Below, one piece after another: positions 1-64,000 of a DNA stretch of 64,000 nucleotides. The first letter of the stretch is position 1. Each line of letters starts with the position of its first letter. The notes under the pieces were generated by a model. That model was not told the DNA's origin. It did not search any database and was given only the letters and a program-made list of their open reading frames with translations. The DNA comes from a virus: positions 1 through 64,000 of the IMG/VR virus record IMGVR_UViG_3300037504_000618; one strand, written 5' to 3'. A program made the translations under genes and the position numbers.

Positions 1-3000
1 GTCCACGAGGAACTGAAGCGTGCCTTGGCTAGCCGTCCTGAAGGTTATTCCCCCTCCGTGGGTGCAGTGACCGAGGAGGCACGCGCGTGGGAGGAAGAGG
101 TGGAGCGCCTTAAGCGCGCCTACATGGAGGCCAGCGAGGACGTCACCAACGCGCAGTTCGAGATGCTCACCGGTGACGCCGATGAGCTCAAGACACGCCT
201 AATGTTCCGTCGCCGCGAGCTGGAAGGCCCCATGCAGGACGAGATGGCTTTCTGGAAAGAGTGGAGCATGGAGAGCGTTAAGCAAGCGGCGGACTCCCTG
301 CGCTCCTATGGCCAGAGTCAAGCAGCCGCCGCCCTGGAGGAAATGGAGACGATCTCCTCCGAGCGCACCCGCCTACAGGCGCAGATGAAGCGCGCTTTCG
401 GAGGGTTGCAGAAAGGCGGCGAGGTAGAAATGCCCGAAGCGGCCGAGGGGACCATGGTGGACTTTATCTCCGCCGAGCGTGCTCTGGGTAGCGTCGTCGA
501 ATCCACCACCGACGCACTGCATCAGCAGTATCTTGAACTGCGCAAGGTCATCAAACGCATGGACGAGGCCAAGTTGGCCATGGCTGGCTTGGGCGAGGCC
601 GAACGCTACGCCGTCGGGAAACTGCAAAAGCAAGCCAAATCCGAGGTCCTGGACGTGTACCGTGCTAAGAAGGGCACCTCGGTGGAGGAGTTGGCCGGGG
701 GCGAAACTGAGGTCCTGGGACGGCTCACGCAGCAGGTAGCGCAGATCACGGACCTAGCCGACCGTGCCCTCGCCGATCCCGTCATTCAAGCCAGTGAGCG
801 CATTGGCGCTGAAATCAAGGAAGCCATGATCGAGGCCATGGCCGCGCGCGAGGTGGAGGACTCCGCCGAGGAGACAGGTAAGGGCATCGTCGGGATCTGG
901 GAATGGGTCAAAGATCAACTGGTGGGCCACAGCGTGATCCCCGATATGGTGAAGCTGATCAATAAATACCTGGATACCATTGGTGAGGATCAGGAAGCCG
1001 ACGCCAAGGTGCGCGTGGAACTGGCCAAGGCCGAGGCTCAGGAGCGCAAGGAGATTGCCAAGCGCGAAACGGTGGAGCTCCGCGAGCAAGTCAAGGCCCG
1101 CGAGCGCGCCGCCCGTGAAACCCAACGCCTGGCCCAACTGGAAGGCGAGGCCAAGCAGCGCGCATCGGCCCTGGGGATCTCCTGGGACCGTGTACAGCAA
1201 GAGATGGAGGAAGCAGATGCCGATATCAATACCATCATCGGCTCCCTCAAGCGTACCGAACGCGAGCAGGCGGACATCAACCGCCAAGCGCGCCGTATGG
1301 AAGGCGATTACGAGGACGCCGGTAACGCCGTCACCCGCTTCGCCCGGGCTCTGAACAACGCCCGCGAGGGATCACAGGGCATCGGGCTATTGGCCAATGA
1401 TTTACAGGATATCTCCCAGGGCTTGGCCATGCGCGGTACGGCCATCACCGGGGGGCTGACCGTCGCGGCGCGCGACTTCGTCAACCTGCGCAAAGAGGCT
1501 GACGCGGCCAGCCGTGCGCTGGGCCTCAATCGCGAGATGAGCGACCGTATGGCGGAGGGGATTGTCAACCTGTCGGCGGATTTGGCCGTCTTGGACCCGG
1601 AGTCCACTGCGCAGGGGGTCACCGCCTGGGCCACGGCCACCGGGCAACTCGTTGAAACTCAGGAGGACCTCAACGCGCTGCTCTCCCAGACGGCCCCCGT
1701 GCAGCAATTGGCCATGCTGGGGCAAGCCGACATTGGCACCGTCACCGACGCCACCACCGCCTCGATCAACCAGTTCGAGCTATCGTTAGCGGATACCACG
1801 CGCGTGGTCTCAGTATTCAACAAAGTCTCCGACGATACCCTGGCCGAGATTGACCACGTCGCCGAGGCCTTTAAATACGTGGGGACCGACGCGGCCTCGT
1901 TGGGCGAATCCATTGAGGACGTGGGCGCACAGCTCTCCGTTCTGGCGGATAACGCCATCCGGGGCTCACAAGCCGGTACGTCCCTGCGCTCGGTGTATAA
2001 GAACCTGGCGACCCCCACCGCAGCCGCAGCGGATGAACTGGAACGCCTCTTTGGCGTACAGCAGCCGTTCTTCGATCAGGAAGGTAACTGGATCGGCATG
2101 GCCCGGGCGGTGGATATGCTGGCCGCCGCGACCGCCGACATGACCGACGAACAACGACGCGCGACATTGGGCGAAGTCTTCGAGACGGACGCACTCAACG
2201 CCATGATCCAGCTCATCCGCGAACAGACCAAAGCCCGCGAGGAGGGTGTCAACGCCTTAGAAGCGCGTGCCGAGGACCTGGGCCAGACGGCGCTGGATAC
2301 CTGGGAGCAGAAGGTCGGCGACTGGGAGGAATCCGACGTCTACCGCGTGGAACAGGCCAAGATGCGCTGGAAGGCGATGTGGTTGACGATCGGTCAGCAG
2401 GGGCTTGATATGGCTTTGCCTTATTTGGAGCTTGCTACTGGCTACGTAGATGAATTCACGCAAGCTCTTGAGCGCTACCCGTGGATCACGGAAGTGGGGG
2501 CGGCAATAGGTGCCGGCGGGCTTGGCTTAGCCGGTATCCTCAGCGCCATCACCATCGCCACCAAAACCGTGAATATGATCCGCAGCACCCTCACCGCCTT
2601 CGAAGCCGCCATGAAAGGCCGCCCCAGCGCCGAGCAGCAATTCCAAACCACCGTCATCTCCGCCGCCGAGCAATTCGCCCAAATCGTCCGACAGTCCGCC
2701 GTCGAAGAAGGCGAAATTGAGAAAGCCGACGCCGTCGAGGAAGCCCAGATCGAGAAAAGCGGCGCACTGGAAGAAGCGCAGATCGAGAAATCCTCCGCCC
2801 TCAACGTCGCCAGTCTTTTGGGACGCACCATGGGCGCCCTGGCCATTGCCGGCGTTGGGTCCCAGGCCCTCACCGGCCAGGGCATCGGCGGCTGGTTCTC
2901 CCGCGAAGAAGGCGTAGCCGCCGGACAAGCACGCCTCGGGGAATTCGCCGGCCTCAGCGAGGAGGAACTGCGTGCCGAGCTAGGCACCCTCACCGAGCAG

Positions 3001-4449
3001 ATCGCGGCCCTGAACGAGGTTGTGGGTCCCGATACGGGCATATTCACCTTCCTGGACCGCGACTTCTGGGAAGGGGCCTTCGGTGCCGGGGACCAGGGCC
3101 AGATCATCAAGGATTTGATGGGACCGGTGCAGTCCTTCTCCGCGACGGCCATGGTGGATAAGCTAGCTGAACTGGAAGAATTACAAGCGGGCATCGAGGC
3201 GGCGCTAGCCAGCGGCGACGGCATCGACGACTTTGACCAGAAGTGGATTGAGTTGGCCCGTGTCGAGACGGAGGCCGCCGAGGTCACCGCGACGCATACC
3301 TACACGCTCTATGAGTACAACCGCACCGCCCAGGATACCATTCAACTCACCGACGCCGAGGTCAACGCCGCCAAACTGTACGTGGAGATGCTCCAGGAGC
3401 AAGAACAAGCCATCACCGACTTCAACGCCGAACTCGCCGAGGTCAACCGCGAACTCCAGGACGATCTGGCACAAATGGAGCGCGATTACTATGCCAGCCG
3501 CGAGCAACGCACGCAGCAATTCCACGAAAGCCAGGCTGAATCCGAGCGTCAGCATCAGGAACGTCAGGCGCAGGACGCCGCCGAGCACGCCAAACGCATG
3601 CGCCGCATGGAGGAGGATTTCAAGGAACGCGAGCAGGACCTCATTGCCTCCCGCGACGCCTACGGCCTGATCCGCGAGCGCCGTCAGCACGAGAAAGAAA
3701 AGTCACGGGCTGAAGAGGACTATGCCGATCAGCAAGCCCAACGCCAGCAACAATACGAGCAACAGCGCGCCCAACGCCAACAGCAATACGAGCAGGATAT
3801 GCTGGACGCCGAAGCGCAATACCAAGAGCAGCGCGAGCAACGCATCCTAGAGCACCAGGAGCAAGTGGCCGAGATGCAGGCCGAGCACGAGGAGGATATG
3901 GCGCGCCTCCGCGAGCAGTATTTTGACAAGATCAACGCCGAGCTGGAATATTACTCGCGCTCCGAGGAGCAACAGCAGCAGTACCACGCGGCGATGCTGG
4001 AGGATACCAAGGCTTGGCTGGAGGCCAATCGCTCTATTTGGCAAGATTACGTTGCCAATCTGCCCACACCGTCCAGCGGCTATGGTAGCGATTCGGGTGA
4101 TGGCATGAGCGCCTGGGACCAGTACACGCAGTACTCCGGCTCCTACCAAAGCGGCGGCTACATCCCCATCACGGGACTGGCCAACGTGCACGCGGGCGAA
4201 TTCGTGCTCACGCCGTCTACCACGCGCATGGCCGAGGCGGCCGCAGGAGGGTCGCTGACACAGGATAGCCTGCTAGCCTCCATGACGGCGCAGCAGAGTG
4301 ACGGCGGCCGGCGCGTCAGCATCAACATCCCGATTCAAGCCAGTTTCAGCGGCATGCGCGCGCAGGACATGGAGACCGTGCGCGGGGAACTGCACAGCCT
4401 GGAGCGGCGGGTATATCGGAACCTCAGCGAGCAAATGGAGGAAGCATGA
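1..4449 (+). CDS. Tail tape measure protein, 5' end cut by window
   Basis: Sets tail length and occupies the tail tube lumen before DNA ejection. The frame is open from base 1, so the 5' end is missing; a TTG at 25 is only an internal candidate start. At least 1,482 residues are visible, which at about 0.15 nm per residue would give a tail of roughly 220 nm. Order: long Glu/Ala/Arg-rich helical region (to about 450), a TP901-type tape measure core (about 480-760), hydrophobic glycine-rich segments (about 830-870 and 940-960), then a Gln/Glu/Arg-rich coiled coil (about 1,130-1,320) and a Gly/Ser-rich tail. The stop overlaps the next start (ATGA), showing translational coupling to the tail fibre gene. 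Confidence 0.93.
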   Translation, partial: VHEELKRALASRPEGYSPSVGAVTEEARAWEEEVERLKRAYMEASEDVTNAQFEMLTGDADELKTRLMFRRRELEGPMQDEMAFWKEWSMESVKQAADSLRSYGQSQAAAALEEMETISSERTRLQAQMKRAFGGLQKGGEVEMPEAAEGTMVDFISAERALGSVVESTTDALHQQYLELRKVIKRMDEAKLAMAGLGEAERYAVGKLQKQAKSEVLDVYRAKKGTSVEELAGGETEVLGRLTQQVAQITDLADRALADPVIQASERIGAEIKEAMIEAMAAREVEDSAEETGKGIVGIWEWVKDQLVGHSVIPDMVKLINKYLDTIGEDQEADAKVRVELAKAEAQERKEIAKRETVELREQVKARERAARETQRLAQLEGEAKQRASALGISWDRVQQEMEEADADINTIIGSLKRTEREQADINRQARRMEGDYEDAGNAVTRFARALNNAREGSQGIGLLANDLQDISQGLAMRGTAITGGLTVAARDFVNLRKEADAASRALGLNREMSDRMAEGIVNLSADLAVLDPESTAQGVTAWATATGQLVETQEDLNALLSQTAPVQQLAMLGQADIGTVTDATTASINQFELSLADTTRVVSVFNKVSDDTLAEIDHVAEAFKYVGTDAASLGESIEDVGAQLSVLADNAIRGSQAGTSLRSVYKNLATPTAAAADELERLFGVQQPFFDQEGNWIGMARAVDMLAAATADMTDEQRRATLGEVFETDALNAMIQLIREQTKAREEGVNALEARAEDLGQTALDTWEQKVGDWEESDVYRVEQAKMRWKAMWLTIGQQGLDMALPYLELATGYVDEFTQALERYPWITEVGAAIGAGGLGLAGILSAITIATKTVNMIRSTLTAFEAAMKGRPSAEQQFQTTVISAAEQFAQIVRQSAVEEGEIEKADAVEEAQIEKSGALEEAQIEKSSALNVASLLGRTMGALAIAGVGSQALTGQGIGGWFSREEGVAAGQARLGEFAGLSEEELRAELGTLTEQIAALNEVVGPDTGIFTFLDRDFWEGAFGAGDQGQIIKDLMGPVQSFSATAMVDKLAELEELQAGIEAALASGDGIDDFDQKWIELARVETEAAEVTATHTYTLYEYNRTAQDTIQLTDAEVNAAKLYVEMLQEQEQAITDFNAELAEVNRELQDDLAQMERDYYASREQRTQQFHESQAESERQHQERQAQDAAEHAKRMRRMEEDFKEREQDLIASRDAYGLIRERRQHEKEKSRAEEDYADQQAQRQQQYEQQRAQRQQQYEQDMLDAEAQYQEQREQRILEHQEQVAEMQAEHEEDMARLREQYFDKINAELEYYSRSEEQQQQYHAAMLEDTKAWLEANRSIWQDYVANLPTPSSGYGSDSGDGMSAWDQYTQYSGSYQSGGYIPITGLANVHAGEFVLTPSTTRMAEAAAGGSLTQDSLLASMTAQQSDGGRRVSINIPIQASFSGMRAQDMETVRGELHSLERRVYRNLSEQMEEA

Positions 4450-6959
4450 CCAACCGCGTAGGACCTGACAGCCTAACGATGTACACTGCCGAGGCGCTCT
4501 TTGGCCACGAGCCACGCGTGACCTACTCGCCGGGGATCACGCGCGAGAAACTGGACGGCCAGACGGATTACGTGGGACACGTGCGCGTGACCTGGACGTT
4601 TGCCTTCCTGACGGTATCGCAATGGGACACGGCGCGCAGTACGCTTTTCACGCCGGATACCAATGATTACAGCGGAGAGTGCTATATCGAGACGCGCGAC
4701 GACGATGATAACGATATTGAAAGTGACGCGCTTGCCATTTTTCCCACGCCGGAGCAACTGGACCGCTGGGGCGGTGGGTATCGGGACGTAAGTATTACCT
4801 TTGTCCTTACGGACACCGGCGCGGCGATCCCACCCGGTGGGGGTGGTGGGGACTATGTGACCGAGACGGAACTGACGGCGGCGATTGCGACGCACGCGGG
4901 GGAGGCGAGCGCGCATCACGATCCGGTGACGCTGTCGAGCGATGCAGATAATAATCTGCTTTCCCTGGGCACACAAGAGGTCGGCTTGGACGCACAAAAT
5001 GCCAATAAGGTTTTGGCCGGGCCAACGACGGGTGGGGATACTGTACCGTCTTTTCGCGCACTGGTTGCCGCGGATCTCCCCGGCGCTATGGAGAGTGCCC
5101 GGGGTGCGTTAGAGATCGCGACGACGGCGGAAGCGCAGGCCGGGAGCCTTGATAACAAAATTATTACGCCTGCGAAACTACAGGACGTGACGGCGACCAC
5201 GGCGCGGGCTGGCGTTGCTGAACTGTCAACTGAGGCCGAGATGGATACCGGCACGGATACAGAGCGGATTATCACGCCGGCTTTGCTAAGGACGCGAGAA
5301 CTGGACATCGCGGAACTGCTATTCACCGAGGATGATGGGCTGCTGCTACTCGGTCCCGGCAGTCCGATGACGCCGGATGCATGGGTCTCGCTGCGGGGGC
5401 AAGCGGCAGAAGTTAGCGGCGCATTCAACTTTAGAACGCCTGGGAAATGGGCTGGTACACGCGCTATTACTATAGAGCGCGCCGCTGTAAATTTATGCAC
5501 AAATCCGTCATTTGAGAGTTCTGTAACTACGAACTGGTCTGCATATAGCACCGGGACAGCCGGTGGGACGCGCACACAGTCAAATACACGCGCTTACAGT
5601 GGTGAATACGCGCTTATATTAACTAAGAACGCCGGAGCAGAGAACGACCGATGGGGACAATATAACGTTCTCGGTAATTCCACTAGCGGAGAATCATACT
5701 CGGCGTCCTGTTGGGTGTGGTTAGAGGAGGGCGCTACGGCGCGCCTGTATTTACAGAAAAGTTCAGGGACTGGCGCATTCCAAGCTGTTTCGCAGACCAC
5801 GACGGAGTATGGCAGGTGGGTGCGTTTGGAAACCGATGCACTGGTGGCTAACGCAACCGGCGACGCTATGCTGGTCTACGTTTACATTTACGGCAATCCC
5901 ACTACATCCGTTTATGTGGACGCCGTGCAAGTTGAGCAAACATCGTACATAACTTCCTATCTCGACGGCTCTCTAGGGCCGGGTTATGCATGGGATAGCA
6001 CACCGCATGCTAGCTCTAGTACCCGCACCGTAACGGTGTTATACCTCAATGATTATACCGATTTAGTTAGTGAGAACCAAACTATGTCTTTCTCTTTTTG
6101 GCTGCGCATGCCTTATGATTACAATGCAACGTGGCCCAATTCATCTGTGGCTAACTACATAATGTACCTGGACAACGACGGTAGCAATTATGCGTATGTG
6201 TCCTACAATTCTTCGACCCATGCGTTTAGGACTTACTGTGTCAATGCTGGCAGTAGTGGCTCTGTGGAATCGTCGGCGCAAACGTTTGGATCCGGCGATT
6301 GGGTCCATCTAGTGGTAACGATTGACAATGGCTCTTGGGCACTATATGTAAACGGATCGGATGAAGGAAGCTCTTCTGTGGAGGACCTCCCCGCCATCAA
6401 CTCTATTTACATCGGCGGCGGAACTGGTGGCAATTTCACCATTTCCGAGGTGGCTATTTTTGATCGTGCCTTGACCGCGTCAGAGGTTGCGAAGCTCTAT
6501 GCTTTCGGACAGCCGCTCACAGACGTAGGCGCTATTATGTCTCCCGCAGATAATCTCGGTCCCCTCGCCGGGGCATGGCCTATCTTGTTTGGCTCACAGA
6601 CACACACGGGAGATACCTCATATTCCGAGGCGGGGAGCAATCAGGAAAGCCGCTTTGGATGGGGAACGTGGGTGTCCGGCTCGCTGCAATTCGAGGCGGT
6701 GATTAAAATAAGTGATAGCGGAGACACCGGATATGCCATGCTGCAATGGAACGATTCCGGCACGTGGCGCGACGTGGAGGGAAGTGAGGTTTCCATCACC
6801 GGTAGTACCAGTGCGGACCTGGTACGTTCCGGTGTGATCTATCTCTCGCCGGATGAGCGGGAGTATCGAGTTGTGATAAAAACTTCTGATTCAAGTCAAA
6901 CGATCACTATTTATAAGGCGGCATTGATATGCACGCCGGGAGGATTGAGTGCGATATGA
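4446..6959 (+). CDS. Tail fibre / receptor-binding protein with LamG-like domain
   Basis: A virion protein of 837 residues in tail-tip position. The first ~130 residues form a compact domain ending in a Gly-rich hinge (PPGGGGGDY) and probably dock to the tail. Next comes a fibre-like stretch with the FRALVAADLPG motif common in phage fibres, then a carbohydrate-binding-module-like beta domain (about 345-500), a LamG/concanavalin-like domain (about 530-690) and a final beta-rich domain. The DNA for the carbohydrate-binding and LamG parts (about 5450-6550) is visibly more AT-rich than the flanks, as expected for an exchanged receptor-binding segment. The start overlaps the tape measure stop by 4 bp. 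Domain assignment is by pattern, not by search. Confidence 0.78.
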   Translation: MTNRVGPDSLTMYTAEALFGHEPRVTYSPGITREKLDGQTDYVGHVRVTWTFAFLTVSQWDTARSTLFTPDTNDYSGECYIETRDDDDNDIESDALAIFPTPEQLDRWGGGYRDVSITFVLTDTGAAIPPGGGGGDYVTETELTAAIATHAGEASAHHDPVTLSSDADNNLLSLGTQEVGLDAQNANKVLAGPTTGGDTVPSFRALVAADLPGAMESARGALEIATTAEAQAGSLDNKIITPAKLQDVTATTARAGVAELSTEAEMDTGTDTERIITPALLRTRELDIAELLFTEDDGLLLLGPGSPMTPDAWVSLRGQAAEVSGAFNFRTPGKWAGTRAITIERAAVNLCTNPSFESSVTTNWSAYSTGTAGGTRTQSNTRAYSGEYALILTKNAGAENDRWGQYNVLGNSTSGESYSASCWVWLEEGATARLYLQKSSGTGAFQAVSQTTTEYGRWVRLETDALVANATGDAMLVYVYIYGNPTTSVYVDAVQVEQTSYITSYLDGSLGPGYAWDSTPHASSSTRTVTVLYLNDYTDLVSENQTMSFSFWLRMPYDYNATWPNSSVANYIMYLDNDGSNYAYVSYNSSTHAFRTYCVNAGSSGSVESSAQTFGSGDWVHLVVTIDNGSWALYVNGSDEGSSSVEDLPAINSIYIGGGTGGNFTISEVAIFDRALTASEVAKLYAFGQPLTDVGAIMSPADNLGPLAGAWPILFGSQTHTGDTSYSEAGSNQESRFGWGTWVSGSLQFEAVIKISDSGDTGYAMLQWNDSGTWRDVEGSEVSITGSTSADLVRSGVIYLSPDEREYRVVIKTSDSSQTITIYKAALICTPGGLSAI

Positions 6960-7429
6960 GCATACGATTGAGCAAGTCTGACTTTGTCCCCCGCCTTCAG
7001 GATGGGGGGATGGATACAACGATTTTGACGGCGTTTGCCAGCAGCATTACGCTGGAGGCGCTGACGGCGGCGATCAATGCCGCGACGGACTGGACGTTAT
7101 CCGAGGCCGACGTGATGTATTATCTAGGAGAGCGCGGGGGTTTGGAGCTGACCGTCACGGGGGGCTCGTTGCCCGCCGCGACCGAACGCCCCGCTGCGCC
7201 AACCGGCTTAGGCTCTGACGGGAACGGTGTATGGTTCAGCACACCGGACGCCGAAACCAAGATCGTGCGCTGGTACGTCAATGGCAACTTAGAGATTGAG
7301 CGCGAGCAGGATCTCGCCACGAATCGCTCCGCAACGCTGGCGGAGCTAGGGGCGCAATCCGGCGACGTCGTCCAGGTGTGCCTCGTCGAAAATGACGTCG
7401 TGGGGTGGTGGGGGCGGATTACAGTCTAA
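6956..7429 (+). CDS. Hypothetical tail-associated protein
   Basis: A 157-residue protein starting at the ATG that overlaps the previous stop (ATGA). The first half resembles a small helical domain (residues about 20-60, ILTAFASSITLEALTAAINA). The second half is predicted to be a beta sandwich (SDGNGVWFSTPDAETKIVRW onward) ending in a Trp/Gly-rich tail. An upstream in-frame ATG at 6929 lies inside the preceding gene and has a worse context. The coupling suggests a structural or fibre-associated role; no family recognised. Confidence 0.7.
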   Translation: MSIRLSKSDFVPRLQDGGMDTTILTAFASSITLEALTAAINAATDWTLSEADVMYYLGERGGLELTVTGGSLPAATERPAAPTGLGSDGNGVWFSTPDAETKIVRWYVNGNLEIEREQDLATNRSATLAELGAQSGDVVQVCLVENDVVGWWGRITV

Positions 7430-7450
7430 GGCGCAGTCCAGGAGGTGGCT

Positions 7451-9121
7451 ATGGATACCGTATGTATCACGCTGAAGTCGTTCCGCGAGAACGCCGAGCG
7501 CATCGCGGGGGAAGGGGCGGAGGTGACGACGGGCGCGCCGTATTTTACGGGCACGCCGGATCTGCTGTTGGTGTTCGCGCATCCCAACGCGGCGGGGAAC
7601 GGGTGGATGAACGACGAGCATCAGTTGATCGCGACGGCGGACGATGTGCGCCGCTGGCCCCTGCGGGGGACGGTGGTCTTTCTGGGCGTCTGCTATGGCC
7701 TGGAGAATCAGGCTATGCGGGATGCGCTGTTCGAGGCCGGGGCGGCGGCGGTGCTGGCCGGGCCGGGGGATAATTACGGCGGTTCGGCAGGCGTGTTGGC
7801 CGGGGCGGACGTGTTGGCCATGGCCTTTCGCGGGGCGTTGGAGGCGGGCGCGCCGGTGCGGGTGGCGTGGCATATCGCGCGGCTGTATGCGCGGCTGGCG
7901 GTGCAGCAGGGTATCCCCGGCGCGGAGGATGCGCAGGCGTTTGAGCTGTTGGAGGCGCCCGACCGCCAGCCGGGGCGGACGTGGCCAGGGTGGCTCGGTG
8001 GGCTGGTGACGCTGGCCACGCTGTTGATCGCGCTGCTCCTGGGCGACGGGGGCGGTCGCGAGCCGGGATTGCTGACGCTGTTCTCGTCGATCATCGGGCC
8101 GCCGGCGGGGGTGACGGAGTGGTACAAAAACGCCTACGTCGATGGCGTGGGGCAGGATATCTACAGTACGATATCATTAGTGGATGGGGACACGATCAGC
8201 GTCACCGACTGGATCACGGCAACCTCAGCGTTCACGCTGACGGAGGCTTGGTCCACCACGGCGATCTCGTTGACGGACTGGATCACGGCCAGCGGGGGGA
8301 CCGTCACGACGGGCAGCGGTGTGCTGACGTGGACGGTCAGTTCCCCGATCTCGACGACGGCCTACGGGCTGACCAAGACCTGGAGCACGGTCGCGGGGAC
8401 CTGGACGGCGTCCACGTTGGTGGAGACCTTGCAGACGGCGAGCGAAAGCAAGACGGTCACGCTCACGTTGGGGCACACGGCCTCCACGGCGACGCCCACG
8501 CCCTATCCGACCTACAGCACGGCCATGCCGACGATTGAGCCGACGGTGACGGCCTCGCCCACGCCGGTACCGACGTTCACGCCGTATTACACGCCCGAAG
8601 GATGGCGGCAGCAGCGGGCGGCGATGACGTCCACGGCGACGCCCACGCCGTGTATCTTCGGCTGTGAGCCGGTCAGCGGGACGGTGGTGCTCACGGATAC
8701 TATCCCGGTGTATCTGACCTATTTGCCGGTCGTGGCTAAAAACTACCGGGCCGTCAGTTGGGCTACGTCGTTGTATGTTAATGGCGTACTGACGGCGACG
8801 GGGCAGTATTCGTACACCGTCGCGACCGGGGATTCCCTGATCGTGGTGGATACGCTGCTGACCGGGCGCGGCTATACGTTCACGCTGGTCAGCAATGCCA
8901 GCGCGGGGCTGAGCCTGACAGATACGCTGACCAACACGGCGGGGGCGACGCTCACAACGGGCGCGCGGTCGTACACGTGGAGCGTCACGGGCTACGGTGG
9001 AGGGACCATCGCCGGGACGTATAGCGTGGGGGCGGGGGGGACGGAATACATTACGCGCGTACTCAGTTTGTACGGGGATGCCATGACCACTTATACGAAG
9101 ACCCTGCGGTTGTATCGGTAA
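7451..9121 (+). CDS. Membrane-anchored protein with CHAT/caspase-like N-terminal domain
   Basis: 556 residues; ATG at 7451 has an AGGAGGT ribosome site, preferred over the GTG at 7445. Residues 1-165 show an alternating alpha/beta pattern with a histidine after a hydrophobic strand (LLLVFAHPN) and a cysteine after the next strand (VVFLGVCYG), followed by AGAAAVLAGPG. This His...Cys layout is that of CHAT/caspase-like peptidases (inference; catalysis unproven). A single hydrophobic segment follows (about 180-200, LVTLATLLIALLLG). The rest is Thr/Ser-rich beta repeats, a Thr-Pro linker and a YLPVVAKNY motif typical of Chloroflexota surface proteins. Last gene of the tail module before a strong terminator. 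It could be a virion protein or a lysogenic conversion surface protein. Confidence 0.55.
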   Translation: MDTVCITLKSFRENAERIAGEGAEVTTGAPYFTGTPDLLLVFAHPNAAGNGWMNDEHQLIATADDVRRWPLRGTVVFLGVCYGLENQAMRDALFEAGAAAVLAGPGDNYGGSAGVLAGADVLAMAFRGALEAGAPVRVAWHIARLYARLAVQQGIPGAEDAQAFELLEAPDRQPGRTWPGWLGGLVTLATLLIALLLGDGGGREPGLLTLFSSIIGPPAGVTEWYKNAYVDGVGQDIYSTISLVDGDTISVTDWITATSAFTLTEAWSTTAISLTDWITASGGTVTTGSGVLTWTVSSPISTTAYGLTKTWSTVAGTWTASTLVETLQTASESKTVTLTLGHTASTATPTPYPTYSTAMPTIEPTVTASPTPVPTFTPYYTPEGWRQQRAAMTSTATPTPCIFGCEPVSGTVVLTDTIPVYLTYLPVVAKNYRAVSWATSLYVNGVLTATGQYSYTVATGDSLIVVDTLLTGRGYTFTLVSNASAGLSLTDTLTNTAGATLTTGARSYTWSVTGYGGGTIAGTYSVGAGGTEYITRVLSLYGDAMTTYTKTLRLYR

Positions 9122-9125
9122 TTAG

Positions 9126-9232
9126 GCTTATCGGAAAACGCCCGTTAATGGTGATTAACGGGCGTTTTTGTTGTGATTACGCGCGTTTTCGGCGGGTTGG
9201 GACGGGATTAGGGGCATGAAAAACGTCTGTTA
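9126..9232 (+). repeat. Module-boundary repeat, copy A
   Basis: Composite of a terminator hairpin with GTTAAT/ATTAAC arms, the motif TGATTACGCGCGTTTT, a G-rich stretch and a second AACGTCTGTTAAT half-arm. The same order recurs at 26765-26876, and parts recur at other gene-module boundaries. Confidence 0.7.
9135..9169 (+). terminator. Intrinsic terminator of the late operon
   Basis: A 15-bp perfect stem (AAAACGCCCGTTAAT and its complement) around a GGTG loop, ending in TTTTT. It closes the structural gene operon and belongs to the repeat family seen again at 26.77, 37.49, 45.28, 50.94 and 53.1 kb. Confidence 0.88.
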
Positions 9233-9257
9233 ATATGTATGAGCACGATATAGAAAT

Positions 9258-9356
9258 TTGTACTCAAGTACAATCTTTCCCGGAAAGCAAAATTCCCTCT
9301 TGACAGTCATAGAATTCTATGTATAATATAGATAGTTGGTTACATAGAATTCTATA
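9258..9356 (+). promoter_or_regulatory. Promoter with three palindromic operator-like sites
   Basis: -35 TTGACA (9300-9305), 16-bp spacer, -10 TATAAT (9322-9327). The spacer is filled by a perfect palindrome CATAGAATTCTATG (9308-9321), with a second copy CATAGAATTCTATA at 9343-9356. Upstream lies TTGTAC-TCAA-GTACAA (9258-9273). The promoter at 27228 has the same layout, including the 26-bp gap between the GTAC palindrome and the -35, but a different operator sequence. It drives the 9371-11217 operon. Confidence 0.85.
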
Positions 9357-9370
9357 CCAGAAAGGGAAAA

Positions 9371-9970
9371 ATGATGAGGACAGCGAAGGAAAATTACGAG
9401 ATCAGGAATAATATAGGTCAAGCAGGTGAAATGGAAGAGGAAGAAAAGTGGGAGATGGCGGAGAGCTTGTTCGCCAATCCCGAAGCTGTCCCTGAAATCA
9501 TCGGGCGTGAGGAACGTGAGGAAGAGGAAACTGAGGAATTCACCCACGTGACCAGCGAAGAGGCTGCCGAGGCCATCTTGGACTCGGGCTTCAGCCTGGA
9601 CACCACCGACAGCCAAGGCGGAAGCCAGCTTGGAGTCGGGATCTACTTAAGCCAGGCGCCCGACTACTGGGCCGGGCTACTGAACCTGCACAGCTACTTA
9701 AGAGTCACGGTGCGGATGGATCGCATCGTGACAGACGTAAACGAAGTCGAGGGATTTGGCGCTTGGTTGGAAGCCGAGGGCTGGATGAAGGATGGAGGTC
9801 CCACGGAAAAGGCAAATGAATTCATAGCCAAGTTCCAGTTGCCTGAAGAGGCAGTGGGTAGGCTTCAGGTAGAGTGGCTGGCAGAGATTGGATACGATGG
9901 ATTGTGGGATCGCGAGTTTAATAATCTCGTGATCTGGAATCTGGATGCGATCAAAAGTGTGCGTAGATAG
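9371..9970 (+). CDS. Putative ADP-ribosyltransferase-fold protein
   Basis: 199 residues. The first ~55 are a Glu-rich linker. The rest reads as the H-Y-E arrangement of PARP-like ADP-ribosyltransferases: FTHVTS (about 57), GVGIYLSQAP (about 90-98), and near the C-terminus YDGLWDREFNNLVIWN with an acidic residue in the third motif position. If active it would move ADP-ribose from NAD to a host protein or nucleic acid; phages use such enzymes to retarget host machinery. First gene behind the operator-rich promoter; an AGAAAGGG ribosome site precedes tandem ATG codons. Assignment is by motif only. Confidence 0.5.
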   Translation: MMRTAKENYEIRNNIGQAGEMEEEEKWEMAESLFANPEAVPEIIGREEREEEETEEFTHVTSEEAAEAILDSGFSLDTTDSQGGSQLGVGIYLSQAPDYWAGLLNLHSYLRVTVRMDRIVTDVNEVEGFGAWLEAEGWMKDGGPTEKANEFIAKFQLPEEAVGRLQVEWLAEIGYDGLWDREFNNLVIWNLDAIKSVRR

Positions 9971-9988
9971 TAGAAAGGAGTTAGAGAG

Positions 9989-10441
9989 ATGGATCAGAGA
10001 GCAGAGTGGTTAGCGTATCAAGTCGGTAAAATTGGGGTAGGGGATTTAGTTTATCCTGAGAATCAGGCCAAGGCTAAAGCTAAGATGGAAGCCAAAGCGG
10101 TCAGTGATCGCGAGCGTGATATTTTCTTGTTGGGGTATCACGCAGCGTTGCTTGAGTGGGCAGAGCTCCCCCTCGCACGGGGGGACGATGATATTCTCAC
10201 GCGCGAGCGGGTGGAGAGTATTATCCAGGAGATTATGGAGCGTAATGATCTCTTGTCACTGAGCCCAGGCGTCAAGAAGATCGCCGGGCCATTTGATACC
10301 CGTGCTCAAGCTGATGCTTGGTATTGGAGCAATGAGGAGAATTATGAGCCATATCTTCGTATAGTGCATGGCTTCGATGGTAAGTATTATGTCGCCGATC
10401 CTCAAGAGGCTGATGCTAAGCGTGAGCATTTGTTTGTTTAG
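9989..10441 (+). CDS. Hypothetical protein
   Basis: 150 residues with a clear GAAAGGAG ribosome site. The first half is helical and Lys/Ala/Glu-rich. The last third (GPFDTRAQADAWYW...) has the look of a small alpha/beta domain with aromatic residues. No known family recognised. Second gene of the operator-controlled operon. Confidence 0.75.
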   Translation: MDQRAEWLAYQVGKIGVGDLVYPENQAKAKAKMEAKAVSDRERDIFLLGYHAALLEWAELPLARGDDDILTRERVESIIQEIMERNDLLSLSPGVKKIAGPFDTRAQADAWYWSNEENYEPYLRIVHGFDGKYYVADPQEADAKREHLFV

Positions 10442-10448
10442 AAATTGT

Positions 10449-10476
10449 GCCGGGCGCGCTGGTGCACGCGCCCGGC
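10449..10476 (+). promoter_or_regulatory. GC-rich leader hairpin before ribosome site
   Basis: A 10-bp perfect stem (GCCGGGCGCG with its complement, 8-nt loop) immediately followed by the ACCAGAAAGGAG ribosome site of the next gene. It lacks a U-run, so it looks like an mRNA-processing or stabilising element, or a translational control site, not a terminator. One of a set in this genome. Confidence 0.65.
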
Positions 10477-10494
10477 TTACCAGAAAGGAGTAAG

Positions 10495-11217
10495 ATGTAT
10501 ATCAAGCATGCGGAAGCATATAGAAAGCATTGTGAGGGGCAAGCGGTTTATTTGTGTCCCGAAGGTTTCTGGGTAGAGGAAGAGGGAGATCCGGTTCCCG
10601 AAGATGCCCATGAGGTCGTCTTCGAGCTCACGTTGAGCGAGGCCGCCGATCTATATCCGGTGGCCTACTCGACACTGGCCCAGTACGCCCGTGAGGGCAA
10701 GCTGGAAGCCCGTCGCTCCGGGGCGACGTGGCTGACAACGCGCTGGGGGGTGGAGAAGGCGATCAATCCCCCGGAGGTGGATCTGCGGGCGTTTCTCGCG
10801 GAAGTTTTGGGGAAGGCGCGGGAGAATTATGAGGCAGCAGCGCAGGATGAGGAGTATCGCCCCGCCGATGCGTCGCGGGATGCGCTTGAGGCTATGCCGG
10901 AATCCCCGCTCGCGATTAAGGCGTTGGGTGGGGAGGAGAAGATCGTGCAGCGCGTGGAGCACGCGCTGGCCGGGGGACTGGCCACGCTGGAGCGGCTGTA
11001 CGATGATGCGCAATGGCGCGCGGCGATCCGTGAGGCGGCCGGCACGGAGCGCCAACGCGAGGTCGTGGCGCAGCACGTCAACGCGCTCGTATTCTACTGG
11101 GATACGGGCGGGGAGGAGACGTTTGGACTGCGCTGCGACGTTTGCAGCGCGGCGGACGTGGTAAGCGTTTCCTCCACTGGTGAAGTGTTGTGCGAGGAGC
11201 ATTTGATTAAAGCGTAG
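10495..11217 (+). CDS. Helix-turn-helix protein with C-terminal Cys-rich finger
   Basis: 240 residues from the ATG behind AGAAAGGAG; the longer frame from 10447 would run through a hairpin. Residues about 45-95 (LTLSEAADLYPVAYSTLAQY followed by AREGKLEARRSGATW) match the MerR/excisionase-like HTH_17 pattern with its wing. A long helical middle part follows, and the C-terminus has a Cys-x2-Cys and a Cys-x3-His (LRCDVCS...LCEEH), a possible zinc ribbon. Likely a DNA-binding regulator, perhaps acting on the palindromes upstream of its own operon (inference). Confidence 0.65.
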   Translation: MYIKHAEAYRKHCEGQAVYLCPEGFWVEEEGDPVPEDAHEVVFELTLSEAADLYPVAYSTLAQYAREGKLEARRSGATWLTTRWGVEKAINPPEVDLRAFLAEVLGKARENYEAAAQDEEYRPADASRDALEAMPESPLAIKALGGEEKIVQRVEHALAGGLATLERLYDDAQWRAAIREAAGTERQREVVAQHVNALVFYWDTGGEETFGLRCDVCSAADVVSVSSTGEVLCEEHLIKA

Positions 11218-11230
11218 TAGTTGTCATTAG

Positions 11231-11257
11231 AGCCCGCTCGATTTGGAGCGGGCTTTT
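11231..11257 (+). terminator. Intrinsic terminator
   Basis: AGCCCGCTC / GAGCGGGCT 9-bp stem with a 6-nt loop and TTTT. Ends the 9371-11217 operon. Confidence 0.9.
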
Positions 11258-11545
11258 GCTTTTAAGGGCTATCCTTCTTTAAAGATATATATTTCTTTAG
11301 CTATAATTTCTTTCTTTTCTTTTTCTTACCCCCCGCTATAGGTTAACCCGTCACCCTAATTAAGTTAACTTTTCACCCTAATTATCGTGAAGACTTCGTA
11401 ATCTTTCACACCTAACGGCGTGCAATTTCGCAACTTTTCACTGCGTGGGGGAGACATAAAAGAAGGGCTAGCGGTTAAGCTAGCCCTTGTGTGTGTGGGT
11501 GAATAGGTTAACTTTTCACCCTAATTAAGGTGAAATTTCACCCTA
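11258..11545. other. Candidate replication origin with iterons
   Basis: About 280 bp without a gene, next to the 3' end of the replication initiator gene. It has a very AT-rich tract (11275-11330), three copies of a 21-bp direct repeat, a perfect palindrome GGTGAAATTTCACC (11529-11542) and further TTTCAC half-motifs. AT-rich DNA, iterons and an adjacent initiator gene are the usual makeup of an iteron-controlled plasmid origin. A hairpin at 11463-11488 (arms AAGGGCTAGC) followed on the minus strand by CTTTT probably ends the minus-strand operon. Confidence 0.6.
11342..11527. repeat. Three iteron-like direct repeats
   Basis: TTAACTTTTCACCCTAATTA (each preceded by G) occurs at 11364-11384 and 11507-11527. 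A variant with CCCG in place of the TTTT lies at 11342-11362. The first two copies are 22 bp apart, that is two helix turns, so a protein would bind both on one face. Confidence 0.8.
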
Positions 11546-12521
11546 TCCGCCATTGGGTAGGGTCCAGGCCCATCTCGGCCACGAAGGCGTCGTGCTCTTC
11601 CTGGACCTCGGCGGGGAGGGTGGTGAGTTGCGCCGGGGTGAGCCAACCGAGGTTGGTTACGACGCTGACTTCGTAGACCTTGCGGCTGCGGGTGCCCTCG
11701 ATATTGACGTGGGCGATTCCGGCATCCACCAGGCGTTCCAGCAGACCCTTGCGGCGGCGGAAGTATTCAGGCTCCGGTTCCTCGCCCTCGGCGTGGAAGG
11801 TATCCTTGGGAGTGCGTAAGACTGCGCCATCGTCCTCGGCCTCACAGCGTCGCCATGTGCCGCTGATCGTCTGACGGCAGCAGCCGAGCTCCTGGGCCAG
11901 GGTGGGCGCGGAAAAACGGCGGGGAGGGGTCCATTCCGACTTCTTCCGGCGCTTGTCGGTGCGGAAGATTATTTCCCATAAGCGGAAGACGCGCGCGCCT
12001 AAGTATGGCCCCCAAAACTTGCTGGCATACTGGCTGATGCGATACCAGCCCCGGTCCAAGACTTTCTTTTCGGGCGGTTGCCAGCCGGTGGGGGAGGGGG
12101 GTGGAAGGGGGGCACCTTGGAGCTCGGCCAGCTTTTGTTGGATGAGGAGTTTGGCTTCGCGATCCCCGACCTGGTCCAGGAGATCGTAGAGAGTCTGGGT
12201 TAGTTGTTGAGGTTCTGGTGGCGGTGGTGGGTCTGAAGTTTCGCGGGGCGATTCAAGCGTCTCCTGCTCGGCGGCGACGTAGACGGCCTGCGTACCGTTG
12301 CCCGTGAGGCGTTGCAAGGTGCGCTCGATGGGATTCTTGAGGCGATGCTCTAGCCACTCCACGGCATACTCGTTCTTGACCTCGACGATGAGGTTGCCGT
12401 CTTCGTCCACGCCCGTGCAATGTGTATCGCGCAGCCACGTATCGAAGGTGGCGCGCGTCATCTGGAGCTCAAGATCGCCGAGGGCAGATTGCCAGAGGGC
12501 GGTTGGATCTGTGATACTCAT
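11538..12521 (-). CDS. Replication initiator with DnaA domain I-like N-terminus
   Basis: 327 residues from the ATG that overlaps the upstream stop (ATGA). Residues about 5-85 match the DnaA N-terminal domain (LWQSALGDLELQMTRATFDTWL, then VEVKNEYAVEWLEHRL). There is no AAA+ domain; after a Pro-rich linker comes a basic helical region with a likely winged helix (LAQELGCCRQTISGTWRRCE). Such DnaA_N/winged-helix proteins serve as plasmid replication initiators that recruit the host helicase through the DnaA-like part. The iteron region lies directly downstream. Last gene of a minus-strand operon with parM-like and parR-like genes. Confidence 0.75.
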   Translation of the reverse strand: MSITDPTALWQSALGDLELQMTRATFDTWLRDTHCTGVDEDGNLIVEVKNEYAVEWLEHRLKNPIERTLQRLTGNGTQAVYVAAEQETLESPRETSDPPPPPEPQQLTQTLYDLLDQVGDREAKLLIQQKLAELQGAPLPPPSPTGWQPPEKKVLDRGWYRISQYASKFWGPYLGARVFRLWEIIFRTDKRRKKSEWTPPRRFSAPTLAQELGCCRQTISGTWRRCEAEDDGAVLRTPKDTFHAEGEEPEPEYFRRRKGLLERLVDAGIAHVNIEGTRSRKVYEVSVVTNLGWLTPAQLTTLPAEVQEEHDAFVAEMGLDPTQWRIG

Positions 12522-12745
12522 GCGGTTTCCTCTGGCACCGGTAGCCAGATCTCGCACAACAGCGGCACGCTGTTGTGCTTGACCACGATCCCGTCGGGGA
12601 CCAAGTCCTCCGCCTCGGCCTCCCACTTGGGGTGGACGCGGAGGTGGTCGGGGTGGGTGCCGAAGCGCTCCTTATACGCCTCTAGCGCTGCGGGCATTAG
12701 CTTTTCTATGTCTGTTGATCCTCGGTAATTCAGGTATGTGCTCAT
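12518..12745 (-). CDS. Hypothetical protein between ParR-like and Rep
   Basis: 75 residues (MSTYLNYRGSTDIEKLMPAA onward), stop overlapping the initiator start and an AGAGAGGAA ribosome site. No family recognised; the position between parR-like and rep suggests a replication or copy-control function. Confidence 0.65.
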   Translation of the reverse strand: MSTYLNYRGSTDIEKLMPAALEAYKERFGTHPDHLRVHPKWEAEAEDLVPDGIVVKHNSVPLLCEIWLPVPEETA

Positions 12746-12765
12746 CGAATTCCTCTCTATCCTAC

Positions 12766-13035
12766 CTAAAACATTTCGTCTAGCAAAGCCCCGGCTTGGG
12801 GATCGACATCCTGCAAGATGGGGGCTGCGGTTTCCGTTGTGCTGATCGTGGCCCGCGCAAGTTCCTCACGTATGATGCGGCGCACAGTTTCGGCGTCGAG
12901 TTGGCGGGTGGAATGGATATACTCGCGAAGGGCCGCGCGCACCGTGGCGCTATTGTTCGGCTGTTCGTCGAGATAGGCCAGTAGATCAGCGTCCTGTATA
13001 TTGTCGAATGTAATCGTTCGTCTAATTGCTGTCAT
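12766..13035 (-). CDS. ParR-like ribbon-helix-helix partition adaptor
   Basis: 89 residues. The N-terminus (RRTITFDNIQDADLLAYLDE then NNSATVRAALREYI) fits a ribbon-helix-helix fold: a short basic strand and two helices. The C-terminal tail is acidic and ends in LLDEMF, as in ParR proteins whose tail contacts the ParM filament. It follows the actin-like gene by 42 bp, the usual parM-parR order. The start codon lies in a near-perfect palindrome (CATGGTG-T-CACCATG, 13033-13047), a possible autoregulatory site. Confidence 0.65.
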   Translation of the reverse strand: MTAIRRTITFDNIQDADLLAYLDEQPNNSATVRAALREYIHSTRQLDAETVRRIIREELARATISTTETAAPILQDVDPQAGALLDEMF

Positions 13036-13077
13036 GGTGTCACCATGGCGTCATGCTCCTTCATGCTCATAGCGTCA
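13036..13077 (-). repeat. Short repeats between parM-like and parR-like genes
   Basis: In 42 bp there are two GCGTCAT copies, two CATGCTC copies and half of the 13033-13047 palindrome. It could be a binding site for the ParR-like protein (centromere or operator). It is shorter than known parC sites. Confidence 0.4.
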
Positions 13078-14079
13078 TTATGGCGCTATGAATTTACGGA
13101 TAGCGTAACGATGGAATCCCTGGGCATTCGCCATCTGGGGATCGTCGACCAGGTGGGCGTGGGAGTAGATTTGCTGCACGTAGGGGAAGAGGGCTTGTCC
13201 GCCGCCGCCGGTGACCAGGATAGCGGCCAGACCATCCCCGTATCCCCACTGTGTTTTGGCCTCGCTCAAAATCGCCGTGGCGATGGAGCTGAGGGCGCTG
13301 CCAATCAAGTCCGCGATGCTATGCATTTTACCCTTCCCGCGTATCTGCTGCTGTTCGTTGATTACAAGGTCCTCGGCCTCTCTGAAAGAAAGCTCGCGTT
13401 CGCAGCGGGCGTACACGGTCTCCTGTAGCTGCTCATAGACGCGGCCCATCCCCACTTTGATGCTGTGGGATCCGTCCTCGGCATAGCGTGGGCCGGGGGC
13501 GATATGGATATAGTTGGTGGTGAAGGTACCGATATCTAAGATCCCCACGTCGGCATTGCGTAAGCCTTCGGCATCGACGAATACACCGTTCTCATTGACA
13601 ATCGTTTTATAGTACGTGCCGAATGCCTCCGGGACAACGACCACCTTGGGGATGTAGAGGGAATGGCGCACGCCTTCGACCGCAAAGCCATGCGTCCCCA
13701 TCAGCATGGCGGCCAGCTCGTCTTTATCCTGCTCATACCAGCGGACGGGCAGGCCCGTGACGAGATTCACTTCGCCAGATTTGATCCCCAATTTGTACAG
13801 CGCAGCCAGCGTTAAGACCCGCTGCATGGTCTTGTCACGGGCTCGTGCCCGTGGTTCGATCTCGATGGAGGAATGCAAGCGGGCCATGCTCCCCACGAAC
13901 CACTCTTGACCATGATATCCTATTTTTACACCGCCATTTCCACCGATCATCATGTCCTCAGTGGGCTTGAATTTGAGGTCGGTCGCCGGGGCGATCACGC
14001 TCTCAAAGCATACGCTCGCGGCCCCTGAGATTGCTTTCGTCCATCCATATCCTGTGTTTATTCCTGCTATGTTTTTCAT
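13078..14079 (-). CDS. parM: ParM-like actin-family plasmid segregation ATPase
   Basis: 333 residues. The phosphate-1 motif of the actin fold is at the start (GINTGYGWTKA), phosphate-2 in the middle (VGILDIGTFTTNYIHI) and the adenosine loop near the C-terminus (ILVTGGGGQALFPYVQQIY). These are the sites of ATP binding in ParM/StbA/Alp proteins, which polymerise and push plasmid copies apart. Partner gene: the ribbon-helix-helix protein just downstream. Start chosen by the GAGAAAGGAAAAC ribosome site. This argues for a plasmid-like prophage state. The exact subfamily needs a search. Confidence 0.8.
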   Translation of the reverse strand: MKNIAGINTGYGWTKAISGAASVCFESVIAPATDLKFKPTEDMMIGGNGGVKIGYHGQEWFVGSMARLHSSIEIEPRARARDKTMQRVLTLAALYKLGIKSGEVNLVTGLPVRWYEQDKDELAAMLMGTHGFAVEGVRHSLYIPKVVVVPEAFGTYYKTIVNENGVFVDAEGLRNADVGILDIGTFTTNYIHIAPGPRYAEDGSHSIKVGMGRVYEQLQETVYARCERELSFREAEDLVINEQQQIRGKGKMHSIADLIGSALSSIATAILSEAKTQWGYGDGLAAILVTGGGGQALFPYVQQIYSHAHLVDDPQMANAQGFHRYAIRKFIAP

Positions 14080-14109
14080 GTTTTCCTTTCTCCTTTCTGG
14101 TGATGGTGA

Positions 14110-14247
14110 TTATTTTAGATGTAGAAGGCCCCGTAGAAGGCCCCCTAGTATTTCGTACTTATCGGGCTTGGCCGCCGGGATCATCGCCACCAGCAGCCAC
14201 GGCCCGAACAACGCCAGCCATACAAGGTACTCTCCCAGATTAACCAC
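14110..14247 (-). CDS. Small membrane protein (45 residues)
   Basis: GTG start behind GGGGAGG; the product begins MVNLGEYLVWLALFGPWLL with one hydrophobic helix (residues about 7-24) and a basic end (GGLLRGLLHLK). Its C-terminal codons contain a tandem repeat (GTAGAAGGCCCC twice, 14121-14145 on the plus strand). It lies 30 bp upstream of parM in the same direction. Function unknown. Confidence 0.55.
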   Translation of the reverse strand: MVNLGEYLVWLALFGPWLLVAMIPAAKPDKYEILGGLLRGLLHLK

Positions 14248-14327
14248 TTCTATCCTCCCCTAATCTATAGTGTGCTTTGCGTGTTTGGTACCCCGTCTCA
14301 CTCACACTGCATACACACACACGGGTA

Positions 14328-14828
14328 TCACACACGCAAACGTGTAACATCTATCTTATCCTCAACGGCTGCGCGCAGAAGCGCATACCCTGGACCGGTC
14401 CAGCGGGTCCCTACCCGTGGGTCATCCCCAGCCCATTCGAGGAATTTGTGACGCATCAAGGCGTCGCGAAATCCCTCGAATTCGCTGCGACTTAATACGG
14501 GCAACAGCTCACGCAGTGAGAAGCCGCGCCCTTCTTTTTCCAGGTAGTAGGCACGCTTGAGCGCATCGTGGAGTTTGTGCGGGGGGGCCTGGACGGTGCG
14601 CCCATCGGACGTATACAGATAGACGGTCCGGCGAATTGGCTTGACCGTATTCTCGTTAATCTCCACAGCGAGAGGTGGGTATGCCTTATCGTTACGCGCT
14701 TTGCGCACTTCTGCTTCCAACTCATCCATGCGCTGCTTATCGACGATGGACATGAAGACGCCCCCGCCGAAGAATCCGATTACTGCACTTAGCATACATA
14801 TTCCACTCCAAATAAAGAAGTTGTCCAT
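14328..14828 (-). CDS. Membrane-anchored hypothetical protein
   Basis: 166 residues. One N-terminal membrane helix (FIWSGICMLSAVIGFFGGGVF), a short coiled coil (residues about 30-45), then a soluble C-terminal region (YLYTSDGRTVQAPPHKLHDA, later SRSEFEGFRDALMRHKFLEW) that could be a winged helix. Ribosome site AAAGGGGGTC before the ATG. No family recognised. Confidence 0.7.
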   Translation of the reverse strand: MDNFFIWSGICMLSAVIGFFGGGVFMSIVDKQRMDELEAEVRKARNDKAYPPLAVEINENTVKPIRRTVYLYTSDGRTVQAPPHKLHDALKRAYYLEKEGRGFSLRELLPVLSRSEFEGFRDALMRHKFLEWAGDDPRVGTRWTGPGYALLRAAVEDKIDVTRLRV

Positions 14829-14883
14829 TCCGACCCCCTTTGTTATAATCTCTGTGGGGCGGAAGGTTGACCCCGCCGTCCCA

Positions 14884-14908
14884 GGGGCGCGTGGTTGAGA
14901 CGCGCCCC
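14884..14908 (-). promoter_or_regulatory. Intercistronic GC-rich hairpin
   Basis: GGGGCGCGT / ACGCGCCCC 9-bp stem between two minus-strand genes, upstream of the 14828 start. Member of the leader-hairpin set. Confidence 0.6.
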
Positions 14909-14915
14909 GTTTTCT

Positions 14916-15347
14916 TTACCTCCGTTGTGCCGGTTCGCCGAGCATGGCTGTGTATAGCCATAGCTCTAACAACTGAGACGAGGCCGGCGAGATCAGACCG
15001 TCGAATGCCTCTAAGACCTCGGATAAACATTTATCGGTCCTTTGATGTTGGTGCTTTCTTTCGCGTGCCGGACTGTTTAGCAACTCCAATAGTTGATAGT
15101 AGAATGCACGTAGCTTATTCCAAGCCTCAGTGTGCTCTATCTCAACCAAGGGAATCGGTAAGAATGGGTCAGGGTTTTCATGAGGGAGCACGCGCACGAC
15201 GGCCAGCTCCTCATAAACCCCGACCATCTGGATGTTGTCTACCGGCCCACATACCGCGCCGACACGGGCCGCGATATCTAAGCTGAGGACGGTTGAAGCT
15301 GTCTTGACCGCTCGCGGTTCAGTTTTTGTTATGGTTTGTATGTTCAT
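14916..15347 (-). CDS. Hypothetical protein
   Basis: 143 residues with an AAGGAGAAAC ribosome site. N-terminal beta-rich part, C-terminal helices (TEAWNKLRAFYYQLLELLNS). No family recognised. Confidence 0.7.
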   Translation of the reverse strand: MNIQTITKTEPRAVKTASTVLSLDIAARVGAVCGPVDNIQMVGVYEELAVVRVLPHENPDPFLPIPLVEIEHTEAWNKLRAFYYQLLELLNSPARERKHQHQRTDKCLSEVLEAFDGLISPASSQLLELWLYTAMLGEPAQRR

Positions 15348-15452
15348 AGTTTCTCCTTATTAACGGACGTTTTTTAAGTTCGTTATTTATGTCACTAAGT
15401 CGCTACTTGCTACATTTTACGGTTAGAAATGACTGTTAAATCTTCTTAGCGG

Positions 15453-15590
15453 TCATTTTTTTAGTAGCTTTCGCACCTTGGCTCGCCGTTTAGCTCGTCG
15501 CCGTCGCTTTCTTCCAGACGCGGCCTTACCGCTAGCTTTAGCGGCTGCTTTTACTATAGCCTTAATCGCTTCTAGTTGTTCGTTTGCCAT
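15453..15590 (-). CDS. Small highly basic protein
   Basis: 45 residues from an ATG with a perfect AGGAGG site. Sequence starts MANEQLEAIKAIVKAAAKAS and ends in an Arg/Lys cluster (GRKRRRRAKRRAKVRKLLKK). A helix followed by a polybasic tail suggests nucleic-acid binding, like a small nucleoid or RNA-binding protein. The upstream part of the longer open frame is not supported by a ribosome site. Confidence 0.65.
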   Translation of the reverse strand: MANEQLEAIKAIVKAAAKASGKAASGRKRRRRAKRRAKVRKLLKK

Positions 15591-15616
15591 ATTAAACCTC
15601 CTATATTTTGAAATAT

Positions 15617-16057
15617 CTATTTTGCTTCTTGTATGACGACACCCGGTCCCCCGAAATGATAGAAGTACTGGGGGGAGTTGCGCTTTCGCCAGTTGCGCAG
15701 GATGTCGTTGGCTATATGCCGTATAGTTTCGTAGCATCGGATCCGCGCTATGGTGCGGCAGTCTATATCGCGCCATGGCCTGTCGTTATGGCAGGATAAT
15801 AGCGCGTTATAGCAGAGATCCATATACATTTCTCCGTTCAGGAGTAGGCCGGCTGCTTGGGCTGCCTTGAACATCTCGTCGTGAAGGTGGGCGTCGAGTT
15901 CATCGTAGCAGTCCGTAATCTGATTCCGTCGTCGGCTGTATTGATCATGGCAGCGCTTTATTTCCCGGCGAGTCGCGCTCGCTGGCCAGGTGAAATCCTG
16001 CCGCGTGAGTGCTGATAGCGGTTTAAGGAGTTCGATGAGCGGCTGTCTAGTCTGCAT
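15617..16057 (-). CDS. Hypothetical protein
   Basis: 146 residues, mainly helical, Arg-rich, with several Cys residues (CHDQYSRRRNQITDCYDELD). Start overlaps the end of the preceding gene, behind GAGGTG. No family recognised. Confidence 0.65.
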   Translation of the reverse strand: MQTRQPLIELLKPLSALTRQDFTWPASATRREIKRCHDQYSRRRNQITDCYDELDAHLHDEMFKAAQAAGLLLNGEMYMDLCYNALLSCHNDRPWRDIDCRTIARIRCYETIRHIANDILRNWRKRNSPQYFYHFGGPGVVIQEAK

Positions 16058-16229
16058 CCTGCACCTCCGTCAGCGCCTTGATCAACGCGGGGAGCTCCGC
16101 TTGGCGAATGCCGACACGCTCCGCGCGCTCCATGCCCTCCTCGAAGATCCAGATCTCGACGAAGTTATCCTCGTCGCGGTAGATCTTCAGCGAGATGCAC
16201 TCGCTGACTTTTTGTTGTTCTATAGTCAT
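16047..16229 (-). CDS. Hypothetical protein
   Basis: 60 residues with a perfect AAAGGAGG site 5 nt before the ATG. Predicted beta-beta-alpha (LKIYRDEDNFVEIWIFEEG, then a helix). It resembles small phage proteins of unknown role. Directly follows the tRNA-like element. Confidence 0.7.
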   Translation of the reverse strand: MTIEQQKVSECISLKIYRDEDNFVEIWIFEEGMERAERVGIRQAELPALIKALTEVQDAD

Positions 16230-16255
16230 AGATCCTCCTTTAATTCAAAACCAAT

Positions 16256-16383
16256 TTGGCAAATGGGACTTGAACCCATAGTGCGCCACTTCGACTCCAT
16301 ATTTAGTGATGCTATCACTAGTCGTCCGTTCCACGGCCCAGGCAGGCGCTTCTCATCCGTAGCCCCCAACAGGCAATTGCCAA
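16256..16383 (-). tRNA. tRNA-like element, degenerate or interrupted
   Basis: On the minus strand this 128-nt segment starts right after the ParB-like stop codon. Its ends pair perfectly over 7 bp (TTGGCAA with TTGCCAA). The 3' side has a canonical T-arm: stem ATGGG/CCCAT and loop TTCAAGT, directly joined to the acceptor strand. GCC...GGC after the acceptor, with GTTGG between, resembles a reduced D-arm. ATGAGAA could be an anticodon loop (GAG, Leu), but its 3' stem is interrupted. Internal stems GCGCC/GGCGC and TAGTGAT/ATCACTA add about 50 nt over a normal tRNA. No CCA is encoded. It may be a decayed or insertion-bearing tRNA, or a tRNA mimic. Confidence 0.4.
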
Positions 16384-18414
16384 TCATCGTTCCTTCTCCC
16401 AAGGTCTGGCCCAGTCGGCGGGCCAGTTGCGCACTTGCCAGCTCCGCACCTGCGTAAGCGGAAAGGGGAGCGAGCACCAGATCTCTTCCCTTCCGCTCAT
16501 AGGATTGAGGAGCGGGGCGGGCTTATTATCGTTTAATTCGCGTCGCCAGCGGCCTTCATTGACGATGAGATCCATGAGCTGTATCAGGCCGGCATCACGG
16601 CCCAGCTCGTTGAAGTGCTCCGCGAGATAATCCGTCAGGGCGCTAAAGTTGCGTTTCCAGGCGGGTGACTCGTTGCCAATGGTGCGTTGATAAGGCAGCC
16701 AGCCCAGCGGAGCCCAGACCGCGTGACGGGCAAACTTGCTCTTCCACAAGATCGGCATCCAGTTATAGAACTCGGTGCGTGTGAAGAGATCGACGTGGAT
16801 GTCGTATTGACTACTGGGGAGTTGGGGTAGCGCAGATTCGGCGAAGGAGAACAGCTCGCAGCGTGTGAGCAAGGTTCCGCCCTGACTGACCAGCAGGCCC
16901 ATTGCGGGCGCCCGGGGTTCATCGCTTTGAATGACAGGCTCACGGGCGAAGACGCAAGGCGTGCCCCATTCCTCGATATAGTGGCGGCACTTCTCGCACG
17001 TGTGCGCCTGGAAGTGCTGGCGCGTCTCGGCGTCCATTTGATAGAGCTGGAACTTGTAGAACGCGGCCAACTTCTCGCGTATTCGATGTAATCTCGTTGT
17101 TTTGTGGGACTCATTATCACTATTATGATATGGATGGGCCTTGCAGGCTGCGTCATAAAGCTTGAGATAGTCCGGGATATTATCGACATAGTAGAATCCA
17201 TTTCTACGAATTCTTTTTATGTCGATACCAAGCCGGAGAGCCTGTGACCGCATCTGATAATCCGCGTGCGGCATTACAGGATCCTGCGATCCAATATAAT
17301 TCCGGCAGATGGGAATGGCGATCCGTTCTGGGAGTGATATGTGAGGACGCGGGCAGTGGGAGCTTACCAATGGATGGCGCTCGCGTTCGACGTTGCTGAA
17401 AATGCAATCGTGACACGTAAGCCCTTCGGCTTCCACGTAGTGATTCCACGATGGAACACGTCCCTTGGCTTTCAGTGCTTTAACGACCTCTGTTACACTA
17501 TCATAACGAATGATATCCTTAACATGAGCATATAAGCAGGAGATCTGGAGTAATGGCTCCACGTCCGGCTCGCGTGAGCTGGCGTGCCAGAGTTTTAGCG
17601 CCCACTGGATCCAGCGCAAGCTATTGCGCTCGCGTGGCGTGTACTCCTGCGCGGGGTTGATGGCCCAGCGGTTCACATCCGTGAAGCGGGCCACGGCTTT
17701 GGTCAACGCCTCGATGTCGCGTGTCGTGGCCCCGTCCACGTCCACCTTGCGGATCACGGCCTCCGTCATGCCCTTCTGGAGTTTCTCGGGCACGGAGGCC
17801 AGTGCACGCGCGTGGGCCAGACCCAATACGCGCGTATTCAGCGCCTCGTGGGCCTGCTCATTGAGCTGAAGCAAGCTCAGACGCTGCGCGATGTAACCCT
17901 GGGATTTATTGACGTACTGCGCCAGCTCGCGTTGGGACCAGCCATAAGCGTCAATGAGGCCCTGATAGCCGTGGGCCTCTTCCAGGGGGTTGAGGTTGGC
18001 ACGGTCCAAGTTCTCGACGATGGCGAGGACGTGCAGATCCTCCATGGCCATCCCGCGCTTGATGATCGCGGGGACCATGACCTGCGCATCTTTGAGCGTG
18101 GCGATCTCCTGGGCGTTGAGGCCCTGCAGGCCCACGTGGGCCAGGCGACGCACGTATTGCTCCGGGCCATGATTGTCGTAGCGCTCGCCCAGGGCCAGGC
18201 CCAGCAGGGCGCGGGTGCGACGCTCCCCGGCGACCAGCTCGTAGACGGTATAGCCGTCCGCGTCCGGCTCGTCAAAGACGGTCACGGGGTTGATGAGTCC
18301 GTGGTCGTCAATGGACTGCGCCAGCTCCCAGAGCGCGTCCTCGTCGAACGCGCGTCGGGGTTGCCAACGCGAGGGCTTGATCAGCCAAGCGGGGACTTGT
18401 TCGATCTCTGTCAT
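16384..18414 (-). CDS. Giant ParB-like protein with Cys-cluster C-terminal extension
   Basis: 676 residues, more than twice a normal ParB. Residues about 1-125 are the ParB/Spo0J N-terminal domain (PRRAFDEDALWELAQSI, LVAGERRTRALLGLAL), where ParB proteins bind and hydrolyse CTP. Then IVENLDRANLNPLEEAHGYQ and a HTH (WSQRELAQYVNKSQGYIAQR). The ~400-residue extension holds two Cys/His clusters (CHDCIFSN...SSHC; CEKCRHYIEEWGTPC), probable zinc sites, and has no recognised domain. Together with the ParMR-like genes it may act in segregation or in transcription silencing. The leader carries three tandem hairpins. Confidence 0.75.
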   Translation of the reverse strand: MTEIEQVPAWLIKPSRWQPRRAFDEDALWELAQSIDDHGLINPVTVFDEPDADGYTVYELVAGERRTRALLGLALGERYDNHGPEQYVRRLAHVGLQGLNAQEIATLKDAQVMVPAIIKRGMAMEDLHVLAIVENLDRANLNPLEEAHGYQGLIDAYGWSQRELAQYVNKSQGYIAQRLSLLQLNEQAHEALNTRVLGLAHARALASVPEKLQKGMTEAVIRKVDVDGATTRDIEALTKAVARFTDVNRWAINPAQEYTPRERNSLRWIQWALKLWHASSREPDVEPLLQISCLYAHVKDIIRYDSVTEVVKALKAKGRVPSWNHYVEAEGLTCHDCIFSNVERERHPLVSSHCPRPHISLPERIAIPICRNYIGSQDPVMPHADYQMRSQALRLGIDIKRIRRNGFYYVDNIPDYLKLYDAACKAHPYHNSDNESHKTTRLHRIREKLAAFYKFQLYQMDAETRQHFQAHTCEKCRHYIEEWGTPCVFAREPVIQSDEPRAPAMGLLVSQGGTLLTRCELFSFAESALPQLPSSQYDIHVDLFTRTEFYNWMPILWKSKFARHAVWAPLGWLPYQRTIGNESPAWKRNFSALTDYLAEHFNELGRDAGLIQLMDLIVNEGRWRRELNDNKPAPLLNPMSGREEIWCSLPFPLTQVRSWQVRNWPADWARPWEKER

Positions 18415-18458
18415 AATGCTCCTAATTCCTTTCTGATGATGAGTGAAGCCCCCTCTTG

Positions 18459-18560
18459 CCCGGCGGATGGTGGGCCGCCGGGCTTTGTAAGGAGGGTCCC
18501 CGGTATCACGTAAGCCGGGGAGCTAGAGGGCGTATGATAAGGCCATACGCCCTCTAGCTC
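18459..18560 (-). promoter_or_regulatory. Three tandem hairpins in the ParB-like gene leader
   Basis: Reading the minus strand: a 17-bp perfect stem (18520-18560, arms GAGCTAGAGGGCGTATG), a CCCCGG/CCGGGG stem (18499-18520) and a 9-bp GCCCGGCGG stem (18459-18484), then the AGAAAGGAATTAGGAG region and the ATG. None is followed by a U-run. They could regulate translation, protect the message, or form DNA sites for ParB. Confidence 0.7.
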
Positions 18561-18586
18561 CCATTCCTGCGTGAGCTGCGGGATCG

Positions 18587-18718
18587 TCACTTGGCGACGA
18601 CTCCGTAGCGCGTCTGCGGCGTGATGCGACCGGTTTGCACGTCGTACCATGCGCGCAGGTGGCCCAGGAGATCGCCGGTGATTAAGCTGTCCAATATGAC
18701 TCTGAGTAATTCTAACAT
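18587..18718 (-). CDS. Small protein (43 residues)
   Basis: ATG behind GGGAGGGGC; product begins MLELLRVILDSLITGDLLGH and ends GVVAK. Amphipathic helix followed by a polar tail. Overlaps the end of the preceding gene by 7 bp, which supports real coupling. Function unknown. Confidence 0.5.
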   Translation of the reverse strand: MLELLRVILDSLITGDLLGHLRAWYDVQTGRITPQTRYGVVAK

Positions 18719-18951
18719 TGTGCCCCTCCCAGATATTTATTGATAGCGCTTTGCCTAAGATCGTAGAAATCTAAGGCCCATTCGCGCCTGATTGGATTCA
18801 TCCGACGCTGAATTTCAGCATAAACGCAAGGGTCAATAAAACCACCTTCGTATAAGTTCTGTAGTAATTCGGCGTCACTCATTTTTCTGACGCGCGCTTC
18901 CTCGCCCGGAGGCGCTGTTATCGGACCGATTGGTGTTTGCAGGGTCAACAT
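18712..18951 (-). CDS. Hypothetical protein
   Basis: 79 residues; the central part is a SHOCT-like short helical pattern (KMSDAELLQNLYEGGFIDP). Start overlaps the end of the upstream gene. No firm function. Confidence 0.6.
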   Translation of the reverse strand: MLTLQTPIGPITAPPGEEARVRKMSDAELLQNLYEGGFIDPCVYAEIQRRMNPIRREWALDFYDLRQSAINKYLGGAQC

Positions 18952-19226
18952 GATTCTTCCTCCAATACTTGGCGTGCTGCATCGAGAAGGACACGCAATA
19001 CGCGGACGTTGACTAGGGCCAGCATCCCCGGATATTGCTCATAGTCCGGCGGGGTCAGGTGGACCGGAATATCCTTTTCGACGATGCGCGCGGCGCAATG
19101 CTCAAAGTGCGCCAAGTGCTCCGGCGTCAACTCGAACGGGTTTTGGTCAACGTACTGGCGTCGCTGTCGGCGGGATGCCACCCCCGTTTTCTGTCCGATG
19201 AGACGATATGACGATGATCCTTTCAT
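18945..19226 (-). CDS. Hypothetical protein
   Basis: 93 residues; basic N-terminus (GVASRRQRRQYVDQN) and a helical C-terminus (VNVRVLRVLLDAARQVLEEE). Four-base overlap with the gene upstream. No family recognised. Confidence 0.6.
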   Translation of the reverse strand: MKGSSSYRLIGQKTGVASRRQRRQYVDQNPFELTPEHLAHFEHCAARIVEKDIPVHLTPPDYEQYPGMLALVNVRVLRVLLDAARQVLEEESC

Positions 19227-19441
19227 CGTGTTTGCCTCCTTAGCCCCTTGAGGAAGCGGGCTTTTAAGCTTTTGCGGGTCATTTGATTGTAGGCGCTGAG
19301 GACGTTCAGCGCTCTAATGAGCTGCGCTTGGAGCGCGATGACGTAGGCCAAGATGCCCAGGGCTTCCTCGCGGGTGAGGCTGTCGCGCTCACCGTCGAGG
19401 AGCGCGTCAAAGAGGGCGTCGATTTCGTTTTTGGCTAGCAT
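19223..19441 (-). CDS. Hypothetical helical protein
   Basis: 72 residues from the ATG in TGATG, overlapping the recombinase stop. All-helical with a basic C-terminus (KSLKARFLKGLRRQTR). Given its position right after a recombinase it might be an accessory factor (inference). Confidence 0.6.
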   Translation of the reverse strand: MLAKNEIDALFDALLDGERDSLTREEALGILAYVIALQAQLIRALNVLSAYNQMTRKSLKARFLKGLRRQTR

Positions 19442-20472
19442 CAGTCGCTCCAATTGGTCTTTTCGACGGCGGCTTGTAAGTCCGCCTCGCTGGGCATCGT
19501 ATACAAGCGTGTGGTGTCCAGATTCTCATGGCCCATCAGTGCGGCCACGCGCTCCAGGCCCACGCCCGCGTCCACGAGATTCTTGCCGAAGCAATGGCGC
19601 AGGGTGTGCGGATGGATGTCCTCCATCCCGCCGCGATCCGCCAGAACGTAGATGCGCCCGGCGCAGGCGCGCTTGCTTAAGCGCCCGCCCTTCTGCGAGA
19701 TGAAGAGGGCCGTCTCGTCGTCCGCTGCGACGTGACCGCGCACTTCAAGCCACGCGCTGAGGGCTTTGCGCGTGTCCTTGTTCAGGGGGACGGTGCGCGT
19801 TTTGTTGCCCTTGCCCTGCCGCACGATTAGCTTGCCGCTGCGGGGGTTGATCTCGATGTCTCCCACGTCCAAGGCTGCGGCTTCGCTGATGCGCAAGCCC
19901 GCGCCGAAAAGGACGTAGAAGATGGCCTTATCCCGCTTGGGCCAGAGGTTGCTAGGCGCGGCCTCATCCCCGGCAGCACGCAGCTCGCCAAGCTGGACGT
20001 TCTCATCAATAGCGCGCAGGAGCTTGTATTGCTCCGGGCGCTCAAGCCACTTGAGGGGCTTGTCCTGGATCTTGAGGCCGCCGATGCCGTCCGTGGGGTC
20101 GTGCTGGGCATGGCCCGTGGTCTGTGCCCAGGCGGCGAAGGCGGAGAACCCGCTCAAGTAGTTGTTGACGCTGGCAGCGGCAAGGCGTTTCGCCAGATCG
20201 TCGCGCCACATCCGCACATCGAAGGACGTGACGTTGACCGGCTGAAAGCCTTTCCCATTATTCAGTTCAAACCATTCCACGAAATTGCTTGCTCCTATGA
20301 CGTAAGCCCGAACCGTCGCTGAGGAGATATCTCTTCCTCGCAAATGCGCCTCGAACTCCGCCATGTAGTCGACCGTCTCGGCGACCGGCAGGTCGAGGAT
20401 CGAGGGCGCTTTTTCCTCGATTGACAATTCGCACGTTTGTTCTATAATCTCTGTTGAGTGTCTCTTTCCCAT
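19441..20472 (-). CDS. Tyrosine recombinase (XerC/D-like)
   Basis: 343 residues from the ATG behind AAAAAGGAG. N-terminal SAM-like core-binding domain (about 30-125) and C-terminal catalytic domain with the full set: Arg in GAGLRISEAAAL, Lys in GKGNKTRTVPL, His-x2-Arg in HTLRH, His in GHENLDTT and Tyr in TRLYT. It cuts and rejoins DNA through the Tyr. It is one of three such enzymes in the window; roles could be dimer resolution of the plasmid form, or a second integration system. Gene order: short hypothetical gene and another recombinase upstream. Confidence 0.9.
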   Translation of the reverse strand: MGKRHSTEIIEQTCELSIEEKAPSILDLPVAETVDYMAEFEAHLRGRDISSATVRAYVIGASNFVEWFELNNGKGFQPVNVTSFDVRMWRDDLAKRLAAASVNNYLSGFSAFAAWAQTTGHAQHDPTDGIGGLKIQDKPLKWLERPEQYKLLRAIDENVQLGELRAAGDEAAPSNLWPKRDKAIFYVLFGAGLRISEAAALDVGDIEINPRSGKLIVRQGKGNKTRTVPLNKDTRKALSAWLEVRGHVAADDETALFISQKGGRLSKRACAGRIYVLADRGGMEDIHPHTLRHCFGKNLVDAGVGLERVAALMGHENLDTTRLYTMPSEADLQAAVEKTNWSD

Positions 20473-20492
20473 CGGATACTCCTTTTTCCGTG

Positions 20493-20517
20493 ATGGCCCT
20501 GCCCCAAGCAGGGCCAT
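20493..20517 (-). promoter_or_regulatory. Hairpin before the recombinase ribosome site
   Basis: ATGGCCCTGC / GCAGGGCCAT 10-bp stem between the 20521 stop and the recombinase start. On the plus strand it is followed by TTTTTT and could terminate transcripts coming from the opposite strand. Confidence 0.6.
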
Positions 20518-20520
20518 TTT

Positions 20521-20832
20521 TTATAGGCTGGGTTTCTGTTGATTAAGCCAGCGTATAATAATGGATGAGTTCGCGTCCACATCTTGACGATAGCGTGCTT
20601 GCGCCGCTACGTTCAATGCTAGCTTATCAAGGTTGCCCATAGCGTGGATCGCCAATGAAACCATGTCCATGGCCCAGGTATTTATGCTTGCCATTTTCTC
20701 AACGTGAGCCACATGACCAGGTTCATATTCCACGGCGGCCACAAATGACATATCGTTATCGGCGCAGCGTTGCGCTAGTTCTCTCAATTTCGGTGCGACT
20801 TCGTTATCGTAAAAGTCCTCTTTTGTTTGCAT
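20521..20832 (-). CDS. Hypothetical phage protein
   Basis: 103 residues, helical (MQTKEDFYDNEVAPKLRELA, then a central EYEPGHVAHVEKMA). Ribosome site AGAGAGGAG. Resembles small conserved phage proteins of unknown role. Confidence 0.7.
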   Translation of the reverse strand: MQTKEDFYDNEVAPKLRELAQRCADNDMSFVAAVEYEPGHVAHVEKMASINTWAMDMVSLAIHAMGNLDKLALNVAAQARYRQDVDANSSIIIRWLNQQKPSL

Positions 20833-20844
20833 GTTCTCCTCTCT

Positions 20845-21843
20845 TTAAGCGGTGCTTCCCTTCCGATAATGCACCTTATCGGAATGGCCGTTATTTTTCT
20901 CCAAGGCGGCCCGCACGGGACCGCCCAAATGCTTCGCGGGATTGTTGCGTTCTAGATCGCGCACGCGGGCGTAGATCTCGGTGGTCTGGATGCTGGCGTG
21001 GCCTAGCATCTCCTTGATGTAGCGCATCTCTTCATGGTCCATAGCGTGGGTGGCGAAGGAGTGGCGCAGGCTGTGGCATGAGACCCCCGGCCGCTTGAGC
21101 CCCGCGAGCTCTAGGTAGTGGTCAACCGTGAGGCGCACTGCCCGCAGGCTGAGACGCTGCGGTAGGCCCTCACGATTGTGATGCATATTCACGAAGACGG
21201 CCTTTGTTTCCGGCCCCATGAGCATACGATACTTGAGCCACAGCTTCATGATGCTGTGGAGCTCCTCATTCATGGGGACCGCGCGCATCTTGCGACCTTT
21301 GCCCACGATGGTAAGCCGCTTGTTCTCCAGGTCCACGTCGCCAACGTTCATACCTGCGACCTCCATCGTGCGCAGCCCGCCCAGGTACATGCAGGCCAGC
21401 ATGGCGAGGTCACGGACGCCTTTGGGTGTGTGGGGATTGGGCAGCTCGAAGAGGCGGGTGATGTCGCGCTCCGACAAGTACTTGATCTTAGCGGCGCGAT
21501 CTTTCTTGTCCTCTGGGGCTTCGAGATCGTGGGCGGGGTTGCGGTCGAGGAGATCGCGGGCGGTGAGCATGTCGTAGTAGGTGCGCAGGCTGGCGATCTT
21601 GCGGGCGACGGTACTGGCGGCGTATTCCTCCACCAGCCAGGCGCGATAGTCGGCCAGGTCCTCGGCATCCACGGCGAGGAAGGGGACGCCCTCCTCGTCG
21701 AGCCAGGTGAGATGCTGCGCGACGTCCGTGCTGTAGTTGCGCAGGGTGATCGGCGCGGGGTTGCCGCGCGCGACGTGGCCCTTGCACCACTGGCGGAATT
21801 CCCCCAGGAGTTTTCCGGAGGTGATGAGTTCAGCCGCTTGCAT
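20845..21843 (-). CDS. Tyrosine recombinase (XerC/D-like)
   Basis: 332 residues. N-terminal core-binding domain (ITLRNYSTDVAQHLTWLDEE...), catalytic domain with Arg in YLGGLRTMEVAGM, Lys in VGKGRKMRAVPM, HSLRHSFATH, GHASIQTTEIYARV. Closest in layout to Xer/phage integrases. Overlaps the upstream gene by 14 bp. With the 19441 and 25714 enzymes it makes three tyrosine recombinases in 8 kb. Confidence 0.9.
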   Translation of the reverse strand: MQAAELITSGKLLGEFRQWCKGHVARGNPAPITLRNYSTDVAQHLTWLDEEGVPFLAVDAEDLADYRAWLVEEYAASTVARKIASLRTYYDMLTARDLLDRNPAHDLEAPEDKKDRAAKIKYLSERDITRLFELPNPHTPKGVRDLAMLACMYLGGLRTMEVAGMNVGDVDLENKRLTIVGKGRKMRAVPMNEELHSIMKLWLKYRMLMGPETKAVFVNMHHNREGLPQRLSLRAVRLTVDHYLELAGLKRPGVSCHSLRHSFATHAMDHEEMRYIKEMLGHASIQTTEIYARVRDLERNNPAKHLGGPVRAALEKNNGHSDKVHYRKGSTA

Positions 21844-22405
21844 GGCCGTCCTCGGCTTCCGGCATGCGCCACTGTGTGGCGAGACGACAGATCGCTTGGG
21901 AGATCATGGCCTCGTGTTCGCGGTCGATCTCGTGCTCGTGTTTGAGCCCCTTGAGATCCTCGAGACACTGCTTGAATTCCTCTTGGGGCAGCTTGGTGAG
22001 CTGCTCGATGATTCTGAGCAATTCGCGCAAGAGCATCTCGTATTCCTCGCGCTTCTTGATGTCCACGACGTGGCCCTCGAAGGCCAGCGTCAGTGCGCCT
22101 TTCGGCAGGCCGATGACGCGCTCGGCGAAGGTCCAGGCGTTTTCCCCATCCGCGCTTTGTAGCAGATAGGAGAGGGAATTTTCCTGGAGCATGTGGGCGC
22201 GTTGTTCATCGCCATCCCGCGTGAGCAGGAGAGCGAACTCGCGTTCATCCAGCAGCATGCTGTATTTGTCGTGTCCCGCTTCCTCGTGTGTGAGGTGCTG
22301 CGCACAGAGCTTCTGCGGGATCACGTGCCGCAGCGATATCTTCACGCCCATCTGCTGCACGTGGTCGTTGTTTCTGGTTTCAAAGACTACGGTTCTGGCT
22401 GTCAT
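21830..22405 (-). CDS. Hypothetical protein
   Basis: 191 residues: beta-rich N-terminal half (RTVVFETRNNDHVQQMGVKI...), helical, Glu/Leu-rich C-terminal half (EYEMLLRELLRIIEQLTKLP). Translationally linked to the recombinase that follows. No family recognised. Confidence 0.65.
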   Translation of the reverse strand: MTARTVVFETRNNDHVQQMGVKISLRHVIPQKLCAQHLTHEEAGHDKYSMLLDEREFALLLTRDGDEQRAHMLQENSLSYLLQSADGENAWTFAERVIGLPKGALTLAFEGHVVDIKKREEYEMLLRELLRIIEQLTKLPQEEFKQCLEDLKGLKHEHEIDREHEAMISQAICRLATQWRMPEAEDGHASG

Positions 22406-22406
22406 C

Positions 22407-22676
22407 TTACTCCTTTCTGTTGTGATACCGCCGCTCGGCTTGTTTCTGGGCCAGTAGCTCGCCCAGGAGTTCCTGCGCGCGGTCGGCTTGATCTACGATC
22501 CGGGAGAGTTCTGCTTGTCCCGGATCCACAAGCGCGCTCAACTGTGGCGCGCGCCTGTGGATCTGGCGCAAGCGGATGGCTAAGAAGCCGGTGGCCTTGA
22601 GGACGTCGGCCAGGGCCATGCTGGCCGACTCCAAGCGCTTGAGTTCCTCGGATTGGGCCTTGGTGGGTCTAGCCAC
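22407..22676 (-). CDS. Hypothetical coiled-coil protein
   Basis: 89 residues from a GTG behind GAGGAG, overlapping the preceding stop by 8 bp. Long helix with heptad-like spacing (SEELKRLESASMALADVLKA). The longer frame further upstream only mirrors the neighbouring gene. Confidence 0.6.
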   Translation of the reverse strand: MARPTKAQSEELKRLESASMALADVLKATGFLAIRLRQIHRRAPQLSALVDPGQAELSRIVDQADRAQELLGELLAQKQAERRYHNRKE

Positions 22677-23034
22677 GGGCCAGCTCCTCGAGGTCATGCA
22701 CGTCCTCCGTGAGGGCGCGTTTCTCGTGAAGCGTGTCGATGACGTAGGGGATGACAGTGCCGATGCCCGCTGAGCAGGCGCAGGCACAGAGGTAGAGGAC
22801 GGCGTGCCAGATGTTGACGGTGAGGATGCCTTCCTCGACGCGCAGGAGCGCGCCCAGAGCACAGCCGATAATAATGGTCAGCGTGCCGTGGGTGTAGGCA
22901 GGCACGCGCCGGAGTCTCCCGCACGCGTTGGTGATCCCCGGGATGATGGCCCAGGGGAACCAGTGCGCGCCCCAGTTGAGTGAGGCGACGACCAAGAATA
23001 CTATGCCGTCTGCCCTGTTTAGTTCAATTCCCAT
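22669..23034 (-). CDS. Small integral membrane protein
   Basis: 121 residues with about three hydrophobic helices (IVFLVVASLNWGAHWFPWAI; LTIIIGCALGALL; AVLYLCACACSAGIGTVIPY) and a charged C-terminus. Holin-like in shape, but located in an early minus-strand operon; a role in superinfection immunity or as an antiholin is also possible. Confidence 0.6.
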   Translation of the reverse strand: MGIELNRADGIVFLVVASLNWGAHWFPWAIIPGITNACGRLRRVPAYTHGTLTIIIGCALGALLRVEEGILTVNIWHAVLYLCACACSAGIGTVIPYVIDTLHEKRALTEDVHDLEELARG

Positions 23035-23098
23035 CGTAAACCCCCATTTTTCGTTAAGTTCTCGTATAATGAATATAGAACCTTAAAACTTTGTTTGT

Positions 23099-23126
23099 GG
23101 GCGGTCGGGTCTACGTCCGACCGCCC
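23099..23126 (-). promoter_or_regulatory. Leader hairpin
   Basis: GGGCGGTCGG / CCGACCGCCC 10-bp stem about 65 nt upstream of the 23034 start. An AT-rich stretch with TATATT and ATTATA lies between and may hold a promoter. Confidence 0.5.
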
Positions 23127-23171
23127 CGGTTGATATGTCCCAAACCTAAACCAACACTTCTGCTACTTCTC

Positions 23172-23289
23172 CCGCGCCACACGGGGATAGAATCGTTGCA
23201 GGCCGTGGCCGCCTATCAAGCTTAAAGCACAGATTTTGTTTACACTCCGCGCCACACGGAGATAGAATCGTTTTAGGCCGTGGCCGCCT
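23172..23289 (-). repeat. Two 43-nt structured direct repeats, CRISPR-like spacing
   Basis: Copies at 23172-23214 and 23247-23289, identical except three positions, separated by 32 nt (period 75). On the minus strand each carries GGCC-AC-GGCC and a hairpin CTCCG/CGGAG around TGTGGCG. One difference is compensatory: U-A in one copy is C-G in the other. Both copies are also in one reading frame, giving RRPRP-K/A-TILSPCGA, but no good start codon is present. Best read as a structured RNA; a mini-CRISPR without cas genes is an alternative. Confidence 0.5.
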
Positions 23290-23515
23290 CTTCAGATATA
23301 TCCCTAAGATTATTCGCTTGGGTGCTGAGCGTGTTTGCTCGGTAGCAACTCCTTTCTGGGTTTCTAAGTGTTTCCCTCTCGGTGCCGGGCCGGGTGCCCC
23401 AACCCGACCCGACACCTTCACAAAAAGGAGGAAAACAGATGAACAGCCCCGGCGTGAGCGGGGGCGGGCGGCGGCCCACGTCACTTGATGCGGGTGGGTC
23501 GCTCCCCGCCACGGC
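23290..23515 (-). other. Gene-free leader region with long hairpin and ribosome-like site
   Basis: A hairpin at 23381-23416 (15-bp stem, fully paired only when read on the minus strand, where two mismatches become G-U) is followed by CCAGAAAGGAG, the genome's usual ribosome site, but no proper start codon lies at the right distance. This suggests a broken small gene or a non-coding transcript running into the structured repeats. Confidence 0.45.
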
Positions 23516-23576
23516 TCACGCTTCCATGTCGGCATCGGCGGCTCCTGCGGGGACGGGGGCGACTTTGTTTTGTTGA
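23439..23576 (+). CDS. Possible small protein, doubtful
   Basis: 45 codons (MNSPGVSGGGRRPTSLDAGG...) behind an excellent AAAGGAGGAAAACAG on the plus strand. It lies within a minus-strand region and overlaps the CopG-like gene, and its composition is low-complexity Ala/Gly/Ser. Only the ribosome site supports it. Confidence 0.2.
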   Translation: MNSPGVSGGGRRPTSLDAGGSLPATAHASMSASAAPAGTGATLFC

Positions 23577-23821
23577 AGCACTTCATTTAATTCTTGGGCA
23601 ATAGCTTCGGCGGTGATTTGCCGAACTGATCTCTCATCACCCGCAAGCACGCGAACGGCGCGCTCTACGGGAGGGTTGATGCGTTCGTAGTAGGCGATGC
23701 CGATGTCGATGAGGTTCCGCAGCATGCTGGAGCGGGTGCGCCCCTCTTGCTGTGCCAGATCGTCAATGGTCCGGATCTGCTGCTTATTTGATACGAACGC
23801 TATGGTGTATTCACTTGGCAT
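23516..23821 (-). CDS. CopG/ribbon-helix-helix-like regulator
   Basis: 101 residues. N-terminal strand-helix-helix pattern (YTIAFVSNKQQIRTIDDLAQ then RTRSSMLRNLIDIG) typical of ribbon-helix-helix repressors; the C-terminal part is helical then Ala-rich. Transcribed divergently from the XRE repressor, sharing the operator region. Probably the Cro-like partner in the lysogeny switch, or an early regulator at the head of the minus-strand operon (inference). Confidence 0.65.
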   Translation of the reverse strand: MPSEYTIAFVSNKQQIRTIDDLAQQEGRTRSSMLRNLIDIGIAYYERINPPVERAVRVLAGDERSVRQITAEAIAQELNEVLQQNKVAPVPAGAADADMEA

Positions 23822-23953
23822 TATTGCCTCCTGTTCTCTTTTGAGATTAATTGTCCTCTTTAGAGAACAGTATACATCAAGCGGTTTTATTTGTCAATAC
23901 CCAAAAACGCTTTGTATACAAAAAAGGACGGATTTTATGGGACAATGTAATAA
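23822..23953. promoter_or_regulatory. Divergent lysogeny-switch promoters and operators
   Basis: Minus strand: TTGACA (23892-23897), 17-bp spacer, TATACT (23869-23874). Plus strand: TTGTCA (23891-23896), 18-bp spacer, TATACA (23915-23920), so the two -35 boxes overlap. Half-sites CTGTTCTCT (23831-23839) and AGAGAACAG (23862-23870) form a perfect 9-bp inverted repeat; TGTCCTCT (23852) makes a tighter operator with the latter. Palindrome TTGTATACAA overlaps the plus -10. Confidence 0.8.
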
Positions 23954-24343
23954 ATGAGTGACACTTTGTCAACTTGGGTGAACAGTGAATTGGGAAAACG
24001 TGGTTGGTCAATCCGTGAATTGGCGCGTCGTGCTGATATATCGCCATCTTATGCATCACGGATTGCCAATGGTGAAGTGACGCCTAGCGCGGATATATGT
24101 GTGAGTATTGCTAAGGCATTAAGTATACCACCGGGGATTGTTTTCCAGAAAGCGGGTTACTTACCAAAAACTCCTGCAGGTGAAGATGACGATGAACTGC
24201 AGGAGCTTTATATGGCGGCTAAGCTACTGGATCACAAGGGCCGGCGTCAGGTTCGCGAGTACATTGAGTTTTGCTATCAGAAGCAAATAGAACGCGAGCG
24301 TACAGCCAACGACGGAAGCCTGCCGGCCACCTCCGACGCATAA
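23954..24343 (+). CDS. XRE-family repressor, CI-like
   Basis: 129 residues. HTH_3 domain at about 5-62 (RGWSIRELARRADISPSYAS then RIANGEVTPSADICVSIAKA). Short helical C-terminus (about 80-115) may dimerise; there is no S24 peptidase domain, so induction would not be by RecA self-cleavage. Transcribed away from the CopG-like gene over shared operators. Likely keeper of the lysogenic state. Lower GC than neighbours. Confidence 0.8.
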   Translation: MSDTLSTWVNSELGKRGWSIRELARRADISPSYASRIANGEVTPSADICVSIAKALSIPPGIVFQKAGYLPKTPAGEDDDELQELYMAAKLLDHKGRRQVREYIEFCYQKQIERERTANDGSLPATSDA

Positions 24344-24407
24344 GCCACCAGTATCCGGCGCTTAGACAAGGACAACGATCAATGATGTTAAAGATGAAAC
24401 GACGCAT
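24219..24407 (-). CDS. Possible small Cys/Arg-rich protein antisense to repressor end
   Basis: 62 codons from an ATG with a perfect CAAGGAGGT site; product begins MRRFIFNIIDRCPCLSAGYW. Overlaps the repressor gene convergently by 125 bp. The ribosome site is better than that of the repressor, but coding character is weak. Confidence 0.3.
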   Translation of the reverse strand: MRRFIFNIIDRCPCLSAGYWWLMRRRWPAGFRRWLYARVLFASDSKTQCTREPDAGPCDPVA

Positions 24408-24489
24408 AAACACACCTCCTTGATAGTAAGATTGAGGCATGTTATTAAGAAATATTGTCATGTGTACCCCGAAATAACAAAGGAGATCT

Positions 24490-25350
24490 ATGAAACGCTA
24501 TCGTTTGCTGGCCCTGCTGTTTATTGCTCTGCTCTGCGCGTGTGGGGGGAAAGACACGCCTGAATCGACCGCGACGTCCAGGCCCACAAACACGCTGGTG
24601 GTTAGGCAGGTTTCGCCCACGCCTTCAGCGACGATATTTTTCGCACCCACGGCAACGCCGGTACCAACCGCGACGCCAGTGCCTACAGCGGTGCCGACGG
24701 ATACACCGATGCCGCCCGACACGCCCACCGCGACGGTGCAGGCCACTGCGACCGAGGAGGCTACAGCCTTGCCAGAGGATTGTTGGGACGCGCAATACGT
24801 CGCCGACGTGACGATCCCGGACGGGACGCGCCTGGATCCGGGGGAGGTGTTCGTCAAGACGTGGCGGGTGCGCAATACGGGCGCGTGTGCGTGGGAAGGG
24901 GTGACGTTGCAGGCTAAGGGGCTTTCGCCCGTGGACGTGCCAGAGGTGGCGGTGGGTGCGGAGGCGGAGGTCAGTGTACAGTTGCAAGCCCCTGCGGCGG
25001 AGGGGGAGTATACCGCCGTGTGGTATTTCGTGGCCCCGGACGGGACCAACTTCGGGCGCTTGACGAGCGTGATCAGGGTAGGGGACCCGGCGACGGCTGT
25101 ACCACGGGCCACGGCAACGAGCGCCCCGGCAGCACCACCGCCCACGGCGACGAGTGCACCAGTGGCCCCGCAGCCGACGGCGACCACGGCGGCGGTGTGT
25201 GAGTGTGGCGGTGATACGTACAACTGTGGGGATTTTTCAAGGCAAGCGCAGGCGCAGGCCTGCTATAACTACTGCGTTTCGATAGGGCGTGGTGATATTC
25301 ACCGCCTGGATCGGGATAATGATGGGGTGGTGTGCGAGAGTTTGCCTTAG
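24490..25350 (+). CDS. Lipoprotein with NBR1-like Ig domain and Excalibur domain
   Basis: 286 residues. Lipoprotein signal (hydrophobic LLALLFIALLCAC, lipobox cysteine near 18), a Thr-Pro linker (about 25-95), an Ig-like domain of the NBR1 type (about 105-200: ADVTIPDGTRLDPGEVFVKT, WRVRNTGACAW, GEYTAVWYFVAPDG), a second Thr-Pro linker, and a C-terminal Excalibur-type calcium-binding motif (DRDNDGVVCESLP). Exported and anchored on the host surface. Next to the repressor and integrase, the usual place of lysogenic conversion genes; may alter adhesion or block superinfection (inference). Ribosome site AAAGGAGATCT. Confidence 0.82.
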   Translation: MKRYRLLALLFIALLCACGGKDTPESTATSRPTNTLVVRQVSPTPSATIFFAPTATPVPTATPVPTAVPTDTPMPPDTPTATVQATATEEATALPEDCWDAQYVADVTIPDGTRLDPGEVFVKTWRVRNTGACAWEGVTLQAKGLSPVDVPEVAVGAEAEVSVQLQAPAAEGEYTAVWYFVAPDGTNFGRLTSVIRVGDPATAVPRATATSAPAAPPPTATSAPVAPQPTATTAAVCECGGDTYNCGDFSRQAQAQACYNYCVSIGRGDIHRLDRDNDGVVCESLP

Positions 25351-25372
25351 TATGAAGATTATCGGAATGTAG

Positions 25373-25397
25373 AAAACGCCCCGTTAAGGGGCGTTTT
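25373..25397 (+). terminator. Intrinsic terminator
   Basis: AAAACGCCCC / GGGGCGTTTT 10-bp stem with GTTAA loop, just after the lipoprotein gene. Symmetric, so it may work on both strands. Confidence 0.85.
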
Positions 25398-25494
25398 GAT
25401 GCTGTTAGCGTCTACACGGGGGAAGATCTGGGCAGGTAACACGGCTTGGCGAAAATGGTACCCGTGTGGCGTGGTGCGTGGGCTAGCGGGTAAC

Positions 25495-25540
25495 CGGTTC
25501 ACATCCGTGAGGTCCAGAGTTCGAGTCTCTGCTCGCCCAC
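25495..25540 (+). other. Probable attP core: 3' half of a tRNA gene
   Basis: The segment reads as the end of a tRNA: anticodon loop TTCACAT (anticodon CAC, Val) with 3' stem CCGTG, variable loop, T-arm CAGAG-TTCGAGT-CTCTG (25515-25531), acceptor CTCGCCC and discriminator A (25532-25539). The 5' half of a tRNA is missing or short (GGGC at 25480 can pair with GCCC). A tRNA 3' half 170 bp before an integrase gene is the classic attP arrangement: integration would restore the host tRNA. Confidence 0.75.
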
Positions 25541-25713
25541 TTTTAGCCACACGGAAAGGGCTTTTTAGTAGCCGTGTGGTCCCCACGAAGTAAATGCCCG
25601 CCTGGGCAGGCAGCACGGTTCCGGTGATCTTCTCTTAAAAAAAACGCTATGGGGCTTTATCGGAAGTCAATAAGCGTTTTATCGGAAGCATACAAGAAGA
25701 GGAGGTTACACGG

Positions 25714-26715
25714 ATGGGAAAATTGATGTTGTTTGATGCGTATAAGTCCTTTATGCACTATAAGGAGGCGGCGGGTCTGAGTAAGTATACGATCCGCAAC
25801 TACGGGAACACGTTGAAGAAGCTGGCGCTGTTCTTCGACGAGGAGCCTTCGCTTGAGGACGTCGCGTTCGATGACTGGGTGGAGTTTTTCCACTGGCTTC
25901 AGGAGGATTACACGCCCGCGATGAACGGGGTAGCCCCTCGAAAGGTGAAGACACTCTCGCCCAAGACGGTGCGGAATATCCACACGAATCTGAGCGCTTT
26001 CTATACCTGGGCGCTAGAGTTCGAGCTGGTAGAGGAGCACTTGATCCGCAAGATCGAACAGCCGCGCTATGAGCCCCCCGTGATTGAGCCCTTTACAGAG
26101 GAGGATATCGCCGCGATGCTCAAGGCGTGTAATCATACCAGTGCGTATGATACGCGGCCCAATGTGCGCAACTCACGTCCGACGGCGGAGCGGGATCGTC
26201 TGATTATCGCGCTGCTGTGGTCCACGGGCCTGCGGGCTTCGGAGCTCTGCGATGTCCGTTTTGGCGATCTCAATATGAGTCGCCGTGCCATCCGCGTGCG
26301 CGGGAAGGGCGGGGGCCGGGGGAACAAGGAGCGCATTGTCCACTTCGGCAAGAAGACTGAGAAGCTCCTGTGGAAATGGCTGACTCCGCGCATCTCGGAG
26401 CTGGAGGAGGATGATCACATTATCACGGTCAGCGAGGGGACGGTGAATGAAGGCCCTATGCACCGTAACGTCCTCACAAAGTTGATCCGCCGGATCGGGG
26501 AGCGTGCGGGGATCAAGGATGCGTATCCGCACCGCTTCCGGCATACATTCGCGATCTGGTACATCCGCAACGGCGGCGATCTGTTCACGTTGCAGGGGTT
26601 GCTAGGGCATAGCGACCTGGCCATGGTGCGACGTTACGCGCGGCTCGCGGCGGCGGATTACGCAGCAGCCCACGAGCGTGCAGACCCTTTGGATAATTCC
26701 AAGATCAGATTATAG
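25714..26715 (+). CDS. int: Tyrosine integrase
   Basis: 333 residues, AGGAGG ribosome site. N-terminal SAM-like domain (about 10-110), catalytic domain with Arg in WSTGLRASELCDV, Lys/Gly-rich loop (GKGGGRGNKERIVHF), HRFRHTFA, GHSDLAMVRRYARL. Next to the tRNA-derived attP, so the most likely of the three recombinases to integrate the phage. Followed at once by a terminator. Confidence 0.92.
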   Translation: MGKLMLFDAYKSFMHYKEAAGLSKYTIRNYGNTLKKLALFFDEEPSLEDVAFDDWVEFFHWLQEDYTPAMNGVAPRKVKTLSPKTVRNIHTNLSAFYTWALEFELVEEHLIRKIEQPRYEPPVIEPFTEEDIAAMLKACNHTSAYDTRPNVRNSRPTAERDRLIIALLWSTGLRASELCDVRFGDLNMSRRAIRVRGKGGGRGNKERIVHFGKKTEKLLWKWLTPRISELEEDDHIITVSEGTVNEGPMHRNVLTKLIRRIGERAGIKDAYPHRFRHTFAIWYIRNGGDLFTLQGLLGHSDLAMVRRYARLAAADYAAAHERADPLDNSKIRL

Positions 26716-26732
26716 CATCTGAGGAATGATAG

Positions 26733-26756
26733 AGCCCGGCTTAGACCGGGCTTTTT
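26733..26756 (+). terminator. Intrinsic terminator after integrase
   Basis: AGCCCGG / CCGGGCT 7-bp stem with TTTTT. Confidence 0.85.
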
Positions 26757-26764
26757 CTATGTTA

Positions 26765-26876
26765 AAAACAGCCGTTAATTAGGGTTAACGGTCGTTTTCC
26801 CTCTGATTACGCGCGTTTTCACCGCGTTGGGGCGGGGGTAACGCGCTCAAAAAACGTCCGTTAATTCGGTGTGATT
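26765..26876 (+). repeat. Module-boundary repeat, copy B
   Basis: Same order as copy A at 9126: AACAGCCGTTAAT ... GTTAACGGTCGTTTT, then TGATTACGCGCGTTTTC, a G-rich run (GTTGGGGCGGGGG) and AAAAAACGTCCGTTAAT. Separates the integrase from the next transcription unit. Confidence 0.75.
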
Positions 26877-26930
26877 GGTGCTTTACTTTTGCAGGGATTG
26901 GTGGTATGATGGGGGTATCAAAATAAAAGC

Positions 26931-26959
26931 GCCCCGGCGCTGCATACACAGCCCGGGGC
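26931..26959 (+). promoter_or_regulatory. Leader hairpin before ribosome site
   Basis: GCCCCGG / CCGGGGC stem followed by CACCAGAAAGGAG and the ATG at 26986. Same design as 10449. Confidence 0.55.
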
Positions 26960-26985
26960 TTTGGCTCACCAGAAAGGAGTTTTCG

Positions 26986-27225
26986 ATGAGCAACCACATT
27001 ATACCACAGAATTTATCCAGTGGTAGCCCTGATTTGCAGGCGCTACTGCTACGGTTGACGTTGGCCGAGATCAACGCCTATCCTCTCACGGCACAGGGCG
27101 ATTGGTTGCTAACTTTGTCTGATATTGAGGGGCTTTCCCTTGAGGATGGATGGGCATTGGTCTACGCGGCGCGGCTGCTGGCGGACAATCCTGATCCTGA
27201 TTTCTGGCAGCGCAAGTTAGTATAA
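26986..27225 (+). CDS. Hypothetical protein
   Basis: 79 residues from the ATG behind AGAAAGGAG; the longer upstream frame would cover the hairpin. Helical, acidic (LSDIEGLSLEDGWALVYAAR). No family recognised. Confidence 0.65.
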   Translation: MSNHIIPQNLSSGSPDLQALLLRLTLAEINAYPLTAQGDWLLTLSDIEGLSLEDGWALVYAARLLADNPDPDFWQRKLV

Positions 27226-27227
27226 AG

Positions 27228-27323
27228 TTGTACCGTGGTACAATCTTTTTCAAATAGTCAAACTCGCCCTTGACAAATAGCGATACCGCTATATAATGAT
27301 AGCGTAGGGTAGCGATAACGCTA
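27228..27323 (+). promoter_or_regulatory. Promoter with palindromic operators, twin of the 9.3-kb promoter
   Basis: TTGTAC-CGTG-GTACAA (27228-27243), then -35 TTGACA (27270-27275), 16-bp spacer holding TAGCGATACCGCTA (27278-27291), -10 TATAAT (27292-27297), second operator TAGCGATAACGCTA (27310-27323). Spacings match the 9258 promoter closely while the operator differs. Drives the operon to 37337. Confidence 0.85.
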
Positions 27324-27350
27324 TAATATTACTAAAAGGGGAGGATATAG

Positions 27351-28343
27351 ATGCAAGCAAGGCAAGTGCTGAAGAATAAGCATTTTAATCGTCTGGCAGC
27401 CATAATCCGCGTTCCGTTTCATTCGTCTGAATGGCGGCAGGAGCACTACAGAGTTGATTTCTGGAGTATGATAGAATCACTTGATGGGGCTATTGAAATT
27501 GATAGCCCCGAATATATCCTGGAGACGCTCACCAGCCTGCTGGTGGCGATTACCAAGGCCGACAGCAACCTAAGTTATTCCCCGGAGGACTTCGATTGGA
27601 TTGTTGAGGTCCTCGAGGATGGGGATCGCGAAATGGTGTTCAGGCTGTTCCAGGCCTGGTATGCCGCAGAGGATAAAGTGGTCACCAGCGAGGAGGCCGC
27701 CGAGATCACCGGCGAGGCCGCATCGACATGGCGCAATCGCGCCAACCGGGGTGAGGTCCCCGGCGCGCGGAAGATGGGCAAGACGTGGCTCTTGCCCGTC
27801 AGCGCATTACGGATGATGGGGGTAGCCCCCATCGCTCGTGGTACGCGGGGGAAGGATCCAGATGTGGCGCTAGTGTTCGATGAATCCAAGTTTGAGATCG
27901 TCAAGGATATGCGCTCTCAAGATCTCGACTGGCTGGCATCCTCGTTACTGGCCCGTCGCAATGAAATCATGGCAGCGCGGTTGGAGAAGCGCGGCCTTCA
28001 GACGCGGACCAAGGCGGAGCTCGGCGAGCATACGATTTATTTCCGCTATATCCTGGTCTATGATCCTACTGGGGAATCGCCAGCAGAGTGGGCGACCCTG
28101 GAGGAAGCCCGGATATTGTTAGACACGGTTCGCGAGCTGGAGCCAGCCGAAGCGTTTGCCCGTTGGCAGCCGAAGGTGACCCCGCTTGAGCGTGAGCCAT
28201 ATACGCGCGATGAGGCACTGCGCGATATGCAGGCCGAACGCGCGGAGGCCAAGCGCTTGTATGAGGCGGGGGAGCTAGACGCAGAGATGTATCAGTTGTT
28301 TCATTCAGGTGCGCGCGATTATCTCGATCTGGTAGAGGATTAA
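27351..28343 (+). CDS. HTH-containing regulator, first gene of the long operon
   Basis: 330 residues. Helical N-terminus; residues about 118-165 form an excisionase/MerR-like HTH with wing (VTSEEAAEITGEAASTWRNR, then ANRGEVPGARKMGKTWLLPV), similar in type to the HTH of the 10495 protein. The C-terminal half is mixed alpha/beta with a charged end. As the first gene behind an operator-rich promoter it could be the autoregulator of the operon (inference). Ribosome site GGGGAGG. Confidence 0.65.
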   Translation: MQARQVLKNKHFNRLAAIIRVPFHSSEWRQEHYRVDFWSMIESLDGAIEIDSPEYILETLTSLLVAITKADSNLSYSPEDFDWIVEVLEDGDREMVFRLFQAWYAAEDKVVTSEEAAEITGEAASTWRNRANRGEVPGARKMGKTWLLPVSALRMMGVAPIARGTRGKDPDVALVFDESKFEIVKDMRSQDLDWLASSLLARRNEIMAARLEKRGLQTRTKAELGEHTIYFRYILVYDPTGESPAEWATLEEARILLDTVRELEPAEAFARWQPKVTPLEREPYTRDEALRDMQAERAEAKRLYEAGELDAEMYQLFHSGARDYLDLVED

Positions 28344-28344
28344 G

Positions 28345-28545
28345 ATGCCGCTATATGTTGATGAGTATGTAACTGTGGATCCAGGAGTGCCGCTCGCCGA
28401 GTGGCGCACATGGGAAGAAGCGGGGATCACGGAGCATTCGCAGTCCGTAGTCAAAGTAGCTCCGTCAGAATGGCATGATAGGCTGCGTGAGTATGCGCGG
28501 CAGCCCGTGGGTTTCTGGGGCGAAAGCCAGTTATTCACGGAATAG
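28345..28545 (+). CDS. Hypothetical protein
   Basis: 66 residues starting 1 bp after the upstream stop (AGAGGATTAAG ribosome context). Aromatic-rich (SEWHDRLREYARQPVGFWGE). No family recognised. Confidence 0.6.
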   Translation: MPLYVDEYVTVDPGVPLAEWRTWEEAGITEHSQSVVKVAPSEWHDRLREYARQPVGFWGESQLFTE

Positions 28546-28550
28546 CTATC

Positions 28551-28615
28551 GAGGCGGGGGCTACGGTCCCCGCCTCTACCAGGGCAACGGACGGGGCTCC
28601 GAGGTCCTGGTAGAG
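28551..28615 (+). promoter_or_regulatory. Two overlapping leader hairpins before the MoxR ATPase
   Basis: Stem 1: GAGGCGGGG (28551-28559) with CCCCGCCTC (28568-28576). Stem 2: CTCTACCAGG (28574-28583) with CCTGGTAGAG (28606-28615). They share three bases, so they cannot both be fully formed. The ribosome site (AAAGGAGGAAGAGG) follows at once. Could be a simple leader or a two-state switch. Confidence 0.6.
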
Positions 28616-28631
28616 GTAAAGGAGGAAGAGG

Positions 28632-29465
28632 ATGGGATTGGAGAAAAATTTAAAGAAAGCGGGTTATATCGCCCGCCCACAGGAACTTTTAGCCCTGCGG
28701 GCAATGACCGCCCGCAGGAACGGGGCGAACGTCCTGATCCTGGAAGGCGCGCCCGGCACGGGCAAGACCTTCCTGGGTGAAGCGTTCGCCCAGGCGATGG
28801 ACGCAGAGGCCATTTACTATCTCTGCCACCATTGGACATCAGAGGAGGAGATGTTCATTGGCGTGGACGTCGGGGCCGTGGCCGCGGGCGTCGAGAAGGC
28901 GGCTGATGCGTACCGACCTGGATTCCTCCTGCGCGCAGTGCAAGCTTCGCAGCAGGGGCCGGTCGTCGTCGTGATCGACGAGATCGACAAAGCCCCGGAG
29001 CGCGCCGAGGCCCTGCTGTTGGACTTCCTGCAATCGGGCCGGGTGCATGGCCCGAACGGGGAAGTCTGGCAGGGGGACCTGGCCAATATGTTCGTGTTCA
29101 TTACCACGAACGGCCTGCGTCCCTTGATGGAGCCCACGCTGCGGCGCGGGTTCCGGCTGACGATGGAGTTTCTACCTGCCCACGTCGAGGCGGATGTGCT
29201 GCGCAAGGCCACGGGCGCGCCCACAGGGGCAATCCGGGCCGTGGTGCGGATGGCGAATGTGATCCGCACGCAGGGCACGACCTCCGTCTCGCTCCAGGAG
29301 ATGCGCCATCTCCTGGAGGACATGACAGTGGCCACGTCGGCGCGTGACGTGGAGATCTTGCTGAGCGGCTGGCTGGTGAAGGAGCCCGCCGATCGCGAGG
29401 CTTTAGACGCGGAGTTTGGCGGCAAGGCGGCCGCCGTGCTCTGGGGGGAGTGGAAACGTGGGTAA
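28632..29465 (+). CDS. MoxR-family AAA+ ATPase
   Basis: 277 residues. Walker A GAPGTGKT (39-46), Walker B VVVVIDEID (DEID about 116-119), sensor 1 FITTNG, and an Arg finger region (PTLRRGFRLTMEF). Such ATPases act as metal-chelatase-like or chaperone-like remodellers and nearly always pair with a vWA protein, here the next gene, overlapping by 8 bp. Similar pairs are known as CobS/CobT-like proteins in large phages and as the core of vWA-MoxR conflict systems (established families). Which applies here is open. Confidence 0.85.
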   Translation: MGLEKNLKKAGYIARPQELLALRAMTARRNGANVLILEGAPGTGKTFLGEAFAQAMDAEAIYYLCHHWTSEEEMFIGVDVGAVAAGVEKAADAYRPGFLLRAVQASQQGPVVVVIDEIDKAPERAEALLLDFLQSGRVHGPNGEVWQGDLANMFVFITTNGLRPLMEPTLRRGFRLTMEFLPAHVEADVLRKATGAPTGAIRAVVRMANVIRTQGTTSVSLQEMRHLLEDMTVATSARDVEILLSGWLVKEPADREALDAEFGGKAAAVLWGEWKRG

Positions 29466-31227
29466 TAAGTTGGAGCTCCCGCTGAGCGTGCGGGATGCGC
29501 AGAAGCTTTTCCCGCGCCTCACAGCCAGGTCCTGGTTTGTGGAAGAGCGCAACCAAATTGAGCGCATTGCGTTTGCCGTCGGCGTGAAGCCGTTTCATCG
29601 CGGTTACGCGGATGCGGTCAGGGCTGAGCTTGCGCGTCTCGCGCAGCAGCGGGGGCCGAAGGCAGTGCTTTTGCCTTCGCCAGAGTCCGAGTCTCAGGGG
29701 GAGGCGCAGCCTTCCCCCACATCCGACCGTGAGCATCAGATCGGGACGGATGAGGTAGCCGAGCAATCTGAGAATCCCAGCGAGGATTCACAGATGCACG
29801 GCGGGGACTCGGCCTCTGGCGAGGTCGAAAGTGGGACCTCAGAAGGGGGTGATAACGAATCAGGAGCCCCCTCCGCCGACAGCGTTCAGACCTTCACGGG
29901 ATCTGGAACCGGTGGCGGTGAGATGGGGCAAGGCGCGGGGCAGGGCTCCGCACAAGCAGGGACGCGCTTCTCTGCACAATCCGGCAAGGCTGACGCGGGC
30001 GAGGAGCCCGGTGAGTCGGCTGGCGAGACGGGGGCTGAAGACTCAGCAAGGGCTGAGAGCACTGCAGCTTTCACGTCGCCAGAGGCACACACCAAGCCTA
30101 CTGGAGGGTCAAACGGCCTACGGGCCGATGCGCAGGCAAGGCAACGTAGCCAGGAGGACGAGTCGGCTCCGTCCTCCCAATCTGCAAAGAACGCCGGTGG
30201 GCAGAATGCCCTTAATCGTGCCTCCTCGGAGGAGACCGGCGCAGAAGAAAAGGGCGACGCCATGCCTAAGGCTGACGAGCATGCAGCGCGTGACACCGAC
30301 GCGCTCCGCGCTGCGCTCACCGGACGGGCCAACGCCGCTGATGCGGTGGATGCAAGCCCAGGCGCTCAGGGCAAGGAGTCCGGCGACCCCGACGAGGCCA
30401 AGGGGTCGGAAAAGATCAGCTATCGCTATCGCAGTGTCAAGCGCGGTAGCGGTAAGCAAGCCTCCGTTTCCGCCAAGCGAGAATTTGGCGGCGTGACCGC
30501 CGAGCTGAGTCGCGCGGGCCTGGACCCGCACATCGCGAAAGAAGCGCGTCGAGCGCTGGCGCGACTCATCGAGGGCGGGGAATCCCAAGCCGGGCCGCGC
30601 TGGGACTGGGTGGAGTTTAGCAAGCGGTTGAAGACCGCACGCTCCGTCTATCCCGCGCGCAAGGAAGAGGAAGGTCGCCCGGCGATCTTGGTGCTAGCCG
30701 ATGTATCAGGTTCCTGTCAAGGATTTTCGGATGAGAGCTTGATCGTAGCGCAGGCGGCAGCCTCGTTAGGCGTGCGCGGTGCGGATGTAATCGTCGTGGC
30801 GCATTCCAACGGCTACCCGCAGCAAGTCAAGATCAATCGCGATGCCGTCGAGGAAGTCGGGCGGATGGCGGAAGGCGCGGATATCGCTTGGTATGAGGAT
30901 CTCATCAAGCGCTTCGATATCCAGGCCGTGGTGGCCCTCGGCGATTGGGATGCCGAGTGGCTATATCACAAGCTGGCCGATCTCCCGCGCGTGCGACGCT
31001 TCGTGTGGCTCGATAACTGGAGCAATTCAGTGATGGAGCCGACGGTACGCGCTGATCTATTCAGCAAAGCGGCGCGAAGCACGTGGGATGATTGCTCATG
31101 GCATAGCCCATGGCACTTCGAGTCGGCTTGGTCCCCGCAGGCACAGCGCAAGGCGACGTATGTCGTGGGCTGTAGCCACGCGGAGGATTTTGTGAAGGGC
31201 CTGGAACTGGCCCTGAGGAGGAAATAA
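29458..31227 (+). CDS. vWA-domain protein, partner of the MoxR ATPase
   Basis: 589 residues from a GTG inside the end of the ATPase gene. Basic N-terminal domain (about 1-70), a long low-complexity acidic, Ser/Gly/Glu-rich linker (about 75-330), and a C-terminal vWA domain with the MIDAS motif DVSGS (near 414) and conserved ALGDWD. The vWA domain binds a divalent ion and partner proteins. The disordered acidic linker resembles CobT. The lengthy minus-strand frames across the linker are artefacts of its composition. Confidence 0.85.
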   Translation: MGNKLELPLSVRDAQKLFPRLTARSWFVEERNQIERIAFAVGVKPFHRGYADAVRAELARLAQQRGPKAVLLPSPESESQGEAQPSPTSDREHQIGTDEVAEQSENPSEDSQMHGGDSASGEVESGTSEGGDNESGAPSADSVQTFTGSGTGGGEMGQGAGQGSAQAGTRFSAQSGKADAGEEPGESAGETGAEDSARAESTAAFTSPEAHTKPTGGSNGLRADAQARQRSQEDESAPSSQSAKNAGGQNALNRASSEETGAEEKGDAMPKADEHAARDTDALRAALTGRANAADAVDASPGAQGKESGDPDEAKGSEKISYRYRSVKRGSGKQASVSAKREFGGVTAELSRAGLDPHIAKEARRALARLIEGGESQAGPRWDWVEFSKRLKTARSVYPARKEEEGRPAILVLADVSGSCQGFSDESLIVAQAAASLGVRGADVIVVAHSNGYPQQVKINRDAVEEVGRMAEGADIAWYEDLIKRFDIQAVVALGDWDAEWLYHKLADLPRVRRFVWLDNWSNSVMEPTVRADLFSKAARSTWDDCSWHSPWHFESAWSPQAQRKATYVVGCSHAEDFVKGLELALRRK

Positions 31228-31646
31228 TGAATGAAGTAATAGTAATGCCCGCGAGGGCATGGCAGTTTCCGGTGAAAGTTGAGATGCCGCAGTTCTCGGC
31301 GGCATTGGCGAGGCTAGAGGCGCAAGGTCTCGGCCGCGCCAACTTCAAAGTGTTGGTGCGTGAGGCAGCGAAGCGGCATCCGCTGTATCACACGCCAGTG
31401 CAGCTTGATCCGCAGGTGGCCGGACGTTCGGATCAAGGCGAAGAGATCCCGGTCAATACGTTGGGGCGCTGGTTATTTGGCGTCCCCGGCTACCAAGGCA
31501 ACGCTCGGTTCGTGGGGTGGGATGAGGTACCTCACGTCGAGTTACCTGAGGATTGCCCGGTGCACGTAGTTGCGTTGCTCCAGGGATTAAGCCTTGGAGC
31601 TATATACGATGCATTATCGAGATTGCTTGAGGCGGTGCGGTCATGA
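31227..31646 (+). CDS. Hypothetical protein of the MoxR-vWA operon
   Basis: 139 residues, start one base over the vWA stop (TAATG). Contains LGRWLFGVPGYQGNARFVGW and VALLQGLSLGAIYDALSRLL. Not recognised. Position suggests a system-specific factor. Confidence 0.65.
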   Translation: MNEVIVMPARAWQFPVKVEMPQFSAALARLEAQGLGRANFKVLVREAAKRHPLYHTPVQLDPQVAGRSDQGEEIPVNTLGRWLFGVPGYQGNARFVGWDEVPHVELPEDCPVHVVALLQGLSLGAIYDALSRLLEAVRS

Positions 31647-31930
31647 ACCGCAAGCAAGTGCTTCTCTGCGTCAATGGCGCAGAGACAGCGCGAGATGATG
31701 GTGATCCGGCTGTGGATATAATCGCGGCCCCGCCGACTGGCTGGCGAATTGAGTTCGTCAGCAAAGACGAGTTCGGCCGTCTCCATTTGCGCTTTGTCAA
31801 GCCTGAAGGAAACGGGCGTATGTGGCTACGGGATGAGGCGCGGATGCGACAGGCGGAAGCTGAGCTGGCGGCGTGGCTGGCTGATTTATGGCGGCTGGTT
31901 ATGCCGGTGGAGGAGGATGACGACAAATGA
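31643..31930 (+). CDS. Hypothetical protein of the MoxR-vWA operon
   Basis: 95 residues, ATGA overlap with the upstream gene and ATGA overlap with the helicase downstream. Beta-rich N-terminal half (PPTGWRIEFVSKDEFGRLHL), helical acidic C-terminus. Not recognised. Confidence 0.65.
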   Translation: MNRKQVLLCVNGAETARDDGDPAVDIIAAPPTGWRIEFVSKDEFGRLHLRFVKPEGNGRMWLRDEARMRQAEAELAAWLADLWRLVMPVEEDDDK

Positions 31931-34551
31931 CCCTCACCATCCGCACCCACCAGACCCCATCACACCAGGTCGCTACTATCGCCCTGGAGGATGGCGTGAT
32001 CCAGACACGCCTCCCCCAGCGGGATGACGATTTCGTGGACCTCGTTCGCGAGCTCCACTACCGTTGTGATGGGGCCTGGTGGGCGCGCCGCCCCTCGGAG
32101 CGCTCCGGCCCCTTGCTGCACCGTGCAGCGGAGTTGGGCCGGGCGCTCTTAGAGGCCGGTTATATCGTGACGTTCCCCGCTGAGGATGTGCAGGCCCTTG
32201 CTGTCAGTGGGGACTATGAGCCGGAATGCCGCCGGTGGATCTTGCGGGATGAGGATAAGTTCCGCGTCTGGTGGGGCTACGAGCTGGACTATTACAACGA
32301 GGCGCGCGAGATCACGGGTAGCTTCTACGATAGCACGCGCAGCGCCGTGCTGGTCCCCCGCGAGAATTTCGCCGAGGTACTGGATTTCGCGGAGGCGTAT
32401 GGTTTCAGCCTCACGGAAGCGGCACAGCGTCTCGTTGCTGAAGTGCAGGCGTGGTTCGAGGCGTTGCCCGTCGTATCCCTAGGGGAGGCGGAGCTGGTCG
32501 CCAGGCCAGAGACGCCCACGTCAGCCTTGACCGCCGTGATAGAGATCGACGATCACGCGGTGCGCGTGCGTTTATCGCGCAAGGACGAGCGCTTCGTCGA
32601 GATCGTCAAATGCCTGCATTATGTCTGGAACGGCGCGTGGTGGGCCAGGGTGCTCAAGCCGCGTATGGGGCGCGTGTCCCATCGGGCGGCCGAGTTGGGC
32701 CAGGCGTTGCTGGCGGCGGGCTACATGGTGGAATTCCCCAACGAGGCCATACGCGCGCTGGCGATCAGCGGCGCGTATGAGCCCGAATGTCGCAAGTGGA
32801 TCTTGTGGCATGAGCGGGGCTTCCGCGTTTGGTGGGGGCCGGAGCTCGACTTCTTCCACGAGGCCAAGCGCATCGCGGCCAGCACGTATGATGCTTCATC
32901 GTATTCCGTGATCGTGCCCCGTGAGTATTTCAATGAGGTGCTCGGCTTCGCGGAGACCTACGATTTCCGCATCGCGGCCAAGGCGCAGCAGCAGATCGAC
33001 CAGGCGCGCGCTTGGTACGACGGCGCGCAGGTCGTGGACGTGGCTTATGACCCCGCGAATCAACAGACGGCTTACGTCCGGCCCAAGCTCAAGACCCCGG
33101 CGCACGTGGATGTGCCGGTGCGCCTGCTCGATTATGCCGGGCTGGATTTCGGCGTGACAACGCGCCTCTATAGCCATCAACAGCGCGCCGTGGACAAACT
33201 GCGCGATCTGCGCGTGGGTGCGCTGTTTATGGCTATGGGGACGGGTAAAACGCGCACGGCGATTGAGTTAGTGCATCGCCGTCGCCAGCGCATCAGGAAC
33301 GTGGTGTGGTTCTGTCCGGTCTCGCTCAAGGAGACGATTGCCTACGAGATCGACAAGCACACCGACACGCCCCCGAACCAGATCTATATCTTCGATGACA
33401 CGACTACCATGCGCACGCTGCCGCGCGCGTTCTGGTACATCGTGGGCCTGGAATCCATCAGCGGCAGTGACCGCGTGACGCTCACGGCCCATAATTTGAT
33501 TGACGCGGATTCATTTGTGATCGTGGATGAGTCCTCGTATATCAAAGGGCACAACTCGCTGCGCACGCAGCGGGTGACGCGCATGGGGCACAAGGCGCGC
33601 TACCGCTTGATCCTCACGGGCACGCCTGTGAGTCAGGGCGTGGTGGATCTTTTCGCTCAGATGCGCTTTCTCGATCCGGCGATCCTGGGCTACAATTCTT
33701 TCTACTCGTTCGAGGCCAACCACCTTGAATACTCGGAGAAGTATCCGGGCTTGGTCGTGCGCTCGCACAACGAAGCGTGGCTCGCGGCCAAGATGCAGCC
33801 GTATGTCTATCAGGTCACGAAGGAGGAATGCCTGGATCTGCCGGATAAGTTGTTCGATACGCGCTATTATCGGATGACGTCCGAGCAGCGCGACCTCTAT
33901 GAGCAGGCAAAATACGATATCCTGTTTAGCCTGCCGGATGAGGACATCGACAGCTACGTGATCTTCCAACTGTTCACAGCGTTGCAGCAGATCGTCTCCG
34001 GCTTTTGGCAACAGGGCGAGACGCTGTGGGAGGTACCGCATTATCGCCTGGAACATCTGGTCCAGGCGCTTGAGGATCTCCCCGACGGCAAGAAGGTCGT
34101 GATCTGGTGCAAATATCGTTATAGCGTGCGCGCGATTGCCGACCGCCTGCGGGAGGATTACGGTGAGGACGCGGTGGCGTTATTCTATGGCGATCTGAAT
34201 GAGCACGCGCGTAATCAAGAGCTGGCGCGCTGGCGGGCTGAGGCGCGCTTCCTGGTGGCGACAATGGCCACGGGAGGCTACGGCCTCGATCTGACGGCGG
34301 CGCATTATAGCATCTTTTATGAGAATGATTTTAAGTATAGCCTCAGGCTTCAGTCCGAGGATCGTATCCACCGCATCGGGCAGGATAAGCACCCGACGTA
34401 TATTGACCTGGTCTGCCGGCAGAGCATCGACGAGCGGATCCAGGACGCGCTAGCCACGAAAGGCAACGCGGCGGATGCGTTCCGTCGCGAGGTGGAGCGG
34501 GTGAAGGACGCGGGGCGTGAGGCGTTGGAGAGGATGGTGAAGGCGTTATGA
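31927..34551 (+). CDS. SNF2-family helicase with duplicated N-terminal domain
   Basis: 874 residues. Residues about 1-180 and 190-370 are two copies of one domain: both have RxDxxFVxxV...LHY, GAWWAR, HRAAELGxALLxAGYxVxFP, SGxYEPECRxWIL, FRVWWGxELD. The helicase core follows: motif I MAMGTGKT (near 436), motif II DESS (near 533), motif III LTGTP, and the C-terminal lobe (FYGDLNEHARNQELARWR, then IHRIGQDK). Tandem domains before a SNF2 core recall the two HARP domains of SMARCAL1-type annealing helicases (analogy only). Likely remodels or translocates on DNA. Overlaps both neighbours by 4 bp. Confidence 0.88.
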   Translation: MTLTIRTHQTPSHQVATIALEDGVIQTRLPQRDDDFVDLVRELHYRCDGAWWARRPSERSGPLLHRAAELGRALLEAGYIVTFPAEDVQALAVSGDYEPECRRWILRDEDKFRVWWGYELDYYNEAREITGSFYDSTRSAVLVPRENFAEVLDFAEAYGFSLTEAAQRLVAEVQAWFEALPVVSLGEAELVARPETPTSALTAVIEIDDHAVRVRLSRKDERFVEIVKCLHYVWNGAWWARVLKPRMGRVSHRAAELGQALLAAGYMVEFPNEAIRALAISGAYEPECRKWILWHERGFRVWWGPELDFFHEAKRIAASTYDASSYSVIVPREYFNEVLGFAETYDFRIAAKAQQQIDQARAWYDGAQVVDVAYDPANQQTAYVRPKLKTPAHVDVPVRLLDYAGLDFGVTTRLYSHQQRAVDKLRDLRVGALFMAMGTGKTRTAIELVHRRRQRIRNVVWFCPVSLKETIAYEIDKHTDTPPNQIYIFDDTTTMRTLPRAFWYIVGLESISGSDRVTLTAHNLIDADSFVIVDESSYIKGHNSLRTQRVTRMGHKARYRLILTGTPVSQGVVDLFAQMRFLDPAILGYNSFYSFEANHLEYSEKYPGLVVRSHNEAWLAAKMQPYVYQVTKEECLDLPDKLFDTRYYRMTSEQRDLYEQAKYDILFSLPDEDIDSYVIFQLFTALQQIVSGFWQQGETLWEVPHYRLEHLVQALEDLPDGKKVVIWCKYRYSVRAIADRLREDYGEDAVALFYGDLNEHARNQELARWRAEARFLVATMATGGYGLDLTAAHYSIFYENDFKYSLRLQSEDRIHRIGQDKHPTYIDLVCRQSIDERIQDALATKGNAADAFRREVERVKDAGREALERMVKAL

Positions 34552-34925
34552 AGGCGCTGTCAATACGCCCTCCTTGGGGCAATATGATCTTTGATTCGTC
34601 TAATCCCAAGGACGTGGAGAATCGTAGCTGGTCCACGAAGTATCGAGGGCGCTTCTGGGTCCATGTAGGGAAGACTTTTGATAGCGCGGGGTATCACTGG
34701 ATCACGACAATGGGGATAGCGTTGCCTACGCCGTCCGCATTTATTCGCGGGGGAATTATCGGCTCGGTGTGCTTGGTGGATGTGGTCACGGAGAGTGATA
34801 GCCCATGGTTCATAGGGCCTTATGGTTTCGTGTTGGAGGATCCGCGCCCGTGCGAGTTTGTGCCGTTGCGGGGGCGGTTGGGGTTTTTTGAGTTTGAGGG
34901 GGAAGAATGCCCAAGCGATATTTGA
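34548..34925 (+). CDS. ASCH-domain protein
   Basis: 125 residues. LSIRPPWGNMIF, KDVENRSWSTKYRGRFWVH, GSVCLVDVV and SPWFIGPYGFVL are the hallmark stretches of ASCH domains (PUA-like beta barrel). Known ASCH proteins bind RNA or hydrolyse N4-acetylcytidine. Its operon partners include a GNAT acetyltransferase and a PAPS-reductase-like enzyme. ATGA overlap with the helicase. Confidence 0.85.
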   Translation: MKALSIRPPWGNMIFDSSNPKDVENRSWSTKYRGRFWVHVGKTFDSAGYHWITTMGIALPTPSAFIRGGIIGSVCLVDVVTESDSPWFIGPYGFVLEDPRPCEFVPLRGRLGFFEFEGEECPSDI

Positions 34926-36292
34926 GCATTAATGTACTTACGGCTGCGCGCCAACGTCTCGAGCTGATATTTGACGAGTTCGAGACGCTGGTAGTCTCCT
35001 ATTCTGGGGGGAAGGATTCAACCGTGTTGCTTGAGTTGGCACGTCGCGAGGCCCAGAGACGGGGACGCAAGATCTATGCCTTGTTTATAGATCTTGAGGC
35101 GCAGTATCAGGCGACGATAGCGCAGGTCGAGCGGCAGATGCTCAATGATCCGGTCATTGAGCCGATTTGGGTAGCAGTGCCGCTTAATCTACGCAATGCT
35201 GTATCGGTTTTTCAGCCCCATTGGGCATGCTGGGATCCGCAGGCTCGCGATATGTGGGTGCGACCGATGCCGGAGTATGATTGCGTGTTGAAAGATTACG
35301 AGGCGCTGCCTTTCTTTCGCTATCGGATGGAATTCGAGGAATTCATCGTTGAATTCCCCCGTTGGTTTTGCGAGACGCGGGGCTTGAATAATTACGCCAG
35401 CCTCGTGGCGATTCGGAGTGATGAATCTTTGAACCGCTATAAGGCTGTAGCACGCCGTCTCGATGGGCCGAAGAAGAGCGCGTATTATGATCGCGCCGGG
35501 GAGATTCGACGGTGGGGCACGGTACAGGATAAGGAGCCGAGTATTGTGGCTTTCTATCCCATCTATGATTGGCGCGTTGAGGATGTCTGGCGCTTCATCG
35601 GCGGGGAGCGCTTGCCCTATAATCGGATTTATGACCAGATGTACTGGGCCGGCTTGCCCCTCTCTGAGCAGCGCATTTGTCAGCCCTACGGCGATGATCA
35701 GCGCAAGGGCTTGGATCTATGGGCCAAGTCTGAGCCGGAGACTTGGCAGCGTGTGCTGGACCGCGTGCGCGGGGTCAATTATGGGGCGCGGTATGCCGGG
35801 CAAAAGCTCCTAGGGTATCATCGGGGCGTCGCTTTGCCAGAGGGGCATACATGGAAGAGCTACACGTTCTTCTTGCTCGCGACGCTCCCGGACGTGATGC
35901 GGGAGCGATACCTGAGTAACTTTGCCGTGTTCTTAGAGTGGTGGATGCGGCATGGTTACGACAATCTGGAAACGGTCCACGATGACGAGACCGCGCCGCT
36001 TAAGCAAAGTGACTGGCGGCGGCTGCCTTCGTGGCGGCGGCTGGCGTTGGCAATTCTCAAGAATGATTTCCTGTGCAAGTCACTCTGCATTGGTCGGATC
36101 AAGAATGTGTATGCCGATGTGTATGAGCGTGTAGCGGCGGGGAAGCCGGTGAAGGTGCGCAAGAGCGTGAAGCCCGTATATGCCTACTTGCGCAAACAGT
36201 ATCAAGCCTATCTTGATGGGGGAATTGAGCAGGTAGATGTGGATTTTGTGTTACCTGAGCACCCCATGAAGAAACGATATCGGGACATTTAG
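34907..36292 (+). CDS. ibrA: IbrA-like PAPS reductase-family protein (DUF3440)
   Basis: 461 residues. PP-loop SYSGGKDST at 31-39 binds ATP and adenylates or reduces a sulfur substrate in related enzymes. Further landmarks: WVRPMPEYDCVLKDYEALPF, VAIRSDESLNRY, FYPIYDWRVEDVWRFIG and RICQPYGDDQR, plus a C-terminal extension as in IbrA. It pairs with an IbrB-like ParB protein two genes on, as in E. coli prophage ibrAB. The biochemical product is not known. Start inside the end of the ASCH gene (19-bp overlap). Confidence 0.82.
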   Translation: MPKRYLSINVLTAARQRLELIFDEFETLVVSYSGGKDSTVLLELARREAQRRGRKIYALFIDLEAQYQATIAQVERQMLNDPVIEPIWVAVPLNLRNAVSVFQPHWACWDPQARDMWVRPMPEYDCVLKDYEALPFFRYRMEFEEFIVEFPRWFCETRGLNNYASLVAIRSDESLNRYKAVARRLDGPKKSAYYDRAGEIRRWGTVQDKEPSIVAFYPIYDWRVEDVWRFIGGERLPYNRIYDQMYWAGLPLSEQRICQPYGDDQRKGLDLWAKSEPETWQRVLDRVRGVNYGARYAGQKLLGYHRGVALPEGHTWKSYTFFLLATLPDVMRERYLSNFAVFLEWWMRHGYDNLETVHDDETAPLKQSDWRRLPSWRRLALAILKNDFLCKSLCIGRIKNVYADVYERVAAGKPVKVRKSVKPVYAYLRKQYQAYLDGGIEQVDVDFVLPEHPMKKRYRDI

Positions 36293-36300
36293 GAGGAATG

Positions 36301-36702
36301 ATGATAACGTATAAGACTTTGGAGCAAGGACGTGAGTTTTACGTACTGATGGGACCTTTCCTGGTAAGTCGAGCCGTGCGTCGCGAGTTGGGCATTGCTA
36401 TTAGCAGTGATGAGCACTATCGCTGGGTGTTGGCGCTGGACGGCGATACCGTTGCCGGGTTTGCAGCGGTGGAGTTGTACGGGGATACAGCGCAGCTTAG
36501 GCACGTTTATGTTGTGCCAGAGTATCGCGGGCGTGGGGTTTGCAGTGAGCTAGTAGAAGCCCACGAGGAGATTGCCCGGAAAGCTGGCTTTGCCAGTATT
36601 GAGGCTGTGGTGGCTCCTACACTACGGGCGCTTTTAGATAAGCGGGGGTATGAGCAAGTCGGGAATCGCGGTAAGTACGCGATTATGGAGAAAAGCTTAT
36701 GA
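36301..36702 (+). CDS. GNAT-family acetyltransferase
   Basis: 133 residues. Motif A of GNAT proteins (LRHVYVVPEYRGRGVCSELV, binding the CoA pyrophosphate) and a C-terminal strand (KRGYEQVGNRGKYAIMEK). ATG at 36301 sits 4 nt from AGGAGG; an ATG at 36298 is too close. Substrate unknown: antibiotic, amino acid, protein or nucleic acid. The position between ibrA-like and ibrB-like genes is notable. Confidence 0.8.
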   Translation: MITYKTLEQGREFYVLMGPFLVSRAVRRELGIAISSDEHYRWVLALDGDTVAGFAAVELYGDTAQLRHVYVVPEYRGRGVCSELVEAHEEIARKAGFASIEAVVAPTLRALLDKRGYEQVGNRGKYAIMEKSL

Positions 36703-37337
36703 AATCCTTATTTGCCCCTTTAGTTGAGGATGTGGTAGCGCAGGCCCGTGAGCTGGCGGCGGCTATAGAGGAATTGCCGTTGGAGCAGAAAGTGGAAGCG
36801 TTGAATCAGGTGCGCGCCCTGCTTCATGCGGTCAGTCCTTTCTGCGAGCAACCGGTGGACTATGTGGCATGGGTTCCCGCTGATGAGGTCGAGGGCAACG
36901 ACTATAATCCGAATAACGTTGCGCCCCCGGAGATGCGCTTGCTTAAGATTTCTGTGGATCACGATGGCTTCACGCAGCCTATCGTGACGTGGCCCAGGGG
37001 GGACGGGATGCTTGAGGTCGTGGATGGGGAGCACCGCACCCGCGTGGGACGGGAGCGGGAGGAGCTGCATGGCTATCTCCCTGTTACGCGGGTCTCGGCG
37101 GGTAGGCAGGGCCGCAAGGATCGTATGGCTGCTACGATTCGGCATAATCGCGCGCGCGGTGTACACGCGGTGATGTCGATGACGGACATCGTGGCCGAGT
37201 TGGTCAGCCTCGGTTGGACGGATGATGAGGTAGCGCGGGAGTTGGGGATGGACGCCGACGAGGTACTGCGATTCAAGCAGACGGCGGGAATTGCCGATCT
37301 GTTTGAGGATCGTGAGTACAGTAAGGCTTGGGAGTAG
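36699..37337 (+). CDS. ibrB: IbrB-like ParB-domain protein
   Basis: 212 residues. The N-terminal 60 are helical; then the ParB-like core in its IbrB form (VPADEVEGNDYNPNNVAPPE, DGFTQPIVT, VVDGEHRTRVG, ATIRHNRARGVHA). A C-terminal HTH (WTDDEVARELGMDADEVLRF) may bind DNA. ATGA overlap with the GNAT gene. A cluster of four iterons starts 2 bp after its stop, so it may bind there (inference). Confidence 0.82.
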   Translation: MKSLFAPLVEDVVAQARELAAAIEELPLEQKVEALNQVRALLHAVSPFCEQPVDYVAWVPADEVEGNDYNPNNVAPPEMRLLKISVDHDGFTQPIVTWPRGDGMLEVVDGEHRTRVGREREELHGYLPVTRVSAGRQGRKDRMAATIRHNRARGVHAVMSMTDIVAELVSLGWTDDEVARELGMDADEVLRFKQTAGIADLFEDREYSKAWE

Positions 37338-37338
37338 T

Positions 37339-37413
37339 AACGGTTAGCCGTTCGTACCAACGGTTAGCCGTCTCGGTAGTAACGGTTAGCCGTTCGTACC
37401 AACGGTTAGCCGT
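37339..37413 (+). repeat. Four iterons AACGGTTAGCCGT after the IbrB-like gene
   Basis: AACGGTTAGCCGT starts at 37339, 37359, 37381 and 37401 (spacing 20, 22, 20; 42-bp higher-order unit repeated twice). Each has AACGG/CCGT(T) arms, so dyad symmetry. All copies lie on about the same helix face, as in operators or centromere sites. Confidence 0.85.
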
Positions 37414-37423
37414 CCCGGATGTA

Positions 37424-37527
37424 AATTAACAGTCGTTTTTTACCCGCGTTATCCCGCCTCAGACCCCCATCTGGGGCGGGGTTGCGTAAGAGAAACAGCC
37501 GTTAAGATAAGTTAACGGCTGTTTTTG
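37424..37527 (+). terminator. Terminator pair at operon end (boundary repeat, copy C)
   Basis: An 11-bp stem at 37453-37480 (CCCGCCTCAGA with TCTGGGGCGGG, one G-U) and a 13-bp perfect stem AAACAGCCGTTAA / TTAACGGCTGTTT (37493-37524) ending in TTTTT. Same family as copies A and B. Confidence 0.88.
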
Positions 37528-37558
37528 CTTAGTGTAGACTGCACGGTAGTGACCCGTG

Positions 37559-37586
37559 TTGCACAAATGTTCTATCCGTTTATAAT
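37559..37586 (+). promoter_or_regulatory. Promoter giving a leaderless transcript
   Basis: TTGCAC (37559-37564), 16-bp spacer, TATAAT (37581-37586). The ATG of the next gene is at 37593, just where transcription would start, and no ribosome site is present. Confidence 0.65.
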
Positions 37587-37592
37587 GGCAGT

Positions 37593-37841
37593 ATGGAGCA
37601 GATTGTATGGACACCCAAGAGTCACGGTCACAGTTTGGCGCGCGAGCTGCTGAGCTGGTTGCTCAGGTTGCGTAACTACGGGCTGCTTGTGATCTATGCG
37701 GATGAGATCGAGGGCCGTTATTGTTATGTTATGTTACGGGCCAGACCCGCGGATGCGTTGGTCGGTGCATCGACACAACAGCGCGTTTTAGGGGACTTCA
37801 GAAGATTTCTCATAGGAGCGCTGCATTGGGGACTCCAGTGA
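37593..37841 (+). CDS. Hypothetical protein, leaderless start
   Basis: 82 residues (MEQIVWTPKSHGHSLARELL onward), with strand-strand pattern LLVIYADEIEGRYCYVML and a C-terminal amphipathic helix. Probably translated from a leaderless mRNA. No family recognised. Confidence 0.6.
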   Translation: MEQIVWTPKSHGHSLARELLSWLLRLRNYGLLVIYADEIEGRYCYVMLRARPADALVGASTQQRVLGDFRRFLIGALHWGLQ

Positions 37842-38038
37842 AGCCGTCCTTGGCGGCGGCGACGGATAGCGACGATATTGAGGCCATCGTGCGCGACATG
37901 GTGACCGGGCTGCGGTTCATACGCAGCGCCGAGGGCTATGGGGAGTTGGTGGTCGAGATCCAGGTGCGGCCCCACGGCATCGCGCAGTGGCGCGTCGCCC
38001 CGGCTTTCTCGCGAAAGCCTCGGTTTAGAGAATCTTAG
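37838..38038 (+). CDS. Hypothetical protein
   Basis: 66 residues from a GTG overlapping the upstream stop (GTGA). Core IEAIVRDMVTGLRFIRSAEG followed by ELVVEIQVRPHGIAQWRV, an alpha-beta-beta pattern. No family recognised. Confidence 0.5.
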   Translation: MKPSLAAATDSDDIEAIVRDMVTGLRFIRSAEGYGELVVEIQVRPHGIAQWRVAPAFSRKPRFRES

Positions 38039-38050
38039 GAGTGACCCCAA

Positions 38051-38215
38051 ATGTTATCGGAGCAAGCCCAGACTATTTTTCGTAAGTATCTGACGCGCGA
38101 GCCGTACCGGCTGCCCCAAATCCGTATTATGGGGCGGGGATCATTGGAGGAGTTAGACGCGGAGATCTACGGCTATGACCACCACCCCGCCATCAAGGTG
38201 GACGTGATAGCTTGA
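38051..38215 (+). CDS. Small protein (54 residues)
   Basis: ATG behind TTAGGAGTGACC; product begins MLSEQAQTIFRKYLTREPYR and ends HPAIKVDVIA. Lies between two supported genes with tight spacing. No family recognised. Confidence 0.55.
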   Translation: MLSEQAQTIFRKYLTREPYRLPQIRIMGRGSLEELDAEIYGYDHHPAIKVDVIA

Positions 38216-38240
38216 TAATCACCAGAAAGGAGAATGAGAG

Positions 38241-39065
38241 ATGGATGAACGAACGTTAGTGCTCAGGGGCGCGCGGGTAGCATGGTGTGATTCAAAGTGT
38301 CCGCAGTGTGGTGGCATCTATTTTGATGCTGCGTTGGAGAAAGCCCAAGCTTTGCATGATGAGCAGTTCCCTGCTTGCGGGGGCCAACTTGTCATTACAG
38401 GGGCTTCTTGGACTGCGTCTCGCGAGTTGGATTTAGAACAAGCGCAGAGTATCGCAAACGTGATCTGTGCCAAGCTGTCGCCCGTCTGCGAGAAGGTCGC
38501 CGTCGCGGGCAGTGTGCGCCGGGGGAAGGACAAGGTCAAAGATATCGAGATTGTCTACGTCTCCAAAATGGAGGAACGGCGGCAGGATCTTTTTAACTGG
38601 GCGCCATTCCCCATCGCGGAGGATCGCATCGACGATCTGCGGTATGCCGGTTTCTGGCAACTCGATACGCAGGTCAAGCGCAACGGGTCGTTGTATAAGC
38701 GTTTCCGCCTGGGCCGCGAGGGCGCGGGGCCAGTGATCGAGCTCTTCCGCGCGCGCCCGGAGAACTGGGGCTTGATCTATGCCCTGCGCACGGGATCGAG
38801 CGAGTTTATGAAGGCCGTCGTGACGCGTCGCGATGCACGCTGGGCCATCGGCTGTATGCCTACGGATATGTTTATGCGCGACGGCGACCTGTGGAAAATG
38901 ACCCCGCAGGGACGGCAAGTTATCCCCACGCCCACGGAGGAAGCCTTCTTCGGAGCGTTAGCATTGCCCGTATTCCCCCCATCGGAGCGTGAGTATGAGC
39001 GGCTGCTGGCGTGGGGCGTGGCGCGGGGGTTGAAGCGGATGGAGGGAGAAGTGAGGATATTTTAA
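38241..39065 (+). CDS. PolX-like nucleotidyltransferase with N-terminal Cys-rich finger
   Basis: 274 residues. N-terminus with CDSKCPQCGG and a later CGG (zinc-binding candidate, about 16-48). Then a nucleotidyltransferase palm in the DNA polymerase beta style: AVAGSVRRGKDKVKDIEIVY, where GS-x-RR precedes the catalytic acidic pair, here D-x-E instead of D-x-D; a later ELFRARPENWG matches the PolX fold. No 8-kDa lyase domain seen. Could be a repair or end-modifying polymerase. GAAAGGAG ribosome site. The D-x-E change may lower or shift activity. Confidence 0.75.
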   Translation: MDERTLVLRGARVAWCDSKCPQCGGIYFDAALEKAQALHDEQFPACGGQLVITGASWTASRELDLEQAQSIANVICAKLSPVCEKVAVAGSVRRGKDKVKDIEIVYVSKMEERRQDLFNWAPFPIAEDRIDDLRYAGFWQLDTQVKRNGSLYKRFRLGREGAGPVIELFRARPENWGLIYALRTGSSEFMKAVVTRRDARWAIGCMPTDMFMRDGDLWKMTPQGRQVIPTPTEEAFFGALALPVFPPSEREYERLLAWGVARGLKRMEGEVRIF

Positions 39066-39394
39066 TGGATTCCACTGAACAATCTTTACGCGCGTATCTC
39101 TACGAGCGATACGCTGCCGAGGGCATTACGGAGCGGATGATACGCCTGGTAGAACCTAAAGTCGGCGACAAGGTATATCCGCACCCGCTCCCGCCATATT
39201 TGTATCAGTGCGAACCCTGGACTCTAAAGGCGCAGCTCCGTAACGGCCAATTTGTGGCTGAGTATGTGCGTTATTCTTTGGACGGGAAAGGGACCGCGCT
39301 AAAGACCTTGACGTCGGATGGGGCGCGGGTGGCACGCCTGCGTTACATCTTATGCCATGAATGGCCGGATGTGGCGAAGTTGATGATGCTTTAG
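39065..39394 (+). CDS. Hypothetical protein
   Basis: 109 residues from the ATG overlapping the previous stop (TTTTAATGG). Helical N-terminus, then VGDKVYPHPLPPYLYQCEPW and LKAQLRNGQFVAEYVRYSL. No family recognised. Confidence 0.65.
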   Translation: MDSTEQSLRAYLYERYAAEGITERMIRLVEPKVGDKVYPHPLPPYLYQCEPWTLKAQLRNGQFVAEYVRYSLDGKGTALKTLTSDGARVARLRYILCHEWPDVAKLMML

Positions 39395-39411
39395 GCTTTC
39401 CCTAAACTTTT

Positions 39412-39449
39412 AACAGCCCAACCTTATCACAAGGTTGGGCTGTTTTTTT
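39412..39449 (+). terminator. Intrinsic terminator
   Basis: AACAGCCCAACCTT / AAGGTTGGGCTGTT 14-bp perfect stem and TTTTTTT. Confidence 0.93.
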
Positions 39450-39648
39450 GTCTCCCCCGCGTTTTTTCGCCGTCCGGGGCCATTGGTGTCCTAGACCATA
39501 TAAAACTATGCGTCCCCCCCTCAAAACGTCTCCCTATGCTTTTCTGGCGCGCTCTTAGCACACGTGTGCTAGTTTTTGGCGCTGATCCTTTCTGGAATCC
39601 TCGGCGTCCCTCACAAAACTCGTGGAAAATTAAGGGATATTTTGGGTA
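39450..39648 (+). promoter_or_regulatory. Intergenic region with a 16-bp palindrome
   Basis: No gene seen. TAGCACACGTGTGCTA (39556-39571) is a perfect palindrome followed by GTTTTT, an operator candidate about 90 bp before the conserved promoter. Confidence 0.55.
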
Positions 39649-39696
39649 ATCTCGTGATTGACAACTAAAGTTGACTGTGAGAGAGTGAGGACATCA
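39649..39696 (+). promoter_or_regulatory. Conserved phage promoter, copy 1
   Basis: TCGTGATTGACAACTAAAGT followed by TGACTGTGAGAGAGTGAG. TTGACA at 39658-39663 works as -35; 17 bp on is GAGAGT, which is not a normal -10. The -35 lies in a dyad GACAAC-N4-GTTGAC. Five near-identical copies precede operons between 39.6 and 47 kb. Confidence 0.75.
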
Positions 39697-39721
39697 AACA
39701 AAAACCAGAAAGGAGTAAGCA

Positions 39722-40639
39722 ATGGCAAAAAATGGAGCGTCACGTAGGGTCGAAGTCAACACGGACACAATCACTTTCGGGGTGGAGATCGAGTGCACAT
39801 TACCGGAGTCCTTCATCCAGGAGCGCGGTATCGAGATCGGTAGTTATCGACACGGGGCTGCGTTGCCTGCGCCCTTCCCCATCGGATGGGTGGCGAAATA
39901 CGATAGCTCGGTGCGGGAGAACGATTTGCGATATGAAGCTCTCGAAATCGTCTCCCCGGTCCTCAAGGGCAAGGACGGTTTGGAGGAGGTCCTGGCGGTC
40001 TATGACATCCTCAACGAGGCGGGCGCCACGGTGAACACCAGTTGCGGGTTCCACGTCCACGTCGGGGTGGAATCGGTCCTGGGGGACAAGGCGGAGGTCG
40101 AGGGTATCCTGGTGCGGTGGGTGCGGCGGATGCTGAACCTGGTGAGCAATCACGAACTGGGCCTTTTCGCCATCACGGGGCGCACTTCACGGTTTAATAA
40201 CCACTATTGCAACACAATCACTCATAAGTGGGACGGGAAGTTAACGACCCAGAGTTCAGTGAAGGTCATCGAGGACGAGACAGCGGGGCACAGTCAACGG
40301 TATTACACGTTGAATCTCTGTAACTTAAACGCAGCCTCCAAGCGCACGGTGGAATTTCGGCTGTTCGGGGCGACCTTGAACGGATACCAGGCCATCGGGT
40401 ACATTATCACCGCCATGGGTATTGCGCACCGGGCCGCGCAGGTGGGGACCGCGCCGAAGTTTAAGGCGTCCTACAGCACGGCGGACGTCCCGGACGCGGT
40501 GCGCGACCTTCAAAAACTCCTCCGTAACTACGGGTGGCCGTCGGGGGCGAAAAAGGCGTGGGGGCGGGAAATCCGCCAGGTACAGCGGGAGGCCGCCGAG
40601 CGCTTTGACCGAGATTTGGTCCAGGGGGTAACACGATGA
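39722..40639 (+). CDS. Amidoligase (COOH-NH2 ligase) family protein
   Basis: 305 residues. Motifs of amidoligase_2: FGVEIEC (about 19-25, metal and ATP-binding acids), EALEIVSPVL, CGFHVHVG (about 108-115) and TVEFRLFGAT (about 212-221). The family is related to glutamine synthetase and joins carboxyl and amino groups using ATP. The next gene is a class-I glutamine amidotransferase, a known pairing. Target unknown: a protein, a wall peptide or a small molecule. Confidence 0.88.
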   Translation: MAKNGASRRVEVNTDTITFGVEIECTLPESFIQERGIEIGSYRHGAALPAPFPIGWVAKYDSSVRENDLRYEALEIVSPVLKGKDGLEEVLAVYDILNEAGATVNTSCGFHVHVGVESVLGDKAEVEGILVRWVRRMLNLVSNHELGLFAITGRTSRFNNHYCNTITHKWDGKLTTQSSVKVIEDETAGHSQRYYTLNLCNLNAASKRTVEFRLFGATLNGYQAIGYIITAMGIAHRAAQVGTAPKFKASYSTADVPDAVRDLQKLLRNYGWPSGAKKAWGREIRQVQREAAERFDRDLVQGVTR

Positions 40640-41265
40640 AAACGGTTCTCATTACACAGGGGTCTTGGGCGCGGGAAATCGCCCGGACGTTACAGGGTCT
40701 AGGGGCAAGGACACACGTCCTTGCCCCCCACGAAAACGACCTCGAGCAATATGATGCGTACAGCCATATCCTTATCCCCGGCGGGGCGGACATCCATCCC
40801 CAGCACTACGGGGAGGACGTGGTGTGGGCGCGGCCCTACGCGCCGGAGCGCGACCAGGGGGAGATCCCTCTGGTGAAACGCGCCTTGGCGGGGGGGAAAC
40901 CCGTGCTGGGTATCTGTCGCGGACACCAGGTCATCACGGTGGCGGCGGGGGGCAGTCTATATCAGGATATCCAACTAGACCTGGACCTCAGCCACGACGC
41001 GCACACGCATTTGGTGCGGGTCGCGCCCTGGTCGCGGCTGTCCACGTGGTTAGGAGTAGCGGGGCGGTATCGGGTCAATTCTTTCCATCACCAGGCGGTG
41101 AAGCGGGTCCCGGCAGGGTGGCACGTGGCGGCGGAATCCTTCACGGGCGTGGTCGAGGCCATCGAGCACCCGCACCTTCCCGTTATTTCGGTGCAGTGGC
41201 ACCCAGAGCAATTATCGGACCCCGCGTCCCGCAATCTCTTCGTTAAATTCCTGGCATTTGAGTAA
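40636..41265 (+). CDS. Class-I glutamine amidotransferase-like (peptidase C26)
   Basis: 209 residues with the full catalytic triad: Cys94 in LGICRGHQ, His189 and Glu191 in QWHPE; VNSFHHQAV is also typical of gamma-glutamyl hydrolase/PuuD-like members. It may cleave gamma-glutamyl bonds or feed ammonia to the amidoligase that overlaps it (ATGA). The two together could add and remove an isopeptide-type bond. Confidence 0.88.
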   Translation: MKTVLITQGSWAREIARTLQGLGARTHVLAPHENDLEQYDAYSHILIPGGADIHPQHYGEDVVWARPYAPERDQGEIPLVKRALAGGKPVLGICRGHQVITVAAGGSLYQDIQLDLDLSHDAHTHLVRVAPWSRLSTWLGVAGRYRVNSFHHQAVKRVPAGWHVAAESFTGVVEAIEHPHLPVISVQWHPEQLSDPASRNLFVKFLAFE

Positions 41266-41278
41266 TGGCGCCGCCCCC

Positions 41279-41315
41279 ACCTTCCGGGAAGCTATGACGC
41301 AGCTTCCCGGAAGGT
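41279..41315 (+). promoter_or_regulatory. Long intergenic hairpin
   Basis: 15-bp perfect stem ACCTTCCGGGAAGCT with its complement, 7-nt loop, no U-run. Lies between the amidotransferase and the next conserved promoter; may protect the 3' end of the message. Confidence 0.7.
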
Positions 41316-41326
41316 TGACCATTAAA

Positions 41327-41373
41327 ATCTCGTGATTGACAACAAAAGTTGTCTGTGGGAGAGTGATGACATC
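41327..41373 (+). promoter_or_regulatory. Conserved phage promoter, copy 2
   Basis: TCGTGATTGACAACAAAAGT then TGTCTGTGGGAGAGTGATG; TTGACA at 41336-41341. The dyad is perfect here: GACAAC-AAAA-GTTGTC. Confidence 0.78.
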
Positions 41374-41394
41374 TTAACCGGAAAGGAGTTTGCA

Positions 41395-42381
41395 ATGACA
41401 ACACAGGTACAAAACATTCGAGTGGATCAGATCGTTCCCGGTGACAACGACCGGGAACGTTTTGACCCGGAGGGGCTGCGGGAACTGGCCGACAGCATCA
41501 AGCAGCACGGTCTGGCCCAGCCGATCACGCTGCGGATCTTGTTTCACTGTCAGCGCTGTCAGATTTACGTGACGGCTACGCCCGGCGATCCTTATGAGTA
41601 TTGTGAGTGTTTCGGGGGGCAGTCGTGGACGCCGCGTTATCAGATCGTGGCCGGGGAGCGGCGGTGGCGCGCAGTGCAATTATTGGGGTGGGCACACATT
41701 CCCGCCCTGGTGCGCACCCTGGACGACGAGGCCGCGAGTTCCATTATGCTGTTGGAGAACATCCAGCGCGCGGAGCTGAATCCTATGGAGGAGGCGCGCG
41801 CGTACCAAAAGCGCATGGATCAATTCGGGTGGGACGAGGAGCAGGTGGCGCAGGTGGCCAACGTCCCGGTGCAGCGGGTGCGGTTGCGCCTGGTGCTCCT
41901 GGACCTGGTCCCCGAAGCCCAGGATTTGGTGCGCAACGGGAATCTGGGCGTGAAGTACGGGTACGTGATGCGTGACCTGGACGTGAACCGGCAGCGCATC
42001 GCGTTGCGGTATCTCAACCAGGTGGACACGCCCCGTCTGCGGGAGTTCCGGCAGTTGTGCGCCGATCTCCTGGCGCAACAGGCACAGGAGGCCATGTTCG
42101 ATATGGCCGCGTTTATGAGCGAGGTCCAGGACCTCCGCGAGGCAGAGGCGGCGAATCGCGGGGAGCGCATCATTCCCGTCTCCGAGGACCTGCCCGGGGT
42201 GCGCAAGGCCAGTTCGGTGAGTCAGGCGTTGGAGCGGTATATCCGCGATCTATTGGACGGGGGGCACAAGGACGCGGCCATGGTGGTGGGGACCGTGTAT
42301 CGGGGGTTGCTGTCGCAGCACCTGGTGGGATTCCCCAAGGGACCGAGTCCCCTAATCCCCGGTGAGACGTTGGAGGCGTGA
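41395..42381 (+). CDS. ParB-like protein with zinc-ribbon insertion
   Basis: 328 residues from the ATG behind GAAAGGAG. ParB N-terminal domain (NDRERFDPEGLRELADSIKQ, IVAGERRWRAVQLLGW, MLLENIQRAELNPMEEARAY) and a HTH-like middle (WDEEQVAQVANVPVQRVRLR). The ParB core is split by an insert of about 35 residues with two Cys pairs (HCQRCQIYV...YEYCEC), a probable zinc ribbon, between the first helix and the GERRWR motif. The insert is unusual for the family. C-terminus helical. Confidence 0.82.
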   Translation: MTTQVQNIRVDQIVPGDNDRERFDPEGLRELADSIKQHGLAQPITLRILFHCQRCQIYVTATPGDPYEYCECFGGQSWTPRYQIVAGERRWRAVQLLGWAHIPALVRTLDDEAASSIMLLENIQRAELNPMEEARAYQKRMDQFGWDEEQVAQVANVPVQRVRLRLVLLDLVPEAQDLVRNGNLGVKYGYVMRDLDVNRQRIALRYLNQVDTPRLREFRQLCADLLAQQAQEAMFDMAAFMSEVQDLREAEAANRGERIIPVSEDLPGVRKASSVSQALERYIRDLLDGGHKDAAMVVGTVYRGLLSQHLVGFPKGPSPLIPGETLEA

Positions 42382-42382
42382 G

Positions 42383-42616
42383 ATGAAAAAGCAACAGCGG
42401 TTATTCGGTGAGGAAACGCTACCTTTGTTTTCCGGTGTCCCGCAGCGTGGCGCGGTGGGGGTCTTTGATCCCCGCCCCGCCGTTACGCAGGAGACGTTTG
42501 TGACGTGCCGTTTCTGTCGGGACACGGGCCGGGTGGGTGAGGGGTTCTGTTGGTGTGCGGCCGGGCAACGGGCACGGGCGCGACAATCTAAAAAAGCAGG
42601 GGGTGAATTATGTTAG
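42383..42616 (+). CDS. Small zinc-finger protein
   Basis: 77 residues from the ATG 1 bp past the ParB-like stop, with GGAGG. C-terminal CRFCRDTGRVGEGFCWC resembles one zinc-binding unit of DnaJ-type fingers, followed by a basic tail. Probably binds nucleic acid or protein. Confidence 0.65.
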   Translation: MKKQQRLFGEETLPLFSGVPQRGAVGVFDPRPAVTQETFVTCRFCRDTGRVGEGFCWCAAGQRARARQSKKAGGELC

Positions 42617-42939
42617 CACAGGTGGAACAATTGAGCTTGGCGGTCAAGATCCGGCGGGCGGTCGCGGCTGCGTCGCGGTACAGCGAAGCCCACGACTGTG
42701 AGACCTTCGTGGTGGTGGATGAGGGCGTCGTCTGGGGGACCGGGCGGGACTATCGGTATGGGCATTTACAGGGGGTCCCGGAGTACAACGTCATTTGGAA
42801 CCGGTACGACGGGTACTATCCGGAGTGGTATTGGGTGCTGGATTTGGATGCAGATTGGTGCGCACGTTTGGCGCGTCAACTCGTGGACGTGCAAGCTGAT
42901 CTGGCGCAGCTCCAAACTTTCCTACAGGAGGAGGGCTGA
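42610..42939 (+). CDS. Hypothetical protein
   Basis: 109 residues, start overlapping the upstream stop. Tyr/Trp-rich centre (GVPEYNVIWNRYDGYYPEWY) flanked by helices. No family recognised. Confidence 0.65.
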   Translation: MLAQVEQLSLAVKIRRAVAAASRYSEAHDCETFVVVDEGVVWGTGRDYRYGHLQGVPEYNVIWNRYDGYYPEWYWVLDLDADWCARLARQLVDVQADLAQLQTFLQEEG

Positions 42940-42970
42940 GCAATCAGCCCTCACTTTTAAAACTCGTGTA

Positions 42971-43017
42971 ATTTCGTGATTGACAAACAGAGTTGACCGT
43001 GGGAGAGTGAGAGTATC
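42971..43017 (+). promoter_or_regulatory. Conserved phage promoter, copy 3
   Basis: TCGTGATTGACAAACAGAGT then TGACCGTGGGAGAGTGAG; TTGACA at 42980-42985. Dyad partly decayed on the left arm. Confidence 0.75.
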
Positions 43018-43040
43018 TTATAAACCCAAGGAGGTTGTAA

Positions 43041-43262
43041 ATGTCGGAGCAAATCATTATTTTGAACGAGGAGAGCAGCAGTCCGGTGGTGGTGAGCCGT
43101 TACGTGTTGCACGGTGGCGAGCGTTTGGGGATTCGGTTGTACCATCGTTCGGAGGACGGGGAGTTACTCGCCACGCGGAGCGGCGTGGACCTGTTGATCG
43201 AGGGCGGTCTGGCTGCCCAGGCCGTTGAGGCGTTACAAACGTTGTTAAAGGGCGCGTCCTAG
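43041..43262 (+). CDS. PC4-like ssDNA-binding protein, copy 1
   Basis: 73 residues: beta strands and a C-terminal helix in the order of the PC4/p15 coactivator core (ERLGIRLYHRSEDGELLATR, SGVDLLIEGGLAAQAVEALQ). Such proteins bind single-stranded DNA as dimers. The KKG signature is replaced by RSG here. Tandem paralogue follows at 43331. Confidence 0.65.
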   Translation: MSEQIIILNEESSSPVVVSRYVLHGGERLGIRLYHRSEDGELLATRSGVDLLIEGGLAAQAVEALQTLLKGAS

Positions 43263-43280
43263 TACGCGCGACATCAATCA

Positions 43281-43308
43281 GGGGGACCGAGGACAATCCC
43301 GGTCCCCC
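43281..43308 (+). promoter_or_regulatory. Leader hairpin between PC4-like genes
   Basis: GGGGGACCG / CGGTCCCCC 9-bp stem preceding the AAGGAGG site of the second copy. A similar stem (GGGGGACC / GGTCCCCC) is at 43814-43841. Both follow ACGCGCG-type sequence. Confidence 0.65.
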
Positions 43309-43330
43309 AACGAAACCAAGGAGGTTTTCA

Positions 43331-43555
43331 ATGTCGGAGCAGAAGGTCGTTTTGAATGGTGAGAGCAGTAGTCCTATTGTGGTCAGTCGCAGTGTGTATC
43401 GCGGGGTGGAGCGTTTGGACATCCGCCGCTATTACTATGCAACGGGGGATGGGGAATTGCGCCCCACCAAAAAGGGCGTGAGCCTGCCCATTGAGAGTGG
43501 TTTAGCGGCCCAGGCCGTGCAAGTCTTGCAGGCCATGTTGAACGGAAGTGACTGA
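43331..43555 (+). CDS. PC4-like ssDNA-binding protein, copy 2
   Basis: 74 residues, clearly homologous to copy 1 (MSEQ-start, ESSSPIVVSR, C-terminal SGLAAQAVQVLQAML) and closer to the PC4 consensus (LDIRRYYYATGDGELRPTKK then GVSLP). Same AAGGAGGT ribosome site. Tandem duplication with divergence; the two may form heterodimers (inference). Confidence 0.72.
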   Translation: MSEQKVVLNGESSSPIVVSRSVYRGVERLDIRRYYYATGDGELRPTKKGVSLPIESGLAAQAVQVLQAMLNGSD

Positions 43556-43556
43556 G

Positions 43557-43787
43557 ATGTCTACAGCATACGCGCTTAATCAGAAAGCACAAGTAACACG
43601 TGAGGATTTGCAGGATATTTGGAGACGACTACGCGGTAAGCCTTTGGCACAGGAGCACATAGGCGGAATGCTACGCTTCGCAAATGGACTGTTGCGGGAT
43701 TGCAAGCGACGTCATCCACACAGCGTTCAATGTATTGCGGAAGTCGAATTTGGTGGCGTGGACTTTCGTTTTTGCCGTCCAATGTAG
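43557..43787 (+). CDS. Hypothetical protein
   Basis: 76 residues, start just after the PC4-like stop. Basic helical centre (RFANGLLRDCKRRHPHSVQ), then beta (AEVEFGGVDFRFCRP). More AT-rich than its neighbours. No family recognised. Confidence 0.6.
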   Translation: MSTAYALNQKAQVTREDLQDIWRRLRGKPLAQEHIGGMLRFANGLLRDCKRRHPHSVQCIAEVEFGGVDFRFCRPM

Positions 43788-43813
43788 ATGCGCTTTAGTA
43801 CGCGCGTAATCAA

Positions 43814-43841
43814 GGGGGACCTAGTGTCATCGCGGTCCCCC
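43814..43841 (+). promoter_or_regulatory. Leader hairpin
   Basis: GGGGGACC / GGTCCCCC stem after CGCGCGTAATCA, before the CCAGAAAGGAG of the 43870 gene. Confidence 0.6.
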
Positions 43842-43869
43842 TCACAAACACCAGAAAGGAGATGTTGAA

Positions 43870-44457
43870 ATGTTTGAGGAAGTTAAGCAGTTACGGGAGA
43901 AGGCAGCCCAGATCGTGCGGTATCTATCCCCGTGGGAGTTGGCCCCGGTGAATCCCCGGGTTGACAACCTGGTGCAGCTCGTCAATACTCAGGTGGAGGG
44001 GCCGGCGATCATGCTGCGGTTGCGCAAAGGACGCATCAGCTTCTCCGGGCAGTATCCGCACCCGTATTACCCCTCCGACCCGGCCGAGCGGGCCTACATC
44101 ACGGTGAGCGCGAGCCGGTCCCCGCAGTCCATCGCCGGGGACGTGCAGCGGCGGCTTCTGCCGAGGTATCAGAAAAGTTACGCGGCGGCCGTCGCGCGGC
44201 AGGAGGCGGACGAGGCGTATGAGCGGCGCCGGTGCGACGCCTTGGAGATGCTGGCGGCGATCAGCCAGATGCCGATCTCCCATCACAACGACCGTGAGCC
44301 GCAGATCTATCACTATGCTCATCCTCCGGGGACCCTGGCCCGGATCAAGATCCGCACCTATTCCCTGGACGATACTATGCAGGTGGACTTAGACCTCGAC
44401 GGTATCCCCTTCGACGTGGCCAAGCAACTGTGTCGGGTTTTAAGTACGATTTCCTAA
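43870..44457 (+). CDS. Hypothetical protein
   Basis: 195 residues. N-terminal helix, a beta region (IMLRLRKGRISFSGQYPHPY), a helical hairpin (SYAAAVARQEADEAYERRRC) and a C-terminal beta-alpha part. GAAAGGAG ribosome site. No family recognised. Followed by a strong terminator. Confidence 0.7.
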   Translation: MFEEVKQLREKAAQIVRYLSPWELAPVNPRVDNLVQLVNTQVEGPAIMLRLRKGRISFSGQYPHPYYPSDPAERAYITVSASRSPQSIAGDVQRRLLPRYQKSYAAAVARQEADEAYERRRCDALEMLAAISQMPISHHNDREPQIYHYAHPPGTLARIKIRTYSLDDTMQVDLDLDGIPFDVAKQLCRVLSTIS

Positions 44458-44467
44458 TCTCCAAATA

Positions 44468-44497
44468 AAAAGGGGGGCGAAATTTCGCCCCCCTTTT
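44468..44497 (+). terminator. Strong symmetric intrinsic terminator
   Basis: 15-bp perfect inverted repeat (AAAAGGGGGGCGAAA and complement) with no spacer between arms; ends in TTTTCTTAT. Can act on both strands. Confidence 0.92.
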
Positions 44498-44503
44498 CTT
44501 ATA

Positions 44504-44551
44504 ATTTCGTGATTGACAACAAAAGTTGTCTGTGAGAGAGTGAGAGCAACT
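44504..44551 (+). promoter_or_regulatory. Conserved phage promoter, copy 4
   Basis: TCGTGATTGACAACAAAAGT then TGTCTGTGAGAGAGTGAG; TTGACA at 44513-44518; perfect GACAAC/GTTGTC dyad. Starts right after a terminator, which supports promoter function. Confidence 0.8.
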
Positions 44552-44576
44552 TAATCAAACAGAAAGGAGCTTGAAG

Positions 44577-45278
44577 ATGGAGCAGACAACTTTTTTACAG
44601 GTAGAGAGCGGGTATCGGGTGGCGGACTTTCCGGCGTCCGAGCGTCCGGTCAATCGGCTGCGGGAGGTGGGGCCGCGTGCGGTCTCCAACGCGGAGCTGC
44701 TGGCGTGCATCTTGCAATCGAGGGAGGCCCTGGATCAGGCGAACGCGCTGTTGGTGGAGATGGGGGGACTGGCGGGCCTGGTGCACGCGGACGCGGTGAT
44801 GTTCGAGGCCATTCGGGGGATCGGACCGGCGCAGGCCGCGCGGCTGTACGCGGCAGTGGAACTGGGGCGGCGTCTCAAGGCTGAGGCCCCGTTGGAGGTA
44901 CAGATCCGCGCCCCGGCGGACGCGGCCAACTTCCTATTCCCGTTGATCAGCATGGAGGAACAGGAGAACTTCGTGGTACTGTACCTCAACACGCGGAACC
45001 AGGTGATGACCCACGAGGTCCTCTATCGAGGGACCCTAAATACTTCCGTCGTGCGGGCTGCGGAAGTCTTTAGGGGCGCAATTCGGCGCAACAGCGCGAC
45101 CATCGTCGTGGCGCACAATCACCCCTCGGGTAACCCGGACCCCTCGGCGGAGGACATCGGGCTGACGCGCCGCTTGGTGGAGGCGGGACGCTTGGTGGAG
45201 GTGGAGGTGCTGGATCACCTGGTCATCGGGCACGGGCGGTATGTGAGTTTAAAGGAGCGGCAGTTGGGGTTTGATTAA
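44577..45278 (+). CDS. radC: RadC-family JAB/MPN protein
   Basis: 233 residues. N-terminal HhH-like domain (RPVNRLREVGPRAVSNAELL; IRGIGPAQAARL) and C-terminal JAB1/MPN fold with the metal site HNHPSG (180-185) and an Asp in EDIGLT. RadC proteins are common on plasmids and phages; their role in DNA repair or anti-restriction is unsettled. ATG at 44577 chosen behind GAAAGGAGC. Confidence 0.88.
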   Translation: MEQTTFLQVESGYRVADFPASERPVNRLREVGPRAVSNAELLACILQSREALDQANALLVEMGGLAGLVHADAVMFEAIRGIGPAQAARLYAAVELGRRLKAEAPLEVQIRAPADAANFLFPLISMEEQENFVVLYLNTRNQVMTHEVLYRGTLNTSVVRAAEVFRGAIRRNSATIVVAHNHPSGNPDPSAEDIGLTRRLVEAGRLVEVEVLDHLVIGHGRYVSLKERQLGFD

Positions 45279-45352
45279 CGGACGTTTTTCAGCGCATTAA
45301 ACGGGGCAAAAACCGCAGTTTTAGCCCCGTTTCCCCTTAATAACTTCCGTTA
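45279..45352 (+). repeat. Boundary repeat, copy D, with terminator
   Basis: TTAACGGACGTTTTTC, then AAACGGGGC...GCCCCGTTT (stem) and TTCCGTTAAT. Ends the radC unit. Confidence 0.65.
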
Positions 45353-45354
45353 AT

Positions 45355-45453
45355 TTGACTTATCAGACGTTTTCTTCTATAATGAAGGTAATAGGTTAGC
45401 CTGTCAGTAGATATAAATTCCGGGGCGATCCGCTTAGGCGGGTCGCCCCTTTT
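45355..45453 (+). promoter_or_regulatory. Promoter followed by attenuator-like hairpin
   Basis: TTGACT (45355-45360), 17 bp, TATAAT (45378-45383). Downstream, and before the ATG at 45472, is a 12-bp stem GGGGCGATCCGC / GCGGGTCGCCCC (one G-U, 45422-45449) with TTTTCGTTTT. A terminator between promoter and gene implies attenuation or antitermination. Confidence 0.7.
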
Positions 45454-45471
45454 CGTTTTCTGAGGTACTTA

Positions 45472-46233
45472 ATGACTGAAGACAGTGCAAAAGGGAAAAG
45501 GGACATCCACAGCCTCGATGATTTGATCCTCGACGACCACAACGCCAACCAGGGGACCGAGCGGGGGATGTGGTCATTGCAGGAGAGCCTCATTCGCTTT
45601 GGCGTGGGGCGCGGGGTCCTGGTGGACCGCCTGGGGCAGGTGATCGGCGGCAATAAGACCATCGAGACCCTGGCGAAGCTGAATCCCGACGTTAAGGTCG
45701 TGGTGGTCCCCAGCGACGGGGACACGTTGGTCGTCACGCAGCGCGTGGACCTGGACCGCGAGACGGACCCGGCAGCGCGCGAGCTGGCGGTTGCGGATAA
45801 CCGCGTGGCCGAGCTCAACCTGGCCTGGGACGCGCAGCAGATCGTCCAGGGCGTGGAGGATGGGCTGGACTTGGCGGCCTTTTTCCATCAGGATGAGATC
45901 CGCCGCCTGGGGCTGGAGGCCGATGAGGAGGAGGATGAGGACCTCGACGAAGAGCCCGACTACGACCCCGTGCCGGAGATGGAGATTCAGCCCTTCGAGC
46001 ACTATGATTATGTGATGGTGGTTTTCCGAAATACCTGGGACTGGGCCAAGGCTGTGGATTTCCTGGGTATCGAGGATAGGGCTTTCGCGTTTACGTCGAG
46101 TAAGGGGAAGCCCCATCGTAAAGTGGGTTTATGCCGCGTGCTGGATGGCGCGCGGTTCTTAGAACTTTTACAGAACAAATGCGAATCGTCATCCCCAGCA
46201 GAAAGCGCGTCAACGCCTGCCGCGACGTCCTGA
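45472..46233 (+). CDS. ParB-like nuclease-domain protein
   Basis: 253 residues. ParB-like core (DDHNANQGTERGMWSLQESL, LVDRLGQVIGGNKTIETLAK), a helical part and an acidic Glu/Asp linker (about 157-180), then a C-terminal alpha/beta domain (DYVMVVFRNTWDWAKAVDFL). ParB-like proteins of this type sit near phage terminase or modification genes. Weak ribosome site (TGAGGTACTT). The end overlaps the next gene by 55 bp. Confidence 0.75.
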   Translation: MTEDSAKGKRDIHSLDDLILDDHNANQGTERGMWSLQESLIRFGVGRGVLVDRLGQVIGGNKTIETLAKLNPDVKVVVVPSDGDTLVVTQRVDLDRETDPAARELAVADNRVAELNLAWDAQQIVQGVEDGLDLAAFFHQDEIRRLGLEADEEEDEDLDEEPDYDPVPEMEIQPFEHYDYVMVVFRNTWDWAKAVDFLGIEDRAFAFTSSKGKPHRKVGLCRVLDGARFLELLQNKCESSSPAESASTPAATS

Positions 46234-46916
46234 AGCTTTTTCCGGGGGCGCTGGTTGTGGTGCACCAGGAGGAAGTGGAAGACTACGGCGTGCTGGACGC
46301 TGAGTTACTTGCGCACCCGCCGGAGGTGGCCGGGATCGCGCCGTTGAAGAATTGGATCTTGGACAACGTGCCGGATGAGACGGTCTTTATCGTGGACGAC
46401 GACATCAGCATGCTCAAGGCCATGGGCGGCCGACCTCGGAAGTCGGCGCCGATCCGTGATCCAGCGGTGATCCGTCAGGTCGTCGAGAACGCCGCGCAGG
46501 CGGCCCGGGTGCTGGGCACGCCGGTCTTCGGCTTCAATCAGAACGGCGGCGACGTGCGGAAGTTCAGCAATCAGGACCCTGTCGGGATGAGCGGGTGGGT
46601 CGGGGGCGCGATGGGCATCATCGGGCGCGAGCTGCGCTATGACTCCAATCTCAAGCTCCGAGCCGACATTGACTTCTGCTTGCAGGCGCAGCTTCGCTTT
46701 CGCTGCATCTACTCTGACCTGCGCTTTGCCTTCGTCGAGCAGCGCTTCAACAACACGGGCGGTAACGCCCACATGCGCAGCGCGGAGCGGAATCGGCGCG
46801 AGCTGGCGTATCTCAAGCAGAAGTGGGGGCGCTGGATCAGCCTCCGCGAGGGCAAGGGGACCGTGATGATCAAGGTCCACGTCAAGCGGCGGCAAAATCT
46901 GGTGATAATTTCGTGA
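46179..46916 (+). CDS. GT-A-like glycosyltransferase (TET-associated type)
   Basis: 245 residues from an internal ATG. Begins MRIVIPSRKRVNACRDVL, a strand then SRKR as in TET-associated and GREB1-type glycosyltransferases; DDD motif in VFIVDDDISML (about 70-76) for sugar-nucleotide and metal binding; GWVGGAMGIIGREL and RADIDFCLQAQLRF follow. These enzymes are thought to glycosylate modified bases in phage DNA. No TET or hydroxymethylase gene is seen in this window, so the acceptor is open. Confidence 0.65.
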   Translation: MRIVIPSRKRVNACRDVLKLFPGALVVVHQEEVEDYGVLDAELLAHPPEVAGIAPLKNWILDNVPDETVFIVDDDISMLKAMGGRPRKSAPIRDPAVIRQVVENAAQAARVLGTPVFGFNQNGGDVRKFSNQDPVGMSGWVGGAMGIIGRELRYDSNLKLRADIDFCLQAQLRFRCIYSDLRFAFVEQRFNNTGGNAHMRSAERNRRELAYLKQKWGRWISLREGKGTVMIKVHVKRRQNLVIIS

Positions 46917-46917
46917 G

Positions 46918-46962
46918 CTTTCGTGCTTGACAACCAAAGTTTCCTGTGAGAGAGTGAGAAAA
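46918..46962 (+). promoter_or_regulatory. Conserved phage promoter, copy 5
   Basis: TCGTGCTTGACAACCAAAGT then TTCCTGTGAGAGAGTGAG; TTGACA at 46927-46932. Right arm of the dyad is decayed; the TGTGAGAGAGTGAG block is intact. Confidence 0.75.
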
Positions 46963-46989
46963 GTACAAACTATCTCATAGGAGGTTGCA

Positions 46990-47622
46990 ATGGAAGGGAG
47001 TTATCGGCCATACACACAAAACGGTTACCCGTTGGGGGACGTGATCAGCGCTCTGCAAAAGGACATCCGGCGGGGCAACGAGGAACAGGCGTTGTACTGG
47101 TGCTTGGAGCTGTTGCCGCGATACGAGATGTATCTCTGGCGGCGGCTGATGGTGATCTGTAATGAGGACATCGGCCTCGGTAACCCGGATATCCTAGTCC
47201 AGATCCCGATGCTGCGGGCGCAGTATTTCGAGTTTCGTGGGTTGGGCAAGAATGGAACGTGTCGGCTGATTTTGGCTAATGCCATTATGCTGATGTGCCG
47301 GTCGCCCAAGGCGCGCACGGCGGATCACTTTCAACGGGTGGTCACGCAGCAATGGGTGGAGGACAGTCGGGCCAAGCAGACCCGCCCTATCCCGGACTAT
47401 GCTTTCGACAAACACACTAATAAAGGGAAAACGTTGAAGCGGGGCTTTGATCATTGGTTGGACGTAGGCTGTCAGTTGGACGACCCCGCCGAGGTTGAGG
47501 ATCCGTATCAGGAGCGCGCGGAGGCACTGTGGCGCAGTGGGAAAAACGACGCGCCGGAGTGGGGCAAACGCCGGAAGCGCAAGGATGATGATGTCACGCA
47601 GTTGAATCTGTTTAATAGTTAG
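46990..47622 (+). CDS. Stand-alone MgsA/RarA C-terminal domain protein
   Basis: 210 residues. DVISALQKDIRRGNEEQALY, RRLMVICNEDIGLGNPDILV and CRLILANAIMLMCRSPKA match the C-terminal helical and tetramerisation part of MgsA/RarA, which normally follows a clamp-loader-like AAA+ ATPase. The ATPase is absent here, so the protein may act through the host clamp loader, RarA or SSB (inference). C-terminus is basic and ends in LNLFNS, reminiscent of a clamp-binding peptide. Confidence 0.78.
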   Translation: MEGSYRPYTQNGYPLGDVISALQKDIRRGNEEQALYWCLELLPRYEMYLWRRLMVICNEDIGLGNPDILVQIPMLRAQYFEFRGLGKNGTCRLILANAIMLMCRSPKARTADHFQRVVTQQWVEDSRAKQTRPIPDYAFDKHTNKGKTLKRGFDHWLDVGCQLDDPAEVEDPYQERAEALWRSGKNDAPEWGKRRKRKDDDVTQLNLFNS

Positions 47623-47647
47623 CTAGTCCGTCAGTGGCAGTGATCCC

Positions 47648-47687
47648 GGGACGATTCACCTCTAAGGTGAATCGTCCCCTTTTTTTA
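47648..47687 (+). terminator. Terminator or attenuator before lysis genes
   Basis: GGGACGATTCACC / GGTGAATCGTCCC 13-bp perfect stem and CTTTTTTT. The sequence before it (GTCCGTCAGTGGC...CCCGGG) resembles that before the 45422 hairpin (GCCTGTCAGTAG...CCGGGG), so the two may share a leader element. Confidence 0.85.
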
Positions 47688-47704
47688 TCTTATAGGAGGT
47701 TGCG

Positions 47705-48115
47705 TTGAAGAAAAGATTGGGAATATCGTTGTTAGTTGCCGTTTTGATGTCGGTTATGGCCGTGGGCGCGGTAGCAGCGCAAGGAGAGCCTCCTATCGCC
47801 GGGCCGGATAATCCCACGGATTTGCTGGCCGTGTTGGGGTGGCTGGCTGCCGGTGGCGCAGGGCCGGCAATTGCCTTCGCGTTGAATAAGCTGCCGTGGT
47901 TCCGGGCTATCGAAAACGACAATGTTAAGTTGGGCATTGTGGTTACCTGCGTCGTGATCGTGCCGTTGACGGCGAAGGTCGCGATTGACTTGGTGCCTCC
48001 GCACATTTGGCCTCTCGTTCAGCCCTACTGGGCCACGGCGGTGGGGGCGTTGCTCCTCGGCTGGCCTGCTTCGCAGATCACGTTCGAGACGTTTATTAAG
48101 CCGAAGAAGGGATAG
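47705..48115 (+). CDS. Holin-like membrane protein
   Basis: 136 residues from a TTG behind TAGGAGG. N-terminal hydrophobic signal-like segment (LGISLLVAVLMSVMAVGAVA), then two or three membrane helices (LAVLGWLAAGGAGPAIAFAL; LGIVVTCVVIVPLTAKVAID; WATAVGALLLGWPAS). Size, topology and position before a peptidase gene fit a holin. Confidence 0.6.
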   Translation: MKKRLGISLLVAVLMSVMAVGAVAAQGEPPIAGPDNPTDLLAVLGWLAAGGAGPAIAFALNKLPWFRAIENDNVKLGIVVTCVVIVPLTAKVAIDLVPPHIWPLVQPYWATAVGALLLGWPASQITFETFIKPKKG

Positions 48116-48117
48116 GT

Positions 48118-48516
48118 GTGGAAGCTGGCGGCGGTTTCGATACGTTTATAGAAATCGCCAACGGGATAACGGCTCTGGCCCTCTCGTTGGCCTGTCTCTA
48201 TGCTTTTTTTAAAGGGCTCGTTATCCCTGCGCCAGTCGTGGAGGCCATTATTCAAAAGACTGTTGCTGCCGTCTTGAAGGAGACGCGCGAAGATTATGAG
48301 CAAATGCTCATGGAGATGATGGCTGAGATCACGGCGCGCACCCTGAAGGCCATCGACGAGATGGAGCGTGAGCAAATGACGGCGATGCAGCGCAGTTTGA
48401 AGGAGCTCCGCGAGTTCCTGGAACGCGAGATGGATCGTGCGGAATGGCGTGAGCTGCGCCGTCAGACCAGCCCGTTAGATACAGGGATACTTGAAAGGAG
48501 CGCTAAAGATGACTAA
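48118..48516 (+). CDS. Membrane/coiled-coil protein, lysis cassette
   Basis: 132 residues from a GTG 2 bp after the previous stop. One N-terminal membrane helix (ANGITALALSLACLYAFFKG) and a long charged coiled coil (about 45-115). Could be a second holin, a spanin-like linker or a tail-lysis accessory protein. Confidence 0.55.
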   Translation: MEAGGGFDTFIEIANGITALALSLACLYAFFKGLVIPAPVVEAIIQKTVAAVLKETREDYEQMLMEMMAEITARTLKAIDEMEREQMTAMQRSLKELREFLEREMDRAEWRELRRQTSPLDTGILERSAKDD

Positions 48517-49231
48517 AAATCCGGCTACATTAGCAACGCAAGTTTCCAGCGCTATTGGGACTTTGGACGCTGTACGTGATGGACTTTTTCAACTGGCTAC
48601 GGAAGGGGCGGAAGAGCAAATTCGCCGTCCTCCCGCATTCTGGCAACGCGACCGGCTGCGTTGGGCGTCACATCAGTACGCGCGGCAGTGTGGCGGCTGG
48701 CATACGATTGAGAGCGCCGGTTGCCTGGTCTGCTGCGTCTCCATGCTGGCGGCCTGGGCGGGATATGACACGGATCCCAAACGCACGGCGCAGGGCTTGG
48801 ACGAGGCCAAGGCTTTTGTAGGGGACAATCTGAGTCACCCTTCGCGCGTTGAGGAAGTTTTCCACACGCTGCGCTGGCATCATAATGCCGACCTTCTGGG
48901 GAAATACAGCTCCTACATTAACTGGCGCAAGGCGGCGGTGGATCTGGAGGCCCTGCAAGCATTACTCAGGGAGTATCCGGTGACGGTCGAGGTGGATATG
49001 TCGCCGGGAGGCGCGGTGCAGCAGCATTTCGTTCTAGCGTATGAGTATGTGCCTGATCCTGACGGGGGACTCTATGACGATCTCCTGATCGCGGACCCCT
49101 GGACCGGGGGCTATGGCTCCATCCTGGATTATTTCCATCCGGCGTGGTTGAGCTGGTGTGAGCGCGTCTCGATTACGCGCGTACAGCGGGCGGTCACCGG
49201 CGCGCGGGTGTGGGAGGTCCTACCGTTCTGA
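48509..49231 (+). CDS. C39-like papain-fold peptidase, possible endolysin
   Basis: 240 residues. Catalytic Cys near 72 in ESAGCLVCCVSMLA, His near 173 in VQQHFVLAYEY, Asp in IADPWTGGYGS: the C39-type order Cys-His-Asp. Residues 1-50 are a separate helical part. It follows two membrane proteins, so a role in cutting peptidoglycan peptides during lysis is likely. Start after GAAAGGAGCG, overlapping the preceding gene. Confidence 0.7.
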   Translation: MTKNPATLATQVSSAIGTLDAVRDGLFQLATEGAEEQIRRPPAFWQRDRLRWASHQYARQCGGWHTIESAGCLVCCVSMLAAWAGYDTDPKRTAQGLDEAKAFVGDNLSHPSRVEEVFHTLRWHHNADLLGKYSSYINWRKAAVDLEALQALLREYPVTVEVDMSPGGAVQQHFVLAYEYVPDPDGGLYDDLLIADPWTGGYGSILDYFHPAWLSWCERVSITRVQRAVTGARVWEVLPF

Positions 49232-49452
49232 TGAGCAGGCTCAGGCTAACACGCTTACAGCGTGAGGAAGAGAAAGCACAGGAGTGGTTGGGCGTCCTCA
49301 AGAAACTGGAGGCTCAGGGCCACGTCGAGCCGTGGCGCGCGGAGATTATCCGCCTGACCGCCGATATCTATCTGGGTTCAGAGCGCGTGGCTTATCTGCT
49401 GCGCGCGCTTGATTGGATCCAGATGCATGGAGTGGCTGACGCATGTACATAA
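49231..49452 (+). CDS. Hypothetical helical protein
   Basis: 73 residues (TGATG overlap with the peptidase). Basic start (MSRLRLTRLQREEEKAQEWL) and helices throughout. No family recognised. Confidence 0.6.
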   Translation: MSRLRLTRLQREEEKAQEWLGVLKKLEAQGHVEPWRAEIIRLTADIYLGSERVAYLLRALDWIQMHGVADACT

Positions 49453-50630
49453 CAGTTTTTGGGCTTGGACGCGCCGGAGCAGTGACTGCGGCACTATTAG
49501 CTCATCTTGGCCATAATGTCTATGGGGTGGATACAGATTTAGACAAGTTAGCCCTGTTGCGCTTGGGGCGCATTCCATTCTATGAGCCAGATCTTTCGCA
49601 GTATGTCTATGAGGGATTGGACACCGGTCGCCTTAGCATTACGACGGATGGAGAAGATGCTGTAAGACACAGCGAGTTTTCCTTGATCTGTGTGGGAACG
49701 CCCAACTGTGATGGAGGTGTAGAGTTATCTGCCGTCTACAATGTTTTGGAGACCATCGGCAAGGCATTGCGGGAGCACACTACGTATCACGTGGTAGTTT
49801 TGCGTAGCACGGTGCCCATTCCTGAATTGGATAAGCTGCTTTTGCACCTAGAGATAAAATCCCGACTTGAAGTAGGACAAGACTTCGGTTTTTGTGTCAA
49901 TCCTGAATTTCTCCGTGAGGGTAGCGCCATTAAGGATTTCCTTAATCCGCCCTTTGTGTTGATTGGGCAGGAGAATAAGCGTGCCGGAAAACGCCTGCGT
50001 GAACTTTACAATGTCATTATGGCTCCTCAGATTATGACCGATTATCGCACCGCTATGTTGGTGAAGTACGTGTCTAACGCCTGGCATGCGTTGAAGATCG
50101 TCTTTGCTAATGAAATCGGGGGGATTGCTAACGCGCTACATATCGCGCCCCAGGAAGTGATGGGTGTTGTTACACAGGATACCATGCTCAATGTTTCCCC
50201 GGCTTATATGCGTCCAGGGGGGCCGTATGGCGGATCCTGCTTGCCTAAAGATCTTACCGCCTTACTGCGCATGACGATGGTGCAATCCCCCGTTTTGGCC
50301 GCGATTCCCCAGAGCAATGCTCTGCACATCTTGGACATTATTGAGCGCATTTTAGCGAGCGGGCGGCAACGCATTGGCGTTGTGGGGCTCAGTTTCAAGC
50401 CGGACACCGACGACTTACGCGGCAGCCCTTGGGCCGCCGTCGTCGATGCTTTGCTCAAGGCCGGTCGTGATGTGAAGATCTATGATCCTGATGTCTCCCA
50501 TGTTATGGCCGGACGCTATCGTGACATGATGGTCGAGGAGTTTGATGATCTGGAGGCTTGGGCCGAACAGCTATTCTACGCCAAGCCGGAGCTGGTACCC
50601 AATTCAACACAGGAGGAAGTTGGTGACTAG
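49443..50630 (+). CDS. UDP-glucose/GDP-mannose dehydrogenase family enzyme
   Basis: 395 residues. Rossmann motif GLGRAG (7-12), NPEFLREG (153-160), catalytic Cys266 in GGSCLPKD, and a C-terminal domain with GLSFKPDTDDLRGSP. It oxidises a nucleotide sugar to its uronic acid with two NAD molecules. An auxiliary gene in a phage: it may feed a surface polysaccharide or a sugar for DNA or virion decoration. Somewhat richer in AT than the structural genes around it, so perhaps acquired from a host. Confidence 0.92.
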   Translation: MYITVFGLGRAGAVTAALLAHLGHNVYGVDTDLDKLALLRLGRIPFYEPDLSQYVYEGLDTGRLSITTDGEDAVRHSEFSLICVGTPNCDGGVELSAVYNVLETIGKALREHTTYHVVVLRSTVPIPELDKLLLHLEIKSRLEVGQDFGFCVNPEFLREGSAIKDFLNPPFVLIGQENKRAGKRLRELYNVIMAPQIMTDYRTAMLVKYVSNAWHALKIVFANEIGGIANALHIAPQEVMGVVTQDTMLNVSPAYMRPGGPYGGSCLPKDLTALLRMTMVQSPVLAAIPQSNALHILDIIERILASGRQRIGVVGLSFKPDTDDLRGSPWAAVVDALLKAGRDVKIYDPDVSHVMAGRYRDMMVEEFDDLEAWAEQLFYAKPELVPNSTQEEVGD

Positions 50631-50937
50631 TAATCAGGAAGAAATAAGGCGGTTGCGAGTAGCTTCGCTACACTTACGCGGTTTGACCCCTTTAGAAATT
50701 AGCTCTGCCCTCGGACCGGATATGCCGGCTGACGTCGAGACGGTCTGTGAGGATATTGCTTATCTGGAACGCATTTGGACAACAGAGGTCAAGCCGACCC
50801 AGCGTCACTTGGCACGGATGCTCGCGGAAACCCGTGAGGCCCGACGTGTAGCTTGGGCTAAGGCGGATATGAGTTTGGTATTGGATTTAATCAAGCAAGA
50901 GGCGAAGCTATTGAGGATAGACACGCTTCTATTATAA
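50623..50937 (+). CDS. Small HTH-like protein
   Basis: 104 residues from a GTG overlapping the dehydrogenase stop. IRRLRVASLHLRGLTPLEIS reads as a HTH of the terminase-small or sigma-like type, followed by helices. Possibly packaging-related, given the terminase genes that follow. Confidence 0.55.
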   Translation: MTSNQEEIRRLRVASLHLRGLTPLEISSALGPDMPADVETVCEDIAYLERIWTTEVKPTQRHLARMLAETREARRVAWAKADMSLVLDLIKQEAKLLRIDTLLL

Positions 50938-51062
50938 GAAACGTCTGCTAATGGAAATTAACGGCTGTTTTATTTCGCGTAATCATGCGATATCGAGGGG
51001 GAAAAGCGGAACCTCTCCCGGAATAAAACGCACAATTGTTACATATGGGGAGTTGAGGGGTT
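50938..51062 (+). repeat. Boundary repeat, copy E
   Basis: AAACGTCTGCTAAT...ATTAACGGCTGTTTT, then TTCGCGTAATCA. Sits between the dehydrogenase unit and the terminase. Confidence 0.6.
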
Positions 51063-51656
51063 GTGGAGGATGATCGGAGCACGGCATTTCCGGCCAACGA
51101 AAAGACGCCGGGGCAGCGCAAGAGTCGCACTGCCTATCAGAAGTTTAGCGACCAGTTGGAGTCTTTTCCGTGGATGGAAGAGTATTTGGAGCTACGTCAA
51201 ATGGAACTGCGAGGGCGCAAGCTGGACTGGCGCAAGGCGGTCTACGTCGCGTGGGCCAGCATGCCTACGCCCAGACGCCAGCCGGAGACGCAGGATGAGC
51301 TGGCGACGCAGGTCTTGGGGCTTAGCTCCTATCGCACGATCAGCCGGTGGAAGAAGAAGTACCCGGAGCTGGAGGAGCTGGTGGCCGAGCGGCAGGCCGC
51401 GCCGTTGCTCAAGTATCGGGCGGACGTGTTCGAGGCGCTGGGCCAGGTGGCCCGTATGCCTGACCCGAAGGCCCATCGGGACCGCAAGCTTTTCTTGGAG
51501 ATGTCGGGGGACTATAGCCCCCGCAAGGCCGTCGAGGTGACCGGTGAAGATGGTGAAGCTGTTCAACAGGTGGTGGCTTTTGACCTTAGCGATATCCCTT
51601 CTGACATCCTACGGCATATCGCCAACGGCAACGCAGATCACGAGCCTGAAGACTGA
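51063..51656 (+). CDS. terS: Terminase small subunit-like protein
   Basis: 197 residues from a GTG after GGAGTTGAGGGG. Central DNA-binding-like region (WRKAVYVAWASMPTPRRQPE; VLGLSSYRTISRWKKKYPEL) and C-terminal beta then acidic tail. Directly upstream of the large subunit. Function from position and HTH pattern. Confidence 0.7.
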   Translation: MEDDRSTAFPANEKTPGQRKSRTAYQKFSDQLESFPWMEEYLELRQMELRGRKLDWRKAVYVAWASMPTPRRQPETQDELATQVLGLSSYRTISRWKKKYPELEELVAERQAAPLLKYRADVFEALGQVARMPDPKAHRDRKLFLEMSGDYSPRKAVEVTGEDGEAVQQVVAFDLSDIPSDILRHIANGNADHEPED

Positions 51657-51669
51657 AGCGCGCCGCGAG

Positions 51670-53103
51670 TTGGCCCGCCGGCACCTCGTGGACTTCACCT
51701 GTTGGACGTATCCGCAGTACGTGGACGACCCGGCACACTGGCTGATCGCGGAGCATCTGGAGAAGGTGCTCACGGGCCAGATCAAGCGGCTGATGATCTT
51801 CGCCCCTCCGCAGCATGGGAAGTCGGAGCTGGTCTCTATTCGTTTCCCGGCCTTTTGGCTAGGGCACCGGCCCGATGACCCCGTGATCTTGGCTTCTTAT
51901 GGAGCCAGCCTAGCGGAGCGGCATAGCAGTGAGGCACGGGCGGCGGTGGAGAGTCAGGAATATCAGGATATCTTCACCGAGACGCGCACGCGGCAGGACA
52001 GCCGATCCAAGCAACTCTGGCGTATCCAGGATCATCGCGGGGGGCTATTAGCCGCCGGTGTAGGTGGCCCTATCACGGGCCATGGGGCTGTGCTGGGCAT
52101 CATTGACGACCCGTTTGAGAACTGGCGGCAGGCGCAGTCCCTCACGGTGCGCAATCACGTCTGGGATTGGTGGCGGGGTACATTTAGGACGCGGATCTGG
52201 GAGGACGGCGCGATTATCCTGGTGATGACGCGCTGGCATGAGGATGATCTCGCGGGGCGGCTCTTATCGGAGCAGGGCGACCGCTGGACCGTGCTCCGGC
52301 TCCCGGCGATTGCTGAGACGCAGGAGGATCGCGATAAGAGCAATGCGTTGCTAGGACTTCCGACAGGGGAGCCCGACCCGCTAGGCCGTGCGCCGGGCGA
52401 GGCGCTGTGTCCGCAGCGCTTCAGCACGGAGGCGCTCACGGTCATTCGCTACGATGTGGGCAGCATGGTCTGGTATGCGGAATACGTGGGCGTGCCCCGG
52501 TCGCCGGAGGGGAACAAGTTCAAGCGGTCGTGGTTTGAGGGACGGATGGTTGAGGCGGTGCCCTCCGAAGGGCGGCGGGTGCGCTATTGGGACAAGGGCG
52601 GGACGCAGGGCGGCGGCGATTATACCGCCGGGGTGTTGATGGTGCTGCACGAGGGGCGGTTCTTCGTCGCGGACGTTGTCCATGGGCAATGGTCTGACTA
52701 CGAACGCGATAAGACGATCAAGGCCACGGCTGAATTGGATGGCGTGGAGACCGTGACGTGGGTCGAGCAGGAACCGGGCAGTGGTGGGAAGGATTCAACA
52801 AACGCCACGATCCGCAAGCTGGCGGGCTTCAACGTGCACGCGCATCGGCCCAGTGGGGATAAGGAAGTCCGAGCCAGCCCCTTCGCGGCGCAGTGCGAAG
52901 CGGGGAACGTGTTCCTCAAGCGCGCGCACTGGAACGCGCAGTATCTCGCGGAGCTGACAGCCTTCCCCAACGGCGCGCACGATGACCAGGTGGACGCCAG
53001 CAGCGGCGCGTTTAACCGGCTGGCCCCAGCGGGGGGACAGTCTTATTTGGATTGGATGAAACAGCGCGTTGCGAAGGAACAGGAAGCGCAACAAGGGAAT
53101 TAA
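51670..53103 (+). CDS. terL: Terminase large subunit
   Basis: 477 residues from a TTG at 51670; the frame is open back to 51544, but that part only mirrors the small subunit gene. The true start is uncertain and there is no clear ribosome site. Packaging ATPase: Walker A variant APPQHGKSEL, Walker B VLGIIDDPF, coupling motif VMTRWHEDDLAGR. Nuclease domain with Asp in RYWDKGGTQGGGDYTAG, EQEPGSGGK and GAHDDQVDASS. Cuts concatemers and drives DNA into the head through the portal gene that follows. Confidence 0.9.
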   Translation: MARRHLVDFTCWTYPQYVDDPAHWLIAEHLEKVLTGQIKRLMIFAPPQHGKSELVSIRFPAFWLGHRPDDPVILASYGASLAERHSSEARAAVESQEYQDIFTETRTRQDSRSKQLWRIQDHRGGLLAAGVGGPITGHGAVLGIIDDPFENWRQAQSLTVRNHVWDWWRGTFRTRIWEDGAIILVMTRWHEDDLAGRLLSEQGDRWTVLRLPAIAETQEDRDKSNALLGLPTGEPDPLGRAPGEALCPQRFSTEALTVIRYDVGSMVWYAEYVGVPRSPEGNKFKRSWFEGRMVEAVPSEGRRVRYWDKGGTQGGGDYTAGVLMVLHEGRFFVADVVHGQWSDYERDKTIKATAELDGVETVTWVEQEPGSGGKDSTNATIRKLAGFNVHAHRPSGDKEVRASPFAAQCEAGNVFLKRAHWNAQYLAELTAFPNGAHDDQVDASSGAFNRLAPAGGQSYLDWMKQRVAKEQEAQQGN

Positions 53104-53212
53104 CGGATGTTTTTATGAGAGTTTACGGAGGGTTTTTGGGCGTGAAAACGCGCGTAATCAGGGGAGAAATAACCGATAATGCCTATTAACGGCTATTTTT
53201 ACGGGGGGCACA
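53104..53212 (+). repeat. Boundary repeat, copy F
   Basis: TTAACGGATGTTTTT, then GAAAACGCGCGTAATCAGGG (the inverse of the motif in copies A and B), then ATTAACGGCTATTTTT. Separates terL from the portal gene. Confidence 0.65.
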
Positions 53213-55330
53213 ATGGCCTTCTTAGATAATGCGCTGCGCTGGCTAGGGTTGCAGCGCGTCGCGGACGAGCCGCCTCAGATGCCCACGCCGCCGGTGGACG
53301 TCAATGAGCTGGAGCAAAAGCAGACGCTCACGACGGGACGGCGCAACGTCTCCCTGCTGCGCGCTGCGGCGGATAACGTGGACGTGATCCGCGCGGCTAT
53401 CAACGCCAAGAAGCGGCACGTCACGGCCCTGCGCTACGCCGTGAGCGGCCCGGACGACGACGTGGCGCAGGACCTCACGCGGTTGCTGGCCAAGCCGGTG
53501 CCGGGGATGACCTGGCGGCAATGGCTTGGGCTGGTCCTGGAAGATGTGTTGGTCCTGGACGCGGGCGCGGTGTACGTCTGGCGCACGCGGGGCGGGGGGC
53601 TTTATGGCCTGCTGCCGATTGACGGGAGTACGATCCGGCCCGTGAGCGCGGGGTTGATCCCGCAGCCGCCGGAGATTGCGTATGAGCAGTATATCGCCGG
53701 GGGAAAGGTGGCGGCGCTGACCACGGAAGAGTTGCTCTACGCGGTGATGAATCCGCGCACGCACACGCGCTATGGTTTTTCGCCCACCGAAGCGGTGTTA
53801 CACACGGCCAGTATCGCGCTGCGGCGGATGGACGGCTTCGCCGATGAGCTGGATGACAGCAACGTGCCGGCCTTCTTCGGGGAGGTTCCCGAAGGCTGGC
53901 AGCCCAACCAGATCGAGGAATGGCAGACGTACTGGGACGCGCTGACGAAGAACAAACCACACCGGGGCGTGTGGGGACCGGCAGGGTCCAACGTAGCATT
54001 TCCGCCCCGGGTGAATGTGGATACTGATTTTGACCTGTGGCTGGTGCAGTTGATCCTGGCCATCTTCGAGGTGCAGCCCCAGGAGCTCGGCTTGACGGCG
54101 GACGTGAACCGGGCCACGGGTGAGGTCCAAGAGACGATCACGCAACGGCGCAGCGTGCGCCCGCTGGCGATGTTGATCAAGGAGATGATCGACGACGCCT
54201 TCAGTGTGACCGGCTACGCGGACTATGAACTCCTCTGGCCGGAGCTGGAGGAGCGCAGCCGCGAGGAGATCCGCAGCGACGCGGAGAGCTTCGTGCCATT
54301 GGGCGTGATGCTGGTCAACGAGGTGCGCGAGGAACTGGCGCTTGAACCACTGGCGAAGGGGGACTTGCCTCAGCAAGCCCCGGCGTTGGACCGCCTACAG
54401 CGTGACCGCCCCAAGCGCAACTATGACGTGGACGTGCCGGGGCCGGACGATAATCCGACGCTGATGCGCCTGCAGGATGCGCTGCGGCAGGCGTTCCTGG
54501 ATGCGGGGACGCGGGTCAAACTGCAAACGCTTCTCGACGAGGTGCGCGAGGCGGTGAACGCGGGGGAGACGGTCGGCGATAACTTGATCCAGGCCATCGC
54601 GACGCTGATCGGGGAGGCGCACGCCGAGGAGCTGCGCCGGTTGATCCCGCTCCTGGCCGATATGGCCGGGGTAGGGGCGGAGGCCGTGGGCGAGGTGTTC
54701 AACGCGGCGGTCAACATCGAATTGGATTGGGGGTTGGCGAACGCGGCAGCGGCGGAATGGGCGCGGGAGTATGGCTACGAGCTGATCAAAGGCCTGGGCC
54801 AGACCACGCGCGACGAGATCGCGGCGGCCATGGGGACGTGGGTGGAGGCGCAAGAGACTTACCCTGACCTGGTGCGACGCTTGGAGGAGATCCTGGGCGA
54901 CCCCCGGCGCGCGGACCTGGTGGCCAGTACAGAGGCCACGCGCGTCTACGCGGAGGGCAACAAGGCTGCCTGGGCGCAGGTGGAGACGGAGCTGGGCGTG
55001 CAGACGGTGATGGTCTGGCATACAGCGGCGGATGATCTCGTGTGCCCGATCTGTCAGCCGTTGAACGGGAAGACGGCCCCTCTGGGAGAAAATTTTCCGG
55101 GCGGGATCAAGTCGCCCCCGGCGCATCCACGCTGCCGCTGCTGGCTGACGGCGAAGGTGATCTTCCCCACACAGCGGGTACGGCGGCGGCGGTCGCCCTT
55201 TACGCAGGCGGCGATCTTCGCAACGCTGATGCGCGGCGGCTTGCGGGTGACGGATTACGGGCAAGCGGTCCCCACCGTATGCGACTGTGGGCATACGCAC
55301 GACCACGCTCACGAGGTGGCGCATGAGTGA
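53213..55330 (+). CDS. Portal protein fused to MuF head-morphogenesis domain
   Basis: 705 residues. About 1-400: phage portal (LRAAADNVDVIRAAINAKKR, HTRYGFSPTEAVLHTASIAL, QPQELGLTADVNRATGEVQE). After a linker, about 570-665 is a MuF/SPP1 gp7 domain (STEATRVYAEGNKAAWAQVE; VCPICQPLNGKTAP; PPAHPRCRCWLTA) with paired Cys. The end is His-rich (CDCGHTHDHAHEVAHE), a metal-binding look. Most phages keep portal and MuF as two proteins; the fusion fixes a 1:1 ratio. Confidence 0.9.
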   Translation: MAFLDNALRWLGLQRVADEPPQMPTPPVDVNELEQKQTLTTGRRNVSLLRAAADNVDVIRAAINAKKRHVTALRYAVSGPDDDVAQDLTRLLAKPVPGMTWRQWLGLVLEDVLVLDAGAVYVWRTRGGGLYGLLPIDGSTIRPVSAGLIPQPPEIAYEQYIAGGKVAALTTEELLYAVMNPRTHTRYGFSPTEAVLHTASIALRRMDGFADELDDSNVPAFFGEVPEGWQPNQIEEWQTYWDALTKNKPHRGVWGPAGSNVAFPPRVNVDTDFDLWLVQLILAIFEVQPQELGLTADVNRATGEVQETITQRRSVRPLAMLIKEMIDDAFSVTGYADYELLWPELEERSREEIRSDAESFVPLGVMLVNEVREELALEPLAKGDLPQQAPALDRLQRDRPKRNYDVDVPGPDDNPTLMRLQDALRQAFLDAGTRVKLQTLLDEVREAVNAGETVGDNLIQAIATLIGEAHAEELRRLIPLLADMAGVGAEAVGEVFNAAVNIELDWGLANAAAAEWAREYGYELIKGLGQTTRDEIAAAMGTWVEAQETYPDLVRRLEEILGDPRRADLVASTEATRVYAEGNKAAWAQVETELGVQTVMVWHTAADDLVCPICQPLNGKTAPLGENFPGGIKSPPAHPRCRCWLTAKVIFPTQRVRRRRSPFTQAAIFATLMRGGLRVTDYGQAVPTVCDCGHTHDHAHEVAHE

Positions 55331-55811
55331 GGATATTCGTGTGGAGATGGTGGGGCTGAGCGAGCTGGTGCGGCGGTATCAGAACGGGGATGTACGGGCA
55401 AGGCTGGGGTTGTATCGGGCGACCCAGAGCGCTTTAGAGCATCTGCGCACCAAGGTGGCGGATTATCCGAGCAAGCAATCGTCCGTCCCGCGTTCGATGC
55501 GGGGGAAGTGGTTCAAGTCCGAGCGGCAGCGGCGTTGGTTCTTCGCAGCGCTGCGCAATGGAGAGATCACGGTCCCCTACCGTCGGACGGGGACTCTGGG
55601 CCGCCGGTGGACGATTGATGTGCGCATGGCGGATGACGTGCTGGGCCTGATGGGGAACGCCACCCCGTATGCGCCCTACGTGCAGGACTTGGAGAACCAG
55701 GCGCGCATCCATCAGGGGAATTGGCAGACGGTGCAGCAGGTGGTCGAGGAAGAACGGGAAGCGGTAGTGGACTATTACGCTGAGGAAATTAAGACTTTAG
55801 TTTCACCATGA
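55323..55811 (+). CDS. Head-tail or virion morphogenesis protein
   Basis: 162 residues, start overlapping the portal stop by 8 bp. WFKSERQRRWFFAALRNGEI, VPYRRTGTLGRRWTI, NATPYAPYVQDLENQARIHQ resemble HK97 gp10/neck-type proteins. Position right after the portal is unusual for a tail completion protein. Confidence 0.6.
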   Translation: MSEDIRVEMVGLSELVRRYQNGDVRARLGLYRATQSALEHLRTKVADYPSKQSSVPRSMRGKWFKSERQRRWFFAALRNGEITVPYRRTGTLGRRWTIDVRMADDVLGLMGNATPYAPYVQDLENQARIHQGNWQTVQQVVEEEREAVVDYYAEEIKTLVSP

Positions 55812-55821
55812 GGGGGTGGGT

Positions 55822-56166
55822 ATGGCAGCAACAGAGTTGACGGTGCAGGATATGAGCCGGGATGGGCTGGAGGCGACGTACTCGGCGGCCAACGCCGACG
55901 GGCACGTAGTCGATAATCAGGCCGACCGGCGGATGTTTCTCCATGTAAAGAATGGAGATAGCGGCTCGCATACCGTGACGGTGGCGACGCCCAATACGGT
56001 GGACGGGCTGGCGATCACGGATTTGGCGGTCGCGGTCCCCGCAGGGGAGGACCGGTTCATCGGGCCGTTCCCGGCCCCGGTGTATAACACGTCGGGGCAG
56101 ATCACGGTCTCGTTTGACGCGGTGACCAGCGTCACGATTGCCGCGATCCGCCTGCCGAATAGCTAG
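55822..56166 (+). CDS. Small beta-rich virion protein
   Basis: 114 residues from the ATG behind AGGGGGTGG. All-beta pattern (DRRMFLHVKNGDSGSHTVTV, VPAGEDRFIGPFPAPVYN), as in capsid decoration or head fibre proteins. Lies between portal and protease. Confidence 0.6.
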   Translation: MAATELTVQDMSRDGLEATYSAANADGHVVDNQADRRMFLHVKNGDSGSHTVTVATPNTVDGLAITDLAVAVPAGEDRFIGPFPAPVYNTSGQITVSFDAVTSVTIAAIRLPNS

Positions 56167-56179
56167 AGGAGATTTGCCT

Positions 56180-57352
56180 ATGCCTTATGAGAGTTGGGAC
56201 GAAGTTAACGAGGCAATTCAGGGGATTGATCCCCCGGTCACGCTAGAGCAGGCCAACTTAATTGCAGAGTGGGCCGATGCGCTGGCAGATGAGGAGGACG
56301 GGCCGGAGAATCCCTGGGCGGTGGCGATTGCACAGTTTAAGGATTTGTACGAGGTGCAGGAGGGGGAATGGGTCAAGAAGGAAACTGAGGGAAGGTTGAA
56401 GAAGCGCGCTGTGCAATTGCAGCGCTTGACGCTCTACGGGCAGATTCAGCGCGTGGCGGATGAGGAACGGATGGTCTATGGGGTCGCCACCACGGAGACG
56501 CCCGTCGAGGACCTGCCGGGGCTGAACGTGACATTGACCTATGAGGCCACGCGGCGCGCAGCGTTGCAGTGGGCCGAGTGGGGCAATATCCGCGAGATGC
56601 ATCAGCCTAGCGCGGTGGGCGTGGCGCGGGAGATCACGCCGCGTGAGGATCAGCGCGATTTATTCATCGGGGCCTATATCTCCGATGATGGCGCGTGGCG
56701 GAAAGTGAAGGACGGGGTGTATCGCGGCTTCTCGATCAATGCCGATCCATTGACGTGGGAGGAGTCGCGGGATGATGAGGTGGTACGAGTAACGGAGTAT
56801 GAAATCATAGAGGTGAGCTTGGTTGATCGGCCCCACGATCCGCAGGCGCGGATCACGGTGTGGCGTAACAAGCCGCCCAGAGGAGATGAGCGAGTGAGTG
56901 CATTAGATGAAATGTGGAAGCAAGTTATGGGGGACGCCGAAGTCCCCGACGATCCAGCGGAGGCGCGCGCGATGCTGGCGGAGCAATTAGCGCCGGAAGA
57001 GGACGAGGAGCCGGAAGAGGGAGAGGCCGCGACCTCGGTCCCGGAGCCGGTGCCCGAAGTGGACGCGGAGCCGGAGACGGCCACCGAACCCCCGATGGAG
57101 CGCATCGCGCGCCTGGGGGGACGGGTAGACGGGCTGCGTGAGCAGATCCAGGCGTTGGAGGCGCGGATCGCGCGGCTGGAAGCGCAACCGGCAGCGGTGC
57201 CGGTGCAGGTAACCGGACCAAGCGAGCCGACGGTGGAGGAACAGATTGAGGAACTGGAACGTGCGGTAAAAGGCAAGGGCCTTCCGCCCGATAATCCAGA
57301 CGTGAAGCGGCTGTTGCGGTTGTATGCGCAGGCGCGCCAACAGGCCGGGTAA
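56180..57352 (+). CDS. Prohead protease (XkdF-like) with scaffold C-terminus
   Basis: 390 residues. Residues about 1-65 are a short helical domain, 75-235 an XkdF/prohead protease-like fold (VYGVATTETPVEDLPGLNVT, MHQPSAVGVARE, GAYISDDGAWRKVKDGVYRG, EVSLVDRPHDPQA). The C-terminal part is acidic then coiled coil (MERIARLGGRVDGLREQIQA), as in internal scaffolds. The fused protease would cleave the scaffold once the shell is built. Confidence 0.8.
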   Translation: MPYESWDEVNEAIQGIDPPVTLEQANLIAEWADALADEEDGPENPWAVAIAQFKDLYEVQEGEWVKKETEGRLKKRAVQLQRLTLYGQIQRVADEERMVYGVATTETPVEDLPGLNVTLTYEATRRAALQWAEWGNIREMHQPSAVGVAREITPREDQRDLFIGAYISDDGAWRKVKDGVYRGFSINADPLTWEESRDDEVVRVTEYEIIEVSLVDRPHDPQARITVWRNKPPRGDERVSALDEMWKQVMGDAEVPDDPAEARAMLAEQLAPEEDEEPEEGEAATSVPEPVPEVDAEPETATEPPMERIARLGGRVDGLREQIQALEARIARLEAQPAAVPVQVTGPSEPTVEEQIEELERAVKGKGLPPDNPDVKRLLRLYAQARQQAG

Positions 57353-57383
57353 AACGGCCTTATATTTGGGGGAGGATTAGATT

Positions 57384-58367
57384 ATGAGTGGACAAGATTG
57401 GAATGCGTTATTTGGGGACGTTAATGCGCGGATTCAGCAACTCGAACGCGCGGTGACGACCTCGTCGGGGTTTCCGATTCGTGAGAACCTGCTGCCGGAG
57501 GCGCAAGTCGTCACACCGGCGGAGACTCCGGTTTTGAATCGGTTGGAGCGGATACCGGGATCGGGGAAGGCGGCAGCGTGGAAGGAGATCACATCGTTCG
57601 CCACTTTAGGGGCCGCCAATGTCTTTTATGCCGAAGGGGGCTCGCCCACCGAACGGACGACGACCTATAGCGAGAAGTCGGCTACCTACAAGCTGATGGG
57701 CAATGAGTTCGGCATCACCGGGCTGGCCCGGGCAGCGGGGGAGTCGCTAGGGGATGCGCTGGTGAATGAGCGGGAGAACGCCATTATCTCGCTGAAGTTG
57801 GATATCGAGAATGCGATCCTCAACGCGGACGGCACCGGCAACAGCTTCGAAGGGTTGGTCACGCAGACGGCTGCCGCGAACGGGGCCTACGTGGCTGACA
57901 TCGGCGGGGCGCTGGTGCTGGATGATCTCAACGACGCTTTAAAGGACTGTTGGGACGACGGGTATCAGATCACGTTTATGCTGTGCAATTCACTACAAGC
58001 CCAGCAGATCAACGATCTGGTGCTCAATGCGGGAACGCACTCGATCACGGTCTTGAGAGACCAGCAGGGGATGATGGCCGGGATGGGCCGCGTGACGCAC
58101 ATTATTGATCCCATTACGGGCTACCCGATAGAGTTAATCGCGCACCGCAACCTGGCGGCAGGGACGATCTTGGGTGTGCCGGAGAAGTTACCGGCCCCGG
58201 TCCCCGGTCGGCAGGGGCAGCGCGGCATTTGGTGGGACGAGCTGTTGGGGATCACGGAGATGGAGGTGGGCATCACGGCAGATGCAATGATGTACTACCT
58301 CAAGACTTATGCGACGTTGGTATACCCCGCGCGGCGTGGTGCGTTTAAGCTGACGGGGATCACGTAG
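57384..58367 (+). CDS. Major capsid protein, HK97 fold
   Basis: 327 residues following the protease/scaffold gene. N-terminal arm, E-loop-like part (AAWKEITSFATLGAANVFYA then EGGSPTERTTTYSEKSATYK), P-domain helices and GMGRVTHIIDPITGYPIELI near the A-domain. Similar in layout to phages with a 300-350 residue capsid protein of the SU10-like type. GGGGGAGG ribosome site. Confidence 0.85.
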   Translation: MSGQDWNALFGDVNARIQQLERAVTTSSGFPIRENLLPEAQVVTPAETPVLNRLERIPGSGKAAAWKEITSFATLGAANVFYAEGGSPTERTTTYSEKSATYKLMGNEFGITGLARAAGESLGDALVNERENAIISLKLDIENAILNADGTGNSFEGLVTQTAAANGAYVADIGGALVLDDLNDALKDCWDDGYQITFMLCNSLQAQQINDLVLNAGTHSITVLRDQQGMMAGMGRVTHIIDPITGYPIELIAHRNLAAGTILGVPEKLPAPVPGRQGQRGIWWDELLGITEMEVGITADAMMYYLKTYATLVYPARRGAFKLTGIT

Positions 58368-58403
58368 GTATTACATAGCACTGAATATTAGCAGGAGGTT
58401 GAT

Positions 58404-59066
58404 ATGAAGAGGCGAGTTTTAAGTGTGCTGACCGTGGCGGTGCTATTAGCCGCGTTGTTGGTCGGTTCGATAGGGGCAACCGGGCCGGGGGATCCTAACC
58501 CGGGGACGGTGTTGGGGATCGGGAGTTATACGTTGTACTCTCAGACGTTTGTGACCAATACCACCACGCTTTACGGTGGCAGTAGTTCAGGGGAGGCAAC
58601 GCGGTTTCAGAGCTTCAATGCGCTGGACGTGTTCGTGACCGGTGACATCAGCGGCACGCGCACGACCACAGTGACGATGCAGGTGAGCGCGGATGGTAGC
58701 AATTGGGTGGATGCATCGTATACCTACGTGGGGACGCCATTGAGCTATTCGTCCACCAGCACGAACACGCAAACGCTGAGCGATTCCTCGACGGTGACGG
58801 CGACCACGACCAGCACATCCACGGCGACGGTGACGGGGACCATGAGCACCAGCGGCACCTCGTCCGTTACCTCGACGGTGACGGCCAGCGGGACGCCCAC
58901 GGAATATGAGTCCGAGTATCAGATCGTGTTGAGCTCGGATAGCACCGACTATCTCCGTATGCCCGTGGTGGGGATGTACGTGCGGCCTAAGATAGAATTC
59001 AGCGGGACCGTGACACAGAACCAGGGAATCACGTTGACTATTAAGGCCGTCGCGCGGAATAATTAG
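58404..59066 (+). CDS. Signal-peptide-bearing Ser/Thr-rich protein inside the head operon
   Basis: 220 residues. A textbook signal peptide (MKRRVLSVLTVAVLLAALLV, cleavage near GATG), a beta domain with tissue-like Ser/Thr repeats (about 125-165: TSTSTATVTGTMSTSGTSSV) and a C-terminal beta part. Exported proteins are unexpected between capsid and connector genes. It could be displayed on the host surface, or the hydrophobic N-terminus may instead serve virion assembly. Confidence 0.7.
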   Translation: MKRRVLSVLTVAVLLAALLVGSIGATGPGDPNPGTVLGIGSYTLYSQTFVTNTTTLYGGSSSGEATRFQSFNALDVFVTGDISGTRTTTVTMQVSADGSNWVDASYTYVGTPLSYSSTSTNTQTLSDSSTVTATTTSTSTATVTGTMSTSGTSSVTSTVTASGTPTEYESEYQIVLSSDSTDYLRMPVVGMYVRPKIEFSGTVTQNQGITLTIKAVARNN

Positions 59067-59135
59067 CGTGAGGCATAGTGAGCGCAGGCGGCAGCAGCGG
59101 GCGGCTGTCGCCCTGCGCTCCTGGAGGGGGATGCT

Positions 59136-59444
59136 ATGAGCGTAGCAACTGCGCGGATTTTGACGCGCGCGTTGGTGGTGAAGGGCTTTGAGTCCATCAC
59201 GGCCACCACCGGCGTGAAGACCTTGTCCCCGGCAAGCGGGACGGTGCAGGCGGTGTGTCAGGTGCAAGATGAGCCGATTCGCTTCCGGCTGGACGGCGCC
59301 GACCCGACCAGCGCGACGGGGCAAGAGGCGTTCGCCGGGGACGTGATCACGATTGACGGGCCTGACGATATCGCCGCGTTTGAGTTCATCCGGCACGCCG
59401 ACTCTTCCCCCAACGGGAAGCTGGTGTGCCATTACTACGGGTAG
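59136..59444 (+). CDS. Small beta-rich virion protein
   Basis: 102 residues behind GGAGGGG. Beta-rich (VQDEPIRFRLDGADPTSATG, FEFIRHADSSPNGKLVCHYY), similar to decoration or head-fibre proteins. Confidence 0.6.
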   Translation: MSVATARILTRALVVKGFESITATTGVKTLSPASGTVQAVCQVQDEPIRFRLDGADPTSATGQEAFAGDVITIDGPDDIAAFEFIRHADSSPNGKLVCHYYG

Positions 59445-59451
59445 GTGAGAT

Positions 59452-60024
59452 ATGAGCGTTGACGTGACACCGGGCTTAGGGGAGCTGCAAAAGCTGGATA
59501 AGAAGGCGACGGATGGATTGAATGGCGTCTATGGCAGCATCGCGCATACGGTGAATGAGATCGAGGAGCATCTGCACAGCCCGGCGCGTTGGTTGGGGAA
59601 GAGCGCGGATCAATCCGGTGACGATTGGGCAGCAGATAATCTGACACCATTCCAGGCGATCAGCGGGAACGGGGACTATGGCAGCGACGCCGACGATGAG
59701 GCCAAGGTTCTGGGGCCGGACGATACGCCCCTCTTCAGCGGCTCGGCCTACTTCGATATGCACCGGATGCTGGTCTCCGGCGCTTCGTCCACGTCGCCGT
59801 ATAAGCTGCGTATCATCTATGGCGCGGGGACCATGGCCGATGCAATCACGGCGGGGCAGTATAGCGAGGTGATGTTTACCGTCGTGGCTTCATCGCGACG
59901 CACGCCGATTGAACTACAGATGGCGCGCGTGGCCGTCGGCTCCAAGATGTGGGTGCAGGCGAAGAACGACACGGACGACGCGACGGTGTATTTCTTCGTC
60001 GAAGTCCATGAATACGAGGGCTAG
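59452..60024 (+). CDS. Hypothetical virion protein
   Basis: 190 residues. Helical start (LGELQKLDKKATDGLNGVYG), then a beta domain with YFDMHRMLVSGASSTSPYKL. Appears to be a structural protein; no family recognised. Confidence 0.65.
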   Translation: MSVDVTPGLGELQKLDKKATDGLNGVYGSIAHTVNEIEEHLHSPARWLGKSADQSGDDWAADNLTPFQAISGNGDYGSDADDEAKVLGPDDTPLFSGSAYFDMHRMLVSGASSTSPYKLRIIYGAGTMADAITAGQYSEVMFTVVASSRRTPIELQMARVAVGSKMWVQAKNDTDDATVYFFVEVHEYEG

Positions 60025-60027
60025 CGG

Positions 60028-60561
60028 ATGGCTTATTGCACCGTAGCGGACGTGCAGGCGCGGATACGGAGCGCGTTTGATGATCGCGACCTGGAGAACG
60101 CTATCGAAGCCGCGACGACGCGCATTGAGAAGGAGACGGGGCGCGTCTTTGCGGCCAGCGCTAGCGAGAGCCGCACCTTTGAGGCGGTGCGGGACTACTT
60201 CTGCGCGATTGACGATCTACTAACGGTCTCCGCCGTCGTCTGGGAGGATGCGGAAGTAGATGAGGATTCGTATTCCTTCAAGCCGGGGGGCTCACGCACG
60301 CCGAAGTATGCGATTGTGAACGGGCCATGGCTGGAGGGCGACGAGGTGACCATCACGGGGACGTGGGGCTATGCGGAGAGTTGTCCCGCTGACATCCGTG
60401 ATGCTTGCGTTGAGTGGGTCGTGCGGGCGATCAAGCGCGCGGATCAGGGCTATCGGGATGCCTCCGCGATCCCCGAATTGGGGGAGCTGGTGTACTCGAA
60501 GGCGGTGCCGGCAGAGGTGCGCAGGGTCCTGGATCGCTATACCCGGTGGGTGCCATCATGA
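60028..60561 (+). CDS. Head-tail connector (gp6/adaptor-like)
   Basis: 177 residues. Helical bundle typical of HK97 gp6 and SPP1 gp15 adaptors: AYCTVADVQARIRSAFDDRD, IEAATTRIEKETGRVF, CPADIRDACVEWVVRAIKRA. It joins the portal to the neck. Confidence 0.75.
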   Translation: MAYCTVADVQARIRSAFDDRDLENAIEAATTRIEKETGRVFAASASESRTFEAVRDYFCAIDDLLTVSAVVWEDAEVDEDSYSFKPGGSRTPKYAIVNGPWLEGDEVTITGTWGYAESCPADIRDACVEWVVRAIKRADQGYRDASAIPELGELVYSKAVPAEVRRVLDRYTRWVPS

Positions 60562-60716
60562 TCATTAAGCTCGAACGACGGCGGGGTTTGCGCCTGGCAT
60601 GGGCCTTATTGTCGCGTAGCGTGCCGGCCTGTTATGTGATTTTTCGTTCTGCTGGTCGTGGAAGATGGGAGTCTTTAGTCTCTGCTTTGCGGCTCGCGGT
60701 GGCGGTCTATGAGTGA
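60558..60716 (+). CDS. Small basic protein
   Basis: 52 residues, ATGA overlap with the connector and 8-bp overlap with the next gene. MIIKLERRRGLRLAWALLSR then hydrophobic and basic residues. Overlaps at both ends support it as a real gene. Function unknown. Confidence 0.5.
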   Translation: MIIKLERRRGLRLAWALLSRSVPACYVIFRSAGRGRWESLVSALRLAVAVYE

Positions 60717-61143
60717 GATTATCGCGGATGCTATCGCGCGCACGCTGCGTCTGGACGAGGACATCGCGCACGTGTTCGCCGATCCCCCGGAGGGGGTGCA
60801 CGACTTCCCCACGGCCATTGTCCTGGAGACAAGCGGGGATACCAACCGCGCGGGATATCGCGGGCTGTGGGAGATTGAGAGCGAGACGCGCGTGTGGCTA
60901 TTGGTGGAGACGCGGCGCGACTTGGAGCCGAACGTGAACGTCACGCGGCCTTGGGAGTTCCGCCTACTGAATCTGTTCGCGGAGAACGACACGTTCTGCG
61001 ACGAAGACGGCACGATCTTCGGGGAGATCACGCGGCTACGCTTCAGGACCGGGCAGCTCACCTATGGTGACATCAATCACCTGGGGGTGGAGCTGACGAT
61101 CAACGCGCGGGTGGATATTCAGGTGGCGGTGGGGTGTAGCTGA
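60709..61143 (+). CDS. Tail terminator-like protein
   Basis: 144 residues between the connector and the tail tube genes. Alpha/beta mix (SEIIADAIARTLRLDEDIAH; VWLLVETRRDLEPNVNVTRP; VELTINARVDIQVAV) as in lambda gpU-type terminators. Function mostly from position. Confidence 0.6.
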   Translation: MSEIIADAIARTLRLDEDIAHVFADPPEGVHDFPTAIVLETSGDTNRAGYRGLWEIESETRVWLLVETRRDLEPNVNVTRPWEFRLLNLFAENDTFCDEDGTIFGEITRLRFRTGQLTYGDINHLGVELTINARVDIQVAVGCS

Positions 61144-62690
61144 TGGGCCTACGCAAGAGCGGGACGAACGCCTTGATCCGGCTGACTGCCCCTGACGGCA
61201 GTTACATCGACTTGAGCGGGGTAGCCTTGGACGGGCGCAGCCGGGCGAACAACTTCGCTTTTGAGATCGGGGCCAACGTCCTGGAGGCCGTGGGCTACAA
61301 CGAGGACTGGGTTGAGCACGTGCCGGCCGGGTCCTCGTTCTGGAAGGCGGCGGTCAGCGTCTTCTATAACGCGGCGGCAGACGAGGTGGAGGAATTCCTC
61401 AACGCCATGCACGTGGCGCAGCACGCGGTGGCGGATTGCGCGGACGCGGGGGTGTATACGCTGCGCATTATGCCGGAGGGCGATTGCGAGGGCGTGACGG
61501 ATTGGCGGGGGGAGCACGCGGTGCTGCTGACGCGCACAGTGCACGCGCTGCCCCACGAGCTGCTGATGATCGAGGCGGCCTTCGGCGGGTGGATCTTCCG
61601 GCAGGAGGATGCGGAGGTGGGCATGCTGGTAGCCACGACGGCCTCCGGGCTGTATTATGCGCAGTCCTTCACGTTTGATGACAGCGACCCGACGTGGTCG
61701 CCGTTGGGCCAGGCGCTGCCGATCTCGCAGATCTCGTATGACAAAAGCGCGCCCGCCGCGCGGCAGGTGTGCCGTTCCGGGGGGAGTGTATGGCTGCGCC
61801 GTCCGGCGGTGAGCGGGGATAACTGGATCCAGATCTTGACCGGGGCGGAGGCGCAGTCGCTGATCGGCGACGCCGACAATGGGGAATTCACTTGGGCGGA
61901 ATATAACACGGTCAAGCAGCATATCTACGCGTTGTGGAACTATAGCCTTACGGCGGGCGGGATCTGGTTTCTGAAAAGCACGGATTGGGGGGCGTCATGG
62001 ACGGCGGTCAACGTCTACAGCAATATCTTCAATTACGAGGGCGGCAATATCGCCGTTGGGTTGCAGACGGGGAATGTGGTGTACGTGACGGCGCAGACGG
62101 AATCCGGCGGCAAGGGGACGGTCTGGGTGAGCGAGGACGCGGGGGACTCGTTTACGCTGGCTTACCGAGATTATGGGGGCGGTTGGACGCCCTATTTGTT
62201 CGTCGATCCGGCGGATGAGGACACGGCATATTTGGGCATCCACTTGGGCGTATTTGAGGAGTACGAATTGTGGAAATGCACGTTGCCGGGCTTTAGTTGT
62301 ACGGAAATAGACGGCGACCTGCACGCGGGGACCCTGCTCATCGGCTTCTCCAGTGCGGGGTGGATCAGCCCGGAGGATAGCCAGATCATCCGCACGACGC
62401 GCAACGGAGCGTTGTTCGCGGGGGATGCGGGGGTGATCACGGCGCGGCGTGAGCTGAACGTGTTCGAGGTGCGCGCGCTGGCGGGGTGGCACCCGCACGA
62501 TTTGGTATACGGAACGTACATTGAGGCGGCGGTGGACAATCCCCATCTGGTCTTTGCGACCCCCGACGATGGGGTGACGATCTATAACAAGGGGGGCGCG
62601 AATGCAAATCAGGCGGACGGGGGCGGGGATAGTATTCCCTATACCGCACGCCGGGTTTCTCAGAATGGCATTGCCATTATCGAAAGTTAG
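61143..62690 (+). CDS. Tail tube protein fused to BNR-type beta-propeller
   Basis: 515 residues. Residues 1-155 are a clear paralogue of the 62702 tail tube protein (MGLRKSGTNALI, RANNFAFEIGANVLEAVGYN, VFYNAAADEVEEFL, RIMPEGDCEG). The remaining ~350 residues form a propeller-like domain with Asp-box/BNR repeats: STDWGASW (near 278) and SEDAGDSF (near 328), the S-x-D-x-G-x-[ST]-W pattern of sialidases and related propellers. If built into the tube beside the short form, it would display propellers along the tail, possibly to bind sugars. Confidence 0.82.
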   Translation: MGLRKSGTNALIRLTAPDGSYIDLSGVALDGRSRANNFAFEIGANVLEAVGYNEDWVEHVPAGSSFWKAAVSVFYNAAADEVEEFLNAMHVAQHAVADCADAGVYTLRIMPEGDCEGVTDWRGEHAVLLTRTVHALPHELLMIEAAFGGWIFRQEDAEVGMLVATTASGLYYAQSFTFDDSDPTWSPLGQALPISQISYDKSAPAARQVCRSGGSVWLRRPAVSGDNWIQILTGAEAQSLIGDADNGEFTWAEYNTVKQHIYALWNYSLTAGGIWFLKSTDWGASWTAVNVYSNIFNYEGGNIAVGLQTGNVVYVTAQTESGGKGTVWVSEDAGDSFTLAYRDYGGGWTPYLFVDPADEDTAYLGIHLGVFEEYELWKCTLPGFSCTEIDGDLHAGTLLIGFSSAGWISPEDSQIIRTTRNGALFAGDAGVITARRELNVFEVRALAGWHPHDLVYGTYIEAAVDNPHLVFATPDDGVTIYNKGGANANQADGGGDSIPYTARRVSQNGIAIIES

Positions 62691-62701
62691 GGAGGTCAAT
62701 C

Positions 62702-63181
62702 ATGGGTTTACGGGTAAGCGGTAAGAAAGCGCTGATTCAGTTGCAGCGCGGGAGCGGGACGGAGTTTGACATCAGCGGCGCGGACACCGATGGACGGGGA
62801 CGCGCCAACGATTTCCAGTTCGAGATCAGCGGCAACGTCGTGGACGCCGTCGGCTACAACGAGGATTGGACGGAGGACGTGCCCACGGGCCAGAGCAACG
62901 TCACCGGCAGCATGACGGTGTTCTACAACGCGGCGGCAGACGAGGTGGAGGAATATCTCTGGACGATGTGGGACGAGGAACATGCGACGGCGGATTGTAC
63001 CGACGTGCAGGAATATACGATGTATATCATGCCAGAGGGTAACTGCGCGGGAAAGACCAAGTGGACGATCTCCAACGTGATCTTGCGCACGCTGACGTTC
63101 CCGATCCAACACCAGGAGGTCTTGGTGATTCAGTTCACGTGGGGCGGTTGGCAGGTGAGTCGCGCGACGATTAGCGCTTAA
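62702..63181 (+). CDS. Major tail tube protein
   Basis: 159 residues, GGGAGG ribosome site. Same fold as the N-terminus of the previous protein (RANDFQFEISGNVVDAVGYN, VFYNAAADEVEEYL, IMPEGNCAGKTKW). Size fits a siphovirus tube protein; it lies just before the tail assembly chaperone. Probably the main tube subunit, with the long form as minor component. Confidence 0.82.
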   Translation: MGLRVSGKKALIQLQRGSGTEFDISGADTDGRGRANDFQFEISGNVVDAVGYNEDWTEDVPTGQSNVTGSMTVFYNAAADEVEEYLWTMWDEEHATADCTDVQEYTMYIMPEGNCAGKTKWTISNVILRTLTFPIQHQEVLVIQFTWGGWQVSRATISA

Positions 63182-63195
63182 TGTGGGAGGGGCTT

Positions 63196-63648
63196 ATGCG
63201 GTGGATAGCTAAATCGCGGCTGGTGCGCCCGGACGGGACCGTTATTGAGCCGGGTGCGCCCCTACCCCCGATGCCGCAGAGCGCGATCAACGCGCTGCTG
63301 CGCGGGGGGCACATCGCGCAGGTGGTGGAGGAGGACGCCCCCTCTGTGAAGCTGGAGCACGTTGTAGCTTTCAATGTGGGGCCAACGGCCTCTGGCGTGA
63401 CGACGATACCGGGGATCGGGACGGAGCGCGCGGCAGATCTGGCCGCGATGGAGATTTACGCACTGCGGGATTTGGTGGCTGCGGATCCCGCCGTGATTGC
63501 AGAGCAGTTGGCTAAGGTAAATGTGGACATGGTGCGGGATTGGCAGGACTTTGCCCGCATGGAATTAGAAGGAGATGAGGATGGAGCAGAACGAGATCAA
63601 GCAAGCACCGAAGAAGAGAACGCGCCCTGTGCGCACTGCGGAGATTGA
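63196..63648 (+). CDS. Helix-hairpin-helix protein in tail module
   Basis: 150 residues from the ATG behind GGGAGG. A central helix-hairpin-helix motif (VTTIPGIGTERAADLAAM) and a C-terminus with CAHCG. Helix-hairpin-helix pairs usually bind DNA; here it may serve protein contact. Its end overlaps the chaperone gene by 68 bp. Confidence 0.65.
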   Translation: MRWIAKSRLVRPDGTVIEPGAPLPPMPQSAINALLRGGHIAQVVEEDAPSVKLEHVVAFNVGPTASGVTTIPGIGTERAADLAAMEIYALRDLVAADPAVIAEQLAKVNVDMVRDWQDFARMELEGDEDGAERDQASTEEENAPCAHCGD

Positions 63649-63925
63649 ACTGGCGGAGCCTTACGAGGGCTGGCGGGCGACGATCCGCACGAACATTCCC
63701 ATGGCGACGTATAACGCGCTGGTGGGGGGCACGTGGGAGGAGAAGGCCCAGGCGCTGATTGCAACGATCCTGGAATGGAACTACGTAGACGACGAAGGGG
63801 AGCCGATTCCTCTGGAACCCGCCGCGTTGCGGACGCGCTTGGGCTTCGACGAGGTCAAGCTCACGGTGGCGGCGATTGATCAGGCGATTGGCGATTTTTT
63901 ACGCCAACTGAGTACGCGCGACTGA
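63581..63925 (+). CDS. Tail assembly chaperone, short form
   Basis: 114 residues from the ATG 6 nt behind AAGGAG (an ATG at 63575 is too close). Lambda gpG-like role: binds the tape measure during tail assembly. Helical C-terminus (LTVAAIDQAIGDFLRQLSTR). The codons GAT TTT TTA near the end form a -1 slippery site, so a longer product is expected. Confidence 0.82.
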   Translation: MEQNEIKQAPKKRTRPVRTAEIELAEPYEGWRATIRTNIPMATYNALVGGTWEEKAQALIATILEWNYVDDEGEPIPLEPAALRTRLGFDEVKLTVAAIDQAIGDFLRQLSTRD

Positions 63926-64000
63926 TTCAGTATATCAGCGTGGGGACCGGGAGCCCCCCGCCGATCTACACGAAGGTCAAGGTATGTGAGCGGATGCACT
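63895..64000 (+). CDS. Frameshifted extension of the tail chaperone (gpGT-like), cut by window end
   Basis: Slippery heptamer T-TTT-TTA at 63895-63901 in the proper phase. After a -1 shift the frame is open from 63901 to the last base (33 codons, beginning TPTEYARLIQYISVG), past the 0-frame stop at 63923. A 6-bp stem (CTGAGT with ATTCAG) starts 6 nt after the heptamer. Position before the tape measure fits the lambda gpG/gpGT scheme. The end is outside the window. Confidence 0.8.

What the first reader, a model, noticed from the sequence alone, without database searches (positions are those of the whole stretch)
27228..37527. Ten-kb operon combining MoxR, vWA, SNF2, ASCH, IbrA-like, GNAT and IbrB-like proteins
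From 28632 to 37337 the genes are nearly all coupled (ATGA or longer overlaps): MoxR ATPase, vWA protein, two unknowns, SNF2 helicase with a duplicated N-terminus, ASCH, DUF3440/IbrA, GNAT, IbrB. MoxR-vWA pairs form the core of known regulated conflict systems and CobS/CobT-like phage pairs; IbrA-IbrB is a known but functionally unsolved pair; ASCH and GNAT could read, add or remove an acetyl group. I know of no described system with this set. It could be a superinfection or host-takeover system, or a nucleic-acid modification cassette. This is my best candidate for an undescribed system.
Basis: partly seen in the sequence, partly recalled or inferred. Interest (0 to 1): 0.8.

Follow-up and report, generated by a model that had tools for sequence, protein, structure and literature searches.

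The report
Phage SNF2–IbrA–GNAT–IbrB cassette, composite operon
This phage operon joins a gene cassette that recurs in dozens of different phages (a DNA motor, an ATP-splitting enzyme, an acetyltransferase-like enzyme and a ParB-like DNA-binding protein, probably for marking or remodelling DNA) to a separate chaperone-like gene pair that was not found with it in any other locus examined.

Summary
But the nine-gene set is a composite. SNF2–IbrA–(GNAT)–IbrB is a conserved phage and prophage cassette: of 51 non-duplicate viral contigs with this SNF2 clade, 49 carry IbrA and IbrB beside it, and the other two end too soon to tell. Across 79 loci the order SNF2, IbrA, IbrB holds in 75. None of the 51 has MoxR or vWA nearby. 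MoxR–vWA occurs as its own pair in six other viral contigs without IbrA. The 139- and 95-residue proteins have no detectable relatives. IbrA keeps an invariant ATP-pyrophosphatase loop but has no conserved cysteine, so it is probably an adenylating enzyme, not a PAPS reductase or DndC-like sulfurtransferase. The SNF2 N-terminal repeats (51% identical) weakly resemble XPB and MutS DNA-recognition domains. One subclade has a DNA methyltransferase plus an unknown gene, nearly always without GNAT. Best guess: ATP-driven modification of phage DNA (about 40%); transcriptional control is the main rival. I found no paper describing this cassette in the library available.

The parts
27270..27297 (+). 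sigma-70-type promoter, TTGACA-16-TATAAT
   Evidence: 12 of 12 consensus match
27278..27323 (.). two palindromic operator-like repeats TAGCGATA(C/A)CGCTA at 27278-27291 and 27310-27323
   Evidence: only exact copies in the window
27351..28343 (+). HTH330, first gene of the unit, excisionase-type HTH
   Evidence: HTH_17 below cut-off; 43% relative of its C-terminal half upstream of SNF2 in L129
28345..28545 (+). 66-residue ORF
   Evidence: ORF only
28632..29465 (+). MoxR AAA+ ATPase
   Evidence: AAA_5 E 2e-15; relatives in six viral contigs with vWA
29458..31227 (+). vWA protein, MIDAS DVSGS, low-complexity linker rich in Ala, Gly, Ser and Glu
31227..31646 (+). u139, unknown orphan
   Evidence: no family and no relative
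31643..31930 (+). u95, unknown orphan
   Evidence: no family and no relative
31927..34551 (+). SNF2 helicase with two N-terminal DNA-recognition-like repeats
34548..34925 (+). ASCH-domain protein
   Evidence: phrog_3193 E 1e-38; ASC-1 ASCH match
34907..36292 (+). IbrA, PP-loop ATP pyrophosphatase plus DUF3440
36298..36702 (+). GNAT
   Evidence: Acetyltransf_1 E 3e-13; usual place between IbrA and IbrB
36699..37337 (+). IbrB, ParB-like, DGxHR motif
   Evidence: phrog_2159 E 3e-62

Best explanation
The operon is a composite. Its core (SNF2 - IbrA - GNAT - IbrB) is a conserved phage cassette that most likely modifies or marks phage DNA with ATP. IbrB (ParB/Srx fold, DGxHR) loads on DNA and gives site or NTP control. 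The SNF2 motor scans or remodels DNA, guided by tandem N-terminal domains like those that recognise distorted DNA in XPB and MutS. IbrA splits ATP to AMP and PPi to activate (adenylate) the group being modified. GNAT supplies an acyl-type group; one subclade instead has a DNA methyltransferase plus X290. ASCH may read the product. MoxR-vWA-u139-u95 is a second module placed ahead of this core, probably a chaperone pair for assembling a complex. A repressor acting at two operators would keep the operon off in a lysogen. Shown: gene content, linkage, module separation, promoter and operator repeats, motif conservation. Inferred: DNA as substrate, adenylation chemistry, GNAT, ASCH and MoxR-vWA roles, repression.
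For: Linkage: 49 of 51 viral loci of the SNF2 clade have IbrA and IbrB; order kept in 75 of 79. GNAT lies between IbrA and IbrB in 42 of 54 same-strand GNAT hits. The SNF2 N-terminal domain is a separate adjacent gene in most relatives and fused to SNF2 in L128, L129, L131 and the window, so the two act together. IbrA PP-loop S33, G35-S38, D62, E64 and E173, S174, R177 invariant or nearly so in 172 homologs; fold nearest PAPS/APS reductases and the ATP sulfurylase subunit CysD. Intact SNF2 ATPase motifs. SNF2 N-terminal repeat model pLDDT 96, best though weak matches XPB N-terminus, phage helicases and MutS domain I. The X290 subtype always carries an N6/N4 DNA methyltransferase (17 of 17 versus 1 of 62). 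MoxR-vWA separability.
Against: No direct evidence of any modified DNA. IbrA lacks a conserved Cys, so DndC-type sulfur chemistry is unlikely. The X290-methyltransferase association arose once on the IbrA tree, so it is one event, not 17. GNAT changes about 15 times on that tree, so it is accessory, and its acetyl-CoA loop is only partly conserved. Foldseek gave no PDB match at E<=0.001 for the SNF2 N-terminal repeat. IbrA-IbrB pairs without SNF2 are common in genomes and occur on plasmids, so SNF2 is not obligatory.
Confidence: 0.4

Rival explanations
1. IbrA-IbrB, with SNF2 acting on the transcription machinery as RapA/HepA does, switches phage gene expression (the co-activator role after which the pair is named).
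For: The name and annotation 'co-activators of prophage gene expression'. IbrB is ParB-like with a likely DNA-binding helical part. Terminase and portal genes are among the recognisable families downstream of the cassettes. A HepA-related phage protein matches the SNF2 N-terminal model.
Against: Does not explain the invariant ATP-pyrophosphatase loop of IbrA, the GNAT, or the methyltransferase subtype.
Confidence: 0.2
2. The cassette is a counter-defence or superinfection-control system that alters host or phage DNA, or host factors, to block restriction or competing phages.
For: Mobile-element distribution in phages, prophages and plasmids. SNF2 core related by profile to ZorD and DpdE defence helicases.
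Against: No PADLOC system match for IbrA, IbrB or GNAT beyond weak PP-loop hits; no nuclease or toxin in the cassette.
Confidence: 0.17
3. All nine genes form one system in which MoxR-vWA loads or remodels the IbrAB-SNF2 complex.
For: Overlapping genes behind one promoter with no strong + strand terminator inside.
Against: MoxR-vWA is absent from all 51 viral loci of the clade and from 15 whole records; MoxR-vWA records lack IbrA.
Confidence: 0.1
4. DNA phosphorothioation-like sulfur modification, with IbrA as a DndC analogue and IbrB as a DndB analogue, using host IscS.
For: DndC and BrxP are weak profile hits for IbrA; DndB belongs to the ParB superfamily.
Against: No cysteine column above 69% in IbrA, whereas DndC C280 of the [4Fe-4S] cluster is essential (PMC11662687); no DndD, DndE or desulfurase in the operon.
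Confidence: 0.07

Closest known systems
IbrA-IbrB pair of phages, prophages and plasmids (DUF3440 plus ParB)
   Same: Window IbrA and IbrB are clear family members, in the usual order and close together
   Different: Here embedded with SNF2 and GNAT; most genome-borne pairs lack SNF2 (13 of 80 loci have it)
Phage helicase - PAPS-reductase-like - ParB gene runs (Streptococcus phage Bsingle, Mycobacterium phage Nebkiss)
   Same: Same three core families in the same order
   Different: Shorter helicase genes; annotated gene by gene and not described as a system
Dnd, Ssp and BREX type 4 phosphorothioation systems
   Same: PP-loop protein with ParB-superfamily protein and ATPases
   Different: IbrA lacks the DndC cysteines; no DndD or DndE
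Dpd 7-deazaguanine systems
   Same: ParB-like protein and SNF2 helicase (DpdE) together
   Different: No DpdA transglycosylase or DpdC in the operon
Viral MoxR-vWA pairs (group 2.2 jumbo phages; Acidianus two-tailed virus; PMC7824862)
   Same: MoxR AAA+ ATPase next to a vWA protein in a viral genome
   Different: No peptidase domain found; its own small sequence family with six further contigs

Membership tests
IbrA (DUF3440) | PAPS_reduct plus DUF3440 domains | tested here: met
   PF11922 E 2e-34, PF01507 E 1e-15
IbrA (DUF3440) | PP-loop SxGKDS | tested here: met
   S33, G35, K36, D37, S38 at 1.00 in 172 homologs
IbrB (ParB-like) | ParB/Srx-type protein beside IbrA | tested here: met
   phrog_2159 E 3e-62; found with IbrA in 79 of 80 genome loci
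IbrA-IbrB co-activators | activation of prophage genes | not testable with these tools
   needs expression data
Assimilatory PAPS/APS reductase | conserved catalytic cysteine | tested here: not met
   no Cys column above 69%
DndC phosphorothioation protein | [4Fe-4S] cluster cysteines (C280 essential, PMC11662687) | tested here: not met
Dnd system | linked DndD, DndE or desulfurase | tested here: not met
   none in the operon
Dpd system | DpdA transglycosylase and DpdC | tested here: not met
   none in the operon
MoxR-vWA pair | adjacent MoxR ATPase and vWA protein with MIDAS | tested here: met
MoxR-vWA conflict systems | third component such as iSTAND, beta-propeller or peptidase | tested here: inconclusive
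   no such domain found; u139 and u95 unassigned
SNF2 helicase | SNF2 core with Walker A, DExx and motif VI | tested here: met
XPB-DRD / HARP type domain | fold match to the XPB damage recognition domain | tested here: inconclusive
   XPB entries are the best hits, prob up to 0.85, but all E above 0.01; phage helicases and MutS domain I also match; HARP itself not tested
GNAT acetyltransferase | acetyl-CoA loop R/QxxGxG/A | tested here: inconclusive
   R77 and G80 common, last position often Phe or Tyr, not Gly or Ala
ASCH | ASCH domain | tested here: met
   sequence match to ASC-1 ASCH, E 8e-5

The most novel reading that the evidence does not exclude
SNF2-IbrA-IbrB with an exchangeable modifier (GNAT, or X290 plus methyltransferase) is an undescribed class of phage DNA-modification machine, in which a PP-loop enzyme without conserved cysteines adenylates a DNA group so that an acyl or amino group can be attached, and the IbrAB pair of bacteria and plasmids is its reduced form.
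Probability: 0.2. Interest if true: 0.85.

Novelty: new variant of a known kind. Interest (0 to 1): 0.52.

Why it matters
IbrA-IbrB is common (123 confirmed stretches in one genome scan; 642 plasmid records with an IbrB-like match) yet unsolved. Placing it in a conserved, ordered cassette with a DNA motor and an exchangeable modifying enzyme gives a testable set of partners and predicts activities: ATP-PPi exchange for IbrA, DNA loading for IbrB, DNA-dependent ATPase for SNF2. It also separates the part worth testing from the MoxR-vWA pair, which looks like a separate module.

Tried and rejected
The vWA query alone found no viral relative and MoxR none in cultured phages; relatives appeared only with a two-sequence profile. 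MoxR-like hits near IbrA in L081 and L108 looked like linkage but are an unrelated AAA ATPase and a ClpC-type protein, by reading the sequences. Thiolation was judged unlikely for lack of conserved Cys. The X290/methyltransferase/GNAT pattern is significant by Fisher test but the X290 subtype is one clade, so it is not counted as repeated evidence. Distance matrices: IbrA-IbrB r=0.63 and SNF2-IbrA r=0.19 (0 of 2000 permutations as high), SNF2-IbrB r=0.11 (65 of 2000): SNF2 tracks the pair only loosely. A self-comparison of the two halves of the SNF2 repeat gave nothing. The family scan of genes downstream of the cassettes was diffuse, with packaging genes the most recognisable.

Full report
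1. What is there. The window is bases 1-64000 of a 72,037-bp virus record with a terminase large subunit, integrases and a CI-like repressor gene. ASCH, missed by Pfam, is confirmed by a sequence match to the ASC-1 ASCH domain. The unit probably begins before MoxR: HTH330 (27351-28343) follows a perfect TTGACA-16-TATAAT promoter at 27270-27297, overlaid by two palindromic 14-bp repeats TAGCGATA(C/A)CGCTA, the only exact copies in the window; the rest of the record has one copy with two mismatches, which chance can give. That pattern suggests a repressed operon; which protein binds is not known.

2. Two modules. I collected 23 viral contigs by IbrA, 80 viral contigs by the SNF2 core, 80 bacterial and archaeal contigs by IbrA and 38 viral contigs by MoxR, and scanned all open frames with iterated profiles. 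After removing duplicate contigs (by eye and by identical protein tails), 51 viral loci hold the close SNF2 clade. IbrA and IbrB follow in 49, and the other two (L148, L158) run off the contig. GNAT is present in 21. MoxR or vWA is present in none. Fifteen whole records hold no MoxR, whereas the same profile finds it in all three control records; many of these records are fragments. Conversely, six viral contigs (L025, L197-L201) have a vWA gene beside MoxR, and none of these six records contains IbrA. In the whole set of triads the order SNF2, IbrA, IbrB is kept in 75 of 79. On a tree of IbrA the window sits with L002, L003, L117 and L149 (SH-aLRT 97), all of GNAT type and without MoxR. In L129 a relative of the C-terminal half of HTH330 lies 424 bp upstream of SNF2, so the MoxR-vWA-u139-u95 block may have come between HTH330 and SNF2; this rests on one locus.

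3. Parts of the core. IbrA: in 172 homologs the PP-loop (S33, G35, K36, D37, S38), D62, E64, E173, S174, R177, D221 and R256 are invariant or nearly so, and no column is Cys in more than 69%. The AlphaFold model (pLDDT 89.7) matches PAPS/APS reductases and CysD best (profile search). A complete PP-loop is, from established knowledge of this superfamily, the mark of ATP pyrophosphatases, while PAPS reductases use a catalytic cysteine. IbrB: ParB-like with DGxHR. SNF2: intact ATPase motifs with two N-terminal repeats 51% identical. Relatives carry one copy, usually in a separate upstream gene. One repeat was modelled at pLDDT 96. The best solved matches are XPB chains (several TFIIH entries; XPB-Bax1 6p4w prob 0.85, rmsd 3.2 over 71 columns), all with E above 0.01. 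Among viral models it matches phage helicases, a HepA-related protein and MutS domain I. I read this as a DNA-structure recognition domain, with low certainty. GNAT: family hits are clear, the acetyl-CoA loop is partly conserved.

4. Exchangeable component. Seventeen triads have an unknown ~290-residue gene between SNF2 and IbrA (no Pfam hit) and a methyltransferase (PF01555), usually after IbrB, nearly always without GNAT. The tree shows this subtype as one clade and about 15 changes for GNAT. A DNA methyltransferase in one subtype of the same cassette is the strongest hint that the substrate is DNA, but it is one evolutionary event.

5. Distribution and literature. Cultured phages show the same helicase, PAPS-reductase-like and ParB run (Nebkiss, Bsingle). 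IbrB-like proteins occur on 642 plasmid records; the two I opened have IbrA beside IbrB, one as HTH-IbrA-GNAT-IbrB. Full-text searches found the pair only as annotations such as 'co-activators of prophage gene expression' and no description of the cassette; most subscription journals were not searchable.

6. Verdict. Observation confirmed; the one-system interpretation is not supported; the core cassette is a real and, as far as I could search, undescribed association of known families. Mechanism is inferred: DNA modification about 0.4, transcription control about 0.2, counter-defence about 0.17.

Noticed in passing
window 27278-27323: Two palindromic operator-like repeats overlapping the operon promoter; the CI-like repressor gene at 23954-24343 is a candidate source of the binder.
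   Followed up: partly
L128:11356-12246 and 16 other triad loci: Unknown ~290-residue protein (X290) always found with a DNA methyltransferase, in one subclade of the cassette.
   Followed up: partly
L009:6933-13264: Two IbrA-IbrB pairs in tandem, plus two GNAT-like genes, X290 and a methyltransferase, in one phage.
   Followed up: no
window 39722-41265: Amidoligase followed by a glutamine amidotransferase, just downstream of the operon.
   Followed up: no
window 19441-21843 and 25714-26715: Three tyrosine-recombinase-like genes in one phage region; two confirmed by PHROG, the third (20845-21843) read by eye.
   Followed up: no
window 28345-28545: The 66-residue ORF repeats a DPxxxxAEWxTxEEA-like motif of the preceding HTH330 protein.
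   Followed up: no
L235 (E. coli plasmid NZ_CP078136.1): IbrA-IbrB pair about 3 kb downstream of an F4 fimbria cluster.
   Followed up: no
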